Positions 1-64,000 of a stretch of DNA of 64,000 nucleotides are shown here, one piece after another. This stretch comes from Choricystis sp. odSpoLacu1 (taxonomy: Eukaryota > Chlorophyta > Trebouxiophyceae), in the NCBI GenBank assembly GCA_958009055.1, contig OY253659.1, positions 1 through 64,000 on the forward strand, read 5' to 3'. Under the pieces are notes generated by a model. That model searched no databases and was not told the DNA's origin. It worked only from the letters and a program-made list of their open reading frames with translations. Numbering within the stretch: position 1 is the first letter of the stretch; every line of letters begins with the position of its first letter. The position numbers were made by a program, and so were the translations under genes.

Positions 1-370
1 CCCTAACCCTAACCCTAACCCTAACCCTAACCCTAACCCTAACCCTAACCCTAACCCTAACCCTAACCCTAACCCTAACCCTAACCCTAACCCTAACCCT
101 AACCCTAACCCTAACCCTAACCCTAACCCTAACCCTAACCCTAACCCTAACCCTAACCCTAACCCTAACCCTAACCCTAACCCTAACCCTAACCCTAACC
201 CTAACCCTAACCCTAACCCTAACCCTAACCCTAACCCTAACCCTAACCCTAACCCTAACCCTAACCCTAACCCTAACCCTAACCCTAACCCTAACCCTAA
301 CCCTAACCCTAACCCTAACCCTAACCCTAACCCTAACCCTAACCCTAACCCTAACCCTAACCCTAACCCT
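1..370. repeat. Terminal telomere array (CCCTAA)n
   Basis: About 61 uninterrupted CCCTAA units plus a partial unit run from the first base to 370 without a variant repeat. The C-rich strand reads inward from the left edge, so this is the left chromosome end and the G-strand overhang would be TTAGGG. Unique sequence starts abruptly at 371. Confidence 0.98.
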
Positions 371-1574
371 GCGTCGTCGCCGTGCGGGCCGTTTCGATGT
401 CAAACTCGCAGTCGCACGCACCCCAACTCTCTCTCGCTCGCCCACGCACGACGTGAAGTAGCCGGGAGAAAGCGCGTTTTGCTGCTGACGCGCAGGCGGG
501 CGGCAGGTGTGCGCGTCTGCCAAAACTGGCTCCTGTCAGGCTAGCAGCTGTCCTCCAACCGTTTTGGCAACCCCACCCCATGACCAGCCCCGGCCCACAC
601 TCCAGCTCAGAGCACTTGCAACGCCTCTAGAAAGGCAGCAAAGGGGCGGTGAAGGAGAGTCTCTAGGCAAGGGTGGGATGAGTGACGTATTGATGGAGGG
701 TGAGCGTTGCAGACATTGAAGCCCAAACATGCTGTATCTGCCTAGAACTGCCTCAAACCCAGACCCACACCCCACCACCGCCACCCTCACAGCAAGCCAC
801 GCGTGCCGCGCACCGTCTCAGAACCAGCCAATGGGCGTATCCCAGCCACGGCCCATGTGACAGCTGACGTGACGACAAAAAAAATGCGCCCCGCCTGCTG
901 GCCTCGACTCCTCCTGTCTATCACTCCACCCGCCTCCCCCCAGCCTCCCCAAACCCTTCCACGGACGCCACCATCACAATCAGCTTGCAATTTCGTACAC
1001 ATTGAATGCAGAACATCAGTCCCTAAAACCAGAATCAACCATCACCCGCACACGCGCCCCATCCCCCCGACTCCACACCTCACATCCAGCCGCCGTCACG
1101 CTGCACCAGCCCCCAATGATTTGCGAGCGTCGTTTTGGGGACCAGCAGCTGACGCGCACACAGGAGAGAGCCGTGAATCAGAGGCTTGGGGTTGGGCGGC
1201 CAGAGTTTTTTGGTCTGTCATCAAACCACGCCCGCATTTTTGCCTGGATCCACAGAACTGTTTCGTCATTGACAGAATGCACCAAGCATTACCAAATGTT
1301 CCCTTTTGAACGCACGTTACTGTGGGTACAAAAGCGATGGGGTGCCGTTTGTGTGTCAAAAACGCACGATGAAAAACGAAACAAAAAAAAGGCGGCTTCA
1401 CACCGGAGTGAGAACGCCAAACTCTCGCACCACAAACCACAACTGCGCTCGCACCGATGAATAGGTGAATGTGTCTGATTCATTGCCGCCAACGCCAAGT
1501 TTATCCAGTCGCCCCTTCCGCAGAATAGAAATCACGCGCCACGTCAATGTGCCTCTCATACCCAAACACGCTCA
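371..1574. other. Subtelomeric spacer with no recognisable gene
   Basis: About 1.2 kb of mixed-composition sequence between the telomere and the first gene. Open frames exist on both strands, the longest being 803-1309 on the plus strand, but they are low-complexity Pro/His/Arg/Thr-rich translations without a domain, signal peptide or partner frame. No subtelomeric tandem repeat or RNA gene was seen. Confidence 0.6.
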
Positions 1575-2486
1575 TCAAATAACACTCTTCATCTTGCCCA
1601 ACTCTGTGTCCAGCTCGTCCTGCGTCACCAAGGCTGCAACCTCAGGGTACTTGCGCACATTGCGCAACACACAGTCCTGTCCAAAGGGCGACGTTGCAGG
1701 CACCCTTGTCATGTCCACATTTTTAAACACCGACAAAAAGTCCAGCACGCGCCTCATGGAACTCTTCGGCTCGGCACAAATATCTTCATACCTCACCTGC
1801 AGCAGTGGAATGGAGTGGCGCACAGCAAACGCGTGCCAAAACGTGTGGTGCTGCTGCCACAGTTTGACAAACGCAGCAAACGTGAAACCGTCCCTTATTT
1901 TTTTGACGTCGATGAGCGTGTCTCCGTTCAGCGGTTGGTCCGTCTTTTGGCGTGCCAAAAACGTCATCCACGCAATGTAGTTGTCCAGCGGGTGGCGCAC
2001 TGTCATCACAATGGCAGACACACAATCATTTCCAAAGGCCGCGTCTTGCTGACCCAGAAAAGGGTAGTGCGATTTTATCACCATCGGTTCAGACCCATTG
2101 GACACGTGCACGCGCTCACAGTCGCGGTTGCCACCGCATTCATGGATGAAAGCGCGTGCTTGTTCGTTCCACCTGCCGCCCTCCCAGTACACTGCGCCCG
2201 TGGCGACGCCGGTCGCATTCTCCAACAACGCCCGCGTCATGGACGACCCCGACCTAGGCACAGTGGGGAACAGGATGCGTGCATACTGTTGGTCCGAGCC
2301 ACAGGGGCGCAGGGTGCCGGCGATGTGGAGGGAGGGAGGGGACTGGGTGACGGTGGCCTGGGGCGGCGGTTGGTGTGTCAAGTGAATAGTTTTTCTGTGC
2401 CCCGACACATGGCAGAGTGCTGCGTGGAGGTAGAGGAGTAGACCGACCGCTGTTTTGCGCTGCGCTCGGCCACGCCTGGCGCTCAT
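1575..2486 (-). CDS. Carbohydrate sulfotransferase-like protein (Golgi type II)
   Basis: 303-residue protein starting at an ATG (CAT 2484-2486). A short basic N-terminus leads into a hydrophobic segment (about residues 13-27), as expected of a Golgi signal anchor. The PAPS-binding 5'-phosphosulfate loop appears as FPTVPRSGSSMTRALL (about 72-87), the 3'-phosphate motif as MTVRHPLDNYIAW (about 161-173), and a VRYEDI element lies near 230; together these mark the sulfotransferase fold. The family transfers sulfate from PAPS to glycan hydroxyls. It shares a divergent intergenic region with the FkbM gene at 2866. The acceptor is unknown. A second, broken sulfotransferase lies at 7716-8641. Confidence 0.8.
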   Translation of the reverse strand: MSARRGRAQRKTAVGLLLYLHAALCHVSGHRKTIHLTHQPPPQATVTQSPPSLHIAGTLRPCGSDQQYARILFPTVPRSGSSMTRALLENATGVATGAVYWEGGRWNEQARAFIHECGGNRDCERVHVSNGSEPMVIKSHYPFLGQQDAAFGNDCVSAIVMTVRHPLDNYIAWMTFLARQKTDQPLNGDTLIDVKKIRDGFTFAAFVKLWQQHHTFWHAFAVRHSIPLLQVRYEDICAEPKSSMRRVLDFLSVFKNVDMTRVPATSPFGQDCVLRNVRKYPEVAALVTQDELDTELGKMKSVI

Positions 2487-2865
2487 GGCGCGTGAGCAGA
2501 GCGGTGTTGTGTTTCAACAACCGGTTTCCACCCACTAAAAAACATCCAGACGGCACGTGCTGACAGCACGTCGACATGCAGAGTGAAAACAGGCACAATG
2601 TTGCAGGGTGACGAAAAGCATAATGTTGCCATTTTTGCAGGCAGCGTTTGTGGTGTTGGCATAAATCAATTACATCGAAAGCGACGCTCCACCCGTCCAA
2701 CCTGAAGCTCTCAAAACAAAGCCACCCACAACATTTTCCAGCATACTACCAATCGCACTCTCCCAACTCTGCGCCACCGACGTTCGAAGCGCAAACAAGT
2801 GGGGCCAAACAAGCCGCGCAGTCTACCCCGCGCGGCCAACCCCCGCGCACCCCACCCAATCCTGC
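2487..2865. other. Divergent intergenic region (putative bidirectional promoter)
   Basis: 379 bp between two oppositely directed start codons. No gene, repeat or clear core promoter motif was recognised; it must hold the upstream regions of both flanking genes. Confidence 0.4.
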
Positions 2866-3756
2866 ATGCGGCTCACCCTTAGCCTTATCTTCCTGTTGGT
2901 GGCCGTGCCTGCATCATTGTCCCGCCATCATGAACCCCACTACATCATCTCCCCCGCCCAAGAACACCGGTCACACCAGCGCGCCGCGTCTGCATCGCCC
3001 GAGTGCGCCCAGTGGATGGCCGGCCTGGCCAACTTGCGAGCTTTTGTGGCGGACGGGTCCTACAACACAGACTTGTGGATGTATGTCAACATGTTTAAAT
3101 ATTTGACGACGCCTGGCGTGTACGTCGAGTGCGGCGCCAACCATGCGCGCGATGGCAGCACGTCTTACTTTTTCGATCGATGCCTTGGTTGGCACGGCCT
3201 GTGCGTTGAACCCCAGTCCAAGTATGCTGCCGGTTACGGCACACACAACCGCACATGCACGCTGACACCCGAGTGCGTGTCCAACAGGACAGAAATCGTT
3301 GACTTTCACGAGGCCGACGGCTTGGGAGGGTTTGACGTGCCCGTCAAAAAACAACAGCTGCACGGCACGCACAACTATGCCGCCACCTCACAACGACAGT
3401 GCACCACGGCTGCATCGCTGCTGTCCCGCCACAACGTGACCCACATCCATCTACTCATCCTGGACATGGAAGGCGGCGAGCTCAAGTTTTTGCAGGGCCT
3501 CAACTGGGACGCCGTCACCATTGACATCATTCTGGTGGAGACCACGCGCTACAGCCACCGCGACTTGATCCAGTCCAAAGGCTACAGCCTGCTGCCTCTG
3601 GACTTCTTTCCGTGGGACGAAATGTATGTGCGTCATGGCCTGCACTTTCCCATCTCCAACTGGACGCTGACCCATGAAGCTGGGCGTGGGCCAGGCGACA
3701 GCACAACGAGTGTTCACCGTGGGATGATTGTTAGAATAGAGACGGTGTTGTTTTGA
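2866..3756 (+). CDS. FkbM-family (Methyltransf_21) methyltransferase, secretory
   Basis: 296 residues from the ATG at 2866, with a clear signal peptide (about residues 1-19). The SAM-binding start VYVECGANHARDG (about 85-97) is followed by FFDRCLGWHGLCVEP (about 102-116). The second conserved strand is ILDMEGGELKFLQGL, about 200-215. These are hallmarks of FkbM-like enzymes, which O-methylate sugars or other hydroxyl-bearing compounds. It is most like the gene at 13024-13920, which has the same FFDRCLGW block, so the two are probably paralogues. Complete, with N-glycosylation sequons, consistent with a lumenal protein. Substrate unknown; methylation of a glycan in the Golgi is inferred from the locus. 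Confidence 0.82.
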   Translation: MRLTLSLIFLLVAVPASLSRHHEPHYIISPAQEHRSHQRAASASPECAQWMAGLANLRAFVADGSYNTDLWMYVNMFKYLTTPGVYVECGANHARDGSTSYFFDRCLGWHGLCVEPQSKYAAGYGTHNRTCTLTPECVSNRTEIVDFHEADGLGGFDVPVKKQQLHGTHNYAATSQRQCTTAASLLSRHNVTHIHLLILDMEGGELKFLQGLNWDAVTIDIILVETTRYSHRDLIQSKGYSLLPLDFFPWDEMYVRHGLHFPISNWTLTHEAGRGPGDSTTSVHRGMIVRIETVLF

Positions 3757-3796
3757 AACGCCTAGACAGTCGGAAACTCCCTTGCTCTACACCTCA

Positions 3797-5281
3797 TCAA
3801 ACATCATCCACGCCCCCCACCCTCCTCCTCCTCCTCCCCACCCGCCCCACAAACTTGTGCAACCGGGCCGGGATCCGTGCAGCTGCCGCCACCACATCCC
3901 CCACACAAGCCTCATACCGCGCCAAGTGAGCCACCATGGTGGCATCCTCCAGGGTCTGCTGCTTGGCTTGACCGACAATGGATGGTATGTCGTTGACGAC
4001 GACACCATCCTGCACGTCAGCCCGTCGATAGTGATGCAACACTGCGGTGGCAGACGGCAGCACATGCCTGTGGGCTGGTGCCTCACCTCGTGTCGTCTTG
4101 AACAGCTCGTGAATGCCTGCTTCTTCGACGTCGGCGGTCAAAGCTATGTACTTGGATCGCCAGGTGTACGGATAGATCATGACTTCTCGTGCAGTAGTGC
4201 GCAGGCGCTGGGTGTCGTTTTTGGCAACATAGATGAACGATGACAGCAAGCCTATTTCTACGGGGCGAGCAGGGCTGGCCAGCAGCGACTGCAGGTGGTC
4301 TATCAACCCAACCCCGTCCCTGGGCACCACAAACTCGTCCACATCAGCCTGCAGAAACAGAGTGTAGAGCCCCCGATTCCTCAGGTGACAATCATTGATG
4401 ACAGCCACCTGGCCCAGCTCGTGAATGTCTGTGGGCGCGACACGCGGCTCAAACTTGTGCACGGTGACCGTGCCCGCGCTTTGGTAAAAGGCCAGCGCAC
4501 GCGCCACATCGTCTGCCACCGCCGTCGTGTAAAACGTAAAGTGGCCAAAGCCAAGGTGGCGGTGGTGCTCCACAAACTCGGCGACGTCGCGAGCAGTGAT
4601 GACGGTGTGCGGGGAGCCTCCGTAGACACGGACGCAGACGCCAAAGCATGAGTTTTGGGGAGGGGTGGAGGATGAAGACGTGGTGGCGGGCAGCGTGGTT
4701 TCGGCATGTTGCGTGCGTTGATCATTGCTGCTTTTTCCCGTCAAATCAAAGATGGGCACCTTTCGCCCCGGTTCAGCAATGCCATCCATTTTTTCTCGCG
4801 TTGCCAACGCCAGAAATGTAGCTCGCGACGCTTCACGCGCAGCGCATTCAACATACGCCACCACGTACGGCTTGTTTTCGTCAAACTTGAGGATGCGAAT
4901 TGTTGCCACAGCAGGGTCAGACACCTCCCCACGCTCACCATCCATCAAATAGCAAAACACACGCTTGGTCGCATTGCGTGACAGAATGGTGACGGCCCGC
5001 ACCAGCGTGGCCGACATTCGGTACGCAGAGTACACCTGGGACGCATCACCCGCGCCTTGGATGTCGACCCAGCTGCTGGGTGCATCATGCAAGCGGATGG
5101 CATTGTCAATGGATTGTGCAGCGCATTGTGAGGACGTTTGCGTGTATGGTGTACATGTTGAAGGAGCGCGTCTAACGGACGAGGACTGGTGCAGTCGTGC
5201 TGCCGAGGCCACCAAGGACAGGCTTTGAAAGGTCAGCAGAAGGAGGACGAAAAAGACACCGTGTGGCACCACACTGGGCAT
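3797..5281 (-). CDS. Glycosyltransferase family 92 (DUF23) protein
   Basis: 494 residues. The ATG complementary to 5279-5281 is chosen because it opens a hydrophobic signal anchor (PHGVFFVLLLLTF); the frame stays open upstream only through non-ATG codons. The GT92 core lies in the C-terminal half: FVEHHRHLGFGHFTFY, then ELGQVAVINDCHLRN, then FLQADVDEFVVP, whose DVD supplies the metal-binding acidic triad. GT92 enzymes are galactosyltransferases in animals and plants (GALS), where they extend pectic galactan. The preceding 200 residues are an Asp/Ser-rich stem with weak similarity to the GT92 N-terminal lobe. It shares a 158-bp divergent region with the methyltransferase at 5440. Donor and acceptor here are unknown. 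Confidence 0.8.
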   Translation of the reverse strand: MPSVVPHGVFFVLLLLTFQSLSLVASAARLHQSSSVRRAPSTCTPYTQTSSQCAAQSIDNAIRLHDAPSSWVDIQGAGDASQVYSAYRMSATLVRAVTILSRNATKRVFCYLMDGERGEVSDPAVATIRILKFDENKPYVVAYVECAAREASRATFLALATREKMDGIAEPGRKVPIFDLTGKSSNDQRTQHAETTLPATTSSSSTPPQNSCFGVCVRVYGGSPHTVITARDVAEFVEHHRHLGFGHFTFYTTAVADDVARALAFYQSAGTVTVHKFEPRVAPTDIHELGQVAVINDCHLRNRGLYTLFLQADVDEFVVPRDGVGLIDHLQSLLASPARPVEIGLLSSFIYVAKNDTQRLRTTAREVMIYPYTWRSKYIALTADVEEAGIHELFKTTRGEAPAHRHVLPSATAVLHHYRRADVQDGVVVNDIPSIVGQAKQQTLEDATMVAHLARYEACVGDVVAAAARIPARLHKFVGRVGRRRRRVGGVDDV

Positions 5282-5439
5282 GCTGGTGGAGCACGCGTCG
5301 TGCTGTGTTGTTGTTGTTACACAGAAAAAACAACACAAAAAAAACACAAAACGAGATTCACTTTCCAGCCTTCCGATGTTGACGTCTCTTCATCCACAAA
5401 CCACAGATCAAAAAGCAGCCGCCGCCTCCTAAATCAAGG

Positions 5440-6135
5440 ATGAAGGCCGCCTTCACGACGACCTTGCTTCTGTTTTCACTCAGGCTCTCACTTCTGCACG
5501 CCAAGCACATCACACATTCATCCGCACTCGCCAACGCCCACCAACGCATACGCTTCCTGCACAGCCTGCTTGCATCACATTTGTGCACCCCTGGCGTTGA
5601 GCTGCCCACAGACACCGGGGCATGGTGCCTGTCTGCAGGCAACGAAACAGCGTTTGGGTTTCCACTCGCGTCACAACACTACTTGGATGACGGCATCGCG
5701 GCATCCCTGCTGACCATGGTACACAACCAAAGTGTGCTGGACGTGGGCGCAGGCAGCGGCCAGTATGGACGCTACTTTGAGCATCACCGCACATCCACGC
5801 ACTACACCGCCATTGATGGCGCCCTCAATGTGGAAGCCTTCACCGATGGATTTGTGCAGTGGGCCGACTTGGTGCTGCCCTACCACCGTCCTGGCGGGCC
5901 CGCTGATTGGGTCGTCTCTCTCGAGGTGGGCGAACACATACCAGCGCGCTATGAAGCCGCCTACTTTGCGAACCTGCACCGCAACAACCGGTGTGGCGTT
6001 GTGTTGAGTTGGGCGGTGCCTGGTCAATCGGGGCGGGGCCACGTCAACTGCAGGGACAACGGGTACGTGGCTGGCGAGATGCGCAAGCTGGGCTACGTGC
6101 TGGATGAAGCCGCCACAACGAGCGGGCGGGCATGA
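5440..6135 (+). CDS. SAM-dependent methyltransferase, secretory
   Basis: 231 residues from the ATG at 5440, with a signal peptide (about 1-21). Motif I reads VLDVGAGSGQYGRYF (about 98-112), a classical class I Rossmann glycine loop, and an acidic residue follows in the next strand (YTAIDG). Motif post-II is WVVSLEVGEHIP, and the C-terminal part contains VVLSWAVPGQSGRGHVN, a pattern of Methyltransf_23-type enzymes. It differs in family from the FkbM genes beside it, showing that at least two methyltransferase superfamily branches are recruited to this locus. Substrate not evident. Confidence 0.75.
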   Translation: MKAAFTTTLLLFSLRLSLLHAKHITHSSALANAHQRIRFLHSLLASHLCTPGVELPTDTGAWCLSAGNETAFGFPLASQHYLDDGIAASLLTMVHNQSVLDVGAGSGQYGRYFEHHRTSTHYTAIDGALNVEAFTDGFVQWADLVLPYHRPGGPADWVVSLEVGEHIPARYEAAYFANLHRNNRCGVVLSWAVPGQSGRGHVNCRDNGYVAGEMRKLGYVLDEAATTSGRA

Positions 6136-6501
6136 GCTGCCAAGTTTTGGTTTCGTGACACGTACATGGTGTTTACAAGAGAGAGTCGGGTGGAAGGGTG
6201 TGCAGGGTTTGAAAATTGAGTCACAGGGCTGCGTGTGGGGCGGTGTTGAGGTTTGGGAATGTGCGGGGAGTGAGCGTCGAAGATTCAGACGTACTGTGTA
6301 GAATTGCGGTCGTCCGCACACAGCTAGCGCGTAGCATCCGTTCCGTTCCAAGTGTTGGTACAACAAAAAATCAAGTCATCTACAACAAAAACGCAGCCCA
6401 GCTACCTCTCACCTCACCTTTTGCATCCAAAACGACGTCCCCCCCTCCATCTCGTCTCCCAACAGCCTCCCATGCCTCGACGACATGTAGCTTGACGACC
6501 A
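6136..6501. other. Convergent intergenic spacer
   Basis: 366 bp between two converging stop codons. It contains the 3' flanks of both genes; no gene or repeat was recognised. Confidence 0.4.
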
Positions 6502-7314
6502 CTAAACTTTCCAGTCGCGATTGCCATGCAAAAACGCGGCCAACAACCACTGCTCTGTGTAACTGCGCTGCTCCCGCATCCAGGCTTCAGGATAGTCGTC
6601 CGGCAGAAAAATGTCGTGCACATGCACAATGACGCCCGGCTGCAGCTGGGGCAGGATGAACAGAAACTCGTACACGACGTCGCCATAGGGGCGGGTGACG
6701 TGGGACGAGTCGATGAACAGGATGTCGTTGCGACCCAGTCGCTTAAACGTGTCCAACGGCACGTCTTGCAGCGGTGTCTGGATGACGTCCACTCGCTTTT
6801 GCAGGTGGGCAAGCACTTTGGATCTGTACGGTTCAATAGCGACGTGCCCACCACAACCGCCTCCTGTCTGCCTGCACGCCACAATGGCTTTGTCAAACAC
6901 GTAGGATGAGTAGCCAGCCCCGATTTCCAGCACTTGGCTCGGCTGGTAAGCGCGCACCATGGCCCAAATCATTACCAAGTCGGGCACATCCATCATGCCG
7001 TTGTCGGTGTAGAGCATGCGCAGGGCTTCGGCTGCGTACGTCCGAAACCTGGTGTTCCACAGAGCCACCAAGTCGGCATCGTGGAGTGGCACCACGCCGC
7101 GCGGTAGCGACGCAAAGCGGTGTCTGTACGCAGACACCATATCTGTGTCAACAATGGGGGACTCGTAGCCGAACGCTTGCTGGGCGGCTTTGGTGGCTTG
7201 AGTTTTGAGGGTTGGTTTGGTGGTGGCGGGGTTGCGTGTACCGTCTGCCTGTAAAGCAAACACGCACGGGCAAAACAGAAGGCAGCAAGAGCCAAGGACA
7301 AGTTGGTGCCTCAT
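6502..7314 (-). CDS. Class I methyltransferase (Methyltransf_24-like), secretory
   Basis: 270 residues; the ATG at 7312-7314 precedes a signal peptide (VLGSCCLLFCPCVFALQA), whereas the frame upstream has only a GTG. Motif I is VLEIGAGYSSYVFDKAI (about 115-131). The acidic strand DILFIDSSHVTRPYGDVVYE and the following GVIVHVHDIFLPDDYP (about 220-235) are typical of Methyltransf_24 enzymes, in which the HDI segment often helps bind a divalent metal. It ends with a TAG at 6502-6504. The lumenal targeting and neighbours suggest methylation of a glycan or secreted small molecule, but no substrate can be read from the sequence. Confidence 0.78.
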   Translation of the reverse strand: MRHQLVLGSCCLLFCPCVFALQADGTRNPATTKPTLKTQATKAAQQAFGYESPIVDTDMVSAYRHRFASLPRGVVPLHDADLVALWNTRFRTYAAEALRMLYTDNGMMDVPDLVMIWAMVRAYQPSQVLEIGAGYSSYVFDKAIVACRQTGGGCGGHVAIEPYRSKVLAHLQKRVDVIQTPLQDVPLDTFKRLGRNDILFIDSSHVTRPYGDVVYEFLFILPQLQPGVIVHVHDIFLPDDYPEAWMREQRSYTEQWLLAAFLHGNRDWKV

Positions 7315-7715
7315 ATTTGAATGCTCTGTGACCTCGTTTGGTGCTTTGTACACTGTCTTTGATGCTGGAATGTTTTTTCCGCAGGAAGGGCCAAGCCACC
7401 AAACGGCAAAACTTGGCTTTGCTGTGAAGGCGCGTTGCTTTTTAGAATTTGGTTACCCACGAGTCGCGTTTTTTTGTCACTTGAAATCCATTCATCGTCG
7501 TTTCATGCCAGTCCAAAAAACATAAGTCAAATGACACTCGCAATCTTCCCGACCACTGTCCACTCGCCCCCACGTCCATCTTTTCTCCAAAATTTTGTTC
7601 CCACCTTCCATTGTTTAACCCACCAGACTTCTCACGTCGCGACGACCCCATTACTTTTTTTTCGTTGGTTGCCGTCTTTTGTTGCCGTGCAAGAACAGCA
7701 GTCACTTTTGCGGAG
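7315..7715. other. Intergenic spacer between two minus-strand genes
   Basis: 401 bp holding the upstream region of the 6502-7314 gene and the 3' flank of the sulfotransferase remnant. AT-richer than the genes, with several T-runs; no gene recognised. Confidence 0.4.
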
Positions 7716-8641
7716 CTAGGCCGCTTGTAACAATGGTAATTCTGAATCTGAGTTCATGCAAACACTGCAGAACGCGTAGTACTTGTAATGAATTGCCAAG
7801 TAGTCTTTGATCGTCTTTGCCATGCCTCTGCGACTCCAAACGCATTCTTCGTTCCGCCTTCCACCCTCCCCTTCCGCCTTCTTTTCAAGTTGGACGGACG
7901 GAGTTGGTAATTTGCTTGGATTTTCTTTTCCTGCAACTTCTTGCTCATGTAGGCCACGTAGTAAGGGAATGTTTGTTCGAAACGGTAACACTTTAGATGG
8001 ATATTGCTGTACGTGCCCAGAGACGGCGAAAATCAGTCCATCCCCAGGAGGCATTTTTTAATTTCTGACGCCATGTCGCCATCGCAATCAAATACATGGA
8101 AAATGTGGTTGCACTGCGACAACATATGGTCGACTGGATCCCTGCAGGGTACATGCAGCTCCATCGGTAGGGGCCACTTTTGGAATCGAGACCACACGTC
8201 GGCCTCGGCTTCGTGGCTGATCCAGTCGCAATTCTCGTATCCTATTTCGTCCATAATTGTGCGAGGAACGCGGTGGCGATTGTGCAGGCGATAAAGAGCA
8301 GTGTATGAGTCGACAACCAGAGGACCTGTGTCCAGTTCCTGTTTGCCAGCCTTGTTGTCGCCAGATGAAGAATTGTAGGCACGAGCGGTCTCAGCGTAGC
8401 GCATGTTTGCTTGGTGTGCGTCAAAAGAGTATCCTTTGTGACCGCAAACACGCTCAAAGCGCGCAGCAATCACTGCATTAAGATTGGCGCCCGCTGTTTT
8501 CGGCATGTGCACGTGACCATATATTTTGACCGGTGTTTTGCTTGGTGACCGGTGGTGTCGACGGTGCCTGCTGGCCAGCGTTTCCGCAATGAACAGGCCG
8601 CAAAACACTATGAGGAGCTTCCAAACAAGGGCTCGAGCCAT
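7716..8641 (-). pseudogene. Broken sulfotransferase-like gene (premature TGA plus frameshift)
   Basis: The intact first part (8033-8641, 202 residues) starts at an ATG with a signal anchor and has the P-loop-like HVHMPKTAGANLNAVI (about 44-59) and PCRDPVDHMLSQCNHI (about 169-184), as in sulfotransferases of the KTAG type. An in-frame TGA at 8033-8035 ends it, yet the same frame continues with family-like residues (YRFEQTFPYYVAYMSKKLQ) to about 7900. Coherent coding then moves to another frame, giving KDYLAIHYKYYAFC and a stop at 7716. One nonsense change and one frameshift, the latter within about 7850-7900, therefore separate the gene from a full-length relative. Alternatives are assembly error or a truncated but expressed protein. 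Confidence 0.65.
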
Positions 8642-8659
8642 CGAAACCTTTTTTTTTGA

Positions 8660-8688
8660 TATCCGTTAGCTTTTAAAGCTAACGGATA
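8660..8688. repeat. Perfect inverted repeat, 14-bp arms, 1-nt spacer
   Basis: TATCCGTTAGCTTT, a single T, then its exact reverse complement. It lies 19 bp upstream of the start codon of the broken sulfotransferase, immediately beyond an A/T run. In DNA or RNA it would form a hairpin; function unknown. Confidence 0.85.
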
Positions 8689-8832
8689 GTGACCCATTTT
8701 TTGTAAAATCGTGTCAAGTAGGAGACCTCAAATCCACCACCCGCCGCCATTTCATGCTCTCTGTGGTGACTTTAAGTCCCGTGCCAATCATTGCTTCTTG
8801 CAGCAGCTTCGCCAAATCATTCACACTAAGCA

Positions 8833-9675
8833 TCACCACGTTGCGGCATGGTCGGACTCGCACCCGCACACGCTCTTTGCTTTGCCTGCCTTCAAGCATG
8901 ATACATCCTTGCACGCCACAATCTCGCCATAACAGGACGGGCACACCGACGTGGGGACAGGGCCTTCCTTGTACCTGGTGTTTTTCCACAGAATGTTTGT
9001 CTCGCCCTGAAAGTCGCCACAAAATGTCTCCGGTTTGAAGCCAAGGCGGCTCATGTGCGGCAACCAGTCTCTATGAAAATCATTGACAGCGTCCTTGTAG
9101 TGCGTGAACCCGTTGCAGTTGGTCTCGCTAAACACGTGGCGGCACCGTGTGATGGCGGCGCCGGCGCCGCGGATGGCAGTAAAGTCCATGCCTTGCATGT
9201 CCGTTTTGACGACGGAGCATTCATACTCGGCAAACCCTTCCAAAAGAGCCGACAACGGCACAACCGGCACCAGAACGGGCTCGCCCTGTCGACCAAACGC
9301 AGTCCAGTGGTCGGTTGATCGTTCGGGCTGCAGCAAGCTAGAGCTGATATCAAAGTGGTTGAACATGGCGACGCCAAAGTGGTCACTTACGGCGGCAGTC
9401 ATGACTAGGCGGTTGGGGACGGGCTCAATCTTGCTGGCAACATCGGGCAGTGGCTCCACAGCCACAATAAGCGTGTCATTAAACGGCGCCGGAGGGTCCC
9501 TGTTGCTGCCTATGTTGAATACAACGTGTGATGGGCCACCAGGCCGCTTGGGCACGTGCACGACGTGTGGCGTCGTTTTGGCGAGGCGCACTGCAGCCGG
9601 GCGCGAAGATGCATCGGTGCGGCACAGCAACAGAATTGTTACCGATGCCAGTGTCAGCAACGAGAGCTGCATCAT
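8833..9675 (-). CDS. FkbM-like methyltransferase, secretory (paralogue 1)
   Basis: 280 residues from the ATG at 9673-9675 with a signal peptide (about 1-22). Motif I is degenerate but recognisable: VVFNIGSNRDPPAPFNDTLIVAVEP, split here as VVFNIGSN (about 52-59) and TLIVAVEPLPDV (about 68-79). A later strand, CSVVKTDMQGMDFTAIRGAG (about 150-169), matches the FkbM KxDxxGxE element with Gln-Gly-Met-Asp in place of Glu-Gly-x-Glu. The C-terminus is Cys-rich (CPSC...CKDVSC...CGC), perhaps a disulfide-bonded tail. It is clearly paralogous to the gene at 12054-12899 over its whole length, including the Cys-rich tail. Confidence 0.72.
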   Translation of the reverse strand: MMQLSLLTLASVTILLLCRTDASSRPAAVRLAKTTPHVVHVPKRPGGPSHVVFNIGSNRDPPAPFNDTLIVAVEPLPDVASKIEPVPNRLVMTAAVSDHFGVAMFNHFDISSSLLQPERSTDHWTAFGRQGEPVLVPVVPLSALLEGFAEYECSVVKTDMQGMDFTAIRGAGAAITRCRHVFSETNCNGFTHYKDAVNDFHRDWLPHMSRLGFKPETFCGDFQGETNILWKNTRYKEGPVPTSVCPSCYGEIVACKDVSCLKAGKAKSVCGCESDHAATW

Positions 9676-9958
9676 GATGGAATGGTGAGCAAACTTGTGA
9701 GCCTGCTTGCCGACGGTTTATGGCTGGGACACATAATTCGTTTTCTTGCCTTGTTTGGCAAAAATAATTGACTGAATAAACGAAACAGAACTCCACTCAG
9801 AGCGCGCCCTGACTCTATATCCAGTGCATTTGGCCGCCAACAAATATTGGGACGTCTCTATGTGGCCACGCACGCTTCCCTGCAAAGCACGCCCTTGCTC
9901 GATTCCCGCATTTTAAAAGCTTCCTGACCACAGCTGAGCGTACACTCATCGCCCACCC

Positions 9959-10835
9959 ATGCTTTCAGTGTTGGCTGTTTTAGCAGCAGCGCTGCTGATG
10001 CTAAGCCCACGCTGCGGGGCGTCAGCACGTCGCCACCACGCTCACCACCACGCAGACTGCCTGGACCATGTTTGGCGCAGCAAGCTAAGCAAGCACGCAG
10101 AACTGGTGGCAGCCCGCGCTAGCATGTTGGCGATATCTGCTGCCGACTTTTACAACGCGAAGAACGCTTACGACCCGTACGAGCCAACGTACACATGCCA
10201 CTCAGAGTGGCGAACAGGGGGACTATTTGGTGACGGCGGCAAGTTCGTGTGCGGTGAGCGCGACTACTTGCGGCACAGGGGGTGCGTAGCCTACTCGGTT
10301 GGGAGCAATGGCGACACCAAGTTTGAGGCGGACGTCATCAAAAGGTTTGGCTGCGAAGTGCACACGTTTGACCCGACAGGCAACACCACTCTGTTCCACG
10401 ACCTTGTCGTCAAAACCGGAGCCGCCTTTCATGCGTGGGGTGTGGGCACCACCGGCACCAAGCTGCACACACAACCCATCCACCGGGACCAACAACGAAC
10501 TGGTGGCATTGCACGACATCATGCAACGCCTGGGCCACGCGCACGTAGACATTCTCAAAATTGATTGCGAAGGGTGCGAATTCGACGCGTTCGCCGGGAT
10601 GTGGCCCCACATTGAGAACAGGTCGGTGTCTGTCGGCCAAATTCAGGTTGAGTTACACTATACCGACTTTGATCGCATCCGCGCATTTTTCGAGGGCGCC
10701 GAGCGCGCAGGCTTTTTAACATTTCACAAAGAACGCAACCAATGGGGATGTGACGGCTACAACTGCGTGGAATATGCACTGATCCACGCGGAAGAAGCGC
10801 ACGACCTGTTCAAGGCGATGCACTGCGGCCTTTGA
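9959..10835 (+). pseudogene. METTL24/FkbM-like methyltransferase gene with a frameshift
   Basis: The ATG at 9959 opens a signal peptide, and the frame carries CVAYSVGSNGDTKFE and GCEVHTFDPTGN (SAM-binding motif I and the following acidic strand). This frame loses family similarity near 10465-10490. The frame one base later continues it with DIMQRLGHAHVDILKIDCEGCEF and runs to the stop at 10835. The shift maps to a short CACACACA tract around 10466-10472, consistent with a +1 insertion or -2 deletion. No GT-AG intron of plausible size fits the gap. Rejoined, the product would have about 290 residues, normal for this family. It is either a recent pseudogene or a sequence error at the dinucleotide run. 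Confidence 0.62.
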
Positions 10836-11051
10836 TGAGTAGTTGTGGTGAGAGTGGTGGGAGTGTTTCGAGTCTTTTTTTAATGCTGAGCATCTGTGAA
10901 CAAACTGTCCTCATTTCCGTTGACATCGAGGTGCTCGTCCAAGTGACCAAGCTGAGGGCGCAGTTTGGCACAAAAGGCTTGGCAAAAAACAAGTTATTGC
11001 GCCCACACTTGTGTTAAACACTCGCCCAAAGCCACCATTGTTCCGCATACC

Positions 11052-11951
11052 ATGATGGCCAAACGTGTGACCCTGGCCTTGCTGGCTGCGAGCTTGTGCA
11101 TCGCTGCTGATGCACGCATTTCTCGAAGAAGCCGTCAGGGGGCACACACACCACCCAGACAACATGCGCCTAACGCACCGATGCAACCAAACTTCGTTTC
11201 CGCAGAGCAACCGCCTGAACAGCAACGCCCCAACATTGTGTCGCTCAACGGCAACAACGCAAAACACCGTGGCAAGTACTTTTCTCAAATCGGGCAGGAC
11301 GCTCTCATCGACAGTATGCTGCGTAGCAAGGAAAACGGCGTGTTTGTGGAGTCAGGCGCGTACAACGGTGTTGCGTTGAGCAACTCTCTATTTCTGGAGG
11401 CTACGCGAGGCTGGAGAGGCCTGCTGATTGAGGCCAATCCTTACCTGTACCACGATATTGTCGCGTCCAGCGACCGCAACTGCGACGTCGTCAACGCATA
11501 CTTGTCGCCCAGACCACGTCCGGATGTGCTGCCATTTCGGTTGGCTGGCCCCATCGGAGGCCTGGTGTCCGAGTTCAGTCGAGAGCACTCGACGCGCATC
11601 TCCATTGAAAAAGATGAAAACCAAGCCTGGTTGCGTGGTAAAGACGGCTCCACCAATGATGTGGACGTGCCTTGCTGGCCGATGGACATGATGCTGGACG
11701 CGTGGGGCTATCACAGCATCGACTACTGGTCGCTGGACACCGAGGGCAGTGAAGCCAGCATTCTTCGCGCCACCAACTTTAGCAGGGTGGACGTGAAAAT
11801 CATTACTGTGGAAGTCAACAGCAAAGAAGCTGAGGACGCGGTTCGCGAAGTGATGAAGGATGCACCCTATAGACTGCACTCCAAAGTTGATTTCGATTTG
11901 GTGTTTGTGCGACACGGCTTCGACCCAGTGGCGCCTCGCCCGTTTGGGTAG
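11052..11951 (+). CDS. FkbM-family methyltransferase, secretory
   Basis: The first of two adjacent ATGs (11052) starts a signal peptide (MMAKRVTLALLAASLCIAA); the frame upstream has only non-ATG codons. The product has 299 residues. After a Pro/Gln-rich linker comes KYFSQIGQDALIDSML, then VFVESGAYNGVALSNSLF (motif I), and GWRGLLIEANPYLY, the canonical beginning of Star-type FkbM methyltransferases. The second half has DYWSLDTEGSEASIL, the conserved Asp-x-Glu-Gly-x-Glu strand. TGTAA at 11961 followed by AATAAA lies ten bases after the stop. The family O-methylates sugars and related hydroxyls; substrate here unknown. Confidence 0.82.
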   Translation: MMAKRVTLALLAASLCIAADARISRRSRQGAHTPPRQHAPNAPMQPNFVSAEQPPEQQRPNIVSLNGNNAKHRGKYFSQIGQDALIDSMLRSKENGVFVESGAYNGVALSNSLFLEATRGWRGLLIEANPYLYHDIVASSDRNCDVVNAYLSPRPRPDVLPFRLAGPIGGLVSEFSREHSTRISIEKDENQAWLRGKDGSTNDVDVPCWPMDMMLDAWGYHSIDYWSLDTEGSEASILRATNFSRVDVKIITVEVNSKEAEDAVREVMKDAPYRLHSKVDFDLVFVRHGFDPVAPRPFG

Positions 11952-12053
11952 GTTATCTCCTGTAAATAAAATAGACAGAGAAATGAATCAGGATTGCTGA
12001 GAGCTGGGAACGCAATTTGCCTGATTGTCCTCTTCTTACAAAAAAAGAATTAT

Positions 12054-12899
12054 TTACCACGTTGGCGGGTGCCCATTCTTGCAATCGCAATTGCTCTTTT
12101 TATCAACAGTGTTGCATGATGTGTCCTTGCAAAACACAATGTCGGTGTAGCAGCCGGGACAGACAGCACTGGGAATTGGCTTGTTGTCCTTATGTCTCGT
12201 GTTTTGCCATAATATGTTGACCTCATCCACCACGTCGCCGCAAAATGTCAGAGGCTTGAAACCAAGACGAGTCATGCGAGGCAGCCAATGTTTGTGAAAG
12301 TCGTTCTCCGCGCCTTTGTAGTTCGTAAAATTGTTGCAGTATGTCTCGCTAAAAATGTAGCCACACCGCGCGATGTCGTTTCCAGCGCCTTTGACAGCAT
12401 AAAAATCCATGCCTTGCATATCTGTTTTAATGAGGGAGCATTCGAATTCGTCGAAACTATCGAGCACCGCGGACAGTGGAACAAGGGGAACGACGACGCG
12501 CTCACCATGCCGACCATTGGACGTCCATCCATCTGACGGATTCTGAGGTTCCAAGAGACTGGAGCTGACGTCGAAATGGTTGAAAGTCGCCATTCCGTAA
12601 TGGTCGCTCACAGCAGCTGTCACGACAAAACGGTTGGGGTTGTACTCGATCTTGGCCGCCACCTCTCGCAGAGGCTCCACTGCTACAATTAATGTGTCAT
12701 TGAAAGGAGTCGGAGGATCATTGTTGCTGCCAATGTTGTAGACAACGTGGGTTGGCCCTGTCGGCTGTCTGTGAACCCGAGACACAACAGATTTTGCACT
12801 GGATGAGCGCCATAACGAAGACCTCTGCCGGGATGCCGCGGCAGAGATCGCTAGAAGATATGCTGCCGAGAACGGCAGCAAGGCGAAACGGTAAAACAT
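12054..12899 (-). CDS. FkbM-like methyltransferase, secretory (paralogue 2)
   Basis: 281 residues. The ATG at 12897-12899 is used because it opens the signal peptide FYRFALLPFSAAYLLAISAAA; further in-frame codons upstream are not needed. It repeats the architecture of the gene at 8833-9675: VVYNIGSNNDPPTPFNDT, TLIVAVEPLREV, CSLIKTDMQGMDFYAVKGAG and a C-terminal Cys-rich tail (CPGCYTDIVFCKDTSC). The pair has the same orientation with two other methyltransferase genes between them, so a local duplication followed by divergence is likely. On the opposite strand of the 3' flank TTACA (12036-12040) gives a TGTAA signal in the transcript 14 bases past the stop. Confidence 0.74.
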   Translation of the reverse strand: MFYRFALLPFSAAYLLAISAAASRQRSSLWRSSSAKSVVSRVHRQPTGPTHVVYNIGSNNDPPTPFNDTLIVAVEPLREVAAKIEYNPNRFVVTAAVSDHYGMATFNHFDVSSSLLEPQNPSDGWTSNGRHGERVVVPLVPLSAVLDSFDEFECSLIKTDMQGMDFYAVKGAGNDIARCGYIFSETYCNNFTNYKGAENDFHKHWLPRMTRLGFKPLTFCGDVVDEVNILWQNTRHKDNKPIPSAVCPGCYTDIVFCKDTSCNTVDKKSNCDCKNGHPPTW

Positions 12900-13023
12900 G
12901 ACAGCTCTGTCGGTCCATAAAAAATAGTTTGGCAAATACGGATTTTGCACTCGTTTGAGTTTGCAAAATGCATTGCATCAACACTGAAACACTTTGTCTT
13001 CGCTACTCACAATTTTGCACAAA

Positions 13024-13920
13024 ATAAACGTAACGACGATTGTGTTTACGATTATCACGCTCGCTGCGTCGCTGGCGTGCCATGTTGAGGCAGCCACGCA
13101 CAGGGGCAACATGAAATCCCTCATCGTAGACCACGTGCGATCAATCGCAACGCCGGACATCGTCGAAAAATGTGTGGACATCGTCGAAGGCAAGAGCCGG
13201 TGGTTCAGTCAGTCGGGGCAAGACTGGTACATGTACCACAACTTTTTTTCGCACTCCATGGACACAATCAAGCACGGCTTTTACTTGGACGTGGGAAGCA
13301 ACCACCCCCTGGAAATCAGCAACAGTTTCTTTTTTGACAGGTGCCTCGGATGGAAAGGCATCTGCGTGGAGCCCAACCCACAGTACCACGCGTTCTACAA
13401 GGATCGGTCCTGCAAACTCGTCAAAACTTGCCTGGACAGCTCCGAGTCAAATGTTGGGTTCGAGAGCAATGGAGTTGCTGGGCACATTGATATGTCCGGC
13501 ACGCCCATGAAGTGCACGACTTTACATGCTTTGTTGCGCGACGTGCCCAAGGTGGATTTCGCGTCCATAGACATCGAAGGCAACGAAGAAAGCGTGTTTC
13601 GTTGCTTGAACATGACCAACCTCGACATTCAAGTATGGGCCGTGGAGACCAACAAAGTGGACGCGGCTACGTTTGATGTACCGTTTTTTAGGAATGGGTA
13701 CTACAAAGCCACCCAGATTCTAGCGTTCAGCCCGGTGACAAAAGACTCGTTCGGTGACTTGTTGGACACAATCTATGTCAAGCGGCACCGCCCTGAGATT
13801 TTGCCGCAATCCGCAGGTCCTTGCAGCCCCGAAGATTTGAAAGAGAATCCATGGTGCGGTACCATCATTCCTGTTTACGAACACTCAGAGAAGAAAAAAT
13901 GTTTTCCGAGTATGGGTTGA
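13024..13920 (+). CDS. FkbM-family methyltransferase with apparently lost start codon
   Basis: The coding frame is intact to 13920 and encodes a signal-peptide-like run (VTTIVFTIITLAASLACHVEA). It continues with RWFSQSGQDWYMYHNF, GFYLDVGSNHPLEISNSFFF (motif I), GWKGICVEPNPQYH and VDFASIDIEGNEES. There is no in-frame ATG before the signal peptide. Where one is expected, at 13024-13026, the codon is ATA (AAAATAAAC), and the first in-frame ATG (13111) would remove the signal peptide. No AG acceptor exists in between that could join an upstream exon. The gene may have lost its start by a single G-to-A change, use a near-cognate codon, or make a cytosolic form from 13111. It is paralogous to 2866-3756. 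Confidence 0.65.
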   Translation: MNVTTIVFTIITLAASLACHVEAATHRGNMKSLIVDHVRSIATPDIVEKCVDIVEGKSRWFSQSGQDWYMYHNFFSHSMDTIKHGFYLDVGSNHPLEISNSFFFDRCLGWKGICVEPNPQYHAFYKDRSCKLVKTCLDSSESNVGFESNGVAGHIDMSGTPMKCTTLHALLRDVPKVDFASIDIEGNEESVFRCLNMTNLDIQVWAVETNKVDAATFDVPFFRNGYYKATQILAFSPVTKDSFGDLLDTIYVKRHRPEILPQSAGPCSPEDLKENPWCGTIIPVYEHSEKKKCFPSMG

Positions 13921-13995
13921 CCGTGATGTAAACCAATCAATCGCATTCTGCTAACGCCCTCATTTACACTTTCTCTGCTTGCTGTCGCAACGCCG

Positions 13996-15529
13996 CTATG
14001 TGTAAAAGCCTTCCGTTCCGCCCCGGGTCAAGGGCGTCGACGCGTTGCGCAAATGGCTGAATATGTGGGCAATGGCGGGGAACGTGGACTCGGACGCCAC
14101 CACGGCAGGACAATTGGCCAGGTTGACTAGGTCGTACTCCGGGTCCTGTTTGACGACGAAGCGGCACACGTTGCGACGACAGAAGTCGTACTGAGCCACC
14201 TCTTGCTCTCTGCCTCCAAACACGGTCACCTGTTGACCCGACCACGTCACGTTGGGTATGGACTGCAAATCTCCCGACCGAATGTGGACGCAGTGTGTCA
14301 GCGAGGGGTCCGTCAGTTTGCTTCTTTTAAGCTTGGTCACCGCGTCCTCGTACAGCTGTGGATACAGACGTTTAAAACGGGACACGATGTCTCTCTGCTG
14401 CCATGAATCGTGGCGCCAAGCTTCCTCCACGTCGCACGACGACAAGCATTGTCCACACATTGGAATGGGCAGATACTCTCGAAACCATGTGTAGTCTGTC
14501 ATGTGCGATGGTTCGGGGTCCACCAGCGAGTTGGCCAGACAGAACGGCATTGGCGGCTTCCTTTCAGCAGCCAGCACCATGCCGTACATGACTTGAGACA
14601 CAATGCCCCCCAGACCTTCGCTCATGGCCTTAAACTTCAGACGACAGTGAGAGCATTTGGGAGGTGGCCGCCCTTGACGCAGCACGTACACCAAGTCGAC
14701 GACGTTTGGCTTTTTGGTGCGCTTCCAGTTGCGCAGCTCATACACCAGCTTTAGCTTGTGGCGCCAGAGTTGGGCTTTGACAAAATCTTGGCAACCCATA
14801 CTGGGCGACATGTTGAGTCGAACCATAAGCACCAACGGCTTGTGTCGTGAATTGACGATGCTGTCGATGATGCTCCACTCTTCACCAGCGACGTCGATGT
14901 TAACCACAGTTCTGCGGTGCATGTTGCGATGAACCCAATGCTGCGCCATCTTGGCCTCGAAGGCGTGGTGAGTGATTTCACCACGGTCCAAGCTTGCTGC
15001 TCGCACGTCTTCATTGTAAACGGATGTCCACGTAAAATTCACCCATTCTTCCGCTGTTTGGGTCCCAAACAGCGGAAGAATGGCAGAAGGAGAACGCGAC
15101 GAGCGGCTTGCGTTTGTAGTTAAAATGACCACGTTTGACAGTGCGGACACACTCGTCTCAAAATCAAATTCAGAATCGTGCTTCAGGGACACAACATGGT
15201 TGAAAACAAAGTCATTGCACAGATTTCGCGCCGTGTCATTGGTGCCGTGCGTTGTAAAGGAGCACGACGACGAGTCTTCTATTATTTCGTTCCAGATGTT
15301 CTCCACATGCAGGCTGCTGTTGATGCAAGTTTTAAGGACAGGTTGGACGTAACGTGTCACCGACGCACGACACGCGCTGAGAAAAAGTCAAGGCAGAAAG
15401 GAAAGTTTGGAGTCGGTGAGGCCATCAAATCACTGCCCAAGCTCGCAGCGTTGGCAAATCAACCGCTCACCCAAGTTGAAATAAGCTGACGACCGAGGCA
15501 AAGATAGCAAAAAAAAAACGAAAATGCAT
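13996..15529 (-). CDS. Fusion: FkbM-like methyltransferase remnant plus fucosyltransferase-like domain
   Basis: Two exons: 15471-15529 and 13996-15376, with a 94-bp GT-AG intron whose acceptor follows CTTGACTTTTTCT. Joining them gives 479 residues and restores a signal peptide (MHFRFFFAIFASVVSLFQ) missing from the long open frame alone. Residues about 30-250 resemble the C-terminal half of METTL24/FkbM enzymes (VVNIDVAGEEWSIIDSIV) but lack an obvious SAM glycine loop. From about 270 the protein looks like a GT-B fucosyltransferase (GT11-like): GLGGIVSQVMYGMVLAAER, then CVHIRSGDLQSI with the H-x-R-x-G-D signature, and PAVVASESTFPAIAHIFS near the end. TGTAA lies 28 bases past the stop (TTACA 13964). 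Donor GDP-fucose is an inference. Confidence 0.6.
15043..15083. repeat. Perfect 20-bp inverted repeat with 1-nt spacer inside a coding exon
   Basis: CCATTCTTCCGCTGTTTGGG, one T, then its exact reverse complement, lying inside the second exon of the 13996-15529 gene, where it encodes part of ILPLFGTQTAEEW. Such a long exact match in coding sequence is not expected by chance. It shares the single-T spacer design with the repeat at 8660. Confidence 0.9.
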
Positions 15530-15679
15530 TTCAAGAGAATGGCGTGTCATGAAGCCTTCTGTTTCGTGGAAGCTTTTTGTCTGTCATTCGTTGTGGAACG
15601 CACTCCAATGCAAAAACTTAAACTCTCTGTTTCTCCACATCTTGGCAGCCAACCTTGCAAATGTCAATGAAATGCTCCA

Positions 15680-16186
15680 ATGAAACGAGCAACCTTGACT
15701 CTCTTGTTGCTGCACGCCTTGGCAACCTGCACTGCGCGCCCTGATGCAACGCTGCACCGCGCCCACCGTGCTCCCCACGCAACCAGGCGCCACTACCGCG
15801 CTGTCGTGCTGGTGTTGTCGTCGCACTTGACGCCCCTGGTGCGAAACTGTCGAACAGTGTGGCAAGCCTACATGAACCACAGCCCAGACATCAAAGTGTT
15901 TTTGGTGTATGGCAGTTCGGCCACGTTTGCACCACAGTCTTACGACCTCGTCTACCCAGACATTGGAGAAACCTACTCTCCGGGCATGCTGCTCAAAACG
16001 GTGGCCGCCATGGAGCACATCGACGCCACCCTGTCGTACGACTACTTTGTGCGCACCAACATTGGCACGTTTTGGAATTTTACGGCGTTGCTGGAGCATT
16101 TGGACGATCTGCCCAGTGCGCTTACCTACTCTGGCGACGGCCCCTTCAGGCATGAGTACGTGAGCGGCACTGACACCATGCAGTGA
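15680..16186 (+). pseudogene. Truncated secretory protein, glycosyltransferase-like N-terminal part
   Basis: 168 residues from the ATG at 15680 with a signal peptide (about 1-19). The body, with HYRAVVLVLSSHLTPLVRN, DIKVFLVYGSS, SYDLVYPDIGETYSPGMLLKT and YDYFVRTNIGTFWNF, looks like the first half of a GT-A-type glycosyltransferase. It stops right after YSGDGPFRHEYVSGTDTM, where such enzymes continue with a catalytic second half. The TGA at 16184 is followed by about 300 bp without a continuing frame on this strand. A truncated pseudogene is the likely reading; a short functional protein cannot be excluded. It shares a 150-bp divergent region with the 15529 gene. Confidence 0.5.
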
Positions 16187-16481
16187 CAAGCGAAGCAGCG
16201 TAAAAGAGGAGACTCATGTTTCTCAAGCCGTCCAGAATTTGTTTCTAAACATACATTGCGCGTAGTTAGAGGAGCAACGTGACTTCGATCGTCCCTGTAG
16301 TGATGTTGCACGATCCAAAAGACTGCGCAATTTCGACCGCTATATTTAAAGCTCTGGAGTGCTTCGCTGCCAGCATGAAATTTTTGCACAATGTGGGCGC
16401 AATGGCAATATTCTTTTACAGGCACCAACACAGAAGCCATTCATTCTTTGTTTAGGTTGTTTCCGTCTCATCCCTGGAACC

Positions 16482-18004
16482 ATGAAGCGCCTGCGCATCT
16501 GCTGCCTTGGCGCCGGCTATGTGGGTGGTCCCACCATGGCAGTCATTGCGTGCAAGTGCCCAGACATCGACGTCACCGTGCTGGATTTGGACCCTCGCAA
16601 AATCGCATCTTGGCAGAGCAAAGAATTGCCGGTGTATGAACCGGGCCTTGAAGCTATTGTCCGTGACTGCTTGGGCCGGAACCTCTTCTTTTCGACCAAC
16701 GTCGAGCACGAAATTGAGCTTGCAGACATTGTCTTTGTGAGCGTCAACACGCCCACCAAAACGTTTGGCGTCGGTGCGGGCAAGGTATCTGACATGCGAT
16801 ACTGGGAAAGCGCGGCACGCATGATTGCGAATGCGTCCAACTCATCAAAAATCATTGTGGAAAAGTCTACTGTGCCTGTCAAAACTGCTGCTGCCATTGA
16901 AAAGGTGCGAGAGATGTTCGGCGAATTAGCCTGCCTTGTCTCATTGTTCGGCAGTCACTAAACATGCCTCTCGTCCCTCCCTCATTCCCGTCCTCACTCC
17001 AGGTTCTTGAAAACAATAACAAATCGCCCTCCACCAAGTTTGCAGTTCTGTCCAACCCCGAGTTCCTGGCTGAAGGCACCGCCATCCAAGACCTGTTCCA
17101 CCCAGACCGCGTCCTCATCGGAGGGCGGGACGATGCAGCCGGGGCAGCCGCCATGAAGACGCTGGCTTCCGTGTACGAGCGCTGGGTGCCGAGGGAAAAC
17201 ATCATTCTGGCCAACATTTGGTCGGCTGAGCTGACCAAGTTGGCTGCCAACGCCATGCTGGCTCAACGCATCTCGTCCATCAACGCGCTCACCGAGCTGT
17301 GCGAGCGGACGGGCGCCGACATTGAGCAGGTGTCGGCTTGCATTGGGCGCGACAGCAGGATCGGGTCCAAGTTTTTGAAGGCGTCCGTCGGGTTTGGAGG
17401 GTCATGCTTTCAGAAAGACATCCTCAATCTCGTCTACATCTGTGAAAGCTTCGGCCTGCACAAGGTGGCTCACTACTGGCAAAGCGTGGTCGGCATCAAT
17501 GAACACCAGAAAGAGCGGTTTGTGCGTCGCATGATCAAGAGCATGTTTCAGACCGTGTCTGGGAAACGAATCGCTGTCCTGGGGTACGCCTTCAAAAAGG
17601 ACACCAACGACATTCGCGAGTCACCCGCCATTGATGTTTGTAGAATGTTGCTGGACGATGGTGCCACCATAGCGATCCACGATCCCCGAGTTCAGGAACA
17701 CGACATCTTTGCGTCTCTGGGGCTGAGCAGGCGCAATCCACTCGCCGACATTTCTCAAGGAACTGGCAAAGACGTGGACAAAGTGAGCGTGTCTGCTGAC
17801 GTGTATGTTGCGGGCCGCAATGCTCACGCAGTCGTTATTTTGACCGAGTGGGAAGAGTTCAAGACCATCGACTTCAAACGTGTCTACCACACCATGAAGA
17901 CGCCGGCATATGTGTTCGACGGTCGCAACATTGTGGACTTGGCAAAACTGCGCGAGATTGGGTTCATTGCTAATGGAGTCGGACGGCCGGTCGTCGACGT
18001 GTAA
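16482..18004 (+). CDS. UGDH: UDP-glucose 6-dehydrogenase
   Basis: Two exons, 16482-16904 and 17003-18004, joined across a 98-bp GT-AG intron in phase 0; 474 residues, close to the eukaryotic norm. The NAD-binding loop is CCLGAGYVGGPTMAVIA at the N-terminus, the NTPTK segment follows the first half, and the catalytic Cys lies in VGFGGSCFQKD. The C-terminal UDP-binding domain has AFKKDTNDIRES. The enzyme oxidises UDP-glucose to UDP-glucuronate with two NAD+ in the cytosol, opening the route to UDP-xylose and UDP-arabinose. No signal peptide, unlike its neighbours. A TATATTTAAA stretch at about 16341 is a candidate TATA element. It begins the UDP-sugar module. Confidence 0.96.
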
Positions 18005-18117
18005 GTTGGGTTTCTTTTTGTGCGGGGGGGCGGGTTGGTGTTTCAAATGCAGAAATCAGGCAAAAACAACGTAAACAAAAACTTTCCCCACAAACACTGT
18101 AACGCTCACAACCCAAA

Positions 18118-19197
18118 ATGAAGTCTGACGCCGACAAACGTGTCGCGCTTGCAGCGCCGAATTCACTACCTGACAAACTTAAAGCTGTCCTTCCCAAGCC
18201 CGATGTGAGCAAAACCAAGTTGCTGTCCCCAGACAAAGAGGCCCAACCCAATGAAGGGAGCGCCATGTGCATGTCGAACACACAGGCTATCATGGACGTT
18301 GCAGCGGTGGCCCTATGGATCACACTGTCTGCGTTTGTCATCATGTTCAACAAGTTCATCCTTTCCTACAAAGAATTTCCGTTTCCCATCACCCTGACAA
18401 TGTGGCACATGCTGTTTTCTTCATCAATCGCGATCGTGCTGGTCAAATCAAACGTCGTGAGTGGTGCCAACATTACGTTGGACACGTACAAAAGAGCGGT
18501 AGTGCCGATTGGAGCCCTGTTTGCTGGCACTTTGTGGCTGGGCAATGCAGCATACGTTTACCTGTCCGTGTCCTTCATTCAAATGCTGAAGGCGCTCATG
18601 CCTGCTGCCGTGTTTGTTGTTGGCTGCGCTTTTGGCACAGAAACATTTTCGTGGACCATTACAGGCACGATTGCAATCGTCTCCACAGGAGTGGCGCTGG
18701 CCAGCGCCGGCGAAATCAATTTTGTGGTCGTCGGAGTGCTGTTCCAGCTGGCGTCCATTGCCACCGAGTCGACCAGGTTGACATTGGTGCAGATACTGCT
18801 GCAACGGCGTGGGCTCAAACTCAACCCCATCACCACTCTGTACTATGTCGCACCCGCGTCCTTTGTTTTTCTGTGCGTGCCCTGGTTTTACTTTGAGTCG
18901 GCAATCCTGCGGACTGGCGACGTGGCGTGGCCCTCGCCGACTTTGCTTCTCTCCAACGCTGTGGCCGCGTTTGCACTCAATCTATCTGTTTTCGTGTTGA
19001 TTGGGCGCACGAGCGCGCTGACGATGAATGTGGCTGGAGTCATCAAAGATTGGCTCCTAATCGGTCTGTCTGCCTTTATTTACGGTTCCAGCGTGACTGG
19101 ACTCAATCTGGTGGGGTACAGCATTGCTTTCGGTGGCGTGTGCTGCTACAACCGTGCCAAAACGGCACGCACAGCGCCCGCTGAGTCCAACCAGTAA
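18118..19197 (+). CDS. Nucleotide-sugar transporter, TPT/DMT family
   Basis: 359 residues from the ATG at 18118. A hydrophilic cytosolic N-terminus of about 55 residues is followed by about ten hydrophobic helices. MFNKFILS in the first helix, the loop after YLSVSFIQMLKALMPAA, and the later QILLQRRGLKLNPITTLYY are characteristic of the plant KT/KV-A/G nucleotide-sugar transporter clade, which includes UDP-uronate, UDP-xylose and UDP-arabinofuranose carriers. The gene follows UDP-glucose dehydrogenase on the same strand 113 bp downstream and precedes the epimerase and mutase, so a UDP-sugar cargo is likely. TGTAA occurs at 19245, 48 bases after the stop. Confidence 0.85.
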   Translation: MKSDADKRVALAAPNSLPDKLKAVLPKPDVSKTKLLSPDKEAQPNEGSAMCMSNTQAIMDVAAVALWITLSAFVIMFNKFILSYKEFPFPITLTMWHMLFSSSIAIVLVKSNVVSGANITLDTYKRAVVPIGALFAGTLWLGNAAYVYLSVSFIQMLKALMPAAVFVVGCAFGTETFSWTITGTIAIVSTGVALASAGEINFVVVGVLFQLASIATESTRLTLVQILLQRRGLKLNPITTLYYVAPASFVFLCVPWFYFESAILRTGDVAWPSPTLLLSNAVAAFALNLSVFVLIGRTSALTMNVAGVIKDWLLIGLSAFIYGSSVTGLNLVGYSIAFGGVCCYNRAKTARTAPAESNQ

Positions 19198-19278
19198 AAA
19201 TTGAACGCAAACGGAGTAAAAAACAGTAAAAGAAGAGAGTATTTTGTAATTTCAATGCTCGGTTCACCATTCATCACA

Positions 19279-20620
19279 TTATGTGTAGCCGCTGGGGTTC
19301 AACGACGCCCACCTCCACTGGTCGACGCACATGTCGTTGACGTCTCGTTTGGCTTTCCACCCCAATGCGTTTTCGGCCGTCTGTGTAGCTGCCCACACCG
19401 CCACAGTGTCGCCTGACCGCTTGGGCGCCATCACCACAGGCAACGTCTTGCCTGAAGCCTTCTCAAACGCGGCGACCATCTCCAGCACTGTCGTCCCTGT
19501 GCCAGTGCCCAGGTTGATGGCCAGAGCGGCCGGACCGATACCATCCAACTTGTCCAGCGCGGCGACGTGCCCTTCCGCCAAATCGACGACATGGATGTAG
19601 TCCCGAATGCAGGTGCCGTCCCGAGTGGGATATTCGGCGCCAAACACGTTCAAATGGGGGCGGATGCCGAGGGCGACTTGTTGAACGTAGGGCATCAGGT
19701 TGTTGGGGATGCCGACAGGATGCTCCCCAATGCGCCCCGATTCGTGAGCGCCCACCGGGTTGAAGTAGCGCAGCAGGATGATGCGCCAGCTGGGGTCGGA
19801 GTGAGCCAGGTCACGGAACATGTTTTCGATGACGAGTTTGCTGCGTCCGTATGGGGAGCACGCCGAGAGAGGCTGCGTCTCCACTATGGGCACGGCATCA
19901 GGCTGAACATCGCCGTATACGGTGCATGATGACGAGAAGACGATCTGTTGTTACGGAGAGTGAGGAGGAGGGGTGGTGTTAGCAAGCGATGCTGCACAGT
20001 GTGGCTGGTGGCGTCAAAAATGAAAAACACTGATGGTCACTTCACCTTTTTGACGTTGTGTTTGCGCATGGCTTCGATCAAGTTGACGGTTCCCGCCACA
20101 TTGTGTGTGTAGTACAGCATCGGCTCAGCCACCGACTCACCAACCGCTTTCCTGCCAGCAAAGTGAATGACAGCGTCAAATGGCTCGGCCGCCAAAGCCG
20201 AGTCGACGTCGTCAAAGCAACGCAAGTCTCCCTGAAATTTGGGGTGGGGGGGGGGGGGGAAATGGGGTCGTCAACTCACACGGGGATGGGGGGAGCTGTC
20301 TTCGAATCATTCACACACGCAACGTCACACACACGAGCCCTCGCACCTTGACAAACTTCATGTTGGCAGCTTTGTCTCCCGCCAGATCCCGCATGCGGTC
20401 AAACACTTGTTCAAACGAGTTGTCGAGATTGTCGAATATGGTGGCACTGTACCCTGACTCGAGCAGAGCGAGCACGGTGTGGGAGCCTGTACAAGGGTAG
20501 GAAGGTGGGTGATCGGCTCAGTTGAAAATGATGAGAGGTGTGCATGACCGCGTCGAGCCGCTCCATTTTCTGCATACCAATAAACCCCAACCCGCCCGTC
20601 ACAAAAACGCTGCCCGCCAT
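19279..20620 (-). CDS. GALE: UDP-glucose (UDP-xylose) 4-epimerase
   Basis: Four exons: 20578-20620, 20347-20486, 20046-20231 and 19279-19944. The introns are 91, 115 and 101 bp, all GT-AG. Joined, they encode 344 residues, normal for the family. The Rossmann loop VTGGLGFIG crosses the first junction, which restores [26 protein letters not shown], the catalytic Ser region FSSSCTVYG and the YGRSK Tyr-x-x-x-Lys dyad are all present. It interconverts UDP-Glc and UDP-Gal. Cytosolic plant isoforms also epimerise UDP-xylose to UDP-arabinopyranose, the substrate of the mutase 171 bp away on the other strand, so such bifunctionality is plausible here. Intron 2 carries a long C tract (transcript sense) before its acceptor. 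Confidence 0.95.
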
Positions 20621-20791
20621 TCTCTTAAAACAGAGTCATTGAGGTGGTACAGGTGGAGAGAATAGATTCTGTAAGATTGCACATTTCTGATTTGCGCAAA
20701 CAAAAAGGCAAAAATGCACCCAAAAAAACAAAGCGCTCTTTACGAAATTTGCACACCCCGCCTCAAACGTTCTCATTTTTTTCCCGCAACC

Positions 20792-22135
20792 ATGGCCCCC
20801 ATCGCCCCCCTTGCCGACCAACTTGACATCGTCATCCCCACAATTCGCAACCTTGACTTTTTGGAGGAATGGCGTTCCTTTTTCCAGCCCTACCACCTCA
20901 TCATCATTCAAGACGGTGACCCCGCCCGTCGCATCGCCATTCCCGATGGCTTTGACTACGAGCTGTACACTCGCAAAGACATTGAACACATTCTGGGCGA
21001 CAAAGCTTCGTGCATTTCTTTCAAAGATTCTGCGTGCCGCTGCTTTGGTTTCATGGTGAGTGCAGAGTTTGGGGGGGGGGGGGGGGGGGGGCAAAACGTG
21101 TCGTTGTTTGCTCGACAGAGCCTCTCTCACCACACGCCCATCCCCTCCGCCCTCACAAACTCATGCTCAGGTCTCAAAAAAACGCTACATCTACACCATT
21201 GATGACGACTGTTTTGTCGCGACCAAGCCGTCGGGTGAACGCATCGATGCGCTGCAGCAGCACATCAAAAACCTGCTGGCCCCGTCCACGCCCCACTTTT
21301 TCAACACACTGTACGACCCATACACCGAGGGCGCCGACTTTGTGCGTGGTTACCCGTTTTCCATGCGCGAGGGCGTGCCCACCGCCGTGTCGCACGGCCT
21401 GTGGCTCAACATCCCGGACTATGATGCTCCCACCCAGCTGGTCAAGCCGCTGGAACGCAACACGCGCTACGTGGACGCCGTGCTGACGATTCCCAAGGTA
21501 GGGACAAGAAGGAAAAAATAATTGACGAAACCAAAACACGTGAATAAAGGAGAGAACAGGCTGATTTTCCACCCCAACTCCCCAACCCCTTCTCTCAGGG
21601 CACGCTCTTCCCCATGTGCGGCATGAATCTGGCTTTCGATCGCACCTTGATCGGCCCTGCCATGTACTTCGGCTTGATGGGGGAGGGTCAACCCATCGGC
21701 CGCTACGACGACATGTGGGCGGGCTGGTGCTCCAAGGTAAGTGTTTACTTGGAAGGCGGACGACGTGGGATGCTGACGGTTTTAGAAATCGCTCCCCAAC
21801 ATGCGCACCACAACACCCTCTCCCCCCCGCAGGTCATCTGCGACCACCTCAACCTGGGCGTCAAGACGGGGCTGCCCTACATCTGGCACTCGAAAGCATC
21901 CAACCCGTTTGTCAACCTTAAGAAAGAGTACAACGGCATCTTTTGGCAGGAGGACGCTATCAAGTTTTTCCAGGGTGTGTCGCTGACGTCCAAAACGGTG
22001 GAGGAGTGCTACCTGGAGCTGGCCGACGAAGTGCGCGCCGAGTTGACGTCGGTGGACCCGTACTTTACCAAGCTGGCCACCGGGATGGAGGACTGGATTG
22101 CGTCGTGGCGCACGCTGCAGTCGCAAGTGCAGTAA
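20792..22135 (+). CDS. UAM: UDP-arabinopyranose mutase (reversibly glycosylated protein, GT75)
   Basis: Four exons: 20792-21055, 21171-21497, 21599-21736 and 21833-22135. The three GT-AG introns of 115, 101 and 96 bp are all in phase 0; the product has 343 residues. Conserved GT75 blocks run throughout: [45 protein letters not shown] with the metal-binding [53 protein letters not shown] and [10 protein letters not shown]. The enzyme interconverts UDP-arabinopyranose and UDP-arabinofuranose on the cytosolic face of the Golgi. Presence of this gene is typical of the green lineage. Intron 1 contains an unbroken run of about 20 G just after the donor. TGTAA lies 38 bases after the stop. Confidence 0.96.
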
Positions 22136-22417
22136 GCAATGCTTGATGCAAAAAATAAATAGAGTTTCAACTTGTAACTTGCATGTCTCGACGATTCAGG
22201 TTGCGCATGTAATGTAACCCAACTGCTTTGTGCTTACGAAATAGAACCTGCTCACAAAATCAGTCACACCATCTACCATAAGTCTTGCTCGAACTGTGGT
22301 GGCGTGCGTACGACTTAAATACATAAACACAGCAGCCCAAATAGTTCACAATTTTTACAGGATTCGACGGACCGAGCGGTCAAGAGACTACCACTCGTCA
22401 TAGTGAGAAGATTCGTT

Positions 22418-23575
22418 TCATTTTCGTTTCCTGTGAGCCTTGCACAACTCTTGCTCCAGCAGACTGCCCATATCATCAGAATATATCCGAGCGGTTATGT
22501 CAGTATTGAACCACAACGAACGCAATTCCAACAAGTTGTAGAAAAGAGCCTCGTAACGACTATAAGACACATCCCGCAAAACAGTAGGCAGCATACCGTC
22601 CATGAATTCTTTCTCGGTAAGAAACAAGGCCATCTCGGACCAATTTACGACGTCTTCGAAAGGCACCATGGTACGGTCAAGCACAAACACGGGCACGCAC
22701 GCTGCATTTAAAATGTTGAAAAATCGGCCACTCCAGCCCACCCAACCAGGCAAGTACAGGCAGTACCGATGCCTTTCCATTTCTTCAGCATAATTTGGCG
22801 CATGCTTGGTGTGATAGACAACGTATTTAGACTGGTTAGACCCGTAGAGCTGGGCGCCTTGCTGCCTTAATCCCCACGAATACTTGAGGTTGTTTTCAAA
22901 CACAGATCCAGCGAAATATGCAGCATTGGCTCTTGCTGACGCATCAGGAACGGACGCATCTATGCGACCAAATGGAACAGTGACAATGGTGTTGTGCCAG
23001 ATGAAGTCTGCGGTGTAGTCACCGTTGTGCTGCATGGAAATATATTGGCTGTTGTTTGATCGCATCAGACCTCTACCAATGTCGTGAGCATTCACAAACG
23101 CGACAGATTGCCTCCTTGTGGCGGGGTACTTTTTCATTTTTTCAGCTAATATGGGCGTTGCCGTCAGATCAGGGCGAATAACAGGACCGTAAGTACCATT
23201 GTCCACGTGCCAATGCATGAAAGCCACGCTGCAATGAGCCACAACGACAATGTCAGCTTCTTCCAATAAATTTGTGTACTGCTGTGTATTTGAATGATTA
23301 GCCCTGTGCAACAGAGTTTTTATAAGTGAAGCTTCGCTGGCATAAGGTGCGTACACCGGGTTATCAAACTTTGACCAAAGCTCGACACCAGGAATGCCGT
23401 TACAAGACTTGTCTATATCAACGTCGTCGACGTCAGCCAGATAAATTTTTAGGTTGTGGCAAGAATGTTGTGAAACATGAGCCCTGTGTCTTGAGAACGA
23501 GTTTGCCAGAGACAACTTTGACGTAAGCACAAACGTCCAGACAACAAGTTGAAGAATCCACGTAGGATCGAACAT
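22418..23575 (-). CDS. Exostosin-like glycosyltransferase (GT47)
   Basis: 385 residues. The ATG at 23573-23575 is chosen since it opens the signal anchor WILQLVVWTFVLTSKLSLA; the frame upstream offers only a GTG. Exostosin features include KIYLADVDDVD near the start of the lumenal part, an EEADIVVVAHCSV segment, FVNAHDIGRGLM, and the diagnostic C-terminal stretch RYCLYLPGWVGWSGRFFN followed by ACVPVFVLDRTMVPFEDVVNW. GT47 members add glucuronic acid, galactose, xylose or arabinose to cell-wall and glycosaminoglycan-like polymers. It follows the UDP-sugar module, which makes some of those donors, but the donor cannot be inferred from sequence. Confidence 0.85.
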   Translation of the reverse strand: MFDPTWILQLVVWTFVLTSKLSLANSFSRHRAHVSQHSCHNLKIYLADVDDVDIDKSCNGIPGVELWSKFDNPVYAPYASEASLIKTLLHRANHSNTQQYTNLLEEADIVVVAHCSVAFMHWHVDNGTYGPVIRPDLTATPILAEKMKKYPATRRQSVAFVNAHDIGRGLMRSNNSQYISMQHNGDYTADFIWHNTIVTVPFGRIDASVPDASARANAAYFAGSVFENNLKYSWGLRQQGAQLYGSNQSKYVVYHTKHAPNYAEEMERHRYCLYLPGWVGWSGRFFNILNAACVPVFVLDRTMVPFEDVVNWSEMALFLTEKEFMDGMLPTVLRDVSYSRYEALFYNLLELRSLWFNTDITARIYSDDMGSLLEQELCKAHRKRK

Positions 23576-23763
23576 GATTAAAACGCGTAGCACTGTACGA
23601 AAATTTGCGACATGTTGGGTTTCTAACAAGGGCACTGAATAAGTGGCCCGCTAATTTTTTTGCCAATGTTGGGGGCAGAAAGCTCTTGTATGGCCTAAAT
23701 ATCTACAAGACAGAGTCTGCAAGCTGACATTGTGCCTGCAGATTACAGTTGAAAACACTCTTT

Positions 23764-25278
23764 TTAAATGCGCCGCATCGGGGGTGAATCGAAATTGTAT
23801 TCATCCAAGTTCTCGCTAGACAGTTTTTTGGCTTTCTCGACAGACGATTTGTAGTGATGCACAGCGTATGAGAGCGGATTGTAGTCGCCAAAGTCGGGCT
23901 CTGTGTGGTGAACAGGGAAAAACACGTGGCTTGAGAATGCCCTCAGCATGTTTGGATCGTTGTGCTGCTTCATTTTCCAGTCGGCGTACTGTAGCCGAAG
24001 GTAGTGCGGTCCTGTTTGGAAATTTACTGACACGGAGTTATACTCTTGATACGCCCTAGGAAGGTTTTGCACCAGCTGCTTGATGAACGGGTGGCCTTGA
24101 ACTGCTCCGATGGGTGAATTGGCGGTATCGTTGTGGTTTTCGTAGGCAATGAAAGCCTCCAGCCCCAGTAAAATGCTGTCCATGTTTTTTAGAGGCTCAA
24201 AGTCAAAGTCGAGGTAGACGCCGCCGTATTTGAACAACAATTCGTAACGAGCTATGTCCGACTTTTGGTCAAGTCTTTCTGACGAGTCATACTGAACTTG
24301 ATTTTGGAGAGCGGGCATTGTGGTATCAGTCCAGATCTTTACCTTCCAGTCCGGGTACATTCGGTGCCACTTGAGTATATTTCGGCGCGCGTCACTTGAG
24401 ATCGGCATGCCACCTATCCAAATGAAATGGAAAATTCGAGGAATGAGCATGTCGACTTTTTTCTTCCGTTGCACAAAGGATGGACGGGAGTCAGCGACTT
24501 CGGTGGCTACCAGCGGTCGTTTCGTTCGAAAGACGTCGATGCCCGTTTTTTTGCATATCTCTATAATGGTTGAGTCGACCTGATAGGTGGCGGGGTGAAC
24601 GTGCTTGAGCAGCAGCATGGCAGCCTGGGGTGTGATGATGTAGGCGTAAGTCCCGTAATGACCTCCATCTGGGAGACGCCACAAATGCTCGTTGTAGTGC
24701 AGCGCTCTTCCAACTTTAATCGCAATACGATGCGCGTGCTCCCAGTTGTGCGTGTTTGCGAGGTACAGCATTCCCCAGGATGAAGGCAACGACTGCAACG
24801 CCTGCAGCAACATGTCATCAAAGCCAGGTTGAAGATTGACATCATCTTCGAACACTATGCCAGGAAGGTTGGATGATGCCACCCTTTTCCATATCGAAAC
24901 GTGTGATTCAAGGCAGCCCAGCGCTCCTTCAGTCATGTAGTGCCCGCCAACCAGGTGCGCTCTGTCGATGATGTCGTTGTAAGCTTGCTGCGTGATTTTT
25001 TTTGTGAGTATAGCTTCATGCAGATCAATCAAGTCGCCTCGGACGCCTTCAAAGCGCGTGATTTTCATTGAAGAAAGTAGTTTGGACTTGTGAATACGAT
25101 CAAGCATCACAGCATTTTGTTGATACGAGCCCTCCATGTTGACGTAAAACACTTGCGAAACCAGGCCATTCTGAGTGGGCACCCCTGATGCGCTGCAACT
25201 TGCCACAATGGCAGTGACGCATACAAACAAGCACGCAAAAGAGGCATGCTTTCCAGTGATTGCTGCAGAAACAATCAT
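23764..25278 (-). CDS. Bifunctional GT25-GT32 glycosyltransferase fusion
   Basis: 504 residues from the ATG at 25276-25278, with a signal peptide/anchor (about 10-28). Residues about 40-240 form a GT25-type domain: VFYVNMEGSYQQNAVMLDRI, GALGCLESHVSIW and PGIVFEDDVNLQPGFD with the acidic EDD motif. Residues about 260-480 form a GT32 (Och1-like) domain: IPRIFHFIWIGGMPIS, WKVKIWTD, SDIARYELLFKYGGVYLDFD with the DxD, and a C-terminal GPHYLR segment. GT25 members transfer galactose or glucose, GT32 mannose or other hexoses. The two domains are joined without a stop or intron, so one polypeptide may add two successive sugars. It shares a 109-bp divergent region with the GT31 gene. Confidence 0.82.
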   Translation of the reverse strand: MIVSAAITGKHASFACLFVCVTAIVASCSASGVPTQNGLVSQVFYVNMEGSYQQNAVMLDRIHKSKLLSSMKITRFEGVRGDLIDLHEAILTKKITQQAYNDIIDRAHLVGGHYMTEGALGCLESHVSIWKRVASSNLPGIVFEDDVNLQPGFDDMLLQALQSLPSSWGMLYLANTHNWEHAHRIAIKVGRALHYNEHLWRLPDGGHYGTYAYIITPQAAMLLLKHVHPATYQVDSTIIEICKKTGIDVFRTKRPLVATEVADSRPSFVQRKKKVDMLIPRIFHFIWIGGMPISSDARRNILKWHRMYPDWKVKIWTDTTMPALQNQVQYDSSERLDQKSDIARYELLFKYGGVYLDFDFEPLKNMDSILLGLEAFIAYENHNDTANSPIGAVQGHPFIKQLVQNLPRAYQEYNSVSVNFQTGPHYLRLQYADWKMKQHNDPNMLRAFSSHVFFPVHHTEPDFGDYNPLSYAVHHYKSSVEKAKKLSSENLDEYNFDSPPMRRI

Positions 25279-25387
25279 TATTCCTGTTGTGATAGGTTTG
25301 GCATTTGGGGGTAAATGGAGCAAACGTGCAAAAATCAACGATGTACCTAACCAAACGACAATGTTTCTTCACTAGGCTGACCTCGAA

Positions 25388-26458
25388 ATGATGAAGCATG
25401 TCTACATCTTCTTTGCTGTTACCGCATTGTTTAGTACAAGCGTCCGATGCATGACACAACATCGGAATGGAGCTCTCATAGATTTAATCCAAACCGCGGC
25501 AACATCGTCTAACACGAGCTTTCTGCTTGCAGAGACGCTTGAAAATGAAATGTTGAATCGCTCACATCATCATAAAGCGACAAAACGGCTGACTGCTGAT
25601 AACGTATTTTTTATCATTCAGTCGTCGACATCTGCGCTCGAGAGACTGGAAGCGTTGCGAGACCATTCTTGGTTAGAATGGGCAAAGCACTTCGTCATAT
25701 TGTCAGACAAGGCCGTGGACGGTCACAATCTGCATGTACGTGACACGACTCCAGAGGACCGCAAAATTGCTGAACCTTTCATTGCGCAGCGACACGAAAA
25801 ATACAACGAAGCATACATACTAGCTAGTCTTCGTCAGCTCAGGGCTGCCAAGCACTATGGAACCGTTGAAGGAGCCTTGCCTGACACTGTCAAGTACGTC
25901 GCATTTCTTGACGACGACACGTTTGTCAACGTCCCTGCTTTGCTCAACTTCTTAAGTAAATTTTGGCACGAAATGCCACTCGCTTTTGGACACGTCTGGG
26001 TCGACAACACTGTGCCTGCACCGTGGTCGTTCCTCAGTGGCGCGGCCATGTTTTTTACTAAAAATGCTCTTCAAAGGGTGACGAGGGTCCTGTTTACGGA
26101 AAGCTGCCCAACGGTGAGTTTTTTAAATGACGTCATGCTGAGTACATGCTCCAGAAAAGTCGGCGTTGCTATGGTGCATTCATCGGGATTTAACCCAGAA
26201 AAAAAATACAGCGGCTACCAAATAAATGCTTTGAGTGGAGAGGCCACGCCGCCGAGTGCAGACCGGGCTTTTTTCCATATTTTTGATGCTGGCGCGGAGT
26301 TGACACTTCACAGGGCACACACCAAAACCATCATGGCAGCACACACGTGCTTGGTGTCGCATCGTTACATGCTTCACCACCCAGCCTGCGTCCACGCCCA
26401 ACACGTTTGCTCTCCTATTTGCTTTCCAAAAAATCTGACAGCCACCGAACCCATGTAA
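25388..26458 (+). CDS. GT31-like (Fringe/C1GALT type) glycosyltransferase
   Basis: 356 residues from the ATG at 25388 with a signal peptide (about 1-18). A DxD appears in KYVAFLDDDTFVNVPALLNF (about 165-184), preceded by the typical GT31 segment NEAYILASLRQLRAAKHYG. After it come WSFLSGAAMFFTKNALQRV and CPTVSFLNDVMLSTC, matching the ED/GGA region of Fringe-like beta-1,3-glycosyltransferases. The stop codon itself (ATGTAA) overlaps a TGTAA signal. Family donors are UDP-Gal, UDP-GlcNAc or UDP-GalNAc; UDP-Gal would be supplied by the epimerase at 19279. Confidence 0.75.
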   Translation: MMKHVYIFFAVTALFSTSVRCMTQHRNGALIDLIQTAATSSNTSFLLAETLENEMLNRSHHHKATKRLTADNVFFIIQSSTSALERLEALRDHSWLEWAKHFVILSDKAVDGHNLHVRDTTPEDRKIAEPFIAQRHEKYNEAYILASLRQLRAAKHYGTVEGALPDTVKYVAFLDDDTFVNVPALLNFLSKFWHEMPLAFGHVWVDNTVPAPWSFLSGAAMFFTKNALQRVTRVLFTESCPTVSFLNDVMLSTCSRKVGVAMVHSSGFNPEKKYSGYQINALSGEATPPSADRAFFHIFDAGAELTLHRAHTKTIMAAHTCLVSHRYMLHHPACVHAQHVCSPICFPKNLTATEPM

Positions 26459-26690
26459 AACCAGGTCGCGTGTTTGAGCAAGTGAATTCTGCTGTGTCTG
26501 GAAGATGCGGGCGTTGGGCTAGGAAAGATGGCATGCAGTATTCGCGCTGTCTGCTGGAAAGATGGCGCTCGCGCTTTGACGCTGATGATGTCAGGTTGGT
26601 AAAACATTATTGCAAAAAAGAACATGCGCCCCCCCGACCAATGCCCCCACAATTCTCTTGTGCCCGACCCCTCACCATGATGGCACCACC

Positions 26691-27707
26691 ATGATGCGCT
26701 CTTCCCTGTTCGTTGTGCTCCTAACGCTGACAGCCGTCCTCGCCGTGCCAGCACACTACACCGATGCCGACTGCGACGCCAGCTCAGTCACGCTTGCTGC
26801 CCGGTTTCCGTTGCCGGCCACCCAGTTTACACTCAAACGGGACGGCGTGTGCGTATTGGGCGGTTTTTGTAACGACATTGTGTTGGCCGCAGCCACCGGT
26901 AAACGCCCCGTACTGACCGATCCTCACATCGTCGACATCATCACGTCTGCGTTGAGCACTTGCCGGCATCGCGCCCGACACTGCACGTCGGTCGACATTG
27001 GCGCCAACTTTGGCGTCATGACGCTGGCCATGCTGCAGATGGGCAGAACCGTGGTGGCTGTGGAGCCTCAACCCGACCTCTGTGCGGTGCTGCGGCACAC
27101 GGTCGCCTGCAACGCCCACACTGCCAAAATCAAAGTGTGGTGCGGCGCGGTTGCGGCAGCTGGTGACGAGGGCGCCATTAAGACGCTGCAAGCGACTTCG
27201 TTACACAGGTATGGGCATGTTGTGGACGTTGGTCACGTTACCGTGCCTCTGTACAAGCTGACAGAGGTCATTCCAAGCGGCTCATACGATTTCATCAAAA
27301 TCGACACCGACGCCATCGATCGTGACATTTTGAAGCAGCTCATTGCCATGGTGCAGGCAGGCACCCACAACGTGACATCTTTGACGTTTGAAAGCTGGAC
27401 ATTCCCATCCAGCGCGGGCGCACTGCTGCACCAGCTGCAGGGCATGGGGTTTTCCATCTACCGGACGCTGCTGTGGGAGCGTCGCTTTGACCAGGACGGC
27501 AGCCTGCCCACGCCCCTGGCCATTGGCGACATGCCGCCCTACGCTGTGGAACGTTTCAACCTGCGCTACAACCGCTACTTGTGGCTCATCAAACCACTGT
27601 CTGCAGACGAGTGGGTGCAACTAGCTGCCTCCAAAACGTGGCAATACTTTGCCACGCGGGAGAGGCTGCTGAGTTCTGAGTTGGTGATCGAGGAGAGGAC
27701 AAGATAG
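26691..27707 (+). CDS. FkbM-family methyltransferase, secretory
   Basis: 338 residues; the first of two ATGs (26691) opens a signal peptide (RSSLFVVLLTLTAVLAVPA). Motif I is CTSVDIGANFGVMTLAML (about 97-114), followed by VVAVEPQPDLCAVLRH. The second motif YDFIKIDTDAIDRDILKQL (about 200-218) has Asp-Thr-Asp in place of Asp-x-Glu-Gly-x-Glu, a small departure from the FkbM consensus. TGTAA sits 19 bases after the stop. It lies on the same strand as the GT31 gene 233 bp upstream. Substrate unknown. Confidence 0.8.
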   Translation: MMRSSLFVVLLTLTAVLAVPAHYTDADCDASSVTLAARFPLPATQFTLKRDGVCVLGGFCNDIVLAAATGKRPVLTDPHIVDIITSALSTCRHRARHCTSVDIGANFGVMTLAMLQMGRTVVAVEPQPDLCAVLRHTVACNAHTAKIKVWCGAVAAAGDEGAIKTLQATSLHRYGHVVDVGHVTVPLYKLTEVIPSGSYDFIKIDTDAIDRDILKQLIAMVQAGTHNVTSLTFESWTFPSSAGALLHQLQGMGFSIYRTLLWERRFDQDGSLPTPLAIGDMPPYAVERFNLRYNRYLWLIKPLSADEWVQLAASKTWQYFATRERLLSSELVIEERTR

Positions 27708-27797
27708 AGAGGAGGCTAGGGCCAATGTAATCAAAAATAGATTAATCAGCTGACATCAATACAAAAAAAATGAAAGGTCACAAAGAGATGGAATCGG

Positions 27798-30626
27798 TTA
27801 AAACAAATGACAATTGTTTAGCAGCATTTCCACGTAGCCATCATCGCCCACCGTTGGTCGGCCACGTCCCGCGTCCAACCCGTCCAAACACCGGTACGCA
27901 TCAACCGCGTCTTTGTACTGCATACGTACGGGCGTGATTTTGGTCGAGATTGCACGCTTCATTGCGGCAGCTAGGTCGGATGCGTTGCCCCTCTGAAAGA
28001 TGTAGGCGTTGGTGGGGTTGAAAAAATCTGCAAACGCGTCAAAGTCACTTATGACAAGCGGCAGACCGGCGGCATACAGCTCATGCGCTACAATGTTGAA
28101 CGATTCAAACGCAGACGCAACAATGGATGCACTGTACATGGGCAGCAGAGTGTTAAGTTCATGACGGCCGGCCCGAGGACAGATGAAAATGCGGTTCCGT
28201 AGGCGAGATGGAATGCTGGCTAGCACCTCATCCAGTGGGTCGGCCTGTGTTTCGACGTTGCGGAAAGATGAACCGACAAACGTCACTGTGGCGCTGCGCC
28301 CAGCTTCTGAGTCAAGAAACTGCACAGCCGCTCTCGCAACAAGAGCCGAGTTCTTAATCTTCTGGATCTTGCCCAGCACCAAGTAGTTGAATTTGCGTGA
28401 ATCGGGCTTGCAATGCAAATCCACGAGTTGCGAACGGGACGGACGAGGCGAAATGGAAGTTAAGATAGAATGAACGGGGGGCGTGCCCACGACACTCCTC
28501 CGTGGCAAGTCGCCGAGGGATGCTTCATACAGTTTGCGCATGGAGGCAGAGGGATAAATGACGGCGTCCGCGGCCGCCATGGCAAACCGCTCCATCATGT
28601 ACATGCGAAGACGTGCGGGGGTGGGGTCGACGCCTTCCGCCGCATCGATCATCTCCAGAGAACCGTGCACCCTGACGTAGACAGCCACCCGGTCGGGCAG
28701 CGAACTGGTGCCTTGCATCTTGCGTGCCATCAATGCAGCAGCCGGACCCGCGTACTCAAAAAACTCGACCGCCGCCACGTCATATTTTTTGGCGGCCGCT
28801 TCCACAGCATCTGCCCAGAGAATAGACTTGGCAACAAACTCGTCGCCCTTGGTGACATCATAGCTGACGCCGAGGTCGTAAACAGACACAACCCTCAGAC
28901 GAGTAGCCAAATCGGCGTTTTGGGACGCCAGGTCGGCAGCCCACTGCCGACACTCGGGCGGCGGCATGTCAGCAAGCACAATGACGTTGAGACCTGACGC
29001 GGCCAACTGCTTTGCAAGGGCGCTGATTAAAACGCCTGCACCGCCTGGGTTGACGCCGTCCAGCTCGTACGTTGCCAGCACAATGCTGCCGTTGGTGGCG
29101 GCCGAGCGCGCGGCATCACCGTGCAATGCTGTGCGCCGACAGTGTGCTAACTGTGAAATGTTGGCGGCGGCAACATGGTGCTTACTTTGCGTTCGGTCAG
29201 CAGCGGCTTCACTGTCGGGCACAAGCTGGGCCAGCGGATTGATGGTGGTTTGGGCTGTGCGGCATATGCGTTGAAATCTTGACGGCAGGTTGACAGCCTT
29301 TTCCTGTAAAAATGCTTCCCACGATGAGCATGCTTTCTCGTTGTAAAAGTTGATGTATGATTTGACGATGTCTTTGAACTCGGCCTGCACATGCACGTCG
29401 ATCGTGGACTTGATGCACGCTTGAATGGCATCCGCCGAGTCGGGACGGTTGCACACCAGCTGCTTTTCCAGCCTAGCGTCGTACGAGTAAATGGTGGACG
29501 TGTCACTGATGATGCAAGGTACGCCGGCGGCAATCGATTCCAGAGCCACCATGGGTTGGCACTCGTGGAGTGAGGCGTACACGTTGACATCCATTTGGGC
29601 CAGCAGTCTTCGAAATGCGGAGTGGTCCATCTCGTCATGGCGCACGACGCTGGCTTTACATAGCCGAAGGTATGACGGCTCGTGCTCGAGCTTAAGTATG
29701 TGCACGACGACGTTGGGCAGAGTGCAAGCGGCGACCACCTGAGTCATCAAATTTTTGCCGAGCGAACCTCGTCCCAGGATGCCGATGTGCAACCGCCCGT
29801 CGAAACTGCGAAACTTGGGCGCAGTCCACGCACTGTCTTTATCCACCAGGTTGTTGAGGGCGAACGCGTTGATACCCATACTTTTAACGACGTTGATCAT
29901 TTCAATTTTCAACAAGCCCAAACGACTGACGTGGCCCTTAGTCAACGCACTCAGTGCTGACCCAAATGCATTGGACTCGGCGCCGGAATAAGAATACCCA
30001 ATGTGTTGGGCAAAGCTGCCGTGATAAGTGAGATAAACCAGTCGGCCATCAGCATGCAACAACGCCGCCAAGTCAGCGGCTCCTGGAGGCACGCCGCTTA
30101 TCAGCACTTTGTTGATGTTGACGTGGCGCAGGGCGGCCAAAAATATAGCGTTCCATGTCGCATCGCTGTCGTTTTCCCGCAGAACAAGAGGGAATCCTAG
30201 CGCTTCGGTCGCTGCCTTGACGCCGGGCCAATTTGCATGGCACACGGCCACAATGCGCACCGATTCCTCAGGCGAATGCATGGACCATCCTTGCATGGCC
30301 AAGCGTTTTTGATACAGATGGTACATTGCTTGTGGTACAGGTCGGTGCGGTTTACGTGGGTCTGTCACACGAGATCTGTCAGAAGCGCTTATTTTCTGTG
30401 TGTCCGCTTGATTCCAGTCGCTGGGGACTGTTCTGTCATCAACTTGATGCAAACGCATCAAGTTTCTTACTTGTTCCCCATATTGAAGGGGATGAACACG
30501 ATCTCTCGTCGATTGACGATTGCGAAAGCGTTGATGGCGCGAGCTGATAACAGGGACGATCAAAACGGTGGCGATAACGTTGAAGAACAAACTATAATAG
30601 AGAAGGCGGTATCGCGTGTTATCCAT
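27798..30626 (-). CDS. Tandem GT4-GT4 glycosyltransferase
   Basis: 942 residues from the ATG at 30624-30626, with a signal anchor (about 7-28). Residues about 70-430 contain a first GT-B domain of GT4 type: IGILGRGSLGKNLM, then DVNVYASLHECQPMVALES followed by AGVPCIISD (the E-x7-E region of the donor site). Residues about 490-930 form a second, complete one: NPGGAGVLISALAKQLAASG at the start of the N-lobe, NYLVLGKIQKIKN at the C-lobe and SIVASAFESFNIVAHELYAAGLPLVISD at the donor site. Both halves keep their acidic residues, so two activities are possible. No intron seen. An internal 10-bp inverted repeat lies near 30438-30461. Donors unknown. Confidence 0.82.
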   Translation of the reverse strand: MDNTRYRLLYYSLFFNVIATVLIVPVISSRHQRFRNRQSTRDRVHPLQYGEQVRNLMRLHQVDDRTVPSDWNQADTQKISASDRSRVTDPRKPHRPVPQAMYHLYQKRLAMQGWSMHSPEESVRIVAVCHANWPGVKAATEALGFPLVLRENDSDATWNAIFLAALRHVNINKVLISGVPPGAADLAALLHADGRLVYLTYHGSFAQHIGYSYSGAESNAFGSALSALTKGHVSRLGLLKIEMINVVKSMGINAFALNNLVDKDSAWTAPKFRSFDGRLHIGILGRGSLGKNLMTQVVAACTLPNVVVHILKLEHEPSYLRLCKASVVRHDEMDHSAFRRLLAQMDVNVYASLHECQPMVALESIAAGVPCIISDTSTIYSYDARLEKQLVCNRPDSADAIQACIKSTIDVHVQAEFKDIVKSYINFYNEKACSSWEAFLQEKAVNLPSRFQRICRTAQTTINPLAQLVPDSEAAADRTQSKHHVAAANISQLAHCRRTALHGDAARSAATNGSIVLATYELDGVNPGGAGVLISALAKQLAASGLNVIVLADMPPPECRQWAADLASQNADLATRLRVVSVYDLGVSYDVTKGDEFVAKSILWADAVEAAAKKYDVAAVEFFEYAGPAAALMARKMQGTSSLPDRVAVYVRVHGSLEMIDAAEGVDPTPARLRMYMMERFAMAAADAVIYPSASMRKLYEASLGDLPRRSVVGTPPVHSILTSISPRPSRSQLVDLHCKPDSRKFNYLVLGKIQKIKNSALVARAAVQFLDSEAGRSATVTFVGSSFRNVETQADPLDEVLASIPSRLRNRIFICPRAGRHELNTLLPMYSASIVASAFESFNIVAHELYAAGLPLVISDFDAFADFFNPTNAYIFQRGNASDLAAAMKRAISTKITPVRMQYKDAVDAYRCLDGLDAGRGRPTVGDDGYVEMLLNNCHLF

Positions 30627-30828
30627 TGCTGCAACAGAAGCTTTTGTTCAGCGACGCGGCGCTGGACAGAAAGTGTGGCTGAACAGAAAAAAATGCACAA
30701 TGTGTCAGACTTTTTTGATTCAAAAAAGTGAAACGTGTATGTAAATGTATCGACCTGTCATTGCAACTTTGTCGTAAACTCCATCATCACATCTTGTTGA
30801 TGTTCGTTTTCTTCTTGTGCATTGTATT

Positions 30829-31131
30829 TCAGGGCGGCACTTTGGAGTAGTTTAGCATTTCAAAATCTTGGCGGTACCACGCCTTGATTGCTTCGACACA
30901 GTCCGGAAACTCGTTCAACAGCGCACTGTCAGAGCATCTTGACATGTTTTGTCGGTTGATGATAGTAGCCGCTGATGCAAATTTTGGCAAAGGAGGGTAT
31001 GTTTGCACCGTTTGCTGTATCTTCTTCTCTCGATGACGTGATGTCAAGCGGGCTTGGACGGTCGAATAACGCAAGCATATAACACATGCAACAATCAAGT
31101 TTAGCATATATGCCGTGCCAGTCAGTTTCAT
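30829..31131 (-). pseudogene. Short secretory remnant, possibly of a sulfotransferase
   Basis: 100 residues from the ATG at 31129-31131: a signal peptide (GTAYMLNLIVACVICLRYS), a basic linker, then a short C-terminal block ending CVEAIKAWYRQDFEMLNYSKV. That ending resembles the C-terminus of many carbohydrate sulfotransferases (a Trp-Tyr-x-x-Asp-Phe-x-x-x-x-Tyr pattern), but no PAPS-binding motif lies between it and the signal peptide. The simplest reading is an internally deleted sulfotransferase gene. It could instead be a small secreted protein of its own. It sits between two GT4 genes. Confidence 0.4.
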
Positions 31132-31261
31132 GCTGTAAAATTTGCGCTTGGTTTCCAAAAAGTCACAAAATCATGCTCCTTTTTTTCTTGGTGCTGGATT
31201 TGAGGGCTTGAAATTACTTTTTACGCAGTGTCTTTTTTTGCTCGCAAAGCTGAAAACATAT

Positions 31262-32539
31262 TTAAGGATACAGAGTTCGATAGTATGGCAATAATTGCAA
31301 TTCGTCTGAACACCATATTTTTTTGGTCGTGCATGTGCTTTTTGCAAGCAGTAACGCATTCTTCAGAGCTTGCACCACGTCCACGGATTTGGTAACTTGA
31401 AAAAATCGTCGCCCTCGCCCCTGCAACCTTTCCACAAATGCACCGTGCCCCGTGTACACAATGGGCAGCCCACTGTTGACGCAGTGCGTCAGGGTGTAGC
31501 TGTAGGTTTCGGGCACGGTTGATAAAAGGAGGACAACGTGGACGCGGTTGTCGTGCAAATCTTTCACAAGACCGTCGGTAGCAGTCTGGCTTTCGCGCCC
31601 TGCCCAAAACAGAGGCGCATCGTCGCCCAGGGCGTCATCCAGTCCAAAATCGTGGGCCGGGTCGACATAACCGAACACTTTGAAGCGCAGGCCGGAGCAT
31701 GGTCCACGCCCGCCAGTCAGCTTGCCCGCTTCACGCATCAGCGACACAAACGTGCGCGCACCTTTGACCTCCAAAAAGTCGCCCACAAACGCCACCGTGC
31801 ACACGCCGTTGATGATGGGGGGCCAGGCCTCGGTTTGATAGTGGATGGGGAAGTCGGGGTTGGGCACGATGGCGGATGGAATGCTCAGCATGGTGCGCCA
31901 CCCCAGCACGCGAGCATAGTTGGCGTGCACGCTACGCGTTGGAAAAATGACGGTGTCGCACGCGGTCATCAGGCGGGCCGCGGTGTGCAGTGCATGTGAC
32001 GACAACACGCGCCGCTGCAGCTCGCGCTGCGTCGGGTTGGGCTTGTGCGGGCTCACCCACTGGTAGTCGTGCATCGTCATGAGCACGCGTACACCCGCTT
32101 TTTGGGCGGCGGTGACGAGGCTGGTGGCATCCCAGCTGGTGCCGTTGACGATGCACGAGTGCAGGTGCAGCGTGGTGCGCGGTGTGGCAGCACCTGCCAC
32201 CGCTTCAACCACGGATGTCGCGTTGCTGCAGTCTGTGAGGACGTGGTCGAGTTGCGGAAACAGGGACACAAGGTCACGCGCTGCACGCTCGGTGCCGCCA
32301 CCACGGTGCGTGACGTGGACGATGGTGGGTGGTCGAGTGGGTGGTGGTTTGGTGACGGCATGGCTTGACGATGAAACCACATCACTTACAATGACTGTGG
32401 CTCGGGCCTGCGGTGCGACTGCATGGTGTCGCCTGGCGGACGCAAGCGTTGCTTGGTGGGCCAGGCGGCAGCTTGTCCACACGATTGAGACCAGCACGAG
32501 CAAGCACACTGCTTGGTGTAGCCCGGACGTGAACCGCAT
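31262..32539 (-). CDS. GT4-family glycosyltransferase
   Basis: 425 residues from the ATG at 32537-32539 with a signal anchor (LHQAVCLLVLVSIVWTS). The N-lobe has TIVHVTHRGGGTERAARDLV, where GGGTERA is the donor/acceptor glycine loop of GT4 enzymes, and VRVLMTMHDYQWV. The C-lobe has CTVAFVGDFLEVKGARTFVSL, and TVPETYSYTLTHCVNSGLPIVYT carries the E-x7-E-like region, here partly replaced (PETYSYTLTHC). That replacement of the second Glu is a departure from classical GT4. Overall a complete retaining GT-B enzyme of unknown donor. Confidence 0.78.
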   Translation of the reverse strand: MRFTSGLHQAVCLLVLVSIVWTSCRLAHQATLASARRHHAVAPQARATVIVSDVVSSSSHAVTKPPPTRPPTIVHVTHRGGGTERAARDLVSLFPQLDHVLTDCSNATSVVEAVAGAATPRTTLHLHSCIVNGTSWDATSLVTAAQKAGVRVLMTMHDYQWVSPHKPNPTQRELQRRVLSSHALHTAARLMTACDTVIFPTRSVHANYARVLGWRTMLSIPSAIVPNPDFPIHYQTEAWPPIINGVCTVAFVGDFLEVKGARTFVSLMREAGKLTGGRGPCSGLRFKVFGYVDPAHDFGLDDALGDDAPLFWAGRESQTATDGLVKDLHDNRVHVVLLLSTVPETYSYTLTHCVNSGLPIVYTGHGAFVERLQGRGRRFFQVTKSVDVVQALKNALLLAKSTCTTKKIWCSDELQLLPYYRTLYP

Positions 32540-32675
32540 GCTGCTGACTGAAAGCGAGTCAATACGCGCCGAGAGTCGCCATCATTGTTGCTGTTTGCAA
32601 ACAGCAAGACTTTGTGGACCAAAATCTTTCAAAAGAGGGAAAAAACAGACGTTTCATAAAAAAAGACGCAACGCC

Positions 32676-32695
32676 CTCTCTCTCTCTCTCTCTCT
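32676..32695. repeat. (CT)10 microsatellite overlapping a stop codon
   Basis: Ten CT units run up to and into the TAG stop (32694-32696) of the minus-strand WbsX-like gene, so slippage here would change its 3' end. Confidence 0.9.
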
Positions 32696-34733
32696 ACCTC
32701 TCTGCAACACACGCGTCCTGCGACGCCACAAATTTGCCATAGTCCACCCGACTTGCGTTCCATGGTTGCGTGGACAGGTAGTAGCACCCCGGCCTGCGCG
32801 CATGGTCGTGCCAGAACCCGCCCACCAGAGCACAGCTGGGCCTGCTGTTTTCACGGTAGAAAGCGCACGCTGTGGGTGGATGGTAGGCAACACGGTAGCC
32901 TTGTTTTGTGAGTGTGTCGGTGGTGGTGAAAGTGGCCAAAACAGCGCTGCGCAAGCCATCGGGCTGCATGCGAAACACGCGGCCACCAAGGTGGGCCTCG
33001 CTGGCGCCTGCCGGTGCGCACCCCGTCAGCGGAGCACAGTGTGATGTTTCGGACTGACTATAGGCATGCTGCCGCATCCATACAACGTCAGCGTGCGCGG
33101 GTAGATGATTGAGAGCGTCGGGCGCATACCAGTCGCCCCCCCGTGGGACGAGCGCCCACGTGTGTTTTGAACAGTGGTGCCCAACAGCGGCTCGCACCAC
33201 GTCCATCGCATCCTCGCCACTGTGCGTCACATCGGTCATGGCTTTGATGGCAGACAGGCGGATGCGGCCGCCACTGGCGGTGGCGTATTGTTTGACGGCG
33301 GCTGCCATTGACGGCGCACCGTACGAGTTGATGACGTACGCATCCCACGCAGTGTGCTGCAGCCCCAGCAGACTGTGCAGCAGTTGGTGCAGATTAAACA
33401 TGCCAGTCTGTTGCCGCTGGTGAGCGCGCACAATGATGCAGATACGGGGTGAGGAAGCAGGGCTTTTCTTAATGCCCGCCGGCTCCACGGGCACAGACGC
33501 CACGTAGCCATCATCCAGCAGCCGTGCCACGCGCCCACGAGCTTCGTCATACACCGCATCCCGCACAGCCTCCAACCAGCGCACCCCCCACACGTCGCTG
33601 GGTTCCAGCACAGCGCCTTCCCCCCACTCGTTCCATGCGTTGATGAGGACGGCGCCACCTGGCTGTGTGCGCGCCAGGTTTTGCCGCAGCCAAAAGTAAA
33701 ACGTCCTGGGGTGAGACAGGACCACGGTAGCTGCAGTTGGTGTGCTAGCGTGGCGTGGCGCGTTGTCAAAGGCAGCTCCGATGCCGTAGATGTGGTGCGG
33801 CGACGCGCGTGGTGTCGACAACACTTGATTCATGGCCCACCCACTGGCCTCCATGTAGTTTGGAAAGTGTTCCGCGGTGCCTGTCATGCCAGGCTGCACA
33901 ACGTGGGCGCCGTCTGACCACGCTTTGCCCAGCGTCTGCACAAAGTGGATGCCGGGCAGACCGTGCGCCTGTGCGGCACGTTGCCACGCAGTCGTCATGC
34001 GTTCCACGTCGGGAACAGAGTCGGCACGATACACAAACAAAACTGGTTTGCCGTCCAAGCGCCAGTAGTTGGCGTGCGTGAAGAAGGGGACCAACCAGTC
34101 GACGTGCGCGTGCCACGTGCGCTCATCATATGTCTGTGCAATCAGCACGTCGCTGCCGTCGCCACCATCCCACTTGCGCGTCCAGGGCTCGTTGGCCCAG
34201 CTCAAGCAGAATGTTGCATTTGGAAACCCGTCGCGCAGCATGAGTTGCAGAGGGGTGTCCATGACGGGCGCACCGTCAAACCAGTAGTGGTACATGACAA
34301 ACCCGGTGACGCCGTAGGCGGACGCCAAGTCGCTCTGCGTGCGCCGAGCGTCAACGTGCGTCAAATCATAGTAGCCGGCATCCGTGGCTGGCCGCACCAC
34401 GGGTTGACCATGCACGTTGTGCGATGTGCGACGCACGTTTGTAAAGTCGGTGAAGCCACGGCCCCACAGCCTATTGTTCTCTTCAAACTCGTGGAACTGA
34501 GGGAAGTAGGTGGCCAGCACAGACTTGGGGCGTGTGACAGTGTGCTGTATCTTAAGGCGGCGGTGGTGGTGTGGGTGCCGCCGTGGCCCAGAGCGCGTCA
34601 CAACAGCAAGAAATGCGGCACACACAAGCAGGCACACCGTTAATATAGTGACGCGTGCGGCAACACGACGTGATAAGCGCTTGACCGTGTTCCAACGGTT
34701 GGCTGAGCCAGCCGTGTGCCCACGTCGAGACAT
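32694..34733 (-). CDS. WbsX-like (glycosyltransferase WbsX / GH99-like) type II membrane protein
   Basis: 679 residues from the ATG at 34731-34733; upstream in-frame sequence lacks an ATG and reads as low-complexity. A TM segment (VTILTVCLLVCAAFLAVVT, about 30-48) anchors it. The WbsX domain (about 75-420) shows VLATYFPQFHEFEENNRLWG, GFTDFTNVRR, GFVMYHYWFDG, FCLSWANEPWTRKWDG and WRLDGKPVLFVY. This domain is common in bacterial O-antigen clusters and is thought to act in polysaccharide assembly, with a TIM-barrel fold related to GH99. A second domain (about 440-670) begins ICIIVRAHQRQQTGMFNLHQ and looks like a distant GT-A domain. The two-domain layout is complete; activity is not established. 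Confidence 0.78.
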   Translation of the reverse strand: MSRRGHTAGSANRWNTVKRLSRRVAARVTILTVCLLVCAAFLAVVTRSGPRRHPHHHRRLKIQHTVTRPKSVLATYFPQFHEFEENNRLWGRGFTDFTNVRRTSHNVHGQPVVRPATDAGYYDLTHVDARRTQSDLASAYGVTGFVMYHYWFDGAPVMDTPLQLMLRDGFPNATFCLSWANEPWTRKWDGGDGSDVLIAQTYDERTWHAHVDWLVPFFTHANYWRLDGKPVLFVYRADSVPDVERMTTAWQRAAQAHGLPGIHFVQTLGKAWSDGAHVVQPGMTGTAEHFPNYMEASGWAMNQVLSTPRASPHHIYGIGAAFDNAPRHASTPTAATVVLSHPRTFYFWLRQNLARTQPGGAVLINAWNEWGEGAVLEPSDVWGVRWLEAVRDAVYDEARGRVARLLDDGYVASVPVEPAGIKKSPASSPRICIIVRAHQRQQTGMFNLHQLLHSLLGLQHTAWDAYVINSYGAPSMAAAVKQYATASGGRIRLSAIKAMTDVTHSGEDAMDVVRAAVGHHCSKHTWALVPRGGDWYAPDALNHLPAHADVVWMRQHAYSQSETSHCAPLTGCAPAGASEAHLGGRVFRMQPDGLRSAVLATFTTTDTLTKQGYRVAYHPPTACAFYRENSRPSCALVGGFWHDHARRPGCYYLSTQPWNASRVDYGKFVASQDACVAER

Positions 34734-35070
34734 GCCGTGAGCGGTTGTCTGTGCTGTCAAACAAGGCGCACAGGTTTCGGCTGGCTGGAAGGCAGCATGG
34801 TGCTTGCTGCGTTGCTGTGTAAGGCGTTGAAACGCGCAGAGTGGGGGCGTGTGCTTTTGACTTTCTGGAAACTTTTTTGTTTTTTTTGCCCGGCTCTGAC
34901 CAGAGACTAACGCGCTCACACACACCTACTTTCCAGTATGCACCAGTGTCAACACGCTTCACAAACATCCCGAACGCATTGCTTGGACGTGTCATTAACT
35001 ATTAACACGCCACACATGTGACAGCGTTCCCGCTTCGAGAACGCCCCAGTCGACGCCGTCTGCTGCTGGC
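34734..35070. other. Divergent intergenic region
   Basis: 337 bp between start codons of the WbsX-like and DUF5672 genes. No gene or repeat recognised; presumed to hold both promoters. Confidence 0.4.
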
Positions 35071-36075
35071 ATGGCGTCCCGCCTTTCCATGCACTCAAAG
35101 CGTGGCTCTGCACACAGGTGCGCCAGTCTCTGCATGCTGGCAGTCGTAGCCACCATTGTGGCCATGAAGGTTGTTGGTGGCTTGCGTCAGCTTTCAACAA
35201 CGCACCTGCCTCACTCCACCTTTCGCGCGGTCACCGTGCTGCACGCACCCTGCAACACGCTGAGTTTTACATTGGCCAACTTTGTGGGCAACTTGGGGAG
35301 TGACTGGCCGATTGCTGTGTTTCACAATGATGCGTTGACCGAGTTTGTCTCCAACACCAAGCTGATTGACCGCTTGGTGCATGATGCGCGCCTGCACACC
35401 GTGTCACTCGAACGCCACGGCTTCAACACTCTAACCTCGTTCAGCACGGATGGCTACTCAAAGCTGCTGACATCGCCTGCTTTTTGGCATTTCCTCAACG
35501 CCGACCACGTCCTCATCTTCCAAACCGACAGCGTGCTGTGCTCGCTGTCTCCCTGGAGTGTGCACGATTTTCTGAAGTACGACTATGTAGGAGCACCGTG
35601 GCTAGTGTCGTATGAAGGCGTGACCATTGGCAATGGTGGCCTGTCGTTGCGCAAAGTCAGCACCATGCTGACAATTACACGCACGTTTGCCTACAACGAC
35701 AGCGAGCATGAGGATTTGTACTTTTCGCGGGCACTGAAACAGATGCAGGATGCTGGCCGCCAGGTTGCCCTGCCGTCCGTTGCAGTCGCATCCAACTTTG
35801 CATACGAAACAGGGTTGCCCCCCCTGCTGACATCATTTGGCGTGCACAAACTGGACACAGTTGCGTGGCGCCAGTTGACGCCTGTGTGGCGCAATCAGAC
35901 GGGGGATATTAGGTCCACTACTTTCGCCAAGCCTGTGTCCATGTATGCCCAAGCTGTGGCGGCAACATGTCCTGAAGTCATTGCCGGCGTGATGAAGAGT
36001 TGCCGCGTGCAGACACATGGTGAGAAGGATGTGGCTGGCGTGTTTATGGCAGCGCCAGTGGTGGGTTCACAGTGA
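35071..36075 (+). CDS. DUF5672-family glycosyltransferase-like protein (copy 1)
   Basis: 334 residues from the ATG at 35071, with a signal anchor (about 13-32). The core is FRAVTVLHAPCNTLSFTLANF, WPIAVFHNDALTEFV, SPAFWHFLNADHVLIFQTDS with Gln-Thr-Asp as the putative metal site, and YDYVGAPWLVSYEGV followed by IGNGGLSLRKVSTM. These elements define DUF5672, a GT-A-like family frequent in algae and fungi whose chemistry is not settled. TGTAA lies 20 bases past the stop. It is a close paralogue of the gene at 38819-39736 in the same orientation; the two secreted-protein genes lie between them. Confidence 0.82.
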   Translation: MASRLSMHSKRGSAHRCASLCMLAVVATIVAMKVVGGLRQLSTTHLPHSTFRAVTVLHAPCNTLSFTLANFVGNLGSDWPIAVFHNDALTEFVSNTKLIDRLVHDARLHTVSLERHGFNTLTSFSTDGYSKLLTSPAFWHFLNADHVLIFQTDSVLCSLSPWSVHDFLKYDYVGAPWLVSYEGVTIGNGGLSLRKVSTMLTITRTFAYNDSEHEDLYFSRALKQMQDAGRQVALPSVAVASNFAYETGLPPLLTSFGVHKLDTVAWRQLTPVWRNQTGDIRSTTFAKPVSMYAQAVAATCPEVIAGVMKSCRVQTHGEKDVAGVFMAAPVVGSQ

Positions 36076-36468
36076 AGGGTTCAGGCACTAGATCGTGTAA
36101 ACAAACTTGCTGCTGGTTTTTGAGCGAAGACAACGTGACCACGTCAAAAGCTTGGGTGGCGGCATCATTACATACAAGTTTCATTTACGTTGTTGCGTGC
36201 CTTGCTCACCTGACGCCCTTATCCTGCCGATGCTTTATGTACACAGTGTGGTATGAACAAATGATTTTTTGAGTGTCGGCAGGGATTCGCATGTGCTGGC
36301 CGTGTCTGCAAGGAAATGAGATGGAAGGCAGGAAAAAACACATTCATGTTTCCATCCTCGGCTGTCCGTCAAGTGTGTGCTCTAGCGGTGCATGCGGGCG
36401 GCGGCGGTAGAGGGGGGGAAAGGGTTTTATCAAACAAGAGGCACCGCCCGGCCACTGTGCTGCATCGC
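36076..36468. other. Convergent intergenic spacer
   Basis: 393 bp between converging stop codons. It contains a TGTAA at 36096 and a G-rich run near 36410; no gene recognised. Confidence 0.5.
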
Positions 36469-37859
36469 TCAGCCCGACGTCGAGTTGGTGCCGTTGCCGA
36501 ACGGCGTGACCACGGGCGGCGTGGGGAATGAGTTGGCGGTGGCGATGGAGTCCAGCGTGCCAGCCGACAGCGAGCCCGCCGGCACGGAGAAGGACGACGC
36601 CTGCACGACGCCGGTCGGGTCAACGGCGGGCGACACGGCGCCGCCGCCCGTCGTGATGGCAGCCACTTCAGCGGCAGACGTGACGATGGGGTTGACGAGC
36701 TCGGGGTTGACGGCCAGTTTGGACACCTGGGACAGGCGGCGGCGGCCCAGCGCGGCGGGCGTCAGCGGCTGGCAGCCGACTGAAGAGGGTAGAGGGAAAG
36801 GGGGGGGCGTGTTGGTCAGTGGCTTGTGCAACTCATTTTGCTTCTCTCTCCTCTCTCCCTCTCCCCAAAACTCACTCGGCAGCTTGGACACGACGTAGCC
36901 CTTGGGGAACAGAGAGATGGCCTCCCCGCCCGCGTAGCCGCACGTGTACACGGTGGCCTTGGACTCCAGGGTGTCCTGCACGAAGAAGTTGAGGCGGCCG
37001 ACCAGGGGCAGCTGCTTGTCGATGGCCATCTCGATGCGGGTCACAAACTTGCCGGCGGTGGGGATGGTGACGGGGGTGCCGCCCGCCGTGCAGGAGCCCA
37101 GGGCGCCCTGCACCACGTTGAGCACGGTGCCGGCGACGGGGTCGACATAGCACACAATGTTGTTGGTGGCAGCGGAGGGGGAGGACGACGCGGCAGCGGT
37201 GGAGAAGGCGGAGCCTGCGTGAGGAGGGAGAGAGAGAGCGCGGTCAAACATCAGGTAACGTCCTTTTGGGCGTGGGGGAAAAATGAGGCAAAAAAAAAAC
37301 TCACCCTGCTTCAGGCTGGCCTCGAAACGAAGGCGGCCACGGGTGTAGTCCACGAGGCCAGACAGCGTGGTCGCGTTCTTGAAGTCGGGTTTGGTGCGGT
37401 TGCCGACCAGGTACGACTCAACCATGTCCACGGCAGCGGCTTTGCCAGCGATGGCGGACTGCACACCGCTAATCAGGGGCGACTGCGAGGGCGACCCCTT
37501 GGCAGCCAGGGTGGCGTTGATTTTGGAGGCGAGCTGGGGAGAAGGAGAGAGGAACCAAAAGGGTGAGGGGGGAGGGGGTGAGAGTCTGAACATATGCACC
37601 ACAAACTGTCACCGGCATCTTTCGAACAACAGTGATTAGGGTAGACGCGTGTACCGCAAAGCAGCCGCACTACAGCCAAAGGCTCGCGTTCACGCGACGG
37701 TTTCGCGAACCGTTGCATGGCAAAAATCAACCGAGGCAAAAAACAAAGCCACCCCACACTCACCAACGTCGAGTTCAGCCACGACGCGGACGCGGGCGAC
37801 AGGCACAGAGAAAGCGCGACAACGGCGAAAGCCGCGGTCGCAAGGGAGGAGGGCGCCAT
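36469..37859 (-). CDS. Secreted protein of unknown function (four exons)
   Basis: Exons 37764-37859, 37305-37533, 36876-37214 and 36469-36779, with GT-AG introns of 230, 90 and 96 bp. Joined, they give 324 residues in one frame. A signal peptide (LATAAFAVVALSLCLSPASA) is followed by a region rich in Ala, Ser and Thr with several NxS/T sequons, and paired cysteines in NNIVCYVDP, LGSCTAGG, YTCGYAGG and IGCQPL. The C-terminal 90 residues are Pro/Thr/Ser-rich and end NGTNSTSG. Strongly GC-biased third positions suggest high expression. I recognise no domain. A wall, matrix or capsule protein that serves as a glycan acceptor is one possibility, inferred only from secretion and context. Confidence 0.65.
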
Positions 37860-38112
37860 TGCGGTAGGGAGGGGGGGGGGGTTAAGGACGGAAAAAAAAG
37901 GCAGAGTTGTGTAACGTGCAAAAGAGACGTAAGCGTTTCACTGCGACTTGTGCCACGGCAAATGTCGGCTTTTGCCGGTGCAAAAAGACGTGGAATCCTC
38001 CCGTTGGCAAGCGTGCTGTGTGCTTTCTGTGCTTTCTGTGCTGCAGACCGTTACGCACTCTCTGCCTCCGACACAACAAACCAACGTCACGCACCAGCAC
38101 ATTCAACACATC

Positions 38113-38484
38113 ATGCGTTTTTTCTTCCTCACTCTGCTGCTGCTGACCCTGGCGGTGGCCCACAGCCGCCCCCTGACCGCCTCTCCCGCGGCCTCCAAAA
38201 AGGCGCAGGCTCCATCCGTCAAGTCTCGCTGGGCCGCCGCCGCCCCGTCCGCCAAGGCGCGCTGGGCGGCCGCCGCGCCCGCGTTGGCGCCGCGGACTGC
38301 GTACGCGGCCACATCCAAGCTGTCTGCCCAGTTTGAGGCTGTGGAGCCGCAGGCCGACGTGTCGCTTGCGTCGCCGGCCGGCGTCAACGAAGCCGCCGCG
38401 TACGCGGTCGCCGAGATGGTGGCTGAAGCCACAGGCAGTGCTGAGGAGGCTGAAAACGCGGCCCAGGCTGCTCTCGAGGTGTGA
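38113..38484 (+). CDS. Small Ala-rich secreted protein
   Basis: 123 residues from the ATG at 38113. A signal peptide (FFFLTLLLLTLAVAHS) precedes an Ala/Lys-rich segment in which a short unit recurs (KSRWAAAAPSA then KARWAAAAPAL). The acidic Ala-rich C-terminus (VAEMVAEATGSAEEAENAAQ) is probably helical. No domain recognised. It is divergent from the four-exon secreted-protein gene (254 bp between starts) and enclosed with it between the two DUF5672 genes. Basic-then-acidic layout and GC-rich codons suggest a real, well expressed protein. Confidence 0.6.
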   Translation: MRFFFLTLLLLTLAVAHSRPLTASPAASKKAQAPSVKSRWAAAAPSAKARWAAAAPALAPRTAYAATSKLSAQFEAVEPQADVSLASPAGVNEAAAYAVAEMVAEATGSAEEAENAAQAALEV

Positions 38485-38520
38485 AGCGTGGGCTGGGGGG
38501 AGGATTTGAGTATTTCCAAC

Positions 38521-38558
38521 GTTCAAAAAGGCTCGTGTCGTTCAAAGAGGCTCGTGTT
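38521..38558. repeat. 19-bp tandem duplication in intergenic DNA
   Basis: GTTCAAAAAGGCTCGTGTC is followed immediately by a second copy with two changes. It lies 37 bp after the stop of the small secreted-protein gene, inside an otherwise featureless 334-bp spacer (38485-38818). Confidence 0.8.
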
Positions 38559-38818
38559 TTGAGCGCCTTAAACACTGGGTCAACACGTGTAAAGCCAAAC
38601 TGCGTGCTTTATGCGTAGCTGCAAGATGAATGCGCACGGGAAGGGGGGGGGTGAGGAAACGCAATGAGACACCGACTTTTGCCATGCTGTGGCAAAAAGG
38701 TTTTTGCACGGCCTGCACAAAACCACTCGCCTCTCTGCACATCACTGTGTGACTGCATCTCTCTGCACCCCACCTGCACCCCGGCAAACCCCCGCATGAC
38801 ACGTACCACACCACGGCC

Positions 38819-39736
38819 ATGGCTGCCCGCCTGCTGTGGCCGGCCTACTTGGCTGTGATCGCAGCCAGTGCATCCCTCGGACACGCACGCCTGTCGTCCA
38901 CCACGCTGCCTCGCTCCACGTATCGCGCGATCACCGTGCTGTACGCCCCCTGTAACACGCTGGCATTCACGCTGGCCAACTTTGCGGGCAACTTGGGGGC
39001 TGAGTGGCCGATTGCAGTGCTGCACAATGATGCGTTGACCGAGTTTGTTGCCAACACCAAGCTGGCGCGCCAGCTGGTGGATGACGGGAGGTTGAGCGCG
39101 ATACCATTAGAGCGGAACGGCTTCAGCACTCTGTCCTCGTCCAGCACGGACGACTATTCTCGTCTTCTCACATCACCTGCCTTCTGGCATTTCCTCAACG
39201 CCGACCATGTTTTGATCTTCCAAACCGACAGCGTGCTGTGCTCATTGTCTCCCTGGAGTATGCACGATTTCCTGCAATATGATTACGTGGGCGCACCGCG
39301 GCAAGTGTCACACAACAGCGTTGACATTGGCGGTGGAGGCCTGTCCCTGCGCAGAGTCAGCACCATGCTGCACATCACCAACACCTATCCACCCGGCCTG
39401 GACGAAAACGAGAACGTCTACTTTGCGCGCTGCTTTGACATCATGCAACGCAGTGGGAGACGCGTGCATTTGCCGTCGCCCCATGTCGCGGCTTCATTTG
39501 CGTATGGAACGGGCATGCCTCCCGTCCTGGCTACGTTTGGCGTGCACAAGCTGGACGCGGTGCGGTGGGGCCCCGAAGGCGAGCGACACGTCACACCCAA
39601 CGCAGAAATCGTGGGCGAGACGTGTCCCGAAATAGTCGCGGGTGTGCTGTTGAGCTGCAACGTGTCCGAGTACCGTGAGGGTGAGGTTGAGTTCACGGAT
39701 GTGTTTTTGGCGGCGCCCAGTTTGCGAATCGAGTAG
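38819..39736 (+). CDS. DUF5672-family glycosyltransferase-like protein (copy 2)
   Basis: 305 residues from the ATG at 38819 with a signal peptide (about 1-22). It parallels the gene at 35071 block by block: YRAITVLYAPCNTLAFTLANF, WPIAVLHNDALTEFV, SPAFWHFLNADHVLIFQTDS and YDYVGAPRQVSHNSV, then IGGGGLSLRRVSTML. Differences cluster in the stem and C-terminus, suggesting changed acceptor use after duplication. No intron in either copy. Confidence 0.82.
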   Translation: MAARLLWPAYLAVIAASASLGHARLSSTTLPRSTYRAITVLYAPCNTLAFTLANFAGNLGAEWPIAVLHNDALTEFVANTKLARQLVDDGRLSAIPLERNGFSTLSSSSTDDYSRLLTSPAFWHFLNADHVLIFQTDSVLCSLSPWSMHDFLQYDYVGAPRQVSHNSVDIGGGGLSLRRVSTMLHITNTYPPGLDENENVYFARCFDIMQRSGRRVHLPSPHVAASFAYGTGMPPVLATFGVHKLDAVRWGPEGERHVTPNAEIVGETCPEIVAGVLLSCNVSEYREGEVEFTDVFLAAPSLRIE

Positions 39737-39870
39737 GCCACACATGAGGCTGGGCGTGGGAAAATTGGTCGGGCGGGTAGACAGGGAGCGCGTTTTTGCT
39801 GGTGTTTCTGTTTTTTTTTGTTTTTGTCAAAGCTTTGCGTCATTCACACAAAGCTGAACCGTCTCCAAAA

Positions 39871-39894
39871 TGACGCGACGCTAGCGTCGCGTCA
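39871..39894. repeat. Perfect 24-bp palindrome upstream of a large gene
   Basis: TGACGCGACGCT joined directly to its reverse complement, 46 bp before the ATG at 39941. Its half-site TGACG resembles a bZIP-type core. Either a regulatory operator-like site or the stem of a 5'-leader hairpin. Confidence 0.85.
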
Positions 39895-39940
39895 AAGCAC
39901 TGTCAATCGTGTTCAACAATGCTTTGACGCAGCACACCTC

Positions 39941-42900
39941 ATGCTGGCCCGCACAGCTCTGCTTCTATTGCTCGCCTTGGCAGCCGCTTCCCACGCTCGT
40001 CCACCCCCCCCTCGCATCCTGCTCTACACGCCACTGCACGTGTCAGAGCCAACAGACGCGGTGCGCGCATTTGCGGCCTGCCTGTTTGGCAAGCGCCCCT
40101 CCCTGCGTGGCCTCCAGTTTGACGTGCTGGTGTCAGTGTCTGGCGCCCATCCCGATGGACGGGATGCAGAAGTTAAGGAAATCATTGCAAATGCTGCACA
40201 CACGTCAAACGTGGCGGTGACGTTCACTGCTTTGGAAGACGACACCTACGCACTCGCCCTGTCCAACGACCACCGCAAAGATGCAGAATGGGTGTCGGGC
40301 CCTAATGCCGCGTTTTATGGCGCGTTGTTGAGTGGGCCTGTGTATGACGCACACACACGTCACTACGACCTCGTCCAACAACTGGAAACAGATGTGTGTG
40401 CCATGGCGGACGGCTGGTTGGATGTGTTGGTGGAACCCATGCTGCGTGATGTTTCCATCCTTGTTAGTGGAGCTCGCACCGCGTGCGACTGCGTTTATGA
40501 CGCGATCCATGATGCGTGCGAACCGATGAGCAAGTATGGGGATCACATGCTGGGGCACGTCAATGGCAACGCGCTGTATCGGGTTGGGAAGGAGTTGAGC
40601 AACGTGCTGACAAAGGCGCAAGCCAAGTTTGACAACACGGAACCATTTGATTTGGCAGTGTACTGGACGCTCAAGGAGGCGGGCATGCTCGTGAGTTAGA
40701 AAGGAATGGGGTGGGAGGGCTTGGGGAGAGCAGAAAGACCATCACACCATGATCCACCCAACCCTCCCTCTCTCCATCAGTCCCGCCTCCACGCCAACCC
40801 ACGCTACCTGAACACGCCCTGCCTCGTCGACCGCGCACGCTTCATTCTACCCGCCTACCGTGCCGTCCCCGACGCTGTGGCGGTGCACGCGCCGCGCCGC
40901 CTGCGCACGACCAGCGTGCAGGCAGTGGCCAGCCGTGGCTTGAATCGAGGCAAACAGGCGCAGCGGAAGCTGCACACGTTGACGGTGGTTGCGTTGACCC
41001 ATGCTGATGCAGATGTGTTGAAGCACCAGCAAACTGCGTTTGGCAACCAGTTTGTGGATGGCGTGGTGTACGTGGCGACCGATCGGGCGACGTACGATGC
41101 GGCGTCTCGCATCGCGCCACTGCGAGTGGTGGCCGCGTTTGGGGACGGCGGTTTGGATGCTGAAACGCGCACTCAACCAGGCGACAGCTCATCAACCAAC
41201 CACCACCACGCTCTGCTTGCCCTGGAAGCTTGGCCGCCATCGGCCACACCCGCTGGCACTCTGATGACCGCTGTCGCCCGCATCATCAACCTGGGTCACG
41301 ACGTGTTCTTCGTGGGAATGGATGCCGTGCCGCTGGCCAACTATGGCGGCAAACTGGCGGCATTGGACAGGAGCGCTGTGCATGTCGCGGGTGTGGCCAA
41401 GTCTGACGGTGCGGCGAGCTTGCCCGCCATGGCATATCTGCCTGCGTCTGCGGCAATGGTTACAATCGCCAACGAGTGGGCGTCGATGCTGCGCCAAGGA
41501 CGCATCCTGACGCACAAAGCATTGGCCGACTTGGCACACAACCACGGCACCACCCTCAGCGACCTGCCCTGGTCTGACTTTGTCGTGCATGGCCCCTTGC
41601 TGGCGTCTGGCTGGCCTGGAACCACGTTGAAAAGGCGTGCCATTGTGGCGGTGGGCAGTGGGGAGGCACACGGCTCATCCTCTCTCACGGCATTTCGACA
41701 CCGCGCCGCCCGCCTGTGGCCGCGCACCGCGCGTGTTGCCTGCACGAACTACAGCGTGCTCAGCAGACGCCCTGGCAACCTGACCAGTGTAAGCGCTGCA
41801 CGCGTCATCAGACGCCACGCCCAGTTTGCTGCGTTTGTGGCAGCTAAAAAAGTGGAGTGCGCAGTCGTGCCCGGCTTTGCTTTGCCTGCAACCCGGTCAC
41901 GCGTCGACGTGGGGTCGGTGCTGGATTTGACGGCGCTTGCGCACGCGTGCGGTAATGCTACGCTGCTGCCGTCGCGCGCGTGGATTGAGCCGGGAGCACG
42001 CAGGATCAAGTTTACGCCGAAGCATGGCCGAGGGGAGGCAACGCCACCATTATTACCGCTGGTTCGTCCACTGGAATCCGCCGCGCGCAGCGTTGTCCAA
42101 CGCCTTGGTACCAACTTTACGTGCGTGCGGGATCCTCGTCGGTCACTGGACGAAGTGGCATCGCTGACCCTTGGCACAGGCATTGACAGCTGGATCGAAG
42201 CTCTGAGACAACGGCACGGACTCAGTGCCCATCGCCAGCTGCTGCTGACGGGTGCTTGGAAGGCTGTGCGGTCCAGCGACATTATTGCTGCTGGTGCGGC
42301 GGCGGCCAGCCTTTTGGCTCTGGCTGATGTGGTCAGCGATGGCTTGCCACACCGCCTTCTCACCCCCGTCCTAGCTTCCACCCCTTTCAACCCACTGCTC
42401 GACCCTGCATGGGCCGATGTCGTGGAAGGCTGGGTCTGCGCACATCACGCCACCACAACCGTGGATGCGGAGCCTGCGTTCCCGCCACCCCAATCACCAG
42501 ACGCAGTCAGCAATGTCATCCTTCCCCACATCCCGGCATCCGTGTTGCGCCGCGACCTGGACGCCCTGCACCACTGGCGACAACGCGACAACAGGCTTAA
42601 GTCACTGCGGCCGCCTCCGATTGCTGTGGTTGGTGAGGATGAAGCGGTGTCATCGCCCACCTCGCTGCCCACGCTGCACACACTCGCCGACATGCAGTCT
42701 GGCCGTCTGATCGTGTTGCCATTTACCACAAAAGCCGGGCCCGACACTTTCTACACTTCCCCCAATATACTGCCGCCCAGTGTGCTGTCTTTGACGTTGC
42801 CTCGGCTAGCACCTGTGCTGGCCAGCCGCGGTGCGCTGTCCTCGGCCCCCGACCCACGCACGGCCTCTGTGGCCGCAGACTACCCCGCCGAAATGGCGCT

Positions 42901-43030
42901 CGTCAAGCGACTGGCACACAGTTGGTCGGCTTCTGTGGTGTGGACGGCACCAGGACGCTTGACTCTGACAGAGGTGTTGGACGCGGCGCGTGTGGTTCCA
43001 AGCCGTGATGCCATAGTCGTAGTTGCATGA
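39941..43030 (+). CDS. Giant multidomain glycosyltransferase-like protein (copy 1)
   Basis: Exons 39941-40690 and 40781-43030, with a 90-bp GT-AG intron in phase 0; 999 residues with a signal peptide. Exon 1 encodes a domain with RILLYTPLHVSEP, FDVLVSVSGAHP, YDLVQQLETDVCAMADGWLDVL and HVNGNALYRVG, resembling a GT-A fold with Glu-Thr-Asp as metal site. The next part (about 290-490) has a second nucleotide-diphospho-sugar transferase-like pattern (AVARIINLGHDVFFVGMDAVPL). From about 510 CTNYSVLSRRPGNLTS and later LLLTGAWKAV recall O-fucosyltransferase-like GT-B domains. All three assignments are weak. It is paralogous to 55872-59355, which supports the exon model. The C-terminus is overlain by long antisense frames, judged shadows. 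Confidence 0.6.
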
Positions 43031-43115
43031 TTTTGTTTTGCTCGTCTGTCCTCTTGTTTTTCTTTTTTGTTATTGCTACAACTGTCGCGCCAGTGGGCGA
43101 AATGAAGAACACCAT

Positions 43116-44399
43116 TCACTTTCCACCATGCGACGCCGCCAACAGCCCCGCCATCTCGTCCACGTACGCCTGCACCGTGGCCGCTTTCACATCCTCAGTC
43201 ACCGCCCAATCCAGCCTTTCATACTTGAACATGTGCTCCCGCACGTACGCTGTGTCCACGCCCGCGCACTCGGGCACAACAGCGGACCCCAGCGACAGGC
43301 ACAGCCCCTGTGTGACCGCCAGCACGTTGGTGCCATTGAAATCGGAGCCGTGCGCCATTTCATAGGTCGTGTGCACCGACATGCGTTGGTAGGGAACAGG
43401 GGTCAGTGCGTCCAAGTCCACAAAGTCGTACAAGTCGGCCGTGATGCCGGTCGTGTTGAGAAACGTGCCCAGCTGGCACATCCAGCAAAACGTCCCCATG
43501 GTGGCGTGGTCGATTGTGTCCATAGATCTCACAACGTCGTCCAGGTAGCACGTGCCATTGCGCTGCTTGTACCAGTCGTGGTACGCGGCAAACGTGTTGC
43601 GGTGGAAGGTCACGGGTTGAGACACCATGGTGTGAAACTTGAACGTGCCCGGCCCCATGAAGAATTCGACCACTGTTTCCCACATGCCCGCCTGGAACGC
43701 GCGCGAGTGAGGCAACCGAATCTTGCCATCCCGGAAGATCAGGCTGGGCGTGACGGGAGAAAACAGGACGCAGTCCGAGTCGATGGTGACCATCACGTCG
43801 GCGGTCGAGTAGTGGTCGGCAAACATGTAGCTCACCTGGTTGAAGATGCGAGGCGGCATGCAGGGTGCGTACTCAAACCGCACCACATAGTCGTGGCGCG
43901 TGTCGTTGGGTACCAGGTGGTGCACGATGGGGCGGTCGCTTTCGTCCAGCACGAGGACGATGCTGCCAATGTCACGCGGCCAAAACAGTTCCACACTGGC
44001 CGCCAGGTACTTGAGTTCGCGAGCACCATTGCACCCAGCGCGCAGCCAGAGGTCGACTTTGCCCGGGTAGCCCGCCCAGGCGGTGGCCAGCATGGCCTGC
44101 ACAGTTTCCACGGTGCTGGTGCCAGTCGCGGTCAAGGCTGGATAGCCCAGCGCCACAGGCTCTGTGTCCACCGCGGCGCATGGTTCGTCGCAGCTTTTAA
44201 AGTACTTGGATTCGCGGGCGCGGGGGCAGTCCTGCAGTTCCGTCAGTTTGTAGTCTTGGCCGCCGTGGCGGTGTGCAACGTGCGTGCGAAACGCGGGGTC
44301 GATCCTGGTCAGGCTGGCGGCGTTGCCGGCCACGGTGGTGGTGGAAAGAGCTGTTACGGCGCAGAATAGGAAAAAGGCGCAATTGAAGGTGGGCGTCAT
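43116..44399 (-). CDS. GT-A-like glycosyltransferase (DUF6492-like)
   Basis: 427 residues from the ATG at 44397-44399 with a signal peptide (about 1-25). After a 70-residue stem come GYPGKVDLWLRAGCNG, GSIVLVLDESDRPI and a likely catalytic DxD in DVMVTIDSDCVLFSPVTPSL (about 240-259). RDGKIRLPHSRAFQAG follows, and a C-terminal half with QPVTFHRNTFAAYHDWY. The pattern of an acidic DSD following a hydrophobic strand and preceding a Pro-Val-Thr-Pro-x-Leu is that of DUF6492-type putative glycosyltransferases. Complete; donor unknown. It is upstream-adjacent, on the same strand, to the colitose-type fusion gene's 3' end. Confidence 0.65.
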   Translation of the reverse strand: MTPTFNCAFFLFCAVTALSTTTVAGNAASLTRIDPAFRTHVAHRHGGQDYKLTELQDCPRARESKYFKSCDEPCAAVDTEPVALGYPALTATGTSTVETVQAMLATAWAGYPGKVDLWLRAGCNGARELKYLAASVELFWPRDIGSIVLVLDESDRPIVHHLVPNDTRHDYVVRFEYAPCMPPRIFNQVSYMFADHYSTADVMVTIDSDCVLFSPVTPSLIFRDGKIRLPHSRAFQAGMWETVVEFFMGPGTFKFHTMVSQPVTFHRNTFAAYHDWYKQRNGTCYLDDVVRSMDTIDHATMGTFCWMCQLGTFLNTTGITADLYDFVDLDALTPVPYQRMSVHTTYEMAHGSDFNGTNVLAVTQGLCLSLGSAVVPECAGVDTAYVREHMFKYERLDWAVTEDVKAATVQAYVDEMAGLLAASHGGK

Positions 44400-44721
44400 G
44401 ATGAGGAAGAGGGGGGAAGAGAGGGGTGGAAGAGAGTGTGGTCGATCTGTTTTGGCTGGTGTTACGAACAGAATCGCAGTCTCTCACACCCTCTGCTCGC
44501 AGTCTCTCACACTCTCCAACGACTTGGCACGCAGACCAGCTTTGGATCAGCTTTGACAGTGAGTGTTTTGGTTTAACAAAGGGTGATGAGAATTTTGCCT
44601 GTCGATGATGTTTTTTATGCCAACAGACTGGTTGTTGGGTCTTAACAGCCATTTCTCTCCCCCTTGGCCACAGCAGCGGCCCCAAGACGAAGCATCCGTT
44701 TATCTCTCTGTCCCCAATCTC
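44400..44721. other. Intergenic spacer between two minus-strand genes
   Basis: 322 bp containing the upstream region of the 43116-44399 gene. Several short CTCTC repeats (TCTCACACNCTC) occur near 44480-44520; no gene recognised. Confidence 0.4.
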
Positions 44722-47061
44722 TCACGCAGTGGCAGCGTTGGCAGCACACGCCGCCTCCACCACCACCCCGCCCTTGCTCACCCCACCCACCCGCACCGTC
44801 GCGGTCGCGCCCACACTCTTCCCCGGCTGCGCCCGGTACCATTCAGCCGTCGCCTTCATCCCATCCACCAGCGGCGTCAGCTTAAAGTCGGGACACAGCG
44901 CCTTGAACGCGCTGCCATCCGCGGTGCGCTTCAACGGCCCATCCACCGCATCCGTCTCAAACGCCAGCCCCCCTTCAAACCCAGTCGCCTCGCACACCAG
45001 CTCCGCCGCTTTGCGCACGCTCACTTCTTCGCCCGCCACGATCAACGGGTCGGCGGCATCATAGTTGAACAGAGCCCACACGCACGCGCGCGCCAGGTCG
45101 CCCGCGTGCATGATTTGACGCTCCGGGTTGCCGGTGCCCATGACGTGCAGGGGGGAGGTGGAGCCGCTGGCCTTGGCAGCCTCGGCGCGCGCAATCAGCG
45201 CGTTCACCAAGGGCGCGCTGGCCGGGTCAAAGTCGCCGTACGCCCCGAAAAAGTTGCCAGGCAGCACGCTCGCAAACGCGGCACCATGCTGGTCACGGTA
45301 CCACTGAGTCAGCTGGGCCAGGGCGCGCTTGGCGGCGGCGTAGGATTCGGCAGCAGGGTGGAAATGCCCCGCGTACAGTTTGTCCGCGTCAGCGGACATG
45401 GGGTAGGCCGCGTCCTTGGGGAACATGACGGTCGACAGGATGCTGATCACTTTGATGGGTCCCGCCCACGACTGAAACTCGTGAGCAGCGCGCAACACGT
45501 TGTTGTTCACATTGACATTGTCCAGCCAGAAATCAACGGGTTTGGCCGTCATCACGCGCAACGCTTGCAGGCTGGCCGCGCAGTGCAGCACGTGGGTGGG
45601 TTGGTACGTCTTGAAGATGCGGTCCACGTCTTCCGCTTTGGTGAGGTCGCCATCGGCACGGCTGACAAAGGCCCAGTCGGCGTCGGCGCGCAGGGCGGGG
45701 TCGGCGTCCACAATGTCGTGCACGTGGCGGCCCAGCATGCCGCCCGCGCCTGTGACCAGCACCATTTTGCGAGGCTTGAAGTCAAAGCCCAGCATGACGT
45801 CCACCAGCTTGGCGATGGTGGCGTCCTCGATGCGAATCTGGTGCACGCCAATGAAGAAGCCGCGCTTGTGGACGGCTTCAGCGCCCGGGAAGTCTTCTGG
45901 GCGCGCGGTGGGGCAGTAGGCCGCGATCGCGGGCTGCCTCACAAAGTTGCCACTGATGACGGGCCGGTTTTCGATGCCGTTGGCGGACAGGTAGGCCAGG
46001 TAGTCTTGCAGATGGTGGGCAAACGGGCGGTGCAGCAGGGCTGCAATGCCAAACCAGGCCGGGTTGGTGCCTGGCGCAGCGCGCGCGAGCGACAGAATGC
46101 CGGCCGCCCGGCCGTCCGCCTCCATGGCCGCCTGGATCCTGGCCATGTTGTCGCGCCTGCAGTCGTTGAAGGCGTGCATCTTGGCCAGCTGCACCGTCAG
46201 CATGGCGCCTTGGACTTCCAGGGGGCGCAGGTTGTAGCCCACGTTGACAAACAGAAAGCGCGGGTCGATGTCGGGAAAGGAAGCCTCCACTTCCTTGGCG
46301 TTGGTCAGGTGGCGCGTCCACCCGTGCGCGCGCAGGCAGCGCAGGTAATTGTAGTCGTCCTCCGTTTTGCAGACGACCATGCCGCCCTCGCCCGACGTGA
46401 TGTGGTGCGAAAAGTAGAATGAGTACGTGCCAAAGTCACCGGCTGTGCCCAGGAAGCGAGAGGTGCCATCTTCGGCGATGTAGGTGGAGCCCAAACTCTC
46501 GCACGTGTCTTCGACGAGCACGACGTCGTGGCGTTTCACAAACGCGAGGAGCGCGGGCATGTCGGTCGAGTTGCCCAGCACGTGCACCGCCATCATGGCC
46601 TTGGTGCGGGGCGTGACGTAGCGGTCCAGCACGTTGACGTCGGCGTTCAGGGTGGCGGGGTCGACGTCCACAAACACGGGGGCCAGCCCCAGCTGAATCA
46701 GAGGAAACGCAGACGTCGACCAGCACACGGCGGGCACCAACACTTCATCCCCCGGGTTGAGGTGCACCGACCGCAGCTTGTTCACAATGGCGGCCACCGC
46801 CAGCAGGTTGGCGGACGACCCCGAGTTCACCATGACGGCGTAGGGAGCGTTGATGGCAGCGGCAAACGCTTTTTCGGCAGCCTCCACTCTTTCGCCCAGC
46901 GTCAGCCGCCCGGTCAACAGGACGTCCACCATAGCCGTGATTTCATCGGCGCCGAACGGGTTCAGGGCCAGAGGGAAGAGGGCAGTGGTGGGAGCATCAG
47001 CCGCGCGGCGCGCGGTCCACTCTGCCGCGACCGCGTCACGCCATGCTGGAACAGGGGCCAT
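44722..47061 (-). CDS. ColD-ColC-like fusion: predicted GDP-L-colitose synthase (3-dehydratase + epimerase/reductase)
   Basis: 779 residues from the ATG at 47059-47061, no signal peptide, no intron. Residues about 30-425 are a DegT/DnrJ/EryC1 PLP fold: NSGSSANLLAV (79-89), EDTCESLG with pyridine-binding Asp185, and FSHHITSGEGGM, where His219-His220 occupies the place of the Schiff-base Lys. Loss of that Lys is the mark of ColD, which removes the C3 hydroxyl of GDP-4-keto-6-deoxymannose. The other His-type enzyme (E1/RfbH) needs an Fe-S cysteine cluster that is absent. Residues 432-760 are a GDP-fucose-synthase-like SDR, as in ColC: VTGAGGMLG (436-444), STVMFP, Tyr574-x3-Lys578. ColC epimerises and reduces the ketone to GDP-L-colitose. 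A GDP-sugar transporter starts 188 bp away, divergently. GDP-mannose dehydratase is not in the window. Confidence 0.8.
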   Translation of the reverse strand: MAPVPAWRDAVAAEWTARRAADAPTTALFPLALNPFGADEITAMVDVLLTGRLTLGERVEAAEKAFAAAINAPYAVMVNSGSSANLLAVAAIVNKLRSVHLNPGDEVLVPAVCWSTSAFPLIQLGLAPVFVDVDPATLNADVNVLDRYVTPRTKAMMAVHVLGNSTDMPALLAFVKRHDVVLVEDTCESLGSTYIAEDGTSRFLGTAGDFGTYSFYFSHHITSGEGGMVVCKTEDDYNYLRCLRAHGWTRHLTNAKEVEASFPDIDPRFLFVNVGYNLRPLEVQGAMLTVQLAKMHAFNDCRRDNMARIQAAMEADGRAAGILSLARAAPGTNPAWFGIAALLHRPFAHHLQDYLAYLSANGIENRPVISGNFVRQPAIAAYCPTARPEDFPGAEAVHKRGFFIGVHQIRIEDATIAKLVDVMLGFDFKPRKMVLVTGAGGMLGRHVHDIVDADPALRADADWAFVSRADGDLTKAEDVDRIFKTYQPTHVLHCAASLQALRVMTAKPVDFWLDNVNVNNNVLRAAHEFQSWAGPIKVISILSTVMFPKDAAYPMSADADKLYAGHFHPAAESYAAAKRALAQLTQWYRDQHGAAFASVLPGNFFGAYGDFDPASAPLVNALIARAEAAKASGSTSPLHVMGTGNPERQIMHAGDLARACVWALFNYDAADPLIVAGEEVSVRKAAELVCEATGFEGGLAFETDAVDGPLKRTADGSAFKALCPDFKLTPLVDGMKATAEWYRAQPGKSVGATATVRVGGVSKGGVVVEAACAANAATA

Positions 47062-47248
47062 TGCTGCCGGAGAGTCTTGGTTTTGTGTAAGTTAATATCA
47101 CTTGATTGTACACGACTTGCCCGTGATGAGATATGGGAACGCGATTGTGGAAACGCTTCTATGCAAAAAATGTAATTTGGGCTGTTGGCAAAAATGCCAG
47201 TGATCGCCCATCACTTCTCTCGACGCGCTCTCTCGCGCTCGACTCAAA
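47062..47248. promoter_or_regulatory. Shared divergent promoter region of fusion enzyme and GDP-sugar transporter
   Basis: 187 bp separate the two start codons. No core promoter motif is certain; T/A-rich segments occur at about 47160-47190. The spacing implies a bidirectional promoter and hence co-expression. Confidence 0.45.
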
Positions 47249-48338
47249 ATGACCGACTCTGAAAAAAACAACGTCGCCACCGCGCTGGACTCCACCTCCA
47301 CAGACAAGCATGCGTCCTCGACGCAGCCACCGCCTGCCACTCGCACCACCGTCGTCACCGTGCTCATTCTGTACTGCATCTCGGGCACGCTGCTGACGCT
47401 GGCCAACAAGGTCGCCGTCAAAGCGTTTCCTTATCCCAACACCATTGCGTGTCTACAGAATGTGGTGACGGTGGCGCTGCTGTCCACGGGGGCCGCGGTG
47501 GCACCAACAACATTCGGCACCATGCCCTCCCTGACCCGCGACACGCTGAGCGACTGGGTGCCCCTAACAGCCTTGTTTGTGGGCATGCTGGTCAGCAGTC
47601 TTCTGGCGTTGATGCATGTGAGCGCTGTGACGTTGATCGTCATTCGCAATTTGACGAGTTTGACGGTGGCTGCACTGGAGGCCATCGTTTTGCGCACCCG
47701 TGTCCCGCCCGCCGGTGTCGCATCACTGGCCGGCATGCTGGTCGGCGCCATCATGTACGGCCTGCACGACATCACGTTCAGCGCCGCCGGCTACGCCTGG
47801 CTGGCCCTTAACCTGGCCTCCACCTCGGCCTACCAAGTGCACGTCAAGCGCGTCATTTCGTCCGACGCGGCGCGCGCGATTGGTCCGCTCGGCTTCTCCT
47901 ACATCAACAACATGCTGTCCCTGCCCATGCTGGTTGCGGTTGCCACTGTGACAGGCGAGCCCATGAACATGATTGCTGCTTTTGACAGGGTGCAGGGAAT
48001 GGCCAGCATCAACAGTGGCACTGCCGCCCTGCTGCTGGCGTCGGGCATGCTGGGCTTCTGCTTGAGCGTGTCCGCGTTCAAACTGAACACGCTGATCAGC
48101 GCGACGTCCATGATGGTGGCTAACAACGCGAACAAGGTGAGGTCTTGGAGATAGAGAGAGAGCGAGTGTGTTCAAAAACACACCTCCACTGACGACACCC
48201 CCCCACACAACACTCCCCCAGTTCCTCGTCATCATCGCCAGCGAGGTGCTGATCCAGCGCACGCTGGACGCGGTGGCCACCGCCGGCACACTAGGCGTCA
48301 TGGCGTTTGGGTGGCTGTACTCGCGCGCGCGCGAGTGA
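47249..48338 (+). CDS. GDP-sugar transporter (VRG4/GONST-like, DMT superfamily)
   Basis: Exons 47249-48136 and 48222-48338, with an 85-bp GT-AG intron in phase 0; 334 residues. A hydrophilic N-terminus of about 30 residues precedes about ten TM helices. ISGTLLTLANKVAVKAFPYPN in the first helix region, VSAVTLIVIRNLTSLTVAALE in the middle, FSYINNMLSLPML (compare the FYNN motif) and MMVANNANK where GDP-mannose transporters have GALNK point to the VRG4/GONST1/GDP-fucose group. Cargo should be a GDP-linked sugar entering the Golgi. Divergence from the colitose-type enzyme suggests GDP-colitose. The second exon supplies the last helix (FLVIIASEVL). TGTAA lies 30 bases past the stop. Confidence 0.83.
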
Positions 48339-48484
48339 GGGGTTGGGAGAGCTTTCTTTCTAACTTCTGTAAACGGTATACGTTGTCAACTTGCTCTATA
48401 GCCGCGGTCGGCGAAAACACAAATACAAGCAGAAGGTGCCAACCAAACAACGTTTTCGGCGCGTTGCGATGAAAACAAATTCAC

Positions 48485-50440
48485 TCACAGCCTCACCACA
48501 ACCGCGCCCACGACCCACGCCATGCAGCTCATCGCCGCCACCACCCCAACATTGCGTGCCAACAAACGGCTATCAGTGGTCGACGCTCGAGCTCCGTGCG
48601 GCACCGCCACGTCGCGCAAACATGCCGTCAACAGAAATAATCGCCGAGACAATGCCAGCGCCACCACACTGGCAATCGCAAAACTGACCAGTGGCGCCCC
48701 CCGCACCACAGCCAGCAACGCCTTGGGCTGACCGTCAGCCACGTCAGTCGCCATCCACGTGTGAAACTGGGCGATGTAGGTTTCCAGGGTGATGGTGCCG
48801 CACCATGCTAACAGGGAGGATGCATGCGTGCGCAGCGCCGGGTGCACGTTGAGCAGCGCGATCCACGCGGTGATGGGGATCCAGGATGTGTAGGGGTGGA
48901 CAGCATTGTAGTGTTGTTTGGGCAGGATATAGAGTGTGCGTGCCCACAGGGCCAGTGTGCCGACAGCAGCAACCACTATGCTAGACCGCACCGCGACGCG
49001 TGTGCGGCGAGGTGCGGCGTCGACTCGTTGCAACGCCGTATCCACGGCCGGCTGCAGCGCACCGCACAGCATGCCGTGAATCCAGACGTAGCGGTCCAGC
49101 CCCGACCGAAACCGCCACTCGTGCATGGTGTCGGGTGAGGGGCGGCGCTGTGGAGGATAGGGGGGGGGGGGGGGGGGTGAGGCCACGAGATCGACTGAAA
49201 AACAGCTGCGCCGCTTTCTCTCACTCCATCTCTCCCCACCACACATCCACACCCACCGGATCCGTGTACGCCAGCACCGGTTTGAGCGGAGCCCACACCG
49301 CGTCAAACACGCCCGGAATCTCCCACACAGCGGCCACAATGCACACGCTGGCCACGAGTTTGGCAGCGAGGCCGATCGCGCTCTGGTTTGCCGACGGCGC
49401 CACCGCCAGCACGCCATACACGGCCAGCGTGAACAGTGTGTGCATAGGGCAAATGTAGTACAGCATGTACGAGTTGTTGAGCACGACGCAGCACGCCACC
49501 GCCAAAAAGTGCAAACGCCACAGCGACTGCAGCACGCGGCCGAGCATAAAGTCGCCGCTCGTCACATAGTACCGAAAGTTGCCGTACCCCGTCATCCACA
49601 CGTAGGCCGCGATGAACACTCGGATTGCGTTGTAGAGCTCTTTGGCGTTGAAATAGTGGTAGAGAAGGAACAGGATCTGGGTGAAGAGGGTTGGTGAGGT
49701 TGACAGAAACAAAACACGCCAGGCTGCTCCTCACACCTCTTCCCCGCCCTCACCCCTACCTGCATCCACCCTTTCCACTCCTCGGTTTGCTGTCGGCTCA
49801 ACACGGTGTCCGATTTGGCGGTCGTGCTGCCTGCCAACCCCGCCACGCCAGCCACGCACAGGCACACAAACCCAAGCATATCACGCGAGTACGCTTTGGA
49901 GGCGCGAGGCAGGGAGGATGTGCGGTCGGCAACGTAAAACCAGGTCAGAATGGCGCCGAGCTCGGTGCTGTGTGGAGAGGGTCATAGTGAGAGAGAGCGT
50001 GTGTTTGGTGGGGCTGTTCAACTGCTGCTTTGGTCGCGGCCTCCTCCCCTCCACCTCCTTTCCTCCTCGACTCACCACCACCGCAGCACATCTCGGCACT
50101 CCACCAACGCGTCCTGCTCCAGCGTCAGACACCGCACCAGGCCGCACCGCCACAGGCTCGGTGCAGGCGGCTGTGTGTGTTTGGGCAGCAGCACGCTGGG
50201 CACGCGTTTGGCCGTTTCATTGATGGCAGCCTGTTGGGCAGCGCGCCGCTCCAAGAATTCAGAATAGGCCCACAGCAATGTTGTGCAGGCGCACGCCACG
50301 AAGAAGCCGGCCTGTGTAGGGAGGTGAGGGGGGTGGTGGTTGGGAGGGGGAAACTCGCTTCAGACACACGCGCACAATCATTCTGCAAACTGCTCACTCA
50401 CCTGCCCAGCAGACAGTGGCTCCAGCATCGGTGCGTCCAT
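48485..50440 (-). CDS. Cas1-type 10-TM acyltransferase (glycan O-acetyltransferase, CASD1/RWA-like)
   Basis: Five exons: 50402-50440, 50076-50311, 49760-49967, 49257-49676 and 48485-49147. GT-AG introns are 90, 108, 83 and 109 bp; joined length is 521 residues in one frame. Diagnostic Cas1p signatures span the junctions: EEWKGWMQ|ILFLLYHYFNAKELYN, WMTGYGNFRYYV, and HEWRFRSGLDRYVWIHGM, then NAVHPYTSWIPITAW and TLETYIAQFHTWM. Relatives transfer acetyl groups to capsule xylan/mannan (fungal Cas1), sialic acid (CASD1) or wall polysaccharides (RWA) in the Golgi. The N-terminal PC-esterase domain found in Cas1p/CASD1 is missing here but is encoded by the divergent neighbour. A G/C run fills much of the last intron. 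Confidence 0.85.
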
Positions 50441-50661
50441 GGCGCAGCTTGGTGTGCACCGTGAAAAAATGTTGCCTTTTTCGTGCGGTTTTTGGGTGGC
50501 GTGCAAAAATCATGATTTTTTGCACGACCATGTCTGAACAGCTTTGTGATGATGCGCCTGTGTGGACGCCTTTGCTGACTCTCCGGACCCGCACAACAGA
50601 CGTCTTGCACCGGTCCCTCTGCCCCCATAATGTGACTCAACGACGTGTGTCTCTCGCGTAC

Positions 50662-51903
50662 ATGCCGCCCTCTGCCTTGGCATCCACCGCGCTCTGGTGC
50701 GTGATCCTGCTTGCACGCAACGCTGCCTGCAGCGACCACCGGTTGACGCACGGTCATAGGCACCAGGTGGCTGGCCTTCCAAGCCTTCGTCGACGCCCTG
50801 ACACCAACCAAACGTCGCCCTGCACTTTGGTCACCGCCATCGATGCACCCACCAGCCCCGTCCACGTCTACCACTGTCCTGCCGACCTTGCTTATATGTT
50901 TCGCACTGCTGGAACGACACGCCCCTCCTTGCTAGTGCGTGTCATTGGACCACACACGATCTACACGGGCCTGTCTCGCCAGCTGGACACGCACACGCAC
51001 ACAGTTTCTTACTCTGTTCGCCACACCGGCCTGCACCACGCCTTCATCAGGGTGCTGCTGGAGGACAAGCCGCGCAACAATGTGACTGGTTCGTGTTTGT
51101 CGAGGCTGCCGACAGTGAATCACACGTTTGGTGTGGCTGATAATGATGTGAAGCACGTGGCACACACACCGCCTGATGGCGACGACTTTTGTTGCTGGCA
51201 GACGCCTGCCACACTCACCGACAGGTGGACCGAGTTTCACGACGTTTCATCCAACCAAGCCACCATGCGGCACCGCTACACCGACCTGACGCTCAACAAT
51301 GCCCACCTGCTCCCCGACACCACTTTGGCCACCTGCATCGCCAACGCCACCATATGCCTGTATGGTGACTCGCAGATGCGCAACCTGCGCGACTCGTTGA
51401 CTGCTTTTGTGGCTGCCCACCAGTTGCACAACGCGTCGTTCGTGTACACGCTGTTGCGGTACCCTGGCAACCTGACGGACGCTCTGCATGCCACCCGGTC
51501 CACACCATGCACACATAGCCTGTTTAATTTTGGCCAGTGGCCGCTGGGGTGGGTTGAGTACCGGCCCTGGTCGTTTGGCGAGTTGGAGGGTGCACTGGCC
51601 TCATTTTTGAAACGCGTCGCCGACTTGACCGGCCACGTGTACTGGGTGTCAACGCCCCCGTTTCCCATCACCCACCCCAAAGTGGCGGCATGCCCGCCTA
51701 ATGACTGGCGCCTGCTGACTCACATCGACACGTTCAACGAGGCGTCAAAAGCGTTGGTTGAAAAGCATGCCTCAATCCGCTACATCGACACTTTCCGCGC
51801 CATGCTGCATCTGCACGACTTTACATTTGACGGGTCACACTACCAGGAGCCTTTGTCCTTGGATGTGGCGCGGTTGGTACTTTCTCAGCTGTGTGAAATA
51901 TGA
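50662..51903 (+). CDS. PC-esterase/SGNH-like secreted protein (TBL/CASD1 N-terminal type)
   Basis: 413 residues; the ATG at 50662 is chosen because it opens a signal peptide (SALASTALWCVILLARNAAC). The earlier open frame reaches into the neighbouring gene and starts at GTG. The C-terminal half holds the GDS block ICLYGDSQMRNLRDSLTAF and, near the end, the DxxH block DFTFDGSHYQ, the catalytic pair of PC-esterase proteins such as TBL O-acetyltransferases and the lumenal domain of CASD1. The first 230 residues form a separate lumenal domain with Cys pairs and sequons. It starts 222 bp from the 10-TM gene on the other strand, so the two could together act as one O-acetylation system. Confidence 0.75.
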   Translation: MPPSALASTALWCVILLARNAACSDHRLTHGHRHQVAGLPSLRRRPDTNQTSPCTLVTAIDAPTSPVHVYHCPADLAYMFRTAGTTRPSLLVRVIGPHTIYTGLSRQLDTHTHTVSYSVRHTGLHHAFIRVLLEDKPRNNVTGSCLSRLPTVNHTFGVADNDVKHVAHTPPDGDDFCCWQTPATLTDRWTEFHDVSSNQATMRHRYTDLTLNNAHLLPDTTLATCIANATICLYGDSQMRNLRDSLTAFVAAHQLHNASFVYTLLRYPGNLTDALHATRSTPCTHSLFNFGQWPLGWVEYRPWSFGELEGALASFLKRVADLTGHVYWVSTPPFPITHPKVAACPPNDWRLLTHIDTFNEASKALVEKHASIRYIDTFRAMLHLHDFTFDGSHYQEPLSLDVARLVLSQLCEI

Positions 51904-51936
51904 TGAGAAGAAGGATTGGGGTGTCTAAAAATCAGC

Positions 51937-53159
51937 TTACTTTTTTACAACAACGCCGCACACTTTCGTGAGTGTGGGCGCGTTTTCTGTTCTGTTAAAA
52001 TTTGTTGCAGTTATGTGCAACTTGCCGTCGCACTCAAAGGAATGATTACTGTTTCGAAATATGTGCCTTTCAATCAGCGTGTGCGGCAACTCCCACGTTG
52101 TGTTCACCCTTCCGATTTCGCCTTTGTCGCAACCCACGTGAATGACGCTCTGAAGTTTGTTGGAAAACTGAACAAACATCTCAACGCTTGAAAACATTTC
52201 GAATGCTTGTGCTGACAAGAGTGTGGCTTTAGCCTGTGTCGTCATCCAACAGGCTTTGTCACTGCGACCGGGCACATCGGTATCATACGTCCACCCATCA
52301 CCGGCAAACGTGGTTGCCAAGTCGTGCTCAGGCAAGCCCAGCATCTCTCCGGAAGCAGCGCAGAATATGTCTTCGTTGTGCCTGTGCACTGGACGCTCTT
52401 GATGACGATGCTTGTGAAAGAAAAAAGGGTGAGCTTCAGCAAGCCGCTTCCCGACAAGCTCGCCAAGCTCCTCGTGTCCAGCTTCGGACAGATGTTGGGC
52501 GTCTCCCTTGAACAAAGCTTCTCTGGTTCCATTTGCACAGGGGTTGCCATAACGCAACCACGTCCAGCTTTCTAGGTCAATGTTGAGAAGTCTGTGTTTC
52601 CGGGCAACAGCATGAAAGTCATAGAAAGTAGGACCGCTTTTGACGCCCTCTGCATTCCCGTCGTGTGCCTTGTTGCAAGAAAACTGACTGACGAGAGCAA
52701 CAGGCGCGCCAGATTTTTGGCGAGCAATGGCAGCAAGTTCTTCGATGTCCCCCCCGTTGATGCCAAATTTCAACATGACAAGATCGCAGCGGGCAGGATC
52801 AAACCTATCAAAGCAAGTCGAATAAAAAGCTGCACCAGTGGCTCCTCGAGCATAGTTAAAAACCTGAGAGAGCGGTGGCACGATGAGTTTTATGGACTGG
52901 GTCGTCTGCTTTTTTCGTGTGTGCGTAGCACGTGCGCCATCGCGCCTACCTGCAACGAAACGCCTGTCAGGTTTCCAAACACTGAGGCAGCTTTGGCGTG
53001 CCACAGTCGCTCAGGAGGCGTTGGTGGGTGTCCACCACCTGCGGACGTCGACCCTCCAAAAACGCAAGCGACTGCGTCTGTTTTGATGGTGTCGTTGCAG
53101 CTTGTTTGTAAAACATGAAAAACGCTTAACAATAGCAGCACATTCCAGATTCGCGCCAT
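51937..53159 (-). CDS. SGNH/GDSL-type hydrolase, secreted
   Basis: Exons 52950-53159 and 51937-52863, with an 86-bp GT-AG intron in phase 0; 378 residues with a signal peptide. Block I is VACVFGGSTSAGGG, with the nucleophile Ser in GGS rather than GDS. The next exon gives VFNYARGATGAAF (block II), LVMLKFGINGGD (block III-like, oxyanion Asn) and GDAQHLSEAGHEEL (catalytic Asp-x-x-His). The C-terminal 140 residues form an extra beta-rich domain with cysteines. An acetyl esterase acting on a polysaccharide is the likely role. It converges on the PC-esterase gene with 33 bp between stop codons, completing a three-gene O-acyl group. Confidence 0.75.
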
Positions 53160-53382
53160 TGAGAGACCAAAGACGCTTGAGACGGTTTTTTTTTAAGTGT
53201 GAAGGCAAATAAAAATTTGGGGGCCTTTTGGGTCCCTTTGACACGAACTGTTTTATTGAGTGCATGCGCTAGCATCGATGACAGCGTCGTTGATGAAACA
53301 TCACGCTTGACAAATAAACTCAAATGCTGGAATCATGTACACATCGCCAAACCAAAACCAAAACCCTCTTCACTCCCTCTAA

Positions 53383-54384
53383 TCACGGCCAATAGTGCAG
53401 CCTCACCCCCTTGTCCCTTAACGCCGCGAAATTGCGCGTCGCCTGGGTCAGCGTTACGGGTGGCGCCCCAAAGTATTTCACCATATCGGGGGAGTGGTAG
53501 TGTTTTTCGAAAAACATTTCACTGATGCGTGCGATGGCGCAGTCGTCACCCTCCAGTTGGGTCATAATGGCGGATTCAACAGCATCGTTGTCGATGTCCA
53601 GCTTGAACGCCACAAAGTCGCCGGGCTCGGCAACATGTTTGATGAGCGTAATTGGGTTCATGCGGGACGCGGGGTCGGTGGTGATGGGGGCATTGAAAAA
53701 GTGGAGCACGGGTTTGAGATCGTCCGGCACCGCGGCCCAGTAGCTGCTTGCATCCATGGGCCGCGCTTCCCACGCATAAATAGCATCAAAGTGGATGCCT
53801 CTCTCCGCATACGCCTGCACAAACCAGTGCAGACTGGTGTCGTAGGTGCCCGTGCCGGCATCGATCAAATTTTTGCGGCCAGGGTACAGGTCGAACAAGC
53901 GGTCGTCGGTGTTGTCCAGCAGCGTGATGTAGGCCCGGCTCTGGACGTCCATGGCCGGGTGACCAGGAGGTGTACAGGGTTTGGGGGTGTGCGGGTGGCG
54001 CATGTGTCCCACCAGAGGTTCGATGGGTTCCTTGATGATGGTGCGCTTGCCAGTGTCGGAGACGCACGTTTTCTCAAAGTGTGAGAAAACTGACGAGTTG
54101 GCTGCGTCCGGGGATGACGGTGCCGCTGCCCCCGCCAACCACACAGCCACTCGGTCTTGCTGCGTCTGCAGCTCGGCACAAGGCTGCGTGATCGCATCCA
54201 CGCGCGCCATCCAGTCAGTTTCCCAGGCGCTGGGCACGTACTTGATGTCGCGCACGGCGTGGCATGGTGTGAGTGAAGGGGGTTGCCGCTTGGTGCGGTG
54301 TGTGCGCGTGATGCGGGTGGCCGGCGCAATGGTGCACAGTGTGAAAAGAATTGCGGTCACGCAGGCTGCGTGGTGGCGCGGCAT
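53383..54384 (-). CDS. Methyltransferase-like secretory protein (FkbM-related)
   Basis: 333 residues from the ATG at 54382-54384 with a signal anchor (HHAACVTAILFTLCTIAPA). The second half has NLIDAGTGTYDTSLHWFVQ (SAM-site position, about 170-188), FDAIYAWEARPMD (acidic strand) and DFVAFKLDIDNDAVESAIM (the FkbM-type Lys-x-Asp-x-x strand). The glycine loop reads Ala-Gly-Thr-Gly-Thr, short but acceptable. The first 160 residues, with several Cys, have no family I recognise. A TTTAAATATC element lies about 75 bp upstream in the transcript direction. Substrate unknown. Confidence 0.6.
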   Translation of the reverse strand: MPRHHAACVTAILFTLCTIAPATRITRTHRTKRQPPSLTPCHAVRDIKYVPSAWETDWMARVDAITQPCAELQTQQDRVAVWLAGAAAPSSPDAANSSVFSHFEKTCVSDTGKRTIIKEPIEPLVGHMRHPHTPKPCTPPGHPAMDVQSRAYITLLDNTDDRLFDLYPGRKNLIDAGTGTYDTSLHWFVQAYAERGIHFDAIYAWEARPMDASSYWAAVPDDLKPVLHFFNAPITTDPASRMNPITLIKHVAEPGDFVAFKLDIDNDAVESAIMTQLEGDDCAIARISEMFFEKHYHSPDMVKYFGAPPVTLTQATRNFAALRDKGVRLHYWP

Positions 54385-54617
54385 TTTTTTTGGCCAAGTT
54401 TTGTTTGTGGCGCTGTGGATTTGCTTTGCTGTGTGCCTGCAGTTTCGCAAACAAAATGATATTTAAAAACACTGAAAAAGGAGTCGAAATGAACAAAAGA
54501 AACTCTGCCTTAACAATGAAACCCAGCCCTGCTACAATCAATGTGGGCGTTTGTTGACAGCAACAGCAGATTGCTTAGTGTCGCCGTATGTTGTTGCGTG
54601 GGTCGAGCCTCCCCACT

Positions 54618-55651
54618 CTAAACTGCGACCGCGTCCACTGCATGCACCTTGTTATCCATCTTTTTGTCGCGCCTCAACGGTGGCTGCTTGTACGCAGCGC
54701 TGGCCGACAGGCAGCACAGCAGCGCGATGGTGCCTTTGGCGTCTGGTTGTGTGGGGGGGGAGAGGGTTGATAAAAATGTCAGCTCTCAGCTCCCGGCCCA
54801 CCACACTTTTTTGCCTCCATTCTCTCCCGTCCCCTTAACTCACTCGCATGCTGCTCCAGTGCGACACAGCTTATCAAAATGGTCACCACTTTGCACACGT
54901 TGCCCACGACAGAGAACGAGGTTGCCGAAATGACAGACCGCAGTGCAAACGAGTAGTACGACATGCCCAGCCCCGCGATGCAGGATGCCAGCAGAATGGT
55001 GCAACTGGCGAGCGTGAACGAGTCGCGTGTCACACGCGTCGTCGCATTGGTCGCCAGGGCGACCACTGCCAGAGGAGCCACCGATAGCACGTTTTGGTAG
55101 TACGAGCGCGACCACGTCGTCATGCGCACCGAGTCGACCACCTGCTTGACAAACACCATTTCGGCGACCGCGCACGCGTACCATATGGTTAGCCATGCGT
55201 AACCAGTCACGCTAAAATGAATGTCGACGGCGGTGTAGGCGGTGACGCCAACAAACACGCCTCCCAGTGCGCACCACGAGCGCGGCGACGGCAGCTCTCG
55301 CCCCATGAACACATACTCGATGCACGCGATCACAAGCGGCATGGACGCACGAAAACAGATGATGGTGTCCACGGGGACATAGCTCAACGCGGTCACGTTG
55401 GCGTACAGGGTGGCGATGAAGCCAGCCACGATGACGGCGAATTGTTTGGATTTCGTGGTGGACAAAGGCTCGCACTCGACCGCGCCTGCAGCTGCCAACG
55501 CCCTAATTAACAGCGCACACGACGACAACTGGCACAGCAGAATGAAGGACGGCGCTGGAATGGCGGCGATGGCCAGTTTGTTGATGACCAGCAGCAGCGA
55601 CGAACTGGCCGAGTAGGCCAAAATGAGGGCGGGGACGCGGGAGCGGCGCAT
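54618..55651 (-). CDS. TPT/DMT-family nucleotide-sugar transporter
   Basis: Exons 54844-55651 and 54618-54742, with a 101-bp GT-AG intron (phase 1); 310 residues. The ATG at 55649-55651 starts just before helix 1 (ALILAYSASSSLLLVINKLA). About ten helices follow, with YVPVDTIICFRASMPLVIACIEYVF and SVVGNVCKVVTILISCVALEQHA near the end. Splicing continues the last as QHANAKGTIALLCCLSASAAYKQ, the terminal helix and lumen-to-cytosol Tyr-Lys typical of the family; without the second exon the protein would lose this helix. The C-terminus is charged and cytosolic. It diverges from the giant GT-like gene at 55872. Cargo unknown. Confidence 0.82.
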
Positions 55652-55871
55652 GGTGTGGAGTAAAGGGGTTGGCGCCACGTTGCCTGTGGCGCGATGAGAC
55701 GCCAACAGCAAGTGCAGCCTGGGTTTGTTTTGCTGGTTTTTTCAGCCTCGGTTTTTTGCTTTTTTGCATCTCAGCCCCTTTCCAAACAGCACATATCGTC
55801 ATTTCTCTACGCCGACGCTGGCTTCGCACGCACACCTTCGCCTTGCAGCCATCTCTTGGCAAGCAAAAACC

Positions 55872-58800
55872 ATGATCGCGGTGGCCCGATCATGGATTCC
55901 GTTGGCCTTGGTGGCGTGCTCGGCCCGCGCCCAAGCACAGGGTGCGGCAGTCACCACCACCACCGCCGCCCAGGCTGTGCCCATTGCACGCCCAGCTGCT
56001 GTAGCGGCCGACCCGGCCATGACTAGCCCCATTCTTATAGCGACCAAGCCTGACACCATTGCTCCGCCCGACGAAATCACCACCTGCCCTCGCCCCCTCC
56101 TCGTCTACATTCCGTTCCACGTGTCCGAGCCTGAGTCCCACATCACTGACATGATTGACTGCACATTCAGGCTGCAGCCGTGGCGCGATCGGCCGACGCA
56201 CGAATTCGACGTGCTGCTGGCCATCAGCGGGCTCGCGTCTGCAGGCAACGAGCAGCAGCTCAAACGCTTGCTGGCCGACGCGACGGCCGGCATCCTGCCT
56301 CGGCCTCGCGTGTTTGTGGAGTTTGTGCCGCTGAAATCGGATCGCTACGTGCAAGACGTGGAGAACGAGCAAAAAGACGCAGACTGGGTGGGGGGGCCCA
56401 ACACCGCGTTCTACGATGCGTTTCTGGATGGCCACATCTTTCACAAATATGTGCAACACTACAGCCTCGTGCAACAACTGGAGACGGACGTGTGCGCGCT
56501 GAAAGCTGGGTGGTTGGACGACCTGGTCGCACCCGCCGCCAACAAAGACGTGCTCATCAGTGGCGCCACCATCAAGGGCGACTGCATTTACGTCAGATCT
56601 CACGATCGATGCGAGTCTAATGACGATTCTCCCGACCACATGAAGAACCACGTCAACGGCAACGCGCTGTACCGCGTCGGGGCTGACCTGACGGCTGTGC
56701 TGGCCCAGGCCAAAGCCGCGTTTGGCAATTCAGAGCCGTTTGACTTGGCGGTGTACTGGTCCATACAAGCGATGGGGATTGAGGTGAGAAAAGAGGGAAG
56801 AGTCTGTGTTTGTCGGTGGGAGGTGGAGCGTTGGCTGATGGACGGATCGTTCAACACCTTCCACCCCCTTGCCCCTCCTCACAGCACAAACTGCACTCCA
56901 ACCCGGCCTCCTACAACCTGGCCTCCCTGGTCGACACTTTCCGGATGCTGGATGCCGCCTACTACGGGGGCAACGTCACGATGGTGCACGTGCCGCGGCG
57001 GCTGAGGTCGTGCATCATGCGTTCCGTCGCGACACGCGGGTATGTGGGCCTGCCGTTGACCGTCATCGTGGTGGATGGTACGCCACAGCCGTCCCTGGCG
57101 CGGCTCATCGAGTCGTTGGCACGCCACCAAATCGAGCGCTATGTTTTGCTGGCCACGTCGGAAGCCGCTTTTGTGGAGCTGTCCAAAACGTACCCGCTGC
57201 GCGTCCTGCCTGCGTTCGTCAACGGTGTCGACCGCCGTGTGCCAATGGTCACCAAAACGGATGACAACGGGCTCAAGAGTGGTGACGCTCTCTCAGCCAA
57301 AACCCTCCTCAAAACATTAAACCCCTCCAAAAAATCATCGCTCCTGACTGACGACAAGCTCGCGTGCGAGCCCTGGATGCGGGACAACGCTAGCTCAACC
57401 AGTCTGCGTTACACTATTGTCGCTCGCCTCATCCGCATGGGCTACGCCCCATTTGTGGTGGACCAGCGCGCGCTGATCATTCGAGACTACGAGTTGGCCC
57501 TGTTTCAAACGCCAGCCGACGCTGTGTACGTCACTGGCAAAGAAGCCAAACAGCTGCGTGCCGCGTCCAACGTATCCGCATGGCGCCCTGCTCTGGCTTA
57601 TTTCCCACGGTCTGAAGTGGTGGCATCAACCGCCGACTCGCTGGCGACGCTTGTCAACTCGGACCAGCCGTTGTTGCCGCACCTCCCCTTCAAGACGTTT
57701 GTGCCTCACGAAATCGTCGACACTGGTCCCTTTGACGACCTGTCGCTTCCTCTGGTCACGCGGCGCAAGCAGTTGGTGCGGTCAACCAGTGCAGACGCGT
57801 TGGCCGAGTTTGACGAGCTGGTGTCCCGTGCGCCGCCCCACACTCACGCACGCTGCGCCAATTACTCGGTGGCGGTGGCTCGGTCGATGGATGTGCAGGA
57901 TGGCGACGTGGCCGACGGCATTCAGCAAGTCATCGGCACCATTGCACTGGCCCGGGCCAAAGCTGTGTCGTGCGTCGTGCTGCCCAACCTGGTGTTCAAG
58001 CGCCGTTCGGCGGCCACTTTGTTTAAACTCGTCGACACCACATTCATCACCCAGCTCGCGGGCGACGTTCGGCTGGTGCCCAGTGTGGCCAACATAGACA
58101 CGGAACATACAAAGTTTGTTGACCTGGTGGCGCACCACCAACGTGCACGCACAGAGACGAGCGTGTGCGGCACTGACGATATCATGTGTTTGTCTGCCAG
58201 CGTGCGCGCTGTTTTAACAGCCGTCGACTCTGGGCTGGGGCGGGACCACACGTGTGTGCGGTCGACCGGCATCGAGCGCAGCGACAACGCATTTGTGCTG
58301 CGTCGCCAGGTGGACGCGGTAGCGCAGGCTGTCAAAGCGCAGGCGCGCGTTGGCAAGGTAGGAGAGAGGAAGGAGGGATCGGCGGTGGTGAGGTGCCGCG
58401 GCTGGGGCTTTGCTCAACCCAAACCCAATCCACTCATCAGGTCTTCCTGCGCGGCACGTGGCGCCACCTGCCTGTCGACACCTGGAACGCGGCTGCCGCT
58501 CCGATCACCACTCTGGCCCATGTTCGCGCCACGTTACACGGTCTGGCATCGCCGTACACAGCGCAGCCGTTCGGCGAGGGCGATTCCATCGCCTTCGATG
58601 ACGCGTGGGCCGACGCGGCCGAAAGCATCATTTGTGCGAGCGCCAAGACAACGATGACCGTGCAAGTGGAAGGCGCAGCACCACCAATCACCGACCCCGC
58701 CTTTCTGACCGGCACCCCGCACGCTGCCGCCGACTTGGCCGACTTTAGAGCCTGGCTGCGTCGCCCTGACCGCCCGTCACTGCGTGGCCCCGTGCTTGTC

Positions 58801-59355
58801 GTGCCTGCTGCTTCCTCCTGCCCAGCATGGGCTCGTGCCGCCAGGCTGGGCATGTTGCTGGCCTATGTGTCCAAAGCGCGCCACGTCGTGCTTCCTGCTG
58901 TCGATGCCTCGTGGCACATCAACACGACCGCACTGCACGCCGCGTTCCCCAGCCTGCTGACCCCTACAGTAGCCCGCTTGCTGCACCCTCGCCTGACGTT
59001 TGACGCGTTTTTTGACGGCGGCAAAGCGACTATCGGCGCGTCCGACCCTTCACTGACCCCACTGACCCACACCTACGCGCCCGAACTCACGCTCATCGAG
59101 CGCACTCGGCGTGCTGCGGCCCCACACTCCGTGCTATGGGCCGCCAACGCTACCGATAGCCTGCACACCGCGCTGCGGGCGGGTCTGCGCGAGTGGGACT
59201 GGATGGTGGTGCGGAACGCGGGGACCGCTGATGTGGCTGTGGAGCACGCGGTGCGGGCTGCCATCACTGTGGGCGGCGACGGCAACAAGGACGGGTTTGC
59301 GTTCTTACGACGTGTGGACGGTGCGTTCGGTACGGTGTGCGCGGCGACAGGGTGA
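55872..59355 (+). CDS. Giant multidomain glycosyltransferase-like protein (copy 2)
   Basis: Exons 55872-56783, 56885-58357 and 58441-59355, with GT-AG introns of 101 and 83 bp, both phase 0; 1099 residues with a signal peptide. It matches the 39941-43030 protein throughout: PLLVYIPFHVSEPESH, YSLVQQLETDVCALKAGWLDDL, FGNSEPFDLAVYWSIQ, then ARLIRMGYAPFVVDQRALII in the second domain, CANYSVAVARSMD in the third, and VFLRGTWRHLPV where copy 1 has LLLTGAWKAV. The first intron sits at the same position in both copies; the second exists only here. Domain guesses are as for copy 1: two GT-A-like parts and a GT-B-like O-fucosyltransferase-type part, all weak. Confidence 0.6.
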
Positions 59356-59533
59356 TGCGTGATTCATTTGTTAGCTTGAACTTTTTACTTTGGCTTCACT
59401 CATTTTGCAAAAATTGGCAACACCTTCTGCCGAAATCTCGCCCAGCAGTCTCCCAACCTCTCCTTGTTCTTTTTGCGCCACCCCTTTCTTGCATTGATAG
59501 CGTCACCGTCCTGGCGCTGGGCACATTCTTCAC

Positions 59534-60652
59534 ATGGCTCGGCTTGCCGCCGTCGCCGCCCTTCAGCTGGCCGCCGTCGCCCTATTGGCCACCACTGCCA
59601 CCGCCACCACCCGCCACCATGCTCGCACCTCGCCTCGTCACACGCCCACGTGCCGGCGATCGCAACACGTCGTCTACACCAGTTTTGAGCGGCCCGAGCT
59701 GTACATGCACGTCGCGTCGCACTACACAGCGCGTGCACTGGCGGGCAAAGCTCAAGTGCACCACCTCAACATCTTCAACACGGGCACCGAGTACCAAGAC
59801 AGTGGCATTGTGGAAGCCCACCCCAACCTTCACGACGCCACTGGCGTGCGCAGGCACGACATCGATCTGAACAAAACAACGGGCTTTGCCGACCTCGACC
59901 GACACTACCTGCACTCCAGCGTCAACGGTCGAGACTATGAAATCTTGTGCATGGCGCGCTTCTTGGTGCTGCGTGACTTTTGCAAGGACAGCGGCATCGA
60001 CGTGTTCACCCACCTGGACGGTGACATTGCTGTGTTTGACAACGCGTTTTTGGACAGCGTGTGCATTCCCGCCAACCACACGTCCTGGTTCTACTCTCAG
60101 GGCAGCACGTTTCTGTCGACGGTGTCGTGCCGTGACGTGGGCGAGTTTGCAGACTTTTTGTTGAGATTCTACGTGCGTGCCAACCGGACCGATGTTGTGG
60201 CCAACATTGTGCAGCATGGGACGCCCGACCCCGTCAGCGACTACTGGAGCGCAATGCTGCACCTGCAAGTGCCTGAATATGCAGAGACACGCTTGGCGCC
60301 TCACCACATCAGCGACATGTACCTGTTGATTGCTTTCTTCACAGCGACGCACGTTGGTGGACGGGCTCACCACCCACCGCACCCCTACATCTACCGCCAT
60401 CATCGCCCAGGCGTCGACGACCTTACCCCAATCGACAATTTACGCGCTGCGGTACCAATCCCCAATCTGTGTGACGACGCTGCAGTCTTTGACGCCCACG
60501 TGCGCCTCAGTGAAACGGAGCAACTGTACCGTGTCGGCGAGTCGTGGCACCGGCTGCGAGGCGCCCACTTTCAAGGAGCCGAGTGCAAAGCCCACTTGGT
60601 GCGCACGTTAGGAAAGCCTGTGTTGACACTGGCAAAGGGGGAGGCGGTGTAG
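59534..60652 (+). CDS. GT-A-like secretory glycosyltransferase of unassigned family
   Basis: 372 residues from the ATG at 59534 with a signal peptide (about 1-24). The body begins QHVVYTSFERPELYMHVA and carries a clear acidic motif in VFTHLDGDIAVFDNAFLDSV (about 157-176), where Asp-Gly-Asp is the likely metal-binding DxD. SWFYSQGSTFLSTVSC and a late HHISDMYLLIAFF follow, consistent with an acceptor side and catalytic His/Asp. I cannot assign a CAZy family. Intact, no intron, and in the same direction 178 bp after the giant gene. Confidence 0.6.
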   Translation: MARLAAVAALQLAAVALLATTATATTRHHARTSPRHTPTCRRSQHVVYTSFERPELYMHVASHYTARALAGKAQVHHLNIFNTGTEYQDSGIVEAHPNLHDATGVRRHDIDLNKTTGFADLDRHYLHSSVNGRDYEILCMARFLVLRDFCKDSGIDVFTHLDGDIAVFDNAFLDSVCIPANHTSWFYSQGSTFLSTVSCRDVGEFADFLLRFYVRANRTDVVANIVQHGTPDPVSDYWSAMLHLQVPEYAETRLAPHHISDMYLLIAFFTATHVGGRAHHPPHPYIYRHHRPGVDDLTPIDNLRAAVPIPNLCDDAAVFDAHVRLSETEQLYRVGESWHRLRGAHFQGAECKAHLVRTLGKPVLTLAKGEAV

Positions 60653-60762
60653 TCTTTTGGATGTGTAGAATATTGTTTCACGTAGAAATCAGCAGGCTCC
60701 TGCTTCAATGGTTTTCAGTCAGCCAAAAGTCCCCAAAACAATCTAACCCCTTTTCCTTCTCT

Positions 60763-61566
60763 CTACAACGGCATTGCAGAGTGCCGATGCCGACCATGCA
60801 CGCCTCCCATGCCATGCATTGCGTACAGCGACCGAACGACATACTGCTCAATGGGTGACACATAGTGAAACCCAACCGCGTTACTCAGCATGGTGCGCTT
60901 GGCATTGTCCACCACCAAATTGTGCAGCACGGTCATGTTGAACGTGGTGTCAAACCCAGAGGGACGCACCGGGCTGCCGCTTGCGAAAAAGACGTGCGCA
61001 TCGCCTGGCGGCTGCGTGCAAATAGTGTCACCATCGCTCCTGTGCAGCGCGCGCTGCACCAGGGTGCCAACTTGCACATCAGAGCAGCACGATTCAATGG
61101 GCTGCATCAGCGTGGATGCGATGCGCTTCATCAGGCCGTTGCTGATCAAGTAGCCCACGCCACCAGCACAGTATTTTTGAAAGGTCGTGTTGCCGCGGTC
61201 GTACGACAGGGGCAGCCCAATGTACCAGTCGCCCTGAGGATCATAGCGTGAGGCCACATCCGCCAGCTTGGACGCATGCAAATACGCATCATCATCCGCT
61301 TTGTAGTACCAGGGGGCGTCGGGGTAGGTGTCGGCCAGATACTTCAACGTCGCCATCTCTTCAGCCGAGGCGCGCGCTTTGGATGGATCGTTGGCGCACT
61401 GCACGATGCCAAGGGCCGGGTCACCACGCTCCGAGAAAAAGTGGACGTGCGCAAAGTCGCTGCCCCATGTGTTGGTGATGGCGGGCACGGACAAGTGTTG
61501 GCGGTGGATGGTGGTGGTGATGCCGACCACGATGTGGGTGATGAGGGAGGCTCGTGCGGGTTTCAT
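60763..61566 (-). CDS. GT31-like (C1GALT/Fringe type) glycosyltransferase
   Basis: 267 residues from the ATG at 61564-61566; the N-terminus ASLITHIVVGITTTIHRQ resembles the start of the lumenal catalytic domain, and the hydrophobic stretch is a weak anchor. SVPAITNTWGSDFAHVHFFS is the GT31 beginning. YKADDDAYLHASKLADV contains the DDD. YIGLPLSYD, CAGGVGYLISNGLMKRI (the GG-x-G-Y-x-L block) and CCSDVQVGTLVQRA complete the C1GALT-like core. The family adds Gal or GlcUA in beta-1,3 linkage. Smaller than the GT31 gene at 25388 and only distantly related to it. Shares a 146-bp divergent region with the B3-domain gene. Confidence 0.78.
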   Translation of the reverse strand: MKPARASLITHIVVGITTTIHRQHLSVPAITNTWGSDFAHVHFFSERGDPALGIVQCANDPSKARASAEEMATLKYLADTYPDAPWYYKADDDAYLHASKLADVASRYDPQGDWYIGLPLSYDRGNTTFQKYCAGGVGYLISNGLMKRIASTLMQPIESCCSDVQVGTLVQRALHRSDGDTICTQPPGDAHVFFASGSPVRPSGFDTTFNMTVLHNLVVDNAKRTMLSNAVGFHYVSPIEQYVVRSLYAMHGMGGVHGRHRHSAMPL

Positions 61567-61712
61567 GCAGGGCTGTCGGTTGTTGATGGATGGATGGATT
61601 ACTGTGGTACTATGTGACCGGTTTTTTATGCATCTTGATTTTGTGCAGCTTAACAAATTTCACTCTTCTCTCAAATGACGAACACACTTGAGTGTATTCG
61701 TCGCCAAATATC

Positions 61713-62480
61713 ATGAAGTCGCCGTCGACTCATGAATACAATCTTTACATGCAGACCGACGTGGTCGACACGATTGCGTGCAGTCGTGACGCAAGCTCTG
61801 ATTTGAGCTATTTCGTTGATCCCCTGCTGGTTTCTGACGGTTCAACCCACGCCTTTGACTGTAACCTTGACACATTCCAAGCCTATTCATTCAATACCGC
61901 CGACACGGATCCCCATTCACATTTGCAAGGCAACGCGGTACCCACAATCGAGGCTGGCTTAGAGTCCATCAATGTGTCCCCGGCATGCCTTCCTGTCCAG
62001 ACTCCCAAATCCAAACAGCGCATCTCATGGAAGTCTCTAAAAAACAAAAAAGGCAACCGTGTCAATATCAAAAAGGGCAGGAACCGTTTATCAAAATCTG
62101 TCCGACGCACCATTACCAACAACACGTACTTACGACGACTTTATCTTTCACCTAGTCAGGCCTTGAGCTTGTTTCCGGGCCTCTCGGCGGGTTTTGCACC
62201 AATGACTCAATCGCGCCAAGTACGCTCTGAAATAAAACACGAGGAAACGGCACATCAAGTAATAAACTTGATAAGCAGTGATGGCCGACACTGGTCCTCA
62301 GTTTTGGAGTGCGCTGTGTCTCTAAACGGCCAGCTGCATTGTCGTCTTGTCAAGGGATGGTCCCAGTTTTGCCGAGACAATGGCGTTGCTGTGTATGATA
62401 GTGTCGTGTTTGAGCCGGCGACAAGTAAAACGAACGAGATAGTTGCGCGCATTGAGCGCAAAGGTAAGACTAAATCATAG
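61713..62480 (+). CDS. B3-like DNA-binding domain protein, putative regulator
   Basis: 255 residues from the ATG at 61713. Unlike its neighbours it has no signal peptide; a Ser/Asp-rich N-terminal half is followed by a basic stretch (KSKQRISWKSLKNKKGNR, then KKGRNRLSKSVRR) usable as a nuclear signal. Residues about 185-252 look like the C-terminal two-thirds of a B3 fold: GRHWSSVLECAVSLNGQ, CRLVKGWSQFCRDNGVAVYD and SVVFEPATSKTNEIVARIER, with the invariant Gly-Trp and Asp-x-Val-x-Phe. B3 proteins are transcription factors mainly of plants and green algae. The first strand is not obvious, so a divergent B3 is meant. TGTAA lies 6 bases after the stop. Confidence 0.6.
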   Translation: MKSPSTHEYNLYMQTDVVDTIACSRDASSDLSYFVDPLLVSDGSTHAFDCNLDTFQAYSFNTADTDPHSHLQGNAVPTIEAGLESINVSPACLPVQTPKSKQRISWKSLKNKKGNRVNIKKGRNRLSKSVRRTITNNTYLRRLYLSPSQALSLFPGLSAGFAPMTQSRQVRSEIKHEETAHQVINLISSDGRHWSSVLECAVSLNGQLHCRLVKGWSQFCRDNGVAVYDSVVFEPATSKTNEIVARIERKGKTKS

Positions 62481-62526
62481 CTCTTTGTAACATTGAGAAG
62501 ACGATGGGCATGCGGCGGACTAAATT

Positions 62527-63837
62527 TCATTGATCCCCACCACACCCCTCCCAAAACTCACGACTGGTCAGCAGCCTGTCTTCATTGTGCCCGCTCTGCA
62601 CAAAGGCACGAGCAGGCGCACCATAAGCCCCAGCAACGCCTTGCAAGCGTTCAGCTCTGTCCCCCAACCACTGCCGATACCGAGCCGTTAGCTGTGCGTT
62701 ACCAAGCGTGCGGTTGACGGGGGACCGGCAGCACCTCTCCTCTGTAAAATCAACGGGCGCGTGCCCCGACACCCATGTGTGGCGTGCATACGCACGCAGA
62801 TTCATATCGTGCTCGTCCTCACCGGTGCCGAAGAACCGGGTTTCGTCAAGGAAGCCAATGTGTTGTGCGTACGCGGTGCGCAGCGCGAGTGGGCCCCTGT
62901 TGCCCGTGTCGCGCACGTAAAAAAGACACCGGCGGCCGGCATCCACTGGTTGCGGTGTCAGCGATGACGGGCACTTGGCCCCAGTCAGCGGTCCTCCCTG
63001 CTGCGAGTAGTCAAACGCGTGGGCACACCGCGCGCTGACTGAAAACACGTCAGGCCACGTCGCCAGCGGCGTGGCCAGGGCCACGTTCCAGCCTGGCTGC
63101 GTCATTATCTGGTCACCTTGTACCAGAATGGTGTAGGGCGAGCGGGCGGTGAGCAGGAGCGCGTTGTTGGCAGCGGTTTCTAAAAGTTCAGCACCGGTGA
63201 CGTCGATCAACACCGATCGTGTCATCCGCCCTTTGTCAGGCAGCCAGCACTCGCGCCCCACGTTGCCTTGGTGCGACGTCAGATTGACGCCTGTCTGCCA
63301 CACGGCAGCCGGGTCGACGGCGGTGTGCGGACAGGGCGGCCAACTTGCACTGCGCTCCAGCGTGTCGCGCACCACGTCCAGACTGCCGTCTGTGCACGCG
63401 TCACACAGCAGGATCAGTTCGTAGTCGCCACGCGTCATTTTGAGCAGCTGAGTGGTGACTATGCGCAACCGAGCAGCCGCGTTGAACGCGCTTACCAGGA
63501 TGCTATAAGTGGGGGGGGTGCGCGGCTCGTGCAGGCGTTCGTACGCGAGGCAGGGGCCTCCGAACTCAGCAGGACGAGCTTCTGGAGTGTTGACCAGCAG
63601 TTCACGCGGTTTCATGAATTTACATGCCTGACGTGATGGCACGTCTGCTCCCGGACAGCACGTGCCGTGTGCATGAGGATGGCGATTGTGCAGTGTAGCG
63701 TGAGGAGTCGTGCCATCACCAGACAAATCATGGTGCGGACTGGCATCTCTGGCCTTGTTGGCAACGGCGTCTGCACAGCCTTGCTGGAGGGTGGCGACGG
63801 CCGCTATGGCGACAAGTCGCCACGCAAATGAGCCCAT
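62527..63837 (-). CDS. GT2-like secretory glycosyltransferase
   Basis: 436 residues from the ATG at 63835-63837 with a signal peptide (FAWRLVAIAAVATLQQGC). The GT2 beginning TYSILVSAFNAAARLRIVTT is followed by YELILLCDACTDGSLDVVRD, matching the family's Asn-x-Ser and Asp-Gly-Ser-x-Asp pattern. TILVQGDQIMTQPGWN holds a candidate second acidic site (QGD), and FFGTGEDEHDMNLRAYARH carries the Glu-Asp-x-Asp catalytic base region. The mid-part includes a 40-residue insertion with Cys pairs. Converges on the B3-domain gene with 46 bp between stops. Donor unknown. Confidence 0.75.
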   Translation of the reverse strand: MGSFAWRLVAIAAVATLQQGCADAVANKARDASPHHDLSGDGTTPHATLHNRHPHAHGTCCPGADVPSRQACKFMKPRELLVNTPEARPAEFGGPCLAYERLHEPRTPPTYSILVSAFNAAARLRIVTTQLLKMTRGDYELILLCDACTDGSLDVVRDTLERSASWPPCPHTAVDPAAVWQTGVNLTSHQGNVGRECWLPDKGRMTRSVLIDVTGAELLETAANNALLLTARSPYTILVQGDQIMTQPGWNVALATPLATWPDVFSVSARCAHAFDYSQQGGPLTGAKCPSSLTPQPVDAGRRCLFYVRDTGNRGPLALRTAYAQHIGFLDETRFFGTGEDEHDMNLRAYARHTWVSGHAPVDFTEERCCRSPVNRTLGNAQLTARYRQWLGDRAERLQGVAGAYGAPARAFVQSGHNEDRLLTSREFWEGCGGDQ

Positions 63838-64000
63838 GAGAAAGCAAGTCGTTAGAATGGAGCGTGTGACAACATTTTGTGAGTGGGTGTGGCGCCTTTT
63901 AGAATACAAAGCCAGAGGGGTGTGATGCAGACAGTGAATCGCGAGGGAAGAGAGCCTCTCTAAATTTTAAAAATAAATTTAAAACCATGGGCATGGTTGG
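63838..64000. other. Upstream region of the last gene; window edge
   Basis: 163 bp. AT-rich at the end (TAAATTTTAAAAATAAATTTAAAA at about 63961-63984, quoted in part), which could hold the promoter of the 62527-63837 gene. Nothing else recognised before the cut. Confidence 0.4.

Follow-up and report, generated by a model that had tools for sequence, protein, structure and literature searches.

We identified, in a subtelomeric stretch of the Choricystis sp. genome, a gene for a single 779-aa polypeptide that joins a predicted ColD-type sugar 3-dehydratase to a predicted C4-reductase resembling GDP-L-fucose synthase (GFS), and its active-site residues point to a bifunctional synthase of a GDP-3,6-dideoxy-D-hexose, in the simplest case GDP-tyvelose (a reading to which we assign a probability of roughly 0.5). 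The broader description of the protein as a 3-deoxygenase/reductase that does not epimerise its substrate is probably correct. With some reserve, as a proposal slightly short of even odds, we suggest that a eukaryotic family makes GDP-tyvelose on one polypeptide, by means of a bacterial-type ColD-like 3-dehydratase fused to a GFS copy without the epimerase residues, and that the sugar is used in surface glycans by algae, rotifers, and further eukaryotes.

The gene is an uninterrupted 779-codon open reading frame on the minus strand of the window, i.e., the 64,000-nucleotide stretch of contig OY253659.1 that was analysed. Its features are as follows:

44722..47061, minus strand: gene for the 779-aa bifunctional protein (predicted ColD-type 3-dehydratase and GFS-like non-epimerising C4-reductase), one open frame
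45805..46977, minus strand: N domain, residues 29-419, PLP/PMP fold-type I (Pfam, PDB matches, ColD alignment)
46402..46407, minus strand: His219-His220, with His219 aligned to the catalytic His of ColD
44830..45768, minus strand: C domain, residues 432-744, extended SDR of the GFS superfamily (Pfam, PDB matches, trees)
45433..45435, minus strand: Ser543 of the SDR triad (alignment)
45427..45429, minus strand: Val545, at the place of the GFS/ColC general-base Cys (E. coli Cys109, human Cys116; alignment)
45328..45342, minus strand: Tyr574 to Lys578 of the SDR triad (alignment)
45211..45213, minus strand: Pro617, at the place of the GFS/ColC general-acid His (E. coli His179, human His186; alignment)

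Pfam assigns residues 38-419 to DegT_DnrJ_EryC1 (E 6.8e-70) and residues 434-671 to the NAD-dependent Epimerase family (E 4.9e-38). The top PDB matches are E. coli ColD for the N half (2gms, 247.5 bits, residues 29-413) and human GFS for the C half (about 210 bits, residues 432-743). The open frame and the two sets of domain matches thus bear out the first-pass annotation in placing two domains on one polypeptide, and both halves belong to known kinds of protein.

The ColD residue altered in the PDB variants 3b8x and 2r0t corresponds in the alignment to His219 of the N half; the catalytic His of ColD is numbered His188 in PMC8987622. The pair His219-His220, which had been taken as the mark of ColD, is indeed in place, and it recurs in 119 of 121 aligned rows (the 779-aa protein and the 120 proteins listed among 1222 matches), the other two being gapped. 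However, the first His is shared by all of the bacterial and viral relatives (115 of 115), whereas the second position is His in 44 and Gln in 71; since the second position is so often Gln, the first His, and not His-His as such, is the informative mark of the ColD type. The Fe-S (E1/RfbH) type is rejected for this half on the absence of the Cys-rich stretch of the E1 enzyme 3bcx, which aligns to a Cys-free stretch of the 779-aa protein; the NCBIfam RfbH score is 272.3 bits, below the cut-off of 423.

The phylogeny of the N half agrees with its earlier assignment in that it does not group with Lys-type aminotransferases, two outgroup rows of which stand apart with full support. The fusions share a group (99/99) with ColD-like proteins from Bdellovibrionota, Verrucomicrobia, SAR11, planctomycetes, and large viral contigs, and the neighbouring branch is made up of E. 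coli ColD together with four viral rows (81/64). A forced clade of the fusions with E. coli ColD and the locus L110 alone was rejected (p-AU 2e-94); common ancestry of the fusions' N halves gave a p-AU of 0.22, which neither demonstrates nor rejects it. Because they fall outside the E. coli ColD clade, we refer to these N halves as ColD-type and not as ColD proper. E. coli O55 ColD (L006:8702-9868; structure 2gms) shares with the N half the DegT fold, the replacement of Lys by His, the ED.CES motif, and the lack of an Fe-S Cys stretch, but it is only 37% identical, belongs to the separate neighbouring clade, and is not fused to a reductase. The predicted substrate of the N half is GDP-4-keto-6-deoxy-D-mannose.

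The C half differs from what had been annotated. According to PMC12362431, Cys116 and His186 of human GFS are the base and the acid for epimerisation at both C3 and C5. The corresponding motifs, SSC.YP and SH, occur in E. coli GFS and in the ColC of E. coli O55, where the pair serves C5 epimerisation; the 779-aa protein reads LSTVMFP and SAPLVNA instead, with Val545 and Pro617 where Cys109 and His179 would be expected. Ser543, Tyr574, and Lys578 are all present, matching the GFS triad. The annotated reductase/epimerase with intact Tyr574 and Lys578 is therefore half right: both residues are there, but they speak for a reductase only, as the Cys/His pair of an epimerase is absent.

We compiled the nearest fusions from the 120 listed proteins (of 1222 matches), of which 87 exceed 560 aa and contain both halves, giving 88 with the 779-aa protein; shorter proteins were left out, as were P0114 and P0118, which are without such a C half. 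Neither Cys nor His occurs at its dyad place in any of the 88 nearest fusions among the matches listed (one is gapped at the Cys place), and Pro stands at the His place in 75. The commonest patterns at the triad and dyad positions among these listed fusions are SVYKP (51) and SFYKP (16). By comparison, all 120 control GFS proteins listed (of 7933 matches) have SCYKH, and the loss of the dyad is therefore a mark of the whole nearer family and not a quirk of one gene or a sequencing error. The triad is largely kept in the 88 listed fusions (Ser in 83, Tyr in 82, Lys in 76, all three together in 76), and the 18 aligned fusions all carry the same three Rossmann glycines. Some part of the triad is missing from the remaining 12 of the 88, all of which retain His-His; seven of these are represented in a tree, six of them in a clade with named bdelloid proteins. 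With its dyad incomplete and its reductase residues kept, we infer that the C half is a C4-reductase of GFS-like type, predicted not to epimerise.

Phylogeny likewise places the C half beside eukaryotic GFS and not with ColC, contrary to the annotation. All 59 rows of dyad-less C halves lie on one side of a branch (support 83), and they stay together in two further trees (11 of 11 rows, 100/99; 14 of 14 rows, 100/99). In all three trees, the dyad-less C halves, eukaryotic GFS, and the viral SNYKR reductases described below are split with full support from bacterial GFS and ColC; in the 14-row tree, dyad-bearing fusions are also found on the eukaryotic GFS side. The bacterial GFS rows are those of ColD-bearing loci and E. 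coli, and other bacterial GFS could be nearer. A clade of the fusions with ColC was rejected (p-AU 7e-12, for a group chosen after the larger tree had been inspected). ColC of E. coli O55 (GDP-L-colitose synthase, L006:9865-10788), whose gene adjoins that of ColD, shares the SDR superfamily and Ser/Tyr/Lys with the C half, but it is 24% identical, has the Cys/His dyad where the 779-aa protein has Val/Pro, and groups with bacterial GFS. The missing dyad, the tree, and the AU test together rule out the ColC identity of this half. It is worth noting that the database record for E. coli O55 ColC names the GDP-L-fucose synthase family. Among the families tested, the nearest sequence kin is eukaryotic GFS (TSTA3/GMER; human 4b8w, 4bkp), which shares Ser/Tyr/Lys; the Cys116/His186 pair of that enzyme is absent from the 779-aa protein, which is moreover a fusion, and a dyad-bearing GFS is encoded separately in the genome. 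On these alignments and trees, the C half is related to eukaryotic GFS but has lost the residues for epimerisation.

The fusion is not unique to the Choricystis sp. genome. Named holders among the matches listed are Rotaria socialis, Adineta vaga, A. ricciae, A. steineri, and Chromera velia, the remaining listed holders being mostly environmental proteins, and a Bathycoccus prasinos fusion is among the matches listed in a second search, for which an alignment of 18 fusions served as the query. That search added 20 further proteins among the matches listed, all with His-His, seven of them without a complete C half. Seven of the other 13 lack the Cys and carry Pro in place of the His (P0241 being gapped at the Cys place), four keep SCYKH (P0246, in which the halves are in reverse order, P0251, P0252, and P0255), and two retain one dyad residue, either His (P0245, SGYKH) or Cys (P0256, SCYKN). 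Judged by these residues, loss of the dyad is not universal among ColD-GFS fusions, the 13 further ones being mostly more distant. The SCYKH, SGYKH, and SCYKN fusions fall outside the dyad-less clade and are candidates for true one-chain enzymes of the colitose type, among which the 779-aa protein does not belong. The matches listed also include proteins consisting of the N half only (436-485 aa, 62-69% identical), some of which may be partial gene models.

No bacterial or viral fusion emerged as a direct source, as none of 115 loci (the best 80 of 116 bacterial and 35 viral) has both halves in one open reading frame of at least 150 aa. The viral contigs yielded no relative when scanned with the 779-aa protein and P0012 as single queries, and 35 loci when scanned with the alignment query. 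In three of these contigs (130-428 kb; L094-L096), a ColD-type gene abuts a GFS-like reductase with SNYKR, i.e., with neither Cys nor His; each fetched stretch also contains a separate SCYKH GFS, and GMD was identified in L094. By its residues, this pair appears to couple C3 deoxygenation to a reductase without the dyad for a second time, independently of the fusion. By contrast, ColD adjoins dyad-bearing ColC-like genes at loci L110 and L115.

The evidence supports a nuclear, intron-bearing setting for the fusion gene, as the first-pass annotation had proposed: contig OY253659.1 is 730,122 bp long and begins with a telomere, and a UDP-glucose dehydrogenase gene in the window is split over two reading frames, as by an intron. 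The neighbourhood includes the following:

1..370, no strand: (CCCTAA)n telomere, making the region subtelomeric
1575..55711, no strand: glycan-gene island with sulfotransferase, GT92, FkbM methyltransferases, UDP-glucose dehydrogenase, three TPT, GT47, Fringe-like, GT4, WbsX, two DUF5672, and Cas1 acyltransferase genes (Pfam)
47062..47248, no strand: 187-bp gap between the divergent start codons of the fusion and a TPT gene (ORF coordinates)
47249..48154, plus strand: TPT-family nucleotide-sugar transporter-like open reading frame (Pfam TPT 1.4e-9; PDB matches)

The 730-kb contig with its telomere cap, the UDP-glucose dehydrogenase gene that is split, and the homologues in eukaryotes make contamination, or a bacterial gene, unlikely. 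The genome searched (14.6 Mb, 19 contigs) has 26 chlorophyll a/b-binding matches, which, judged by eye, we take to be of green-algal type. The window holds both DUF5672 matches of the genome, six of its eight FkbM matches, and its single strong WbsX gene, and a good part of the scanned open reading frames in the island have no Pfam match. The 187-bp gap is a possible shared promoter. In the PDB, the divergent transporter-like frame matches, at E up to 1, only GDP-mannose transporters (9s35, 47.8 bits; 5oge, 27.6 bits). Elsewhere, the genome encodes GMD alongside a separate GFS, both in exons, with SCYKH in the catalytic exon of the latter. A single ColD-type gene is present, and there are two weak DegT matches at other places. 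A search of the genome with ColC gave only GFS and the fusion as substantial matches, with two weak ones besides, and no match to the RmlC-type epimerase (PF00908) was found in it, while 11 of 14 control genomes matched.

We propose the following route. GMD would, by its family, supply GDP-4-keto-6-deoxy-D-mannose, from which the ColD-type half, to judge from its fold and active site, would take off the C3 hydroxyl with PMP and glutamate, the means of deoxygenation reported for ColD (PMC8987622). The C half would then reduce the 4-keto group with NADPH and leave C5 in the D configuration, as the absent Cys/His and intact Ser/Tyr/Lys suggest. If the hydride face is as in GFS, the product would be GDP-3,6-dideoxy-D-arabino-hexose, i.e., GDP-tyvelose, and the divergent transporter may deliver the GDP-sugar to the Golgi, where glycosyltransferases of the island would use it. 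Removal of the 3-hydroxyl from 6-deoxy-D-altrose leaves the D-arabino configuration. Tyvelose is described as 3,6-dideoxy-D-arabinohexose in PMC8784694, and the human GFS variant C116S is reported in PMC12362431 to give about 70% of a D-altrose product. The C4 stereochemistry of the predicted product is proposed only by analogy. The same source gives C116A and H186A as inactive, below detection; loss of the dyad alone therefore does not make a good reductase, and we assume further adaptation of the C half.

Colitose, the product first annotated, falls with the ColC identity of the C half, the Cys/His pair being absent from the 779-aa protein and from the set of 88 nearest fusions. With the residues for colitose missing, a relative of it in the D configuration, for instance tyvelose, is the more likely product. 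It is quite unlikely that the protein is nevertheless a one-polypeptide GDP-L-colitose synthase (ColD plus ColC) in which residues other than Cys and His epimerise C5. The N half is ColD-like, the C half is in the ColC/GFS superfamily with 24% identity to E. coli ColC, and P0246, P0251, P0252, and P0255 combine an intact dyad with the ColD-type His-His; against this, the dyad is missing from all 88 of the nearest fusions among the matches listed, the AU test rejects a clade with ColC, and human GFS is reported to be inactive as C116A or H186A (PMC12362431). The C4 epimer, GDP-3,6-dideoxy-D-lyxo-hexose, would result from the same two steps with reduction from the opposite face. C. jejuni C4-reductases that are 41-44% identical, yet differ in their C4 outcome (PMC10440746), illustrate how this could come about; the D-altrose product of GFS C116S, however, has at C4 the configuration that tyvelose would be expected to show, and we consider the epimer unlikely.

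The C half might also only reduce, with a separate protein epimerising C5 beforehand, as in C. jejuni, in which case colitose or some other L sugar would still be the cell's product. Pathways split between epimerase and reductase are known (PMC7949155 and PMC10440746), and the cell's own dyad-bearing GFS could act in trans on the intermediate, but the genome contains no RmlC-type (PF00908) match, and its only substantial ColC matches are GFS and the fusion, with two weak ones besides, which makes such an arrangement very unlikely. Least of all do we expect the C half to be a non-catalytic or regulatory leftover on a protein that only deoxygenates: 12 of the 88 listed fusions are without parts of Ser/Tyr/Lys while keeping His-His, and proteins with the N half only occur among the matches listed, but Ser543, Tyr574, and Lys578 are intact here, the triad is complete in 76 of the 88 listed fusions, and the three Rossmann glycines do not vary among the 18 aligned.

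A predicted GDP-tyvelose synthase of this kind would differ from the known systems in several respects. Bacterial O antigens are the best-known source of 3,6-dideoxyhexoses. Reports from eukaryotes concern tyvelose in Trichinella glycans (PMC8784694, PMC6272458) and ascarylose in nematode pheromones (PMC10005090). The CDP-tyvelose route (the CDP-paratose pathway plus a 2-epimerase, PMC7851689) leads to the same sugar as predicted for the fusion, but it is CDP-linked and uses Fe-S E1 and E3 and several proteins, whereas the fusion is one protein without the Fe-S stretch and is predicted to be GDP-linked. The C. jejuni 3,6-dideoxyheptose pathway (PMC10440746) has the same GDP-4-keto sugar chemistry as predicted here, but it acts on a heptose with a separate C3-dehydratase, epimerase, and C4-reductase. 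Precedents for the C half are C. jejuni DdahC and MlghC, GFS-homologue reductases “devoid of epimerase activity” that, as stated in PMC7949155, can reduce GDP-4-keto-6-deoxymannose unepimerised. Like the C half, they are without the full Cys/His dyad and act on GDP substrates (predicted for the C half); unlike it, they have T110/H180 (DdahC, with the His kept) or Y/R (MlghC) in place of V/P, serve a heptose pathway, and are unfused.

In the open-licence literature searched, mostly by title and abstract, we found no account of a eukaryotic ColD-GFS fusion, its family-wide loss of the dyad, its eukaryotic spread, or a GDP-tyvelose route. The fusion shows how the loss of two residues, together with a gene fusion, could turn a fucose pathway into a dideoxy-sugar pathway, and the named holders (Bathycoccus, Chromera, and bdelloid rotifers) make the prediction of a dideoxy sugar in eukaryotes directly testable. 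In addition, the glycan-rich subtelomeric island around the fusion gene resembles the small outlier chromosome of Ostreococcus, on which, according to PMC5082852, many glycan genes shift expression in virus-resistant lines.

The 64,000-nt window (1-64000) is a subtelomeric glycan-gene island. Both genome-wide matches to DUF5672 and six of the eight to FkbM fall within it, as does the only WbsX gene in the genome that matches strongly. Its features include:

1-370, telomere, repeat unit CCCTAA (TTAGGG type)
32694-34925, WbsX-type glycosyltransferase gene, on a nuclear chromosome
40706-43030, long ORF beside the fusion gene, without a Pfam match
43116-44399, long ORF beside the fusion gene, without a Pfam match

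The WbsX family is known chiefly from bacterial surface polysaccharides, and many green algae carry the telomere unit TTTAGGG. The presence of a DSD motif, read by eye, suggests that the ORF at 43116-44399 encodes a putative glycosyltransferase. The island recalls the small outlier chromosome of Ostreococcus, which has been tied to virus resistance (PMC5082852). Elsewhere, the alga has a small fucose gene pair, with both genes split into exons:

G000:C1:513989-517863, GDP-L-fucose synthase (GFS, +) and GMD (-) genes, adjoining tail to tail

A parallel to the one-chain window protein is found as two genes in three large viral contigs:

L094-L096, about 9960-12090, ColD-type gene abutting a GFS-like reductase gene

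The viral reductase reads SNYKR, lacking the Cys and His. In 71 of 115 bacterial and viral ColD-type relatives (L014-L128), Gln replaces the second His of the His pair. Among separate ColD-GFS fusions, P0246 (with reversed domain order), P0251, P0252, and P0255 retain the Cys/His dyad and are candidates for true one-chain colitose-type synthases. The fusions P0044-P0049, P0051, P0052, P0054, P0055, P0058, and P0072, several of them bdelloid-like, have a decayed reductase triad (e.g., PEFEQ) and keep the His pair in the ColD-type half.
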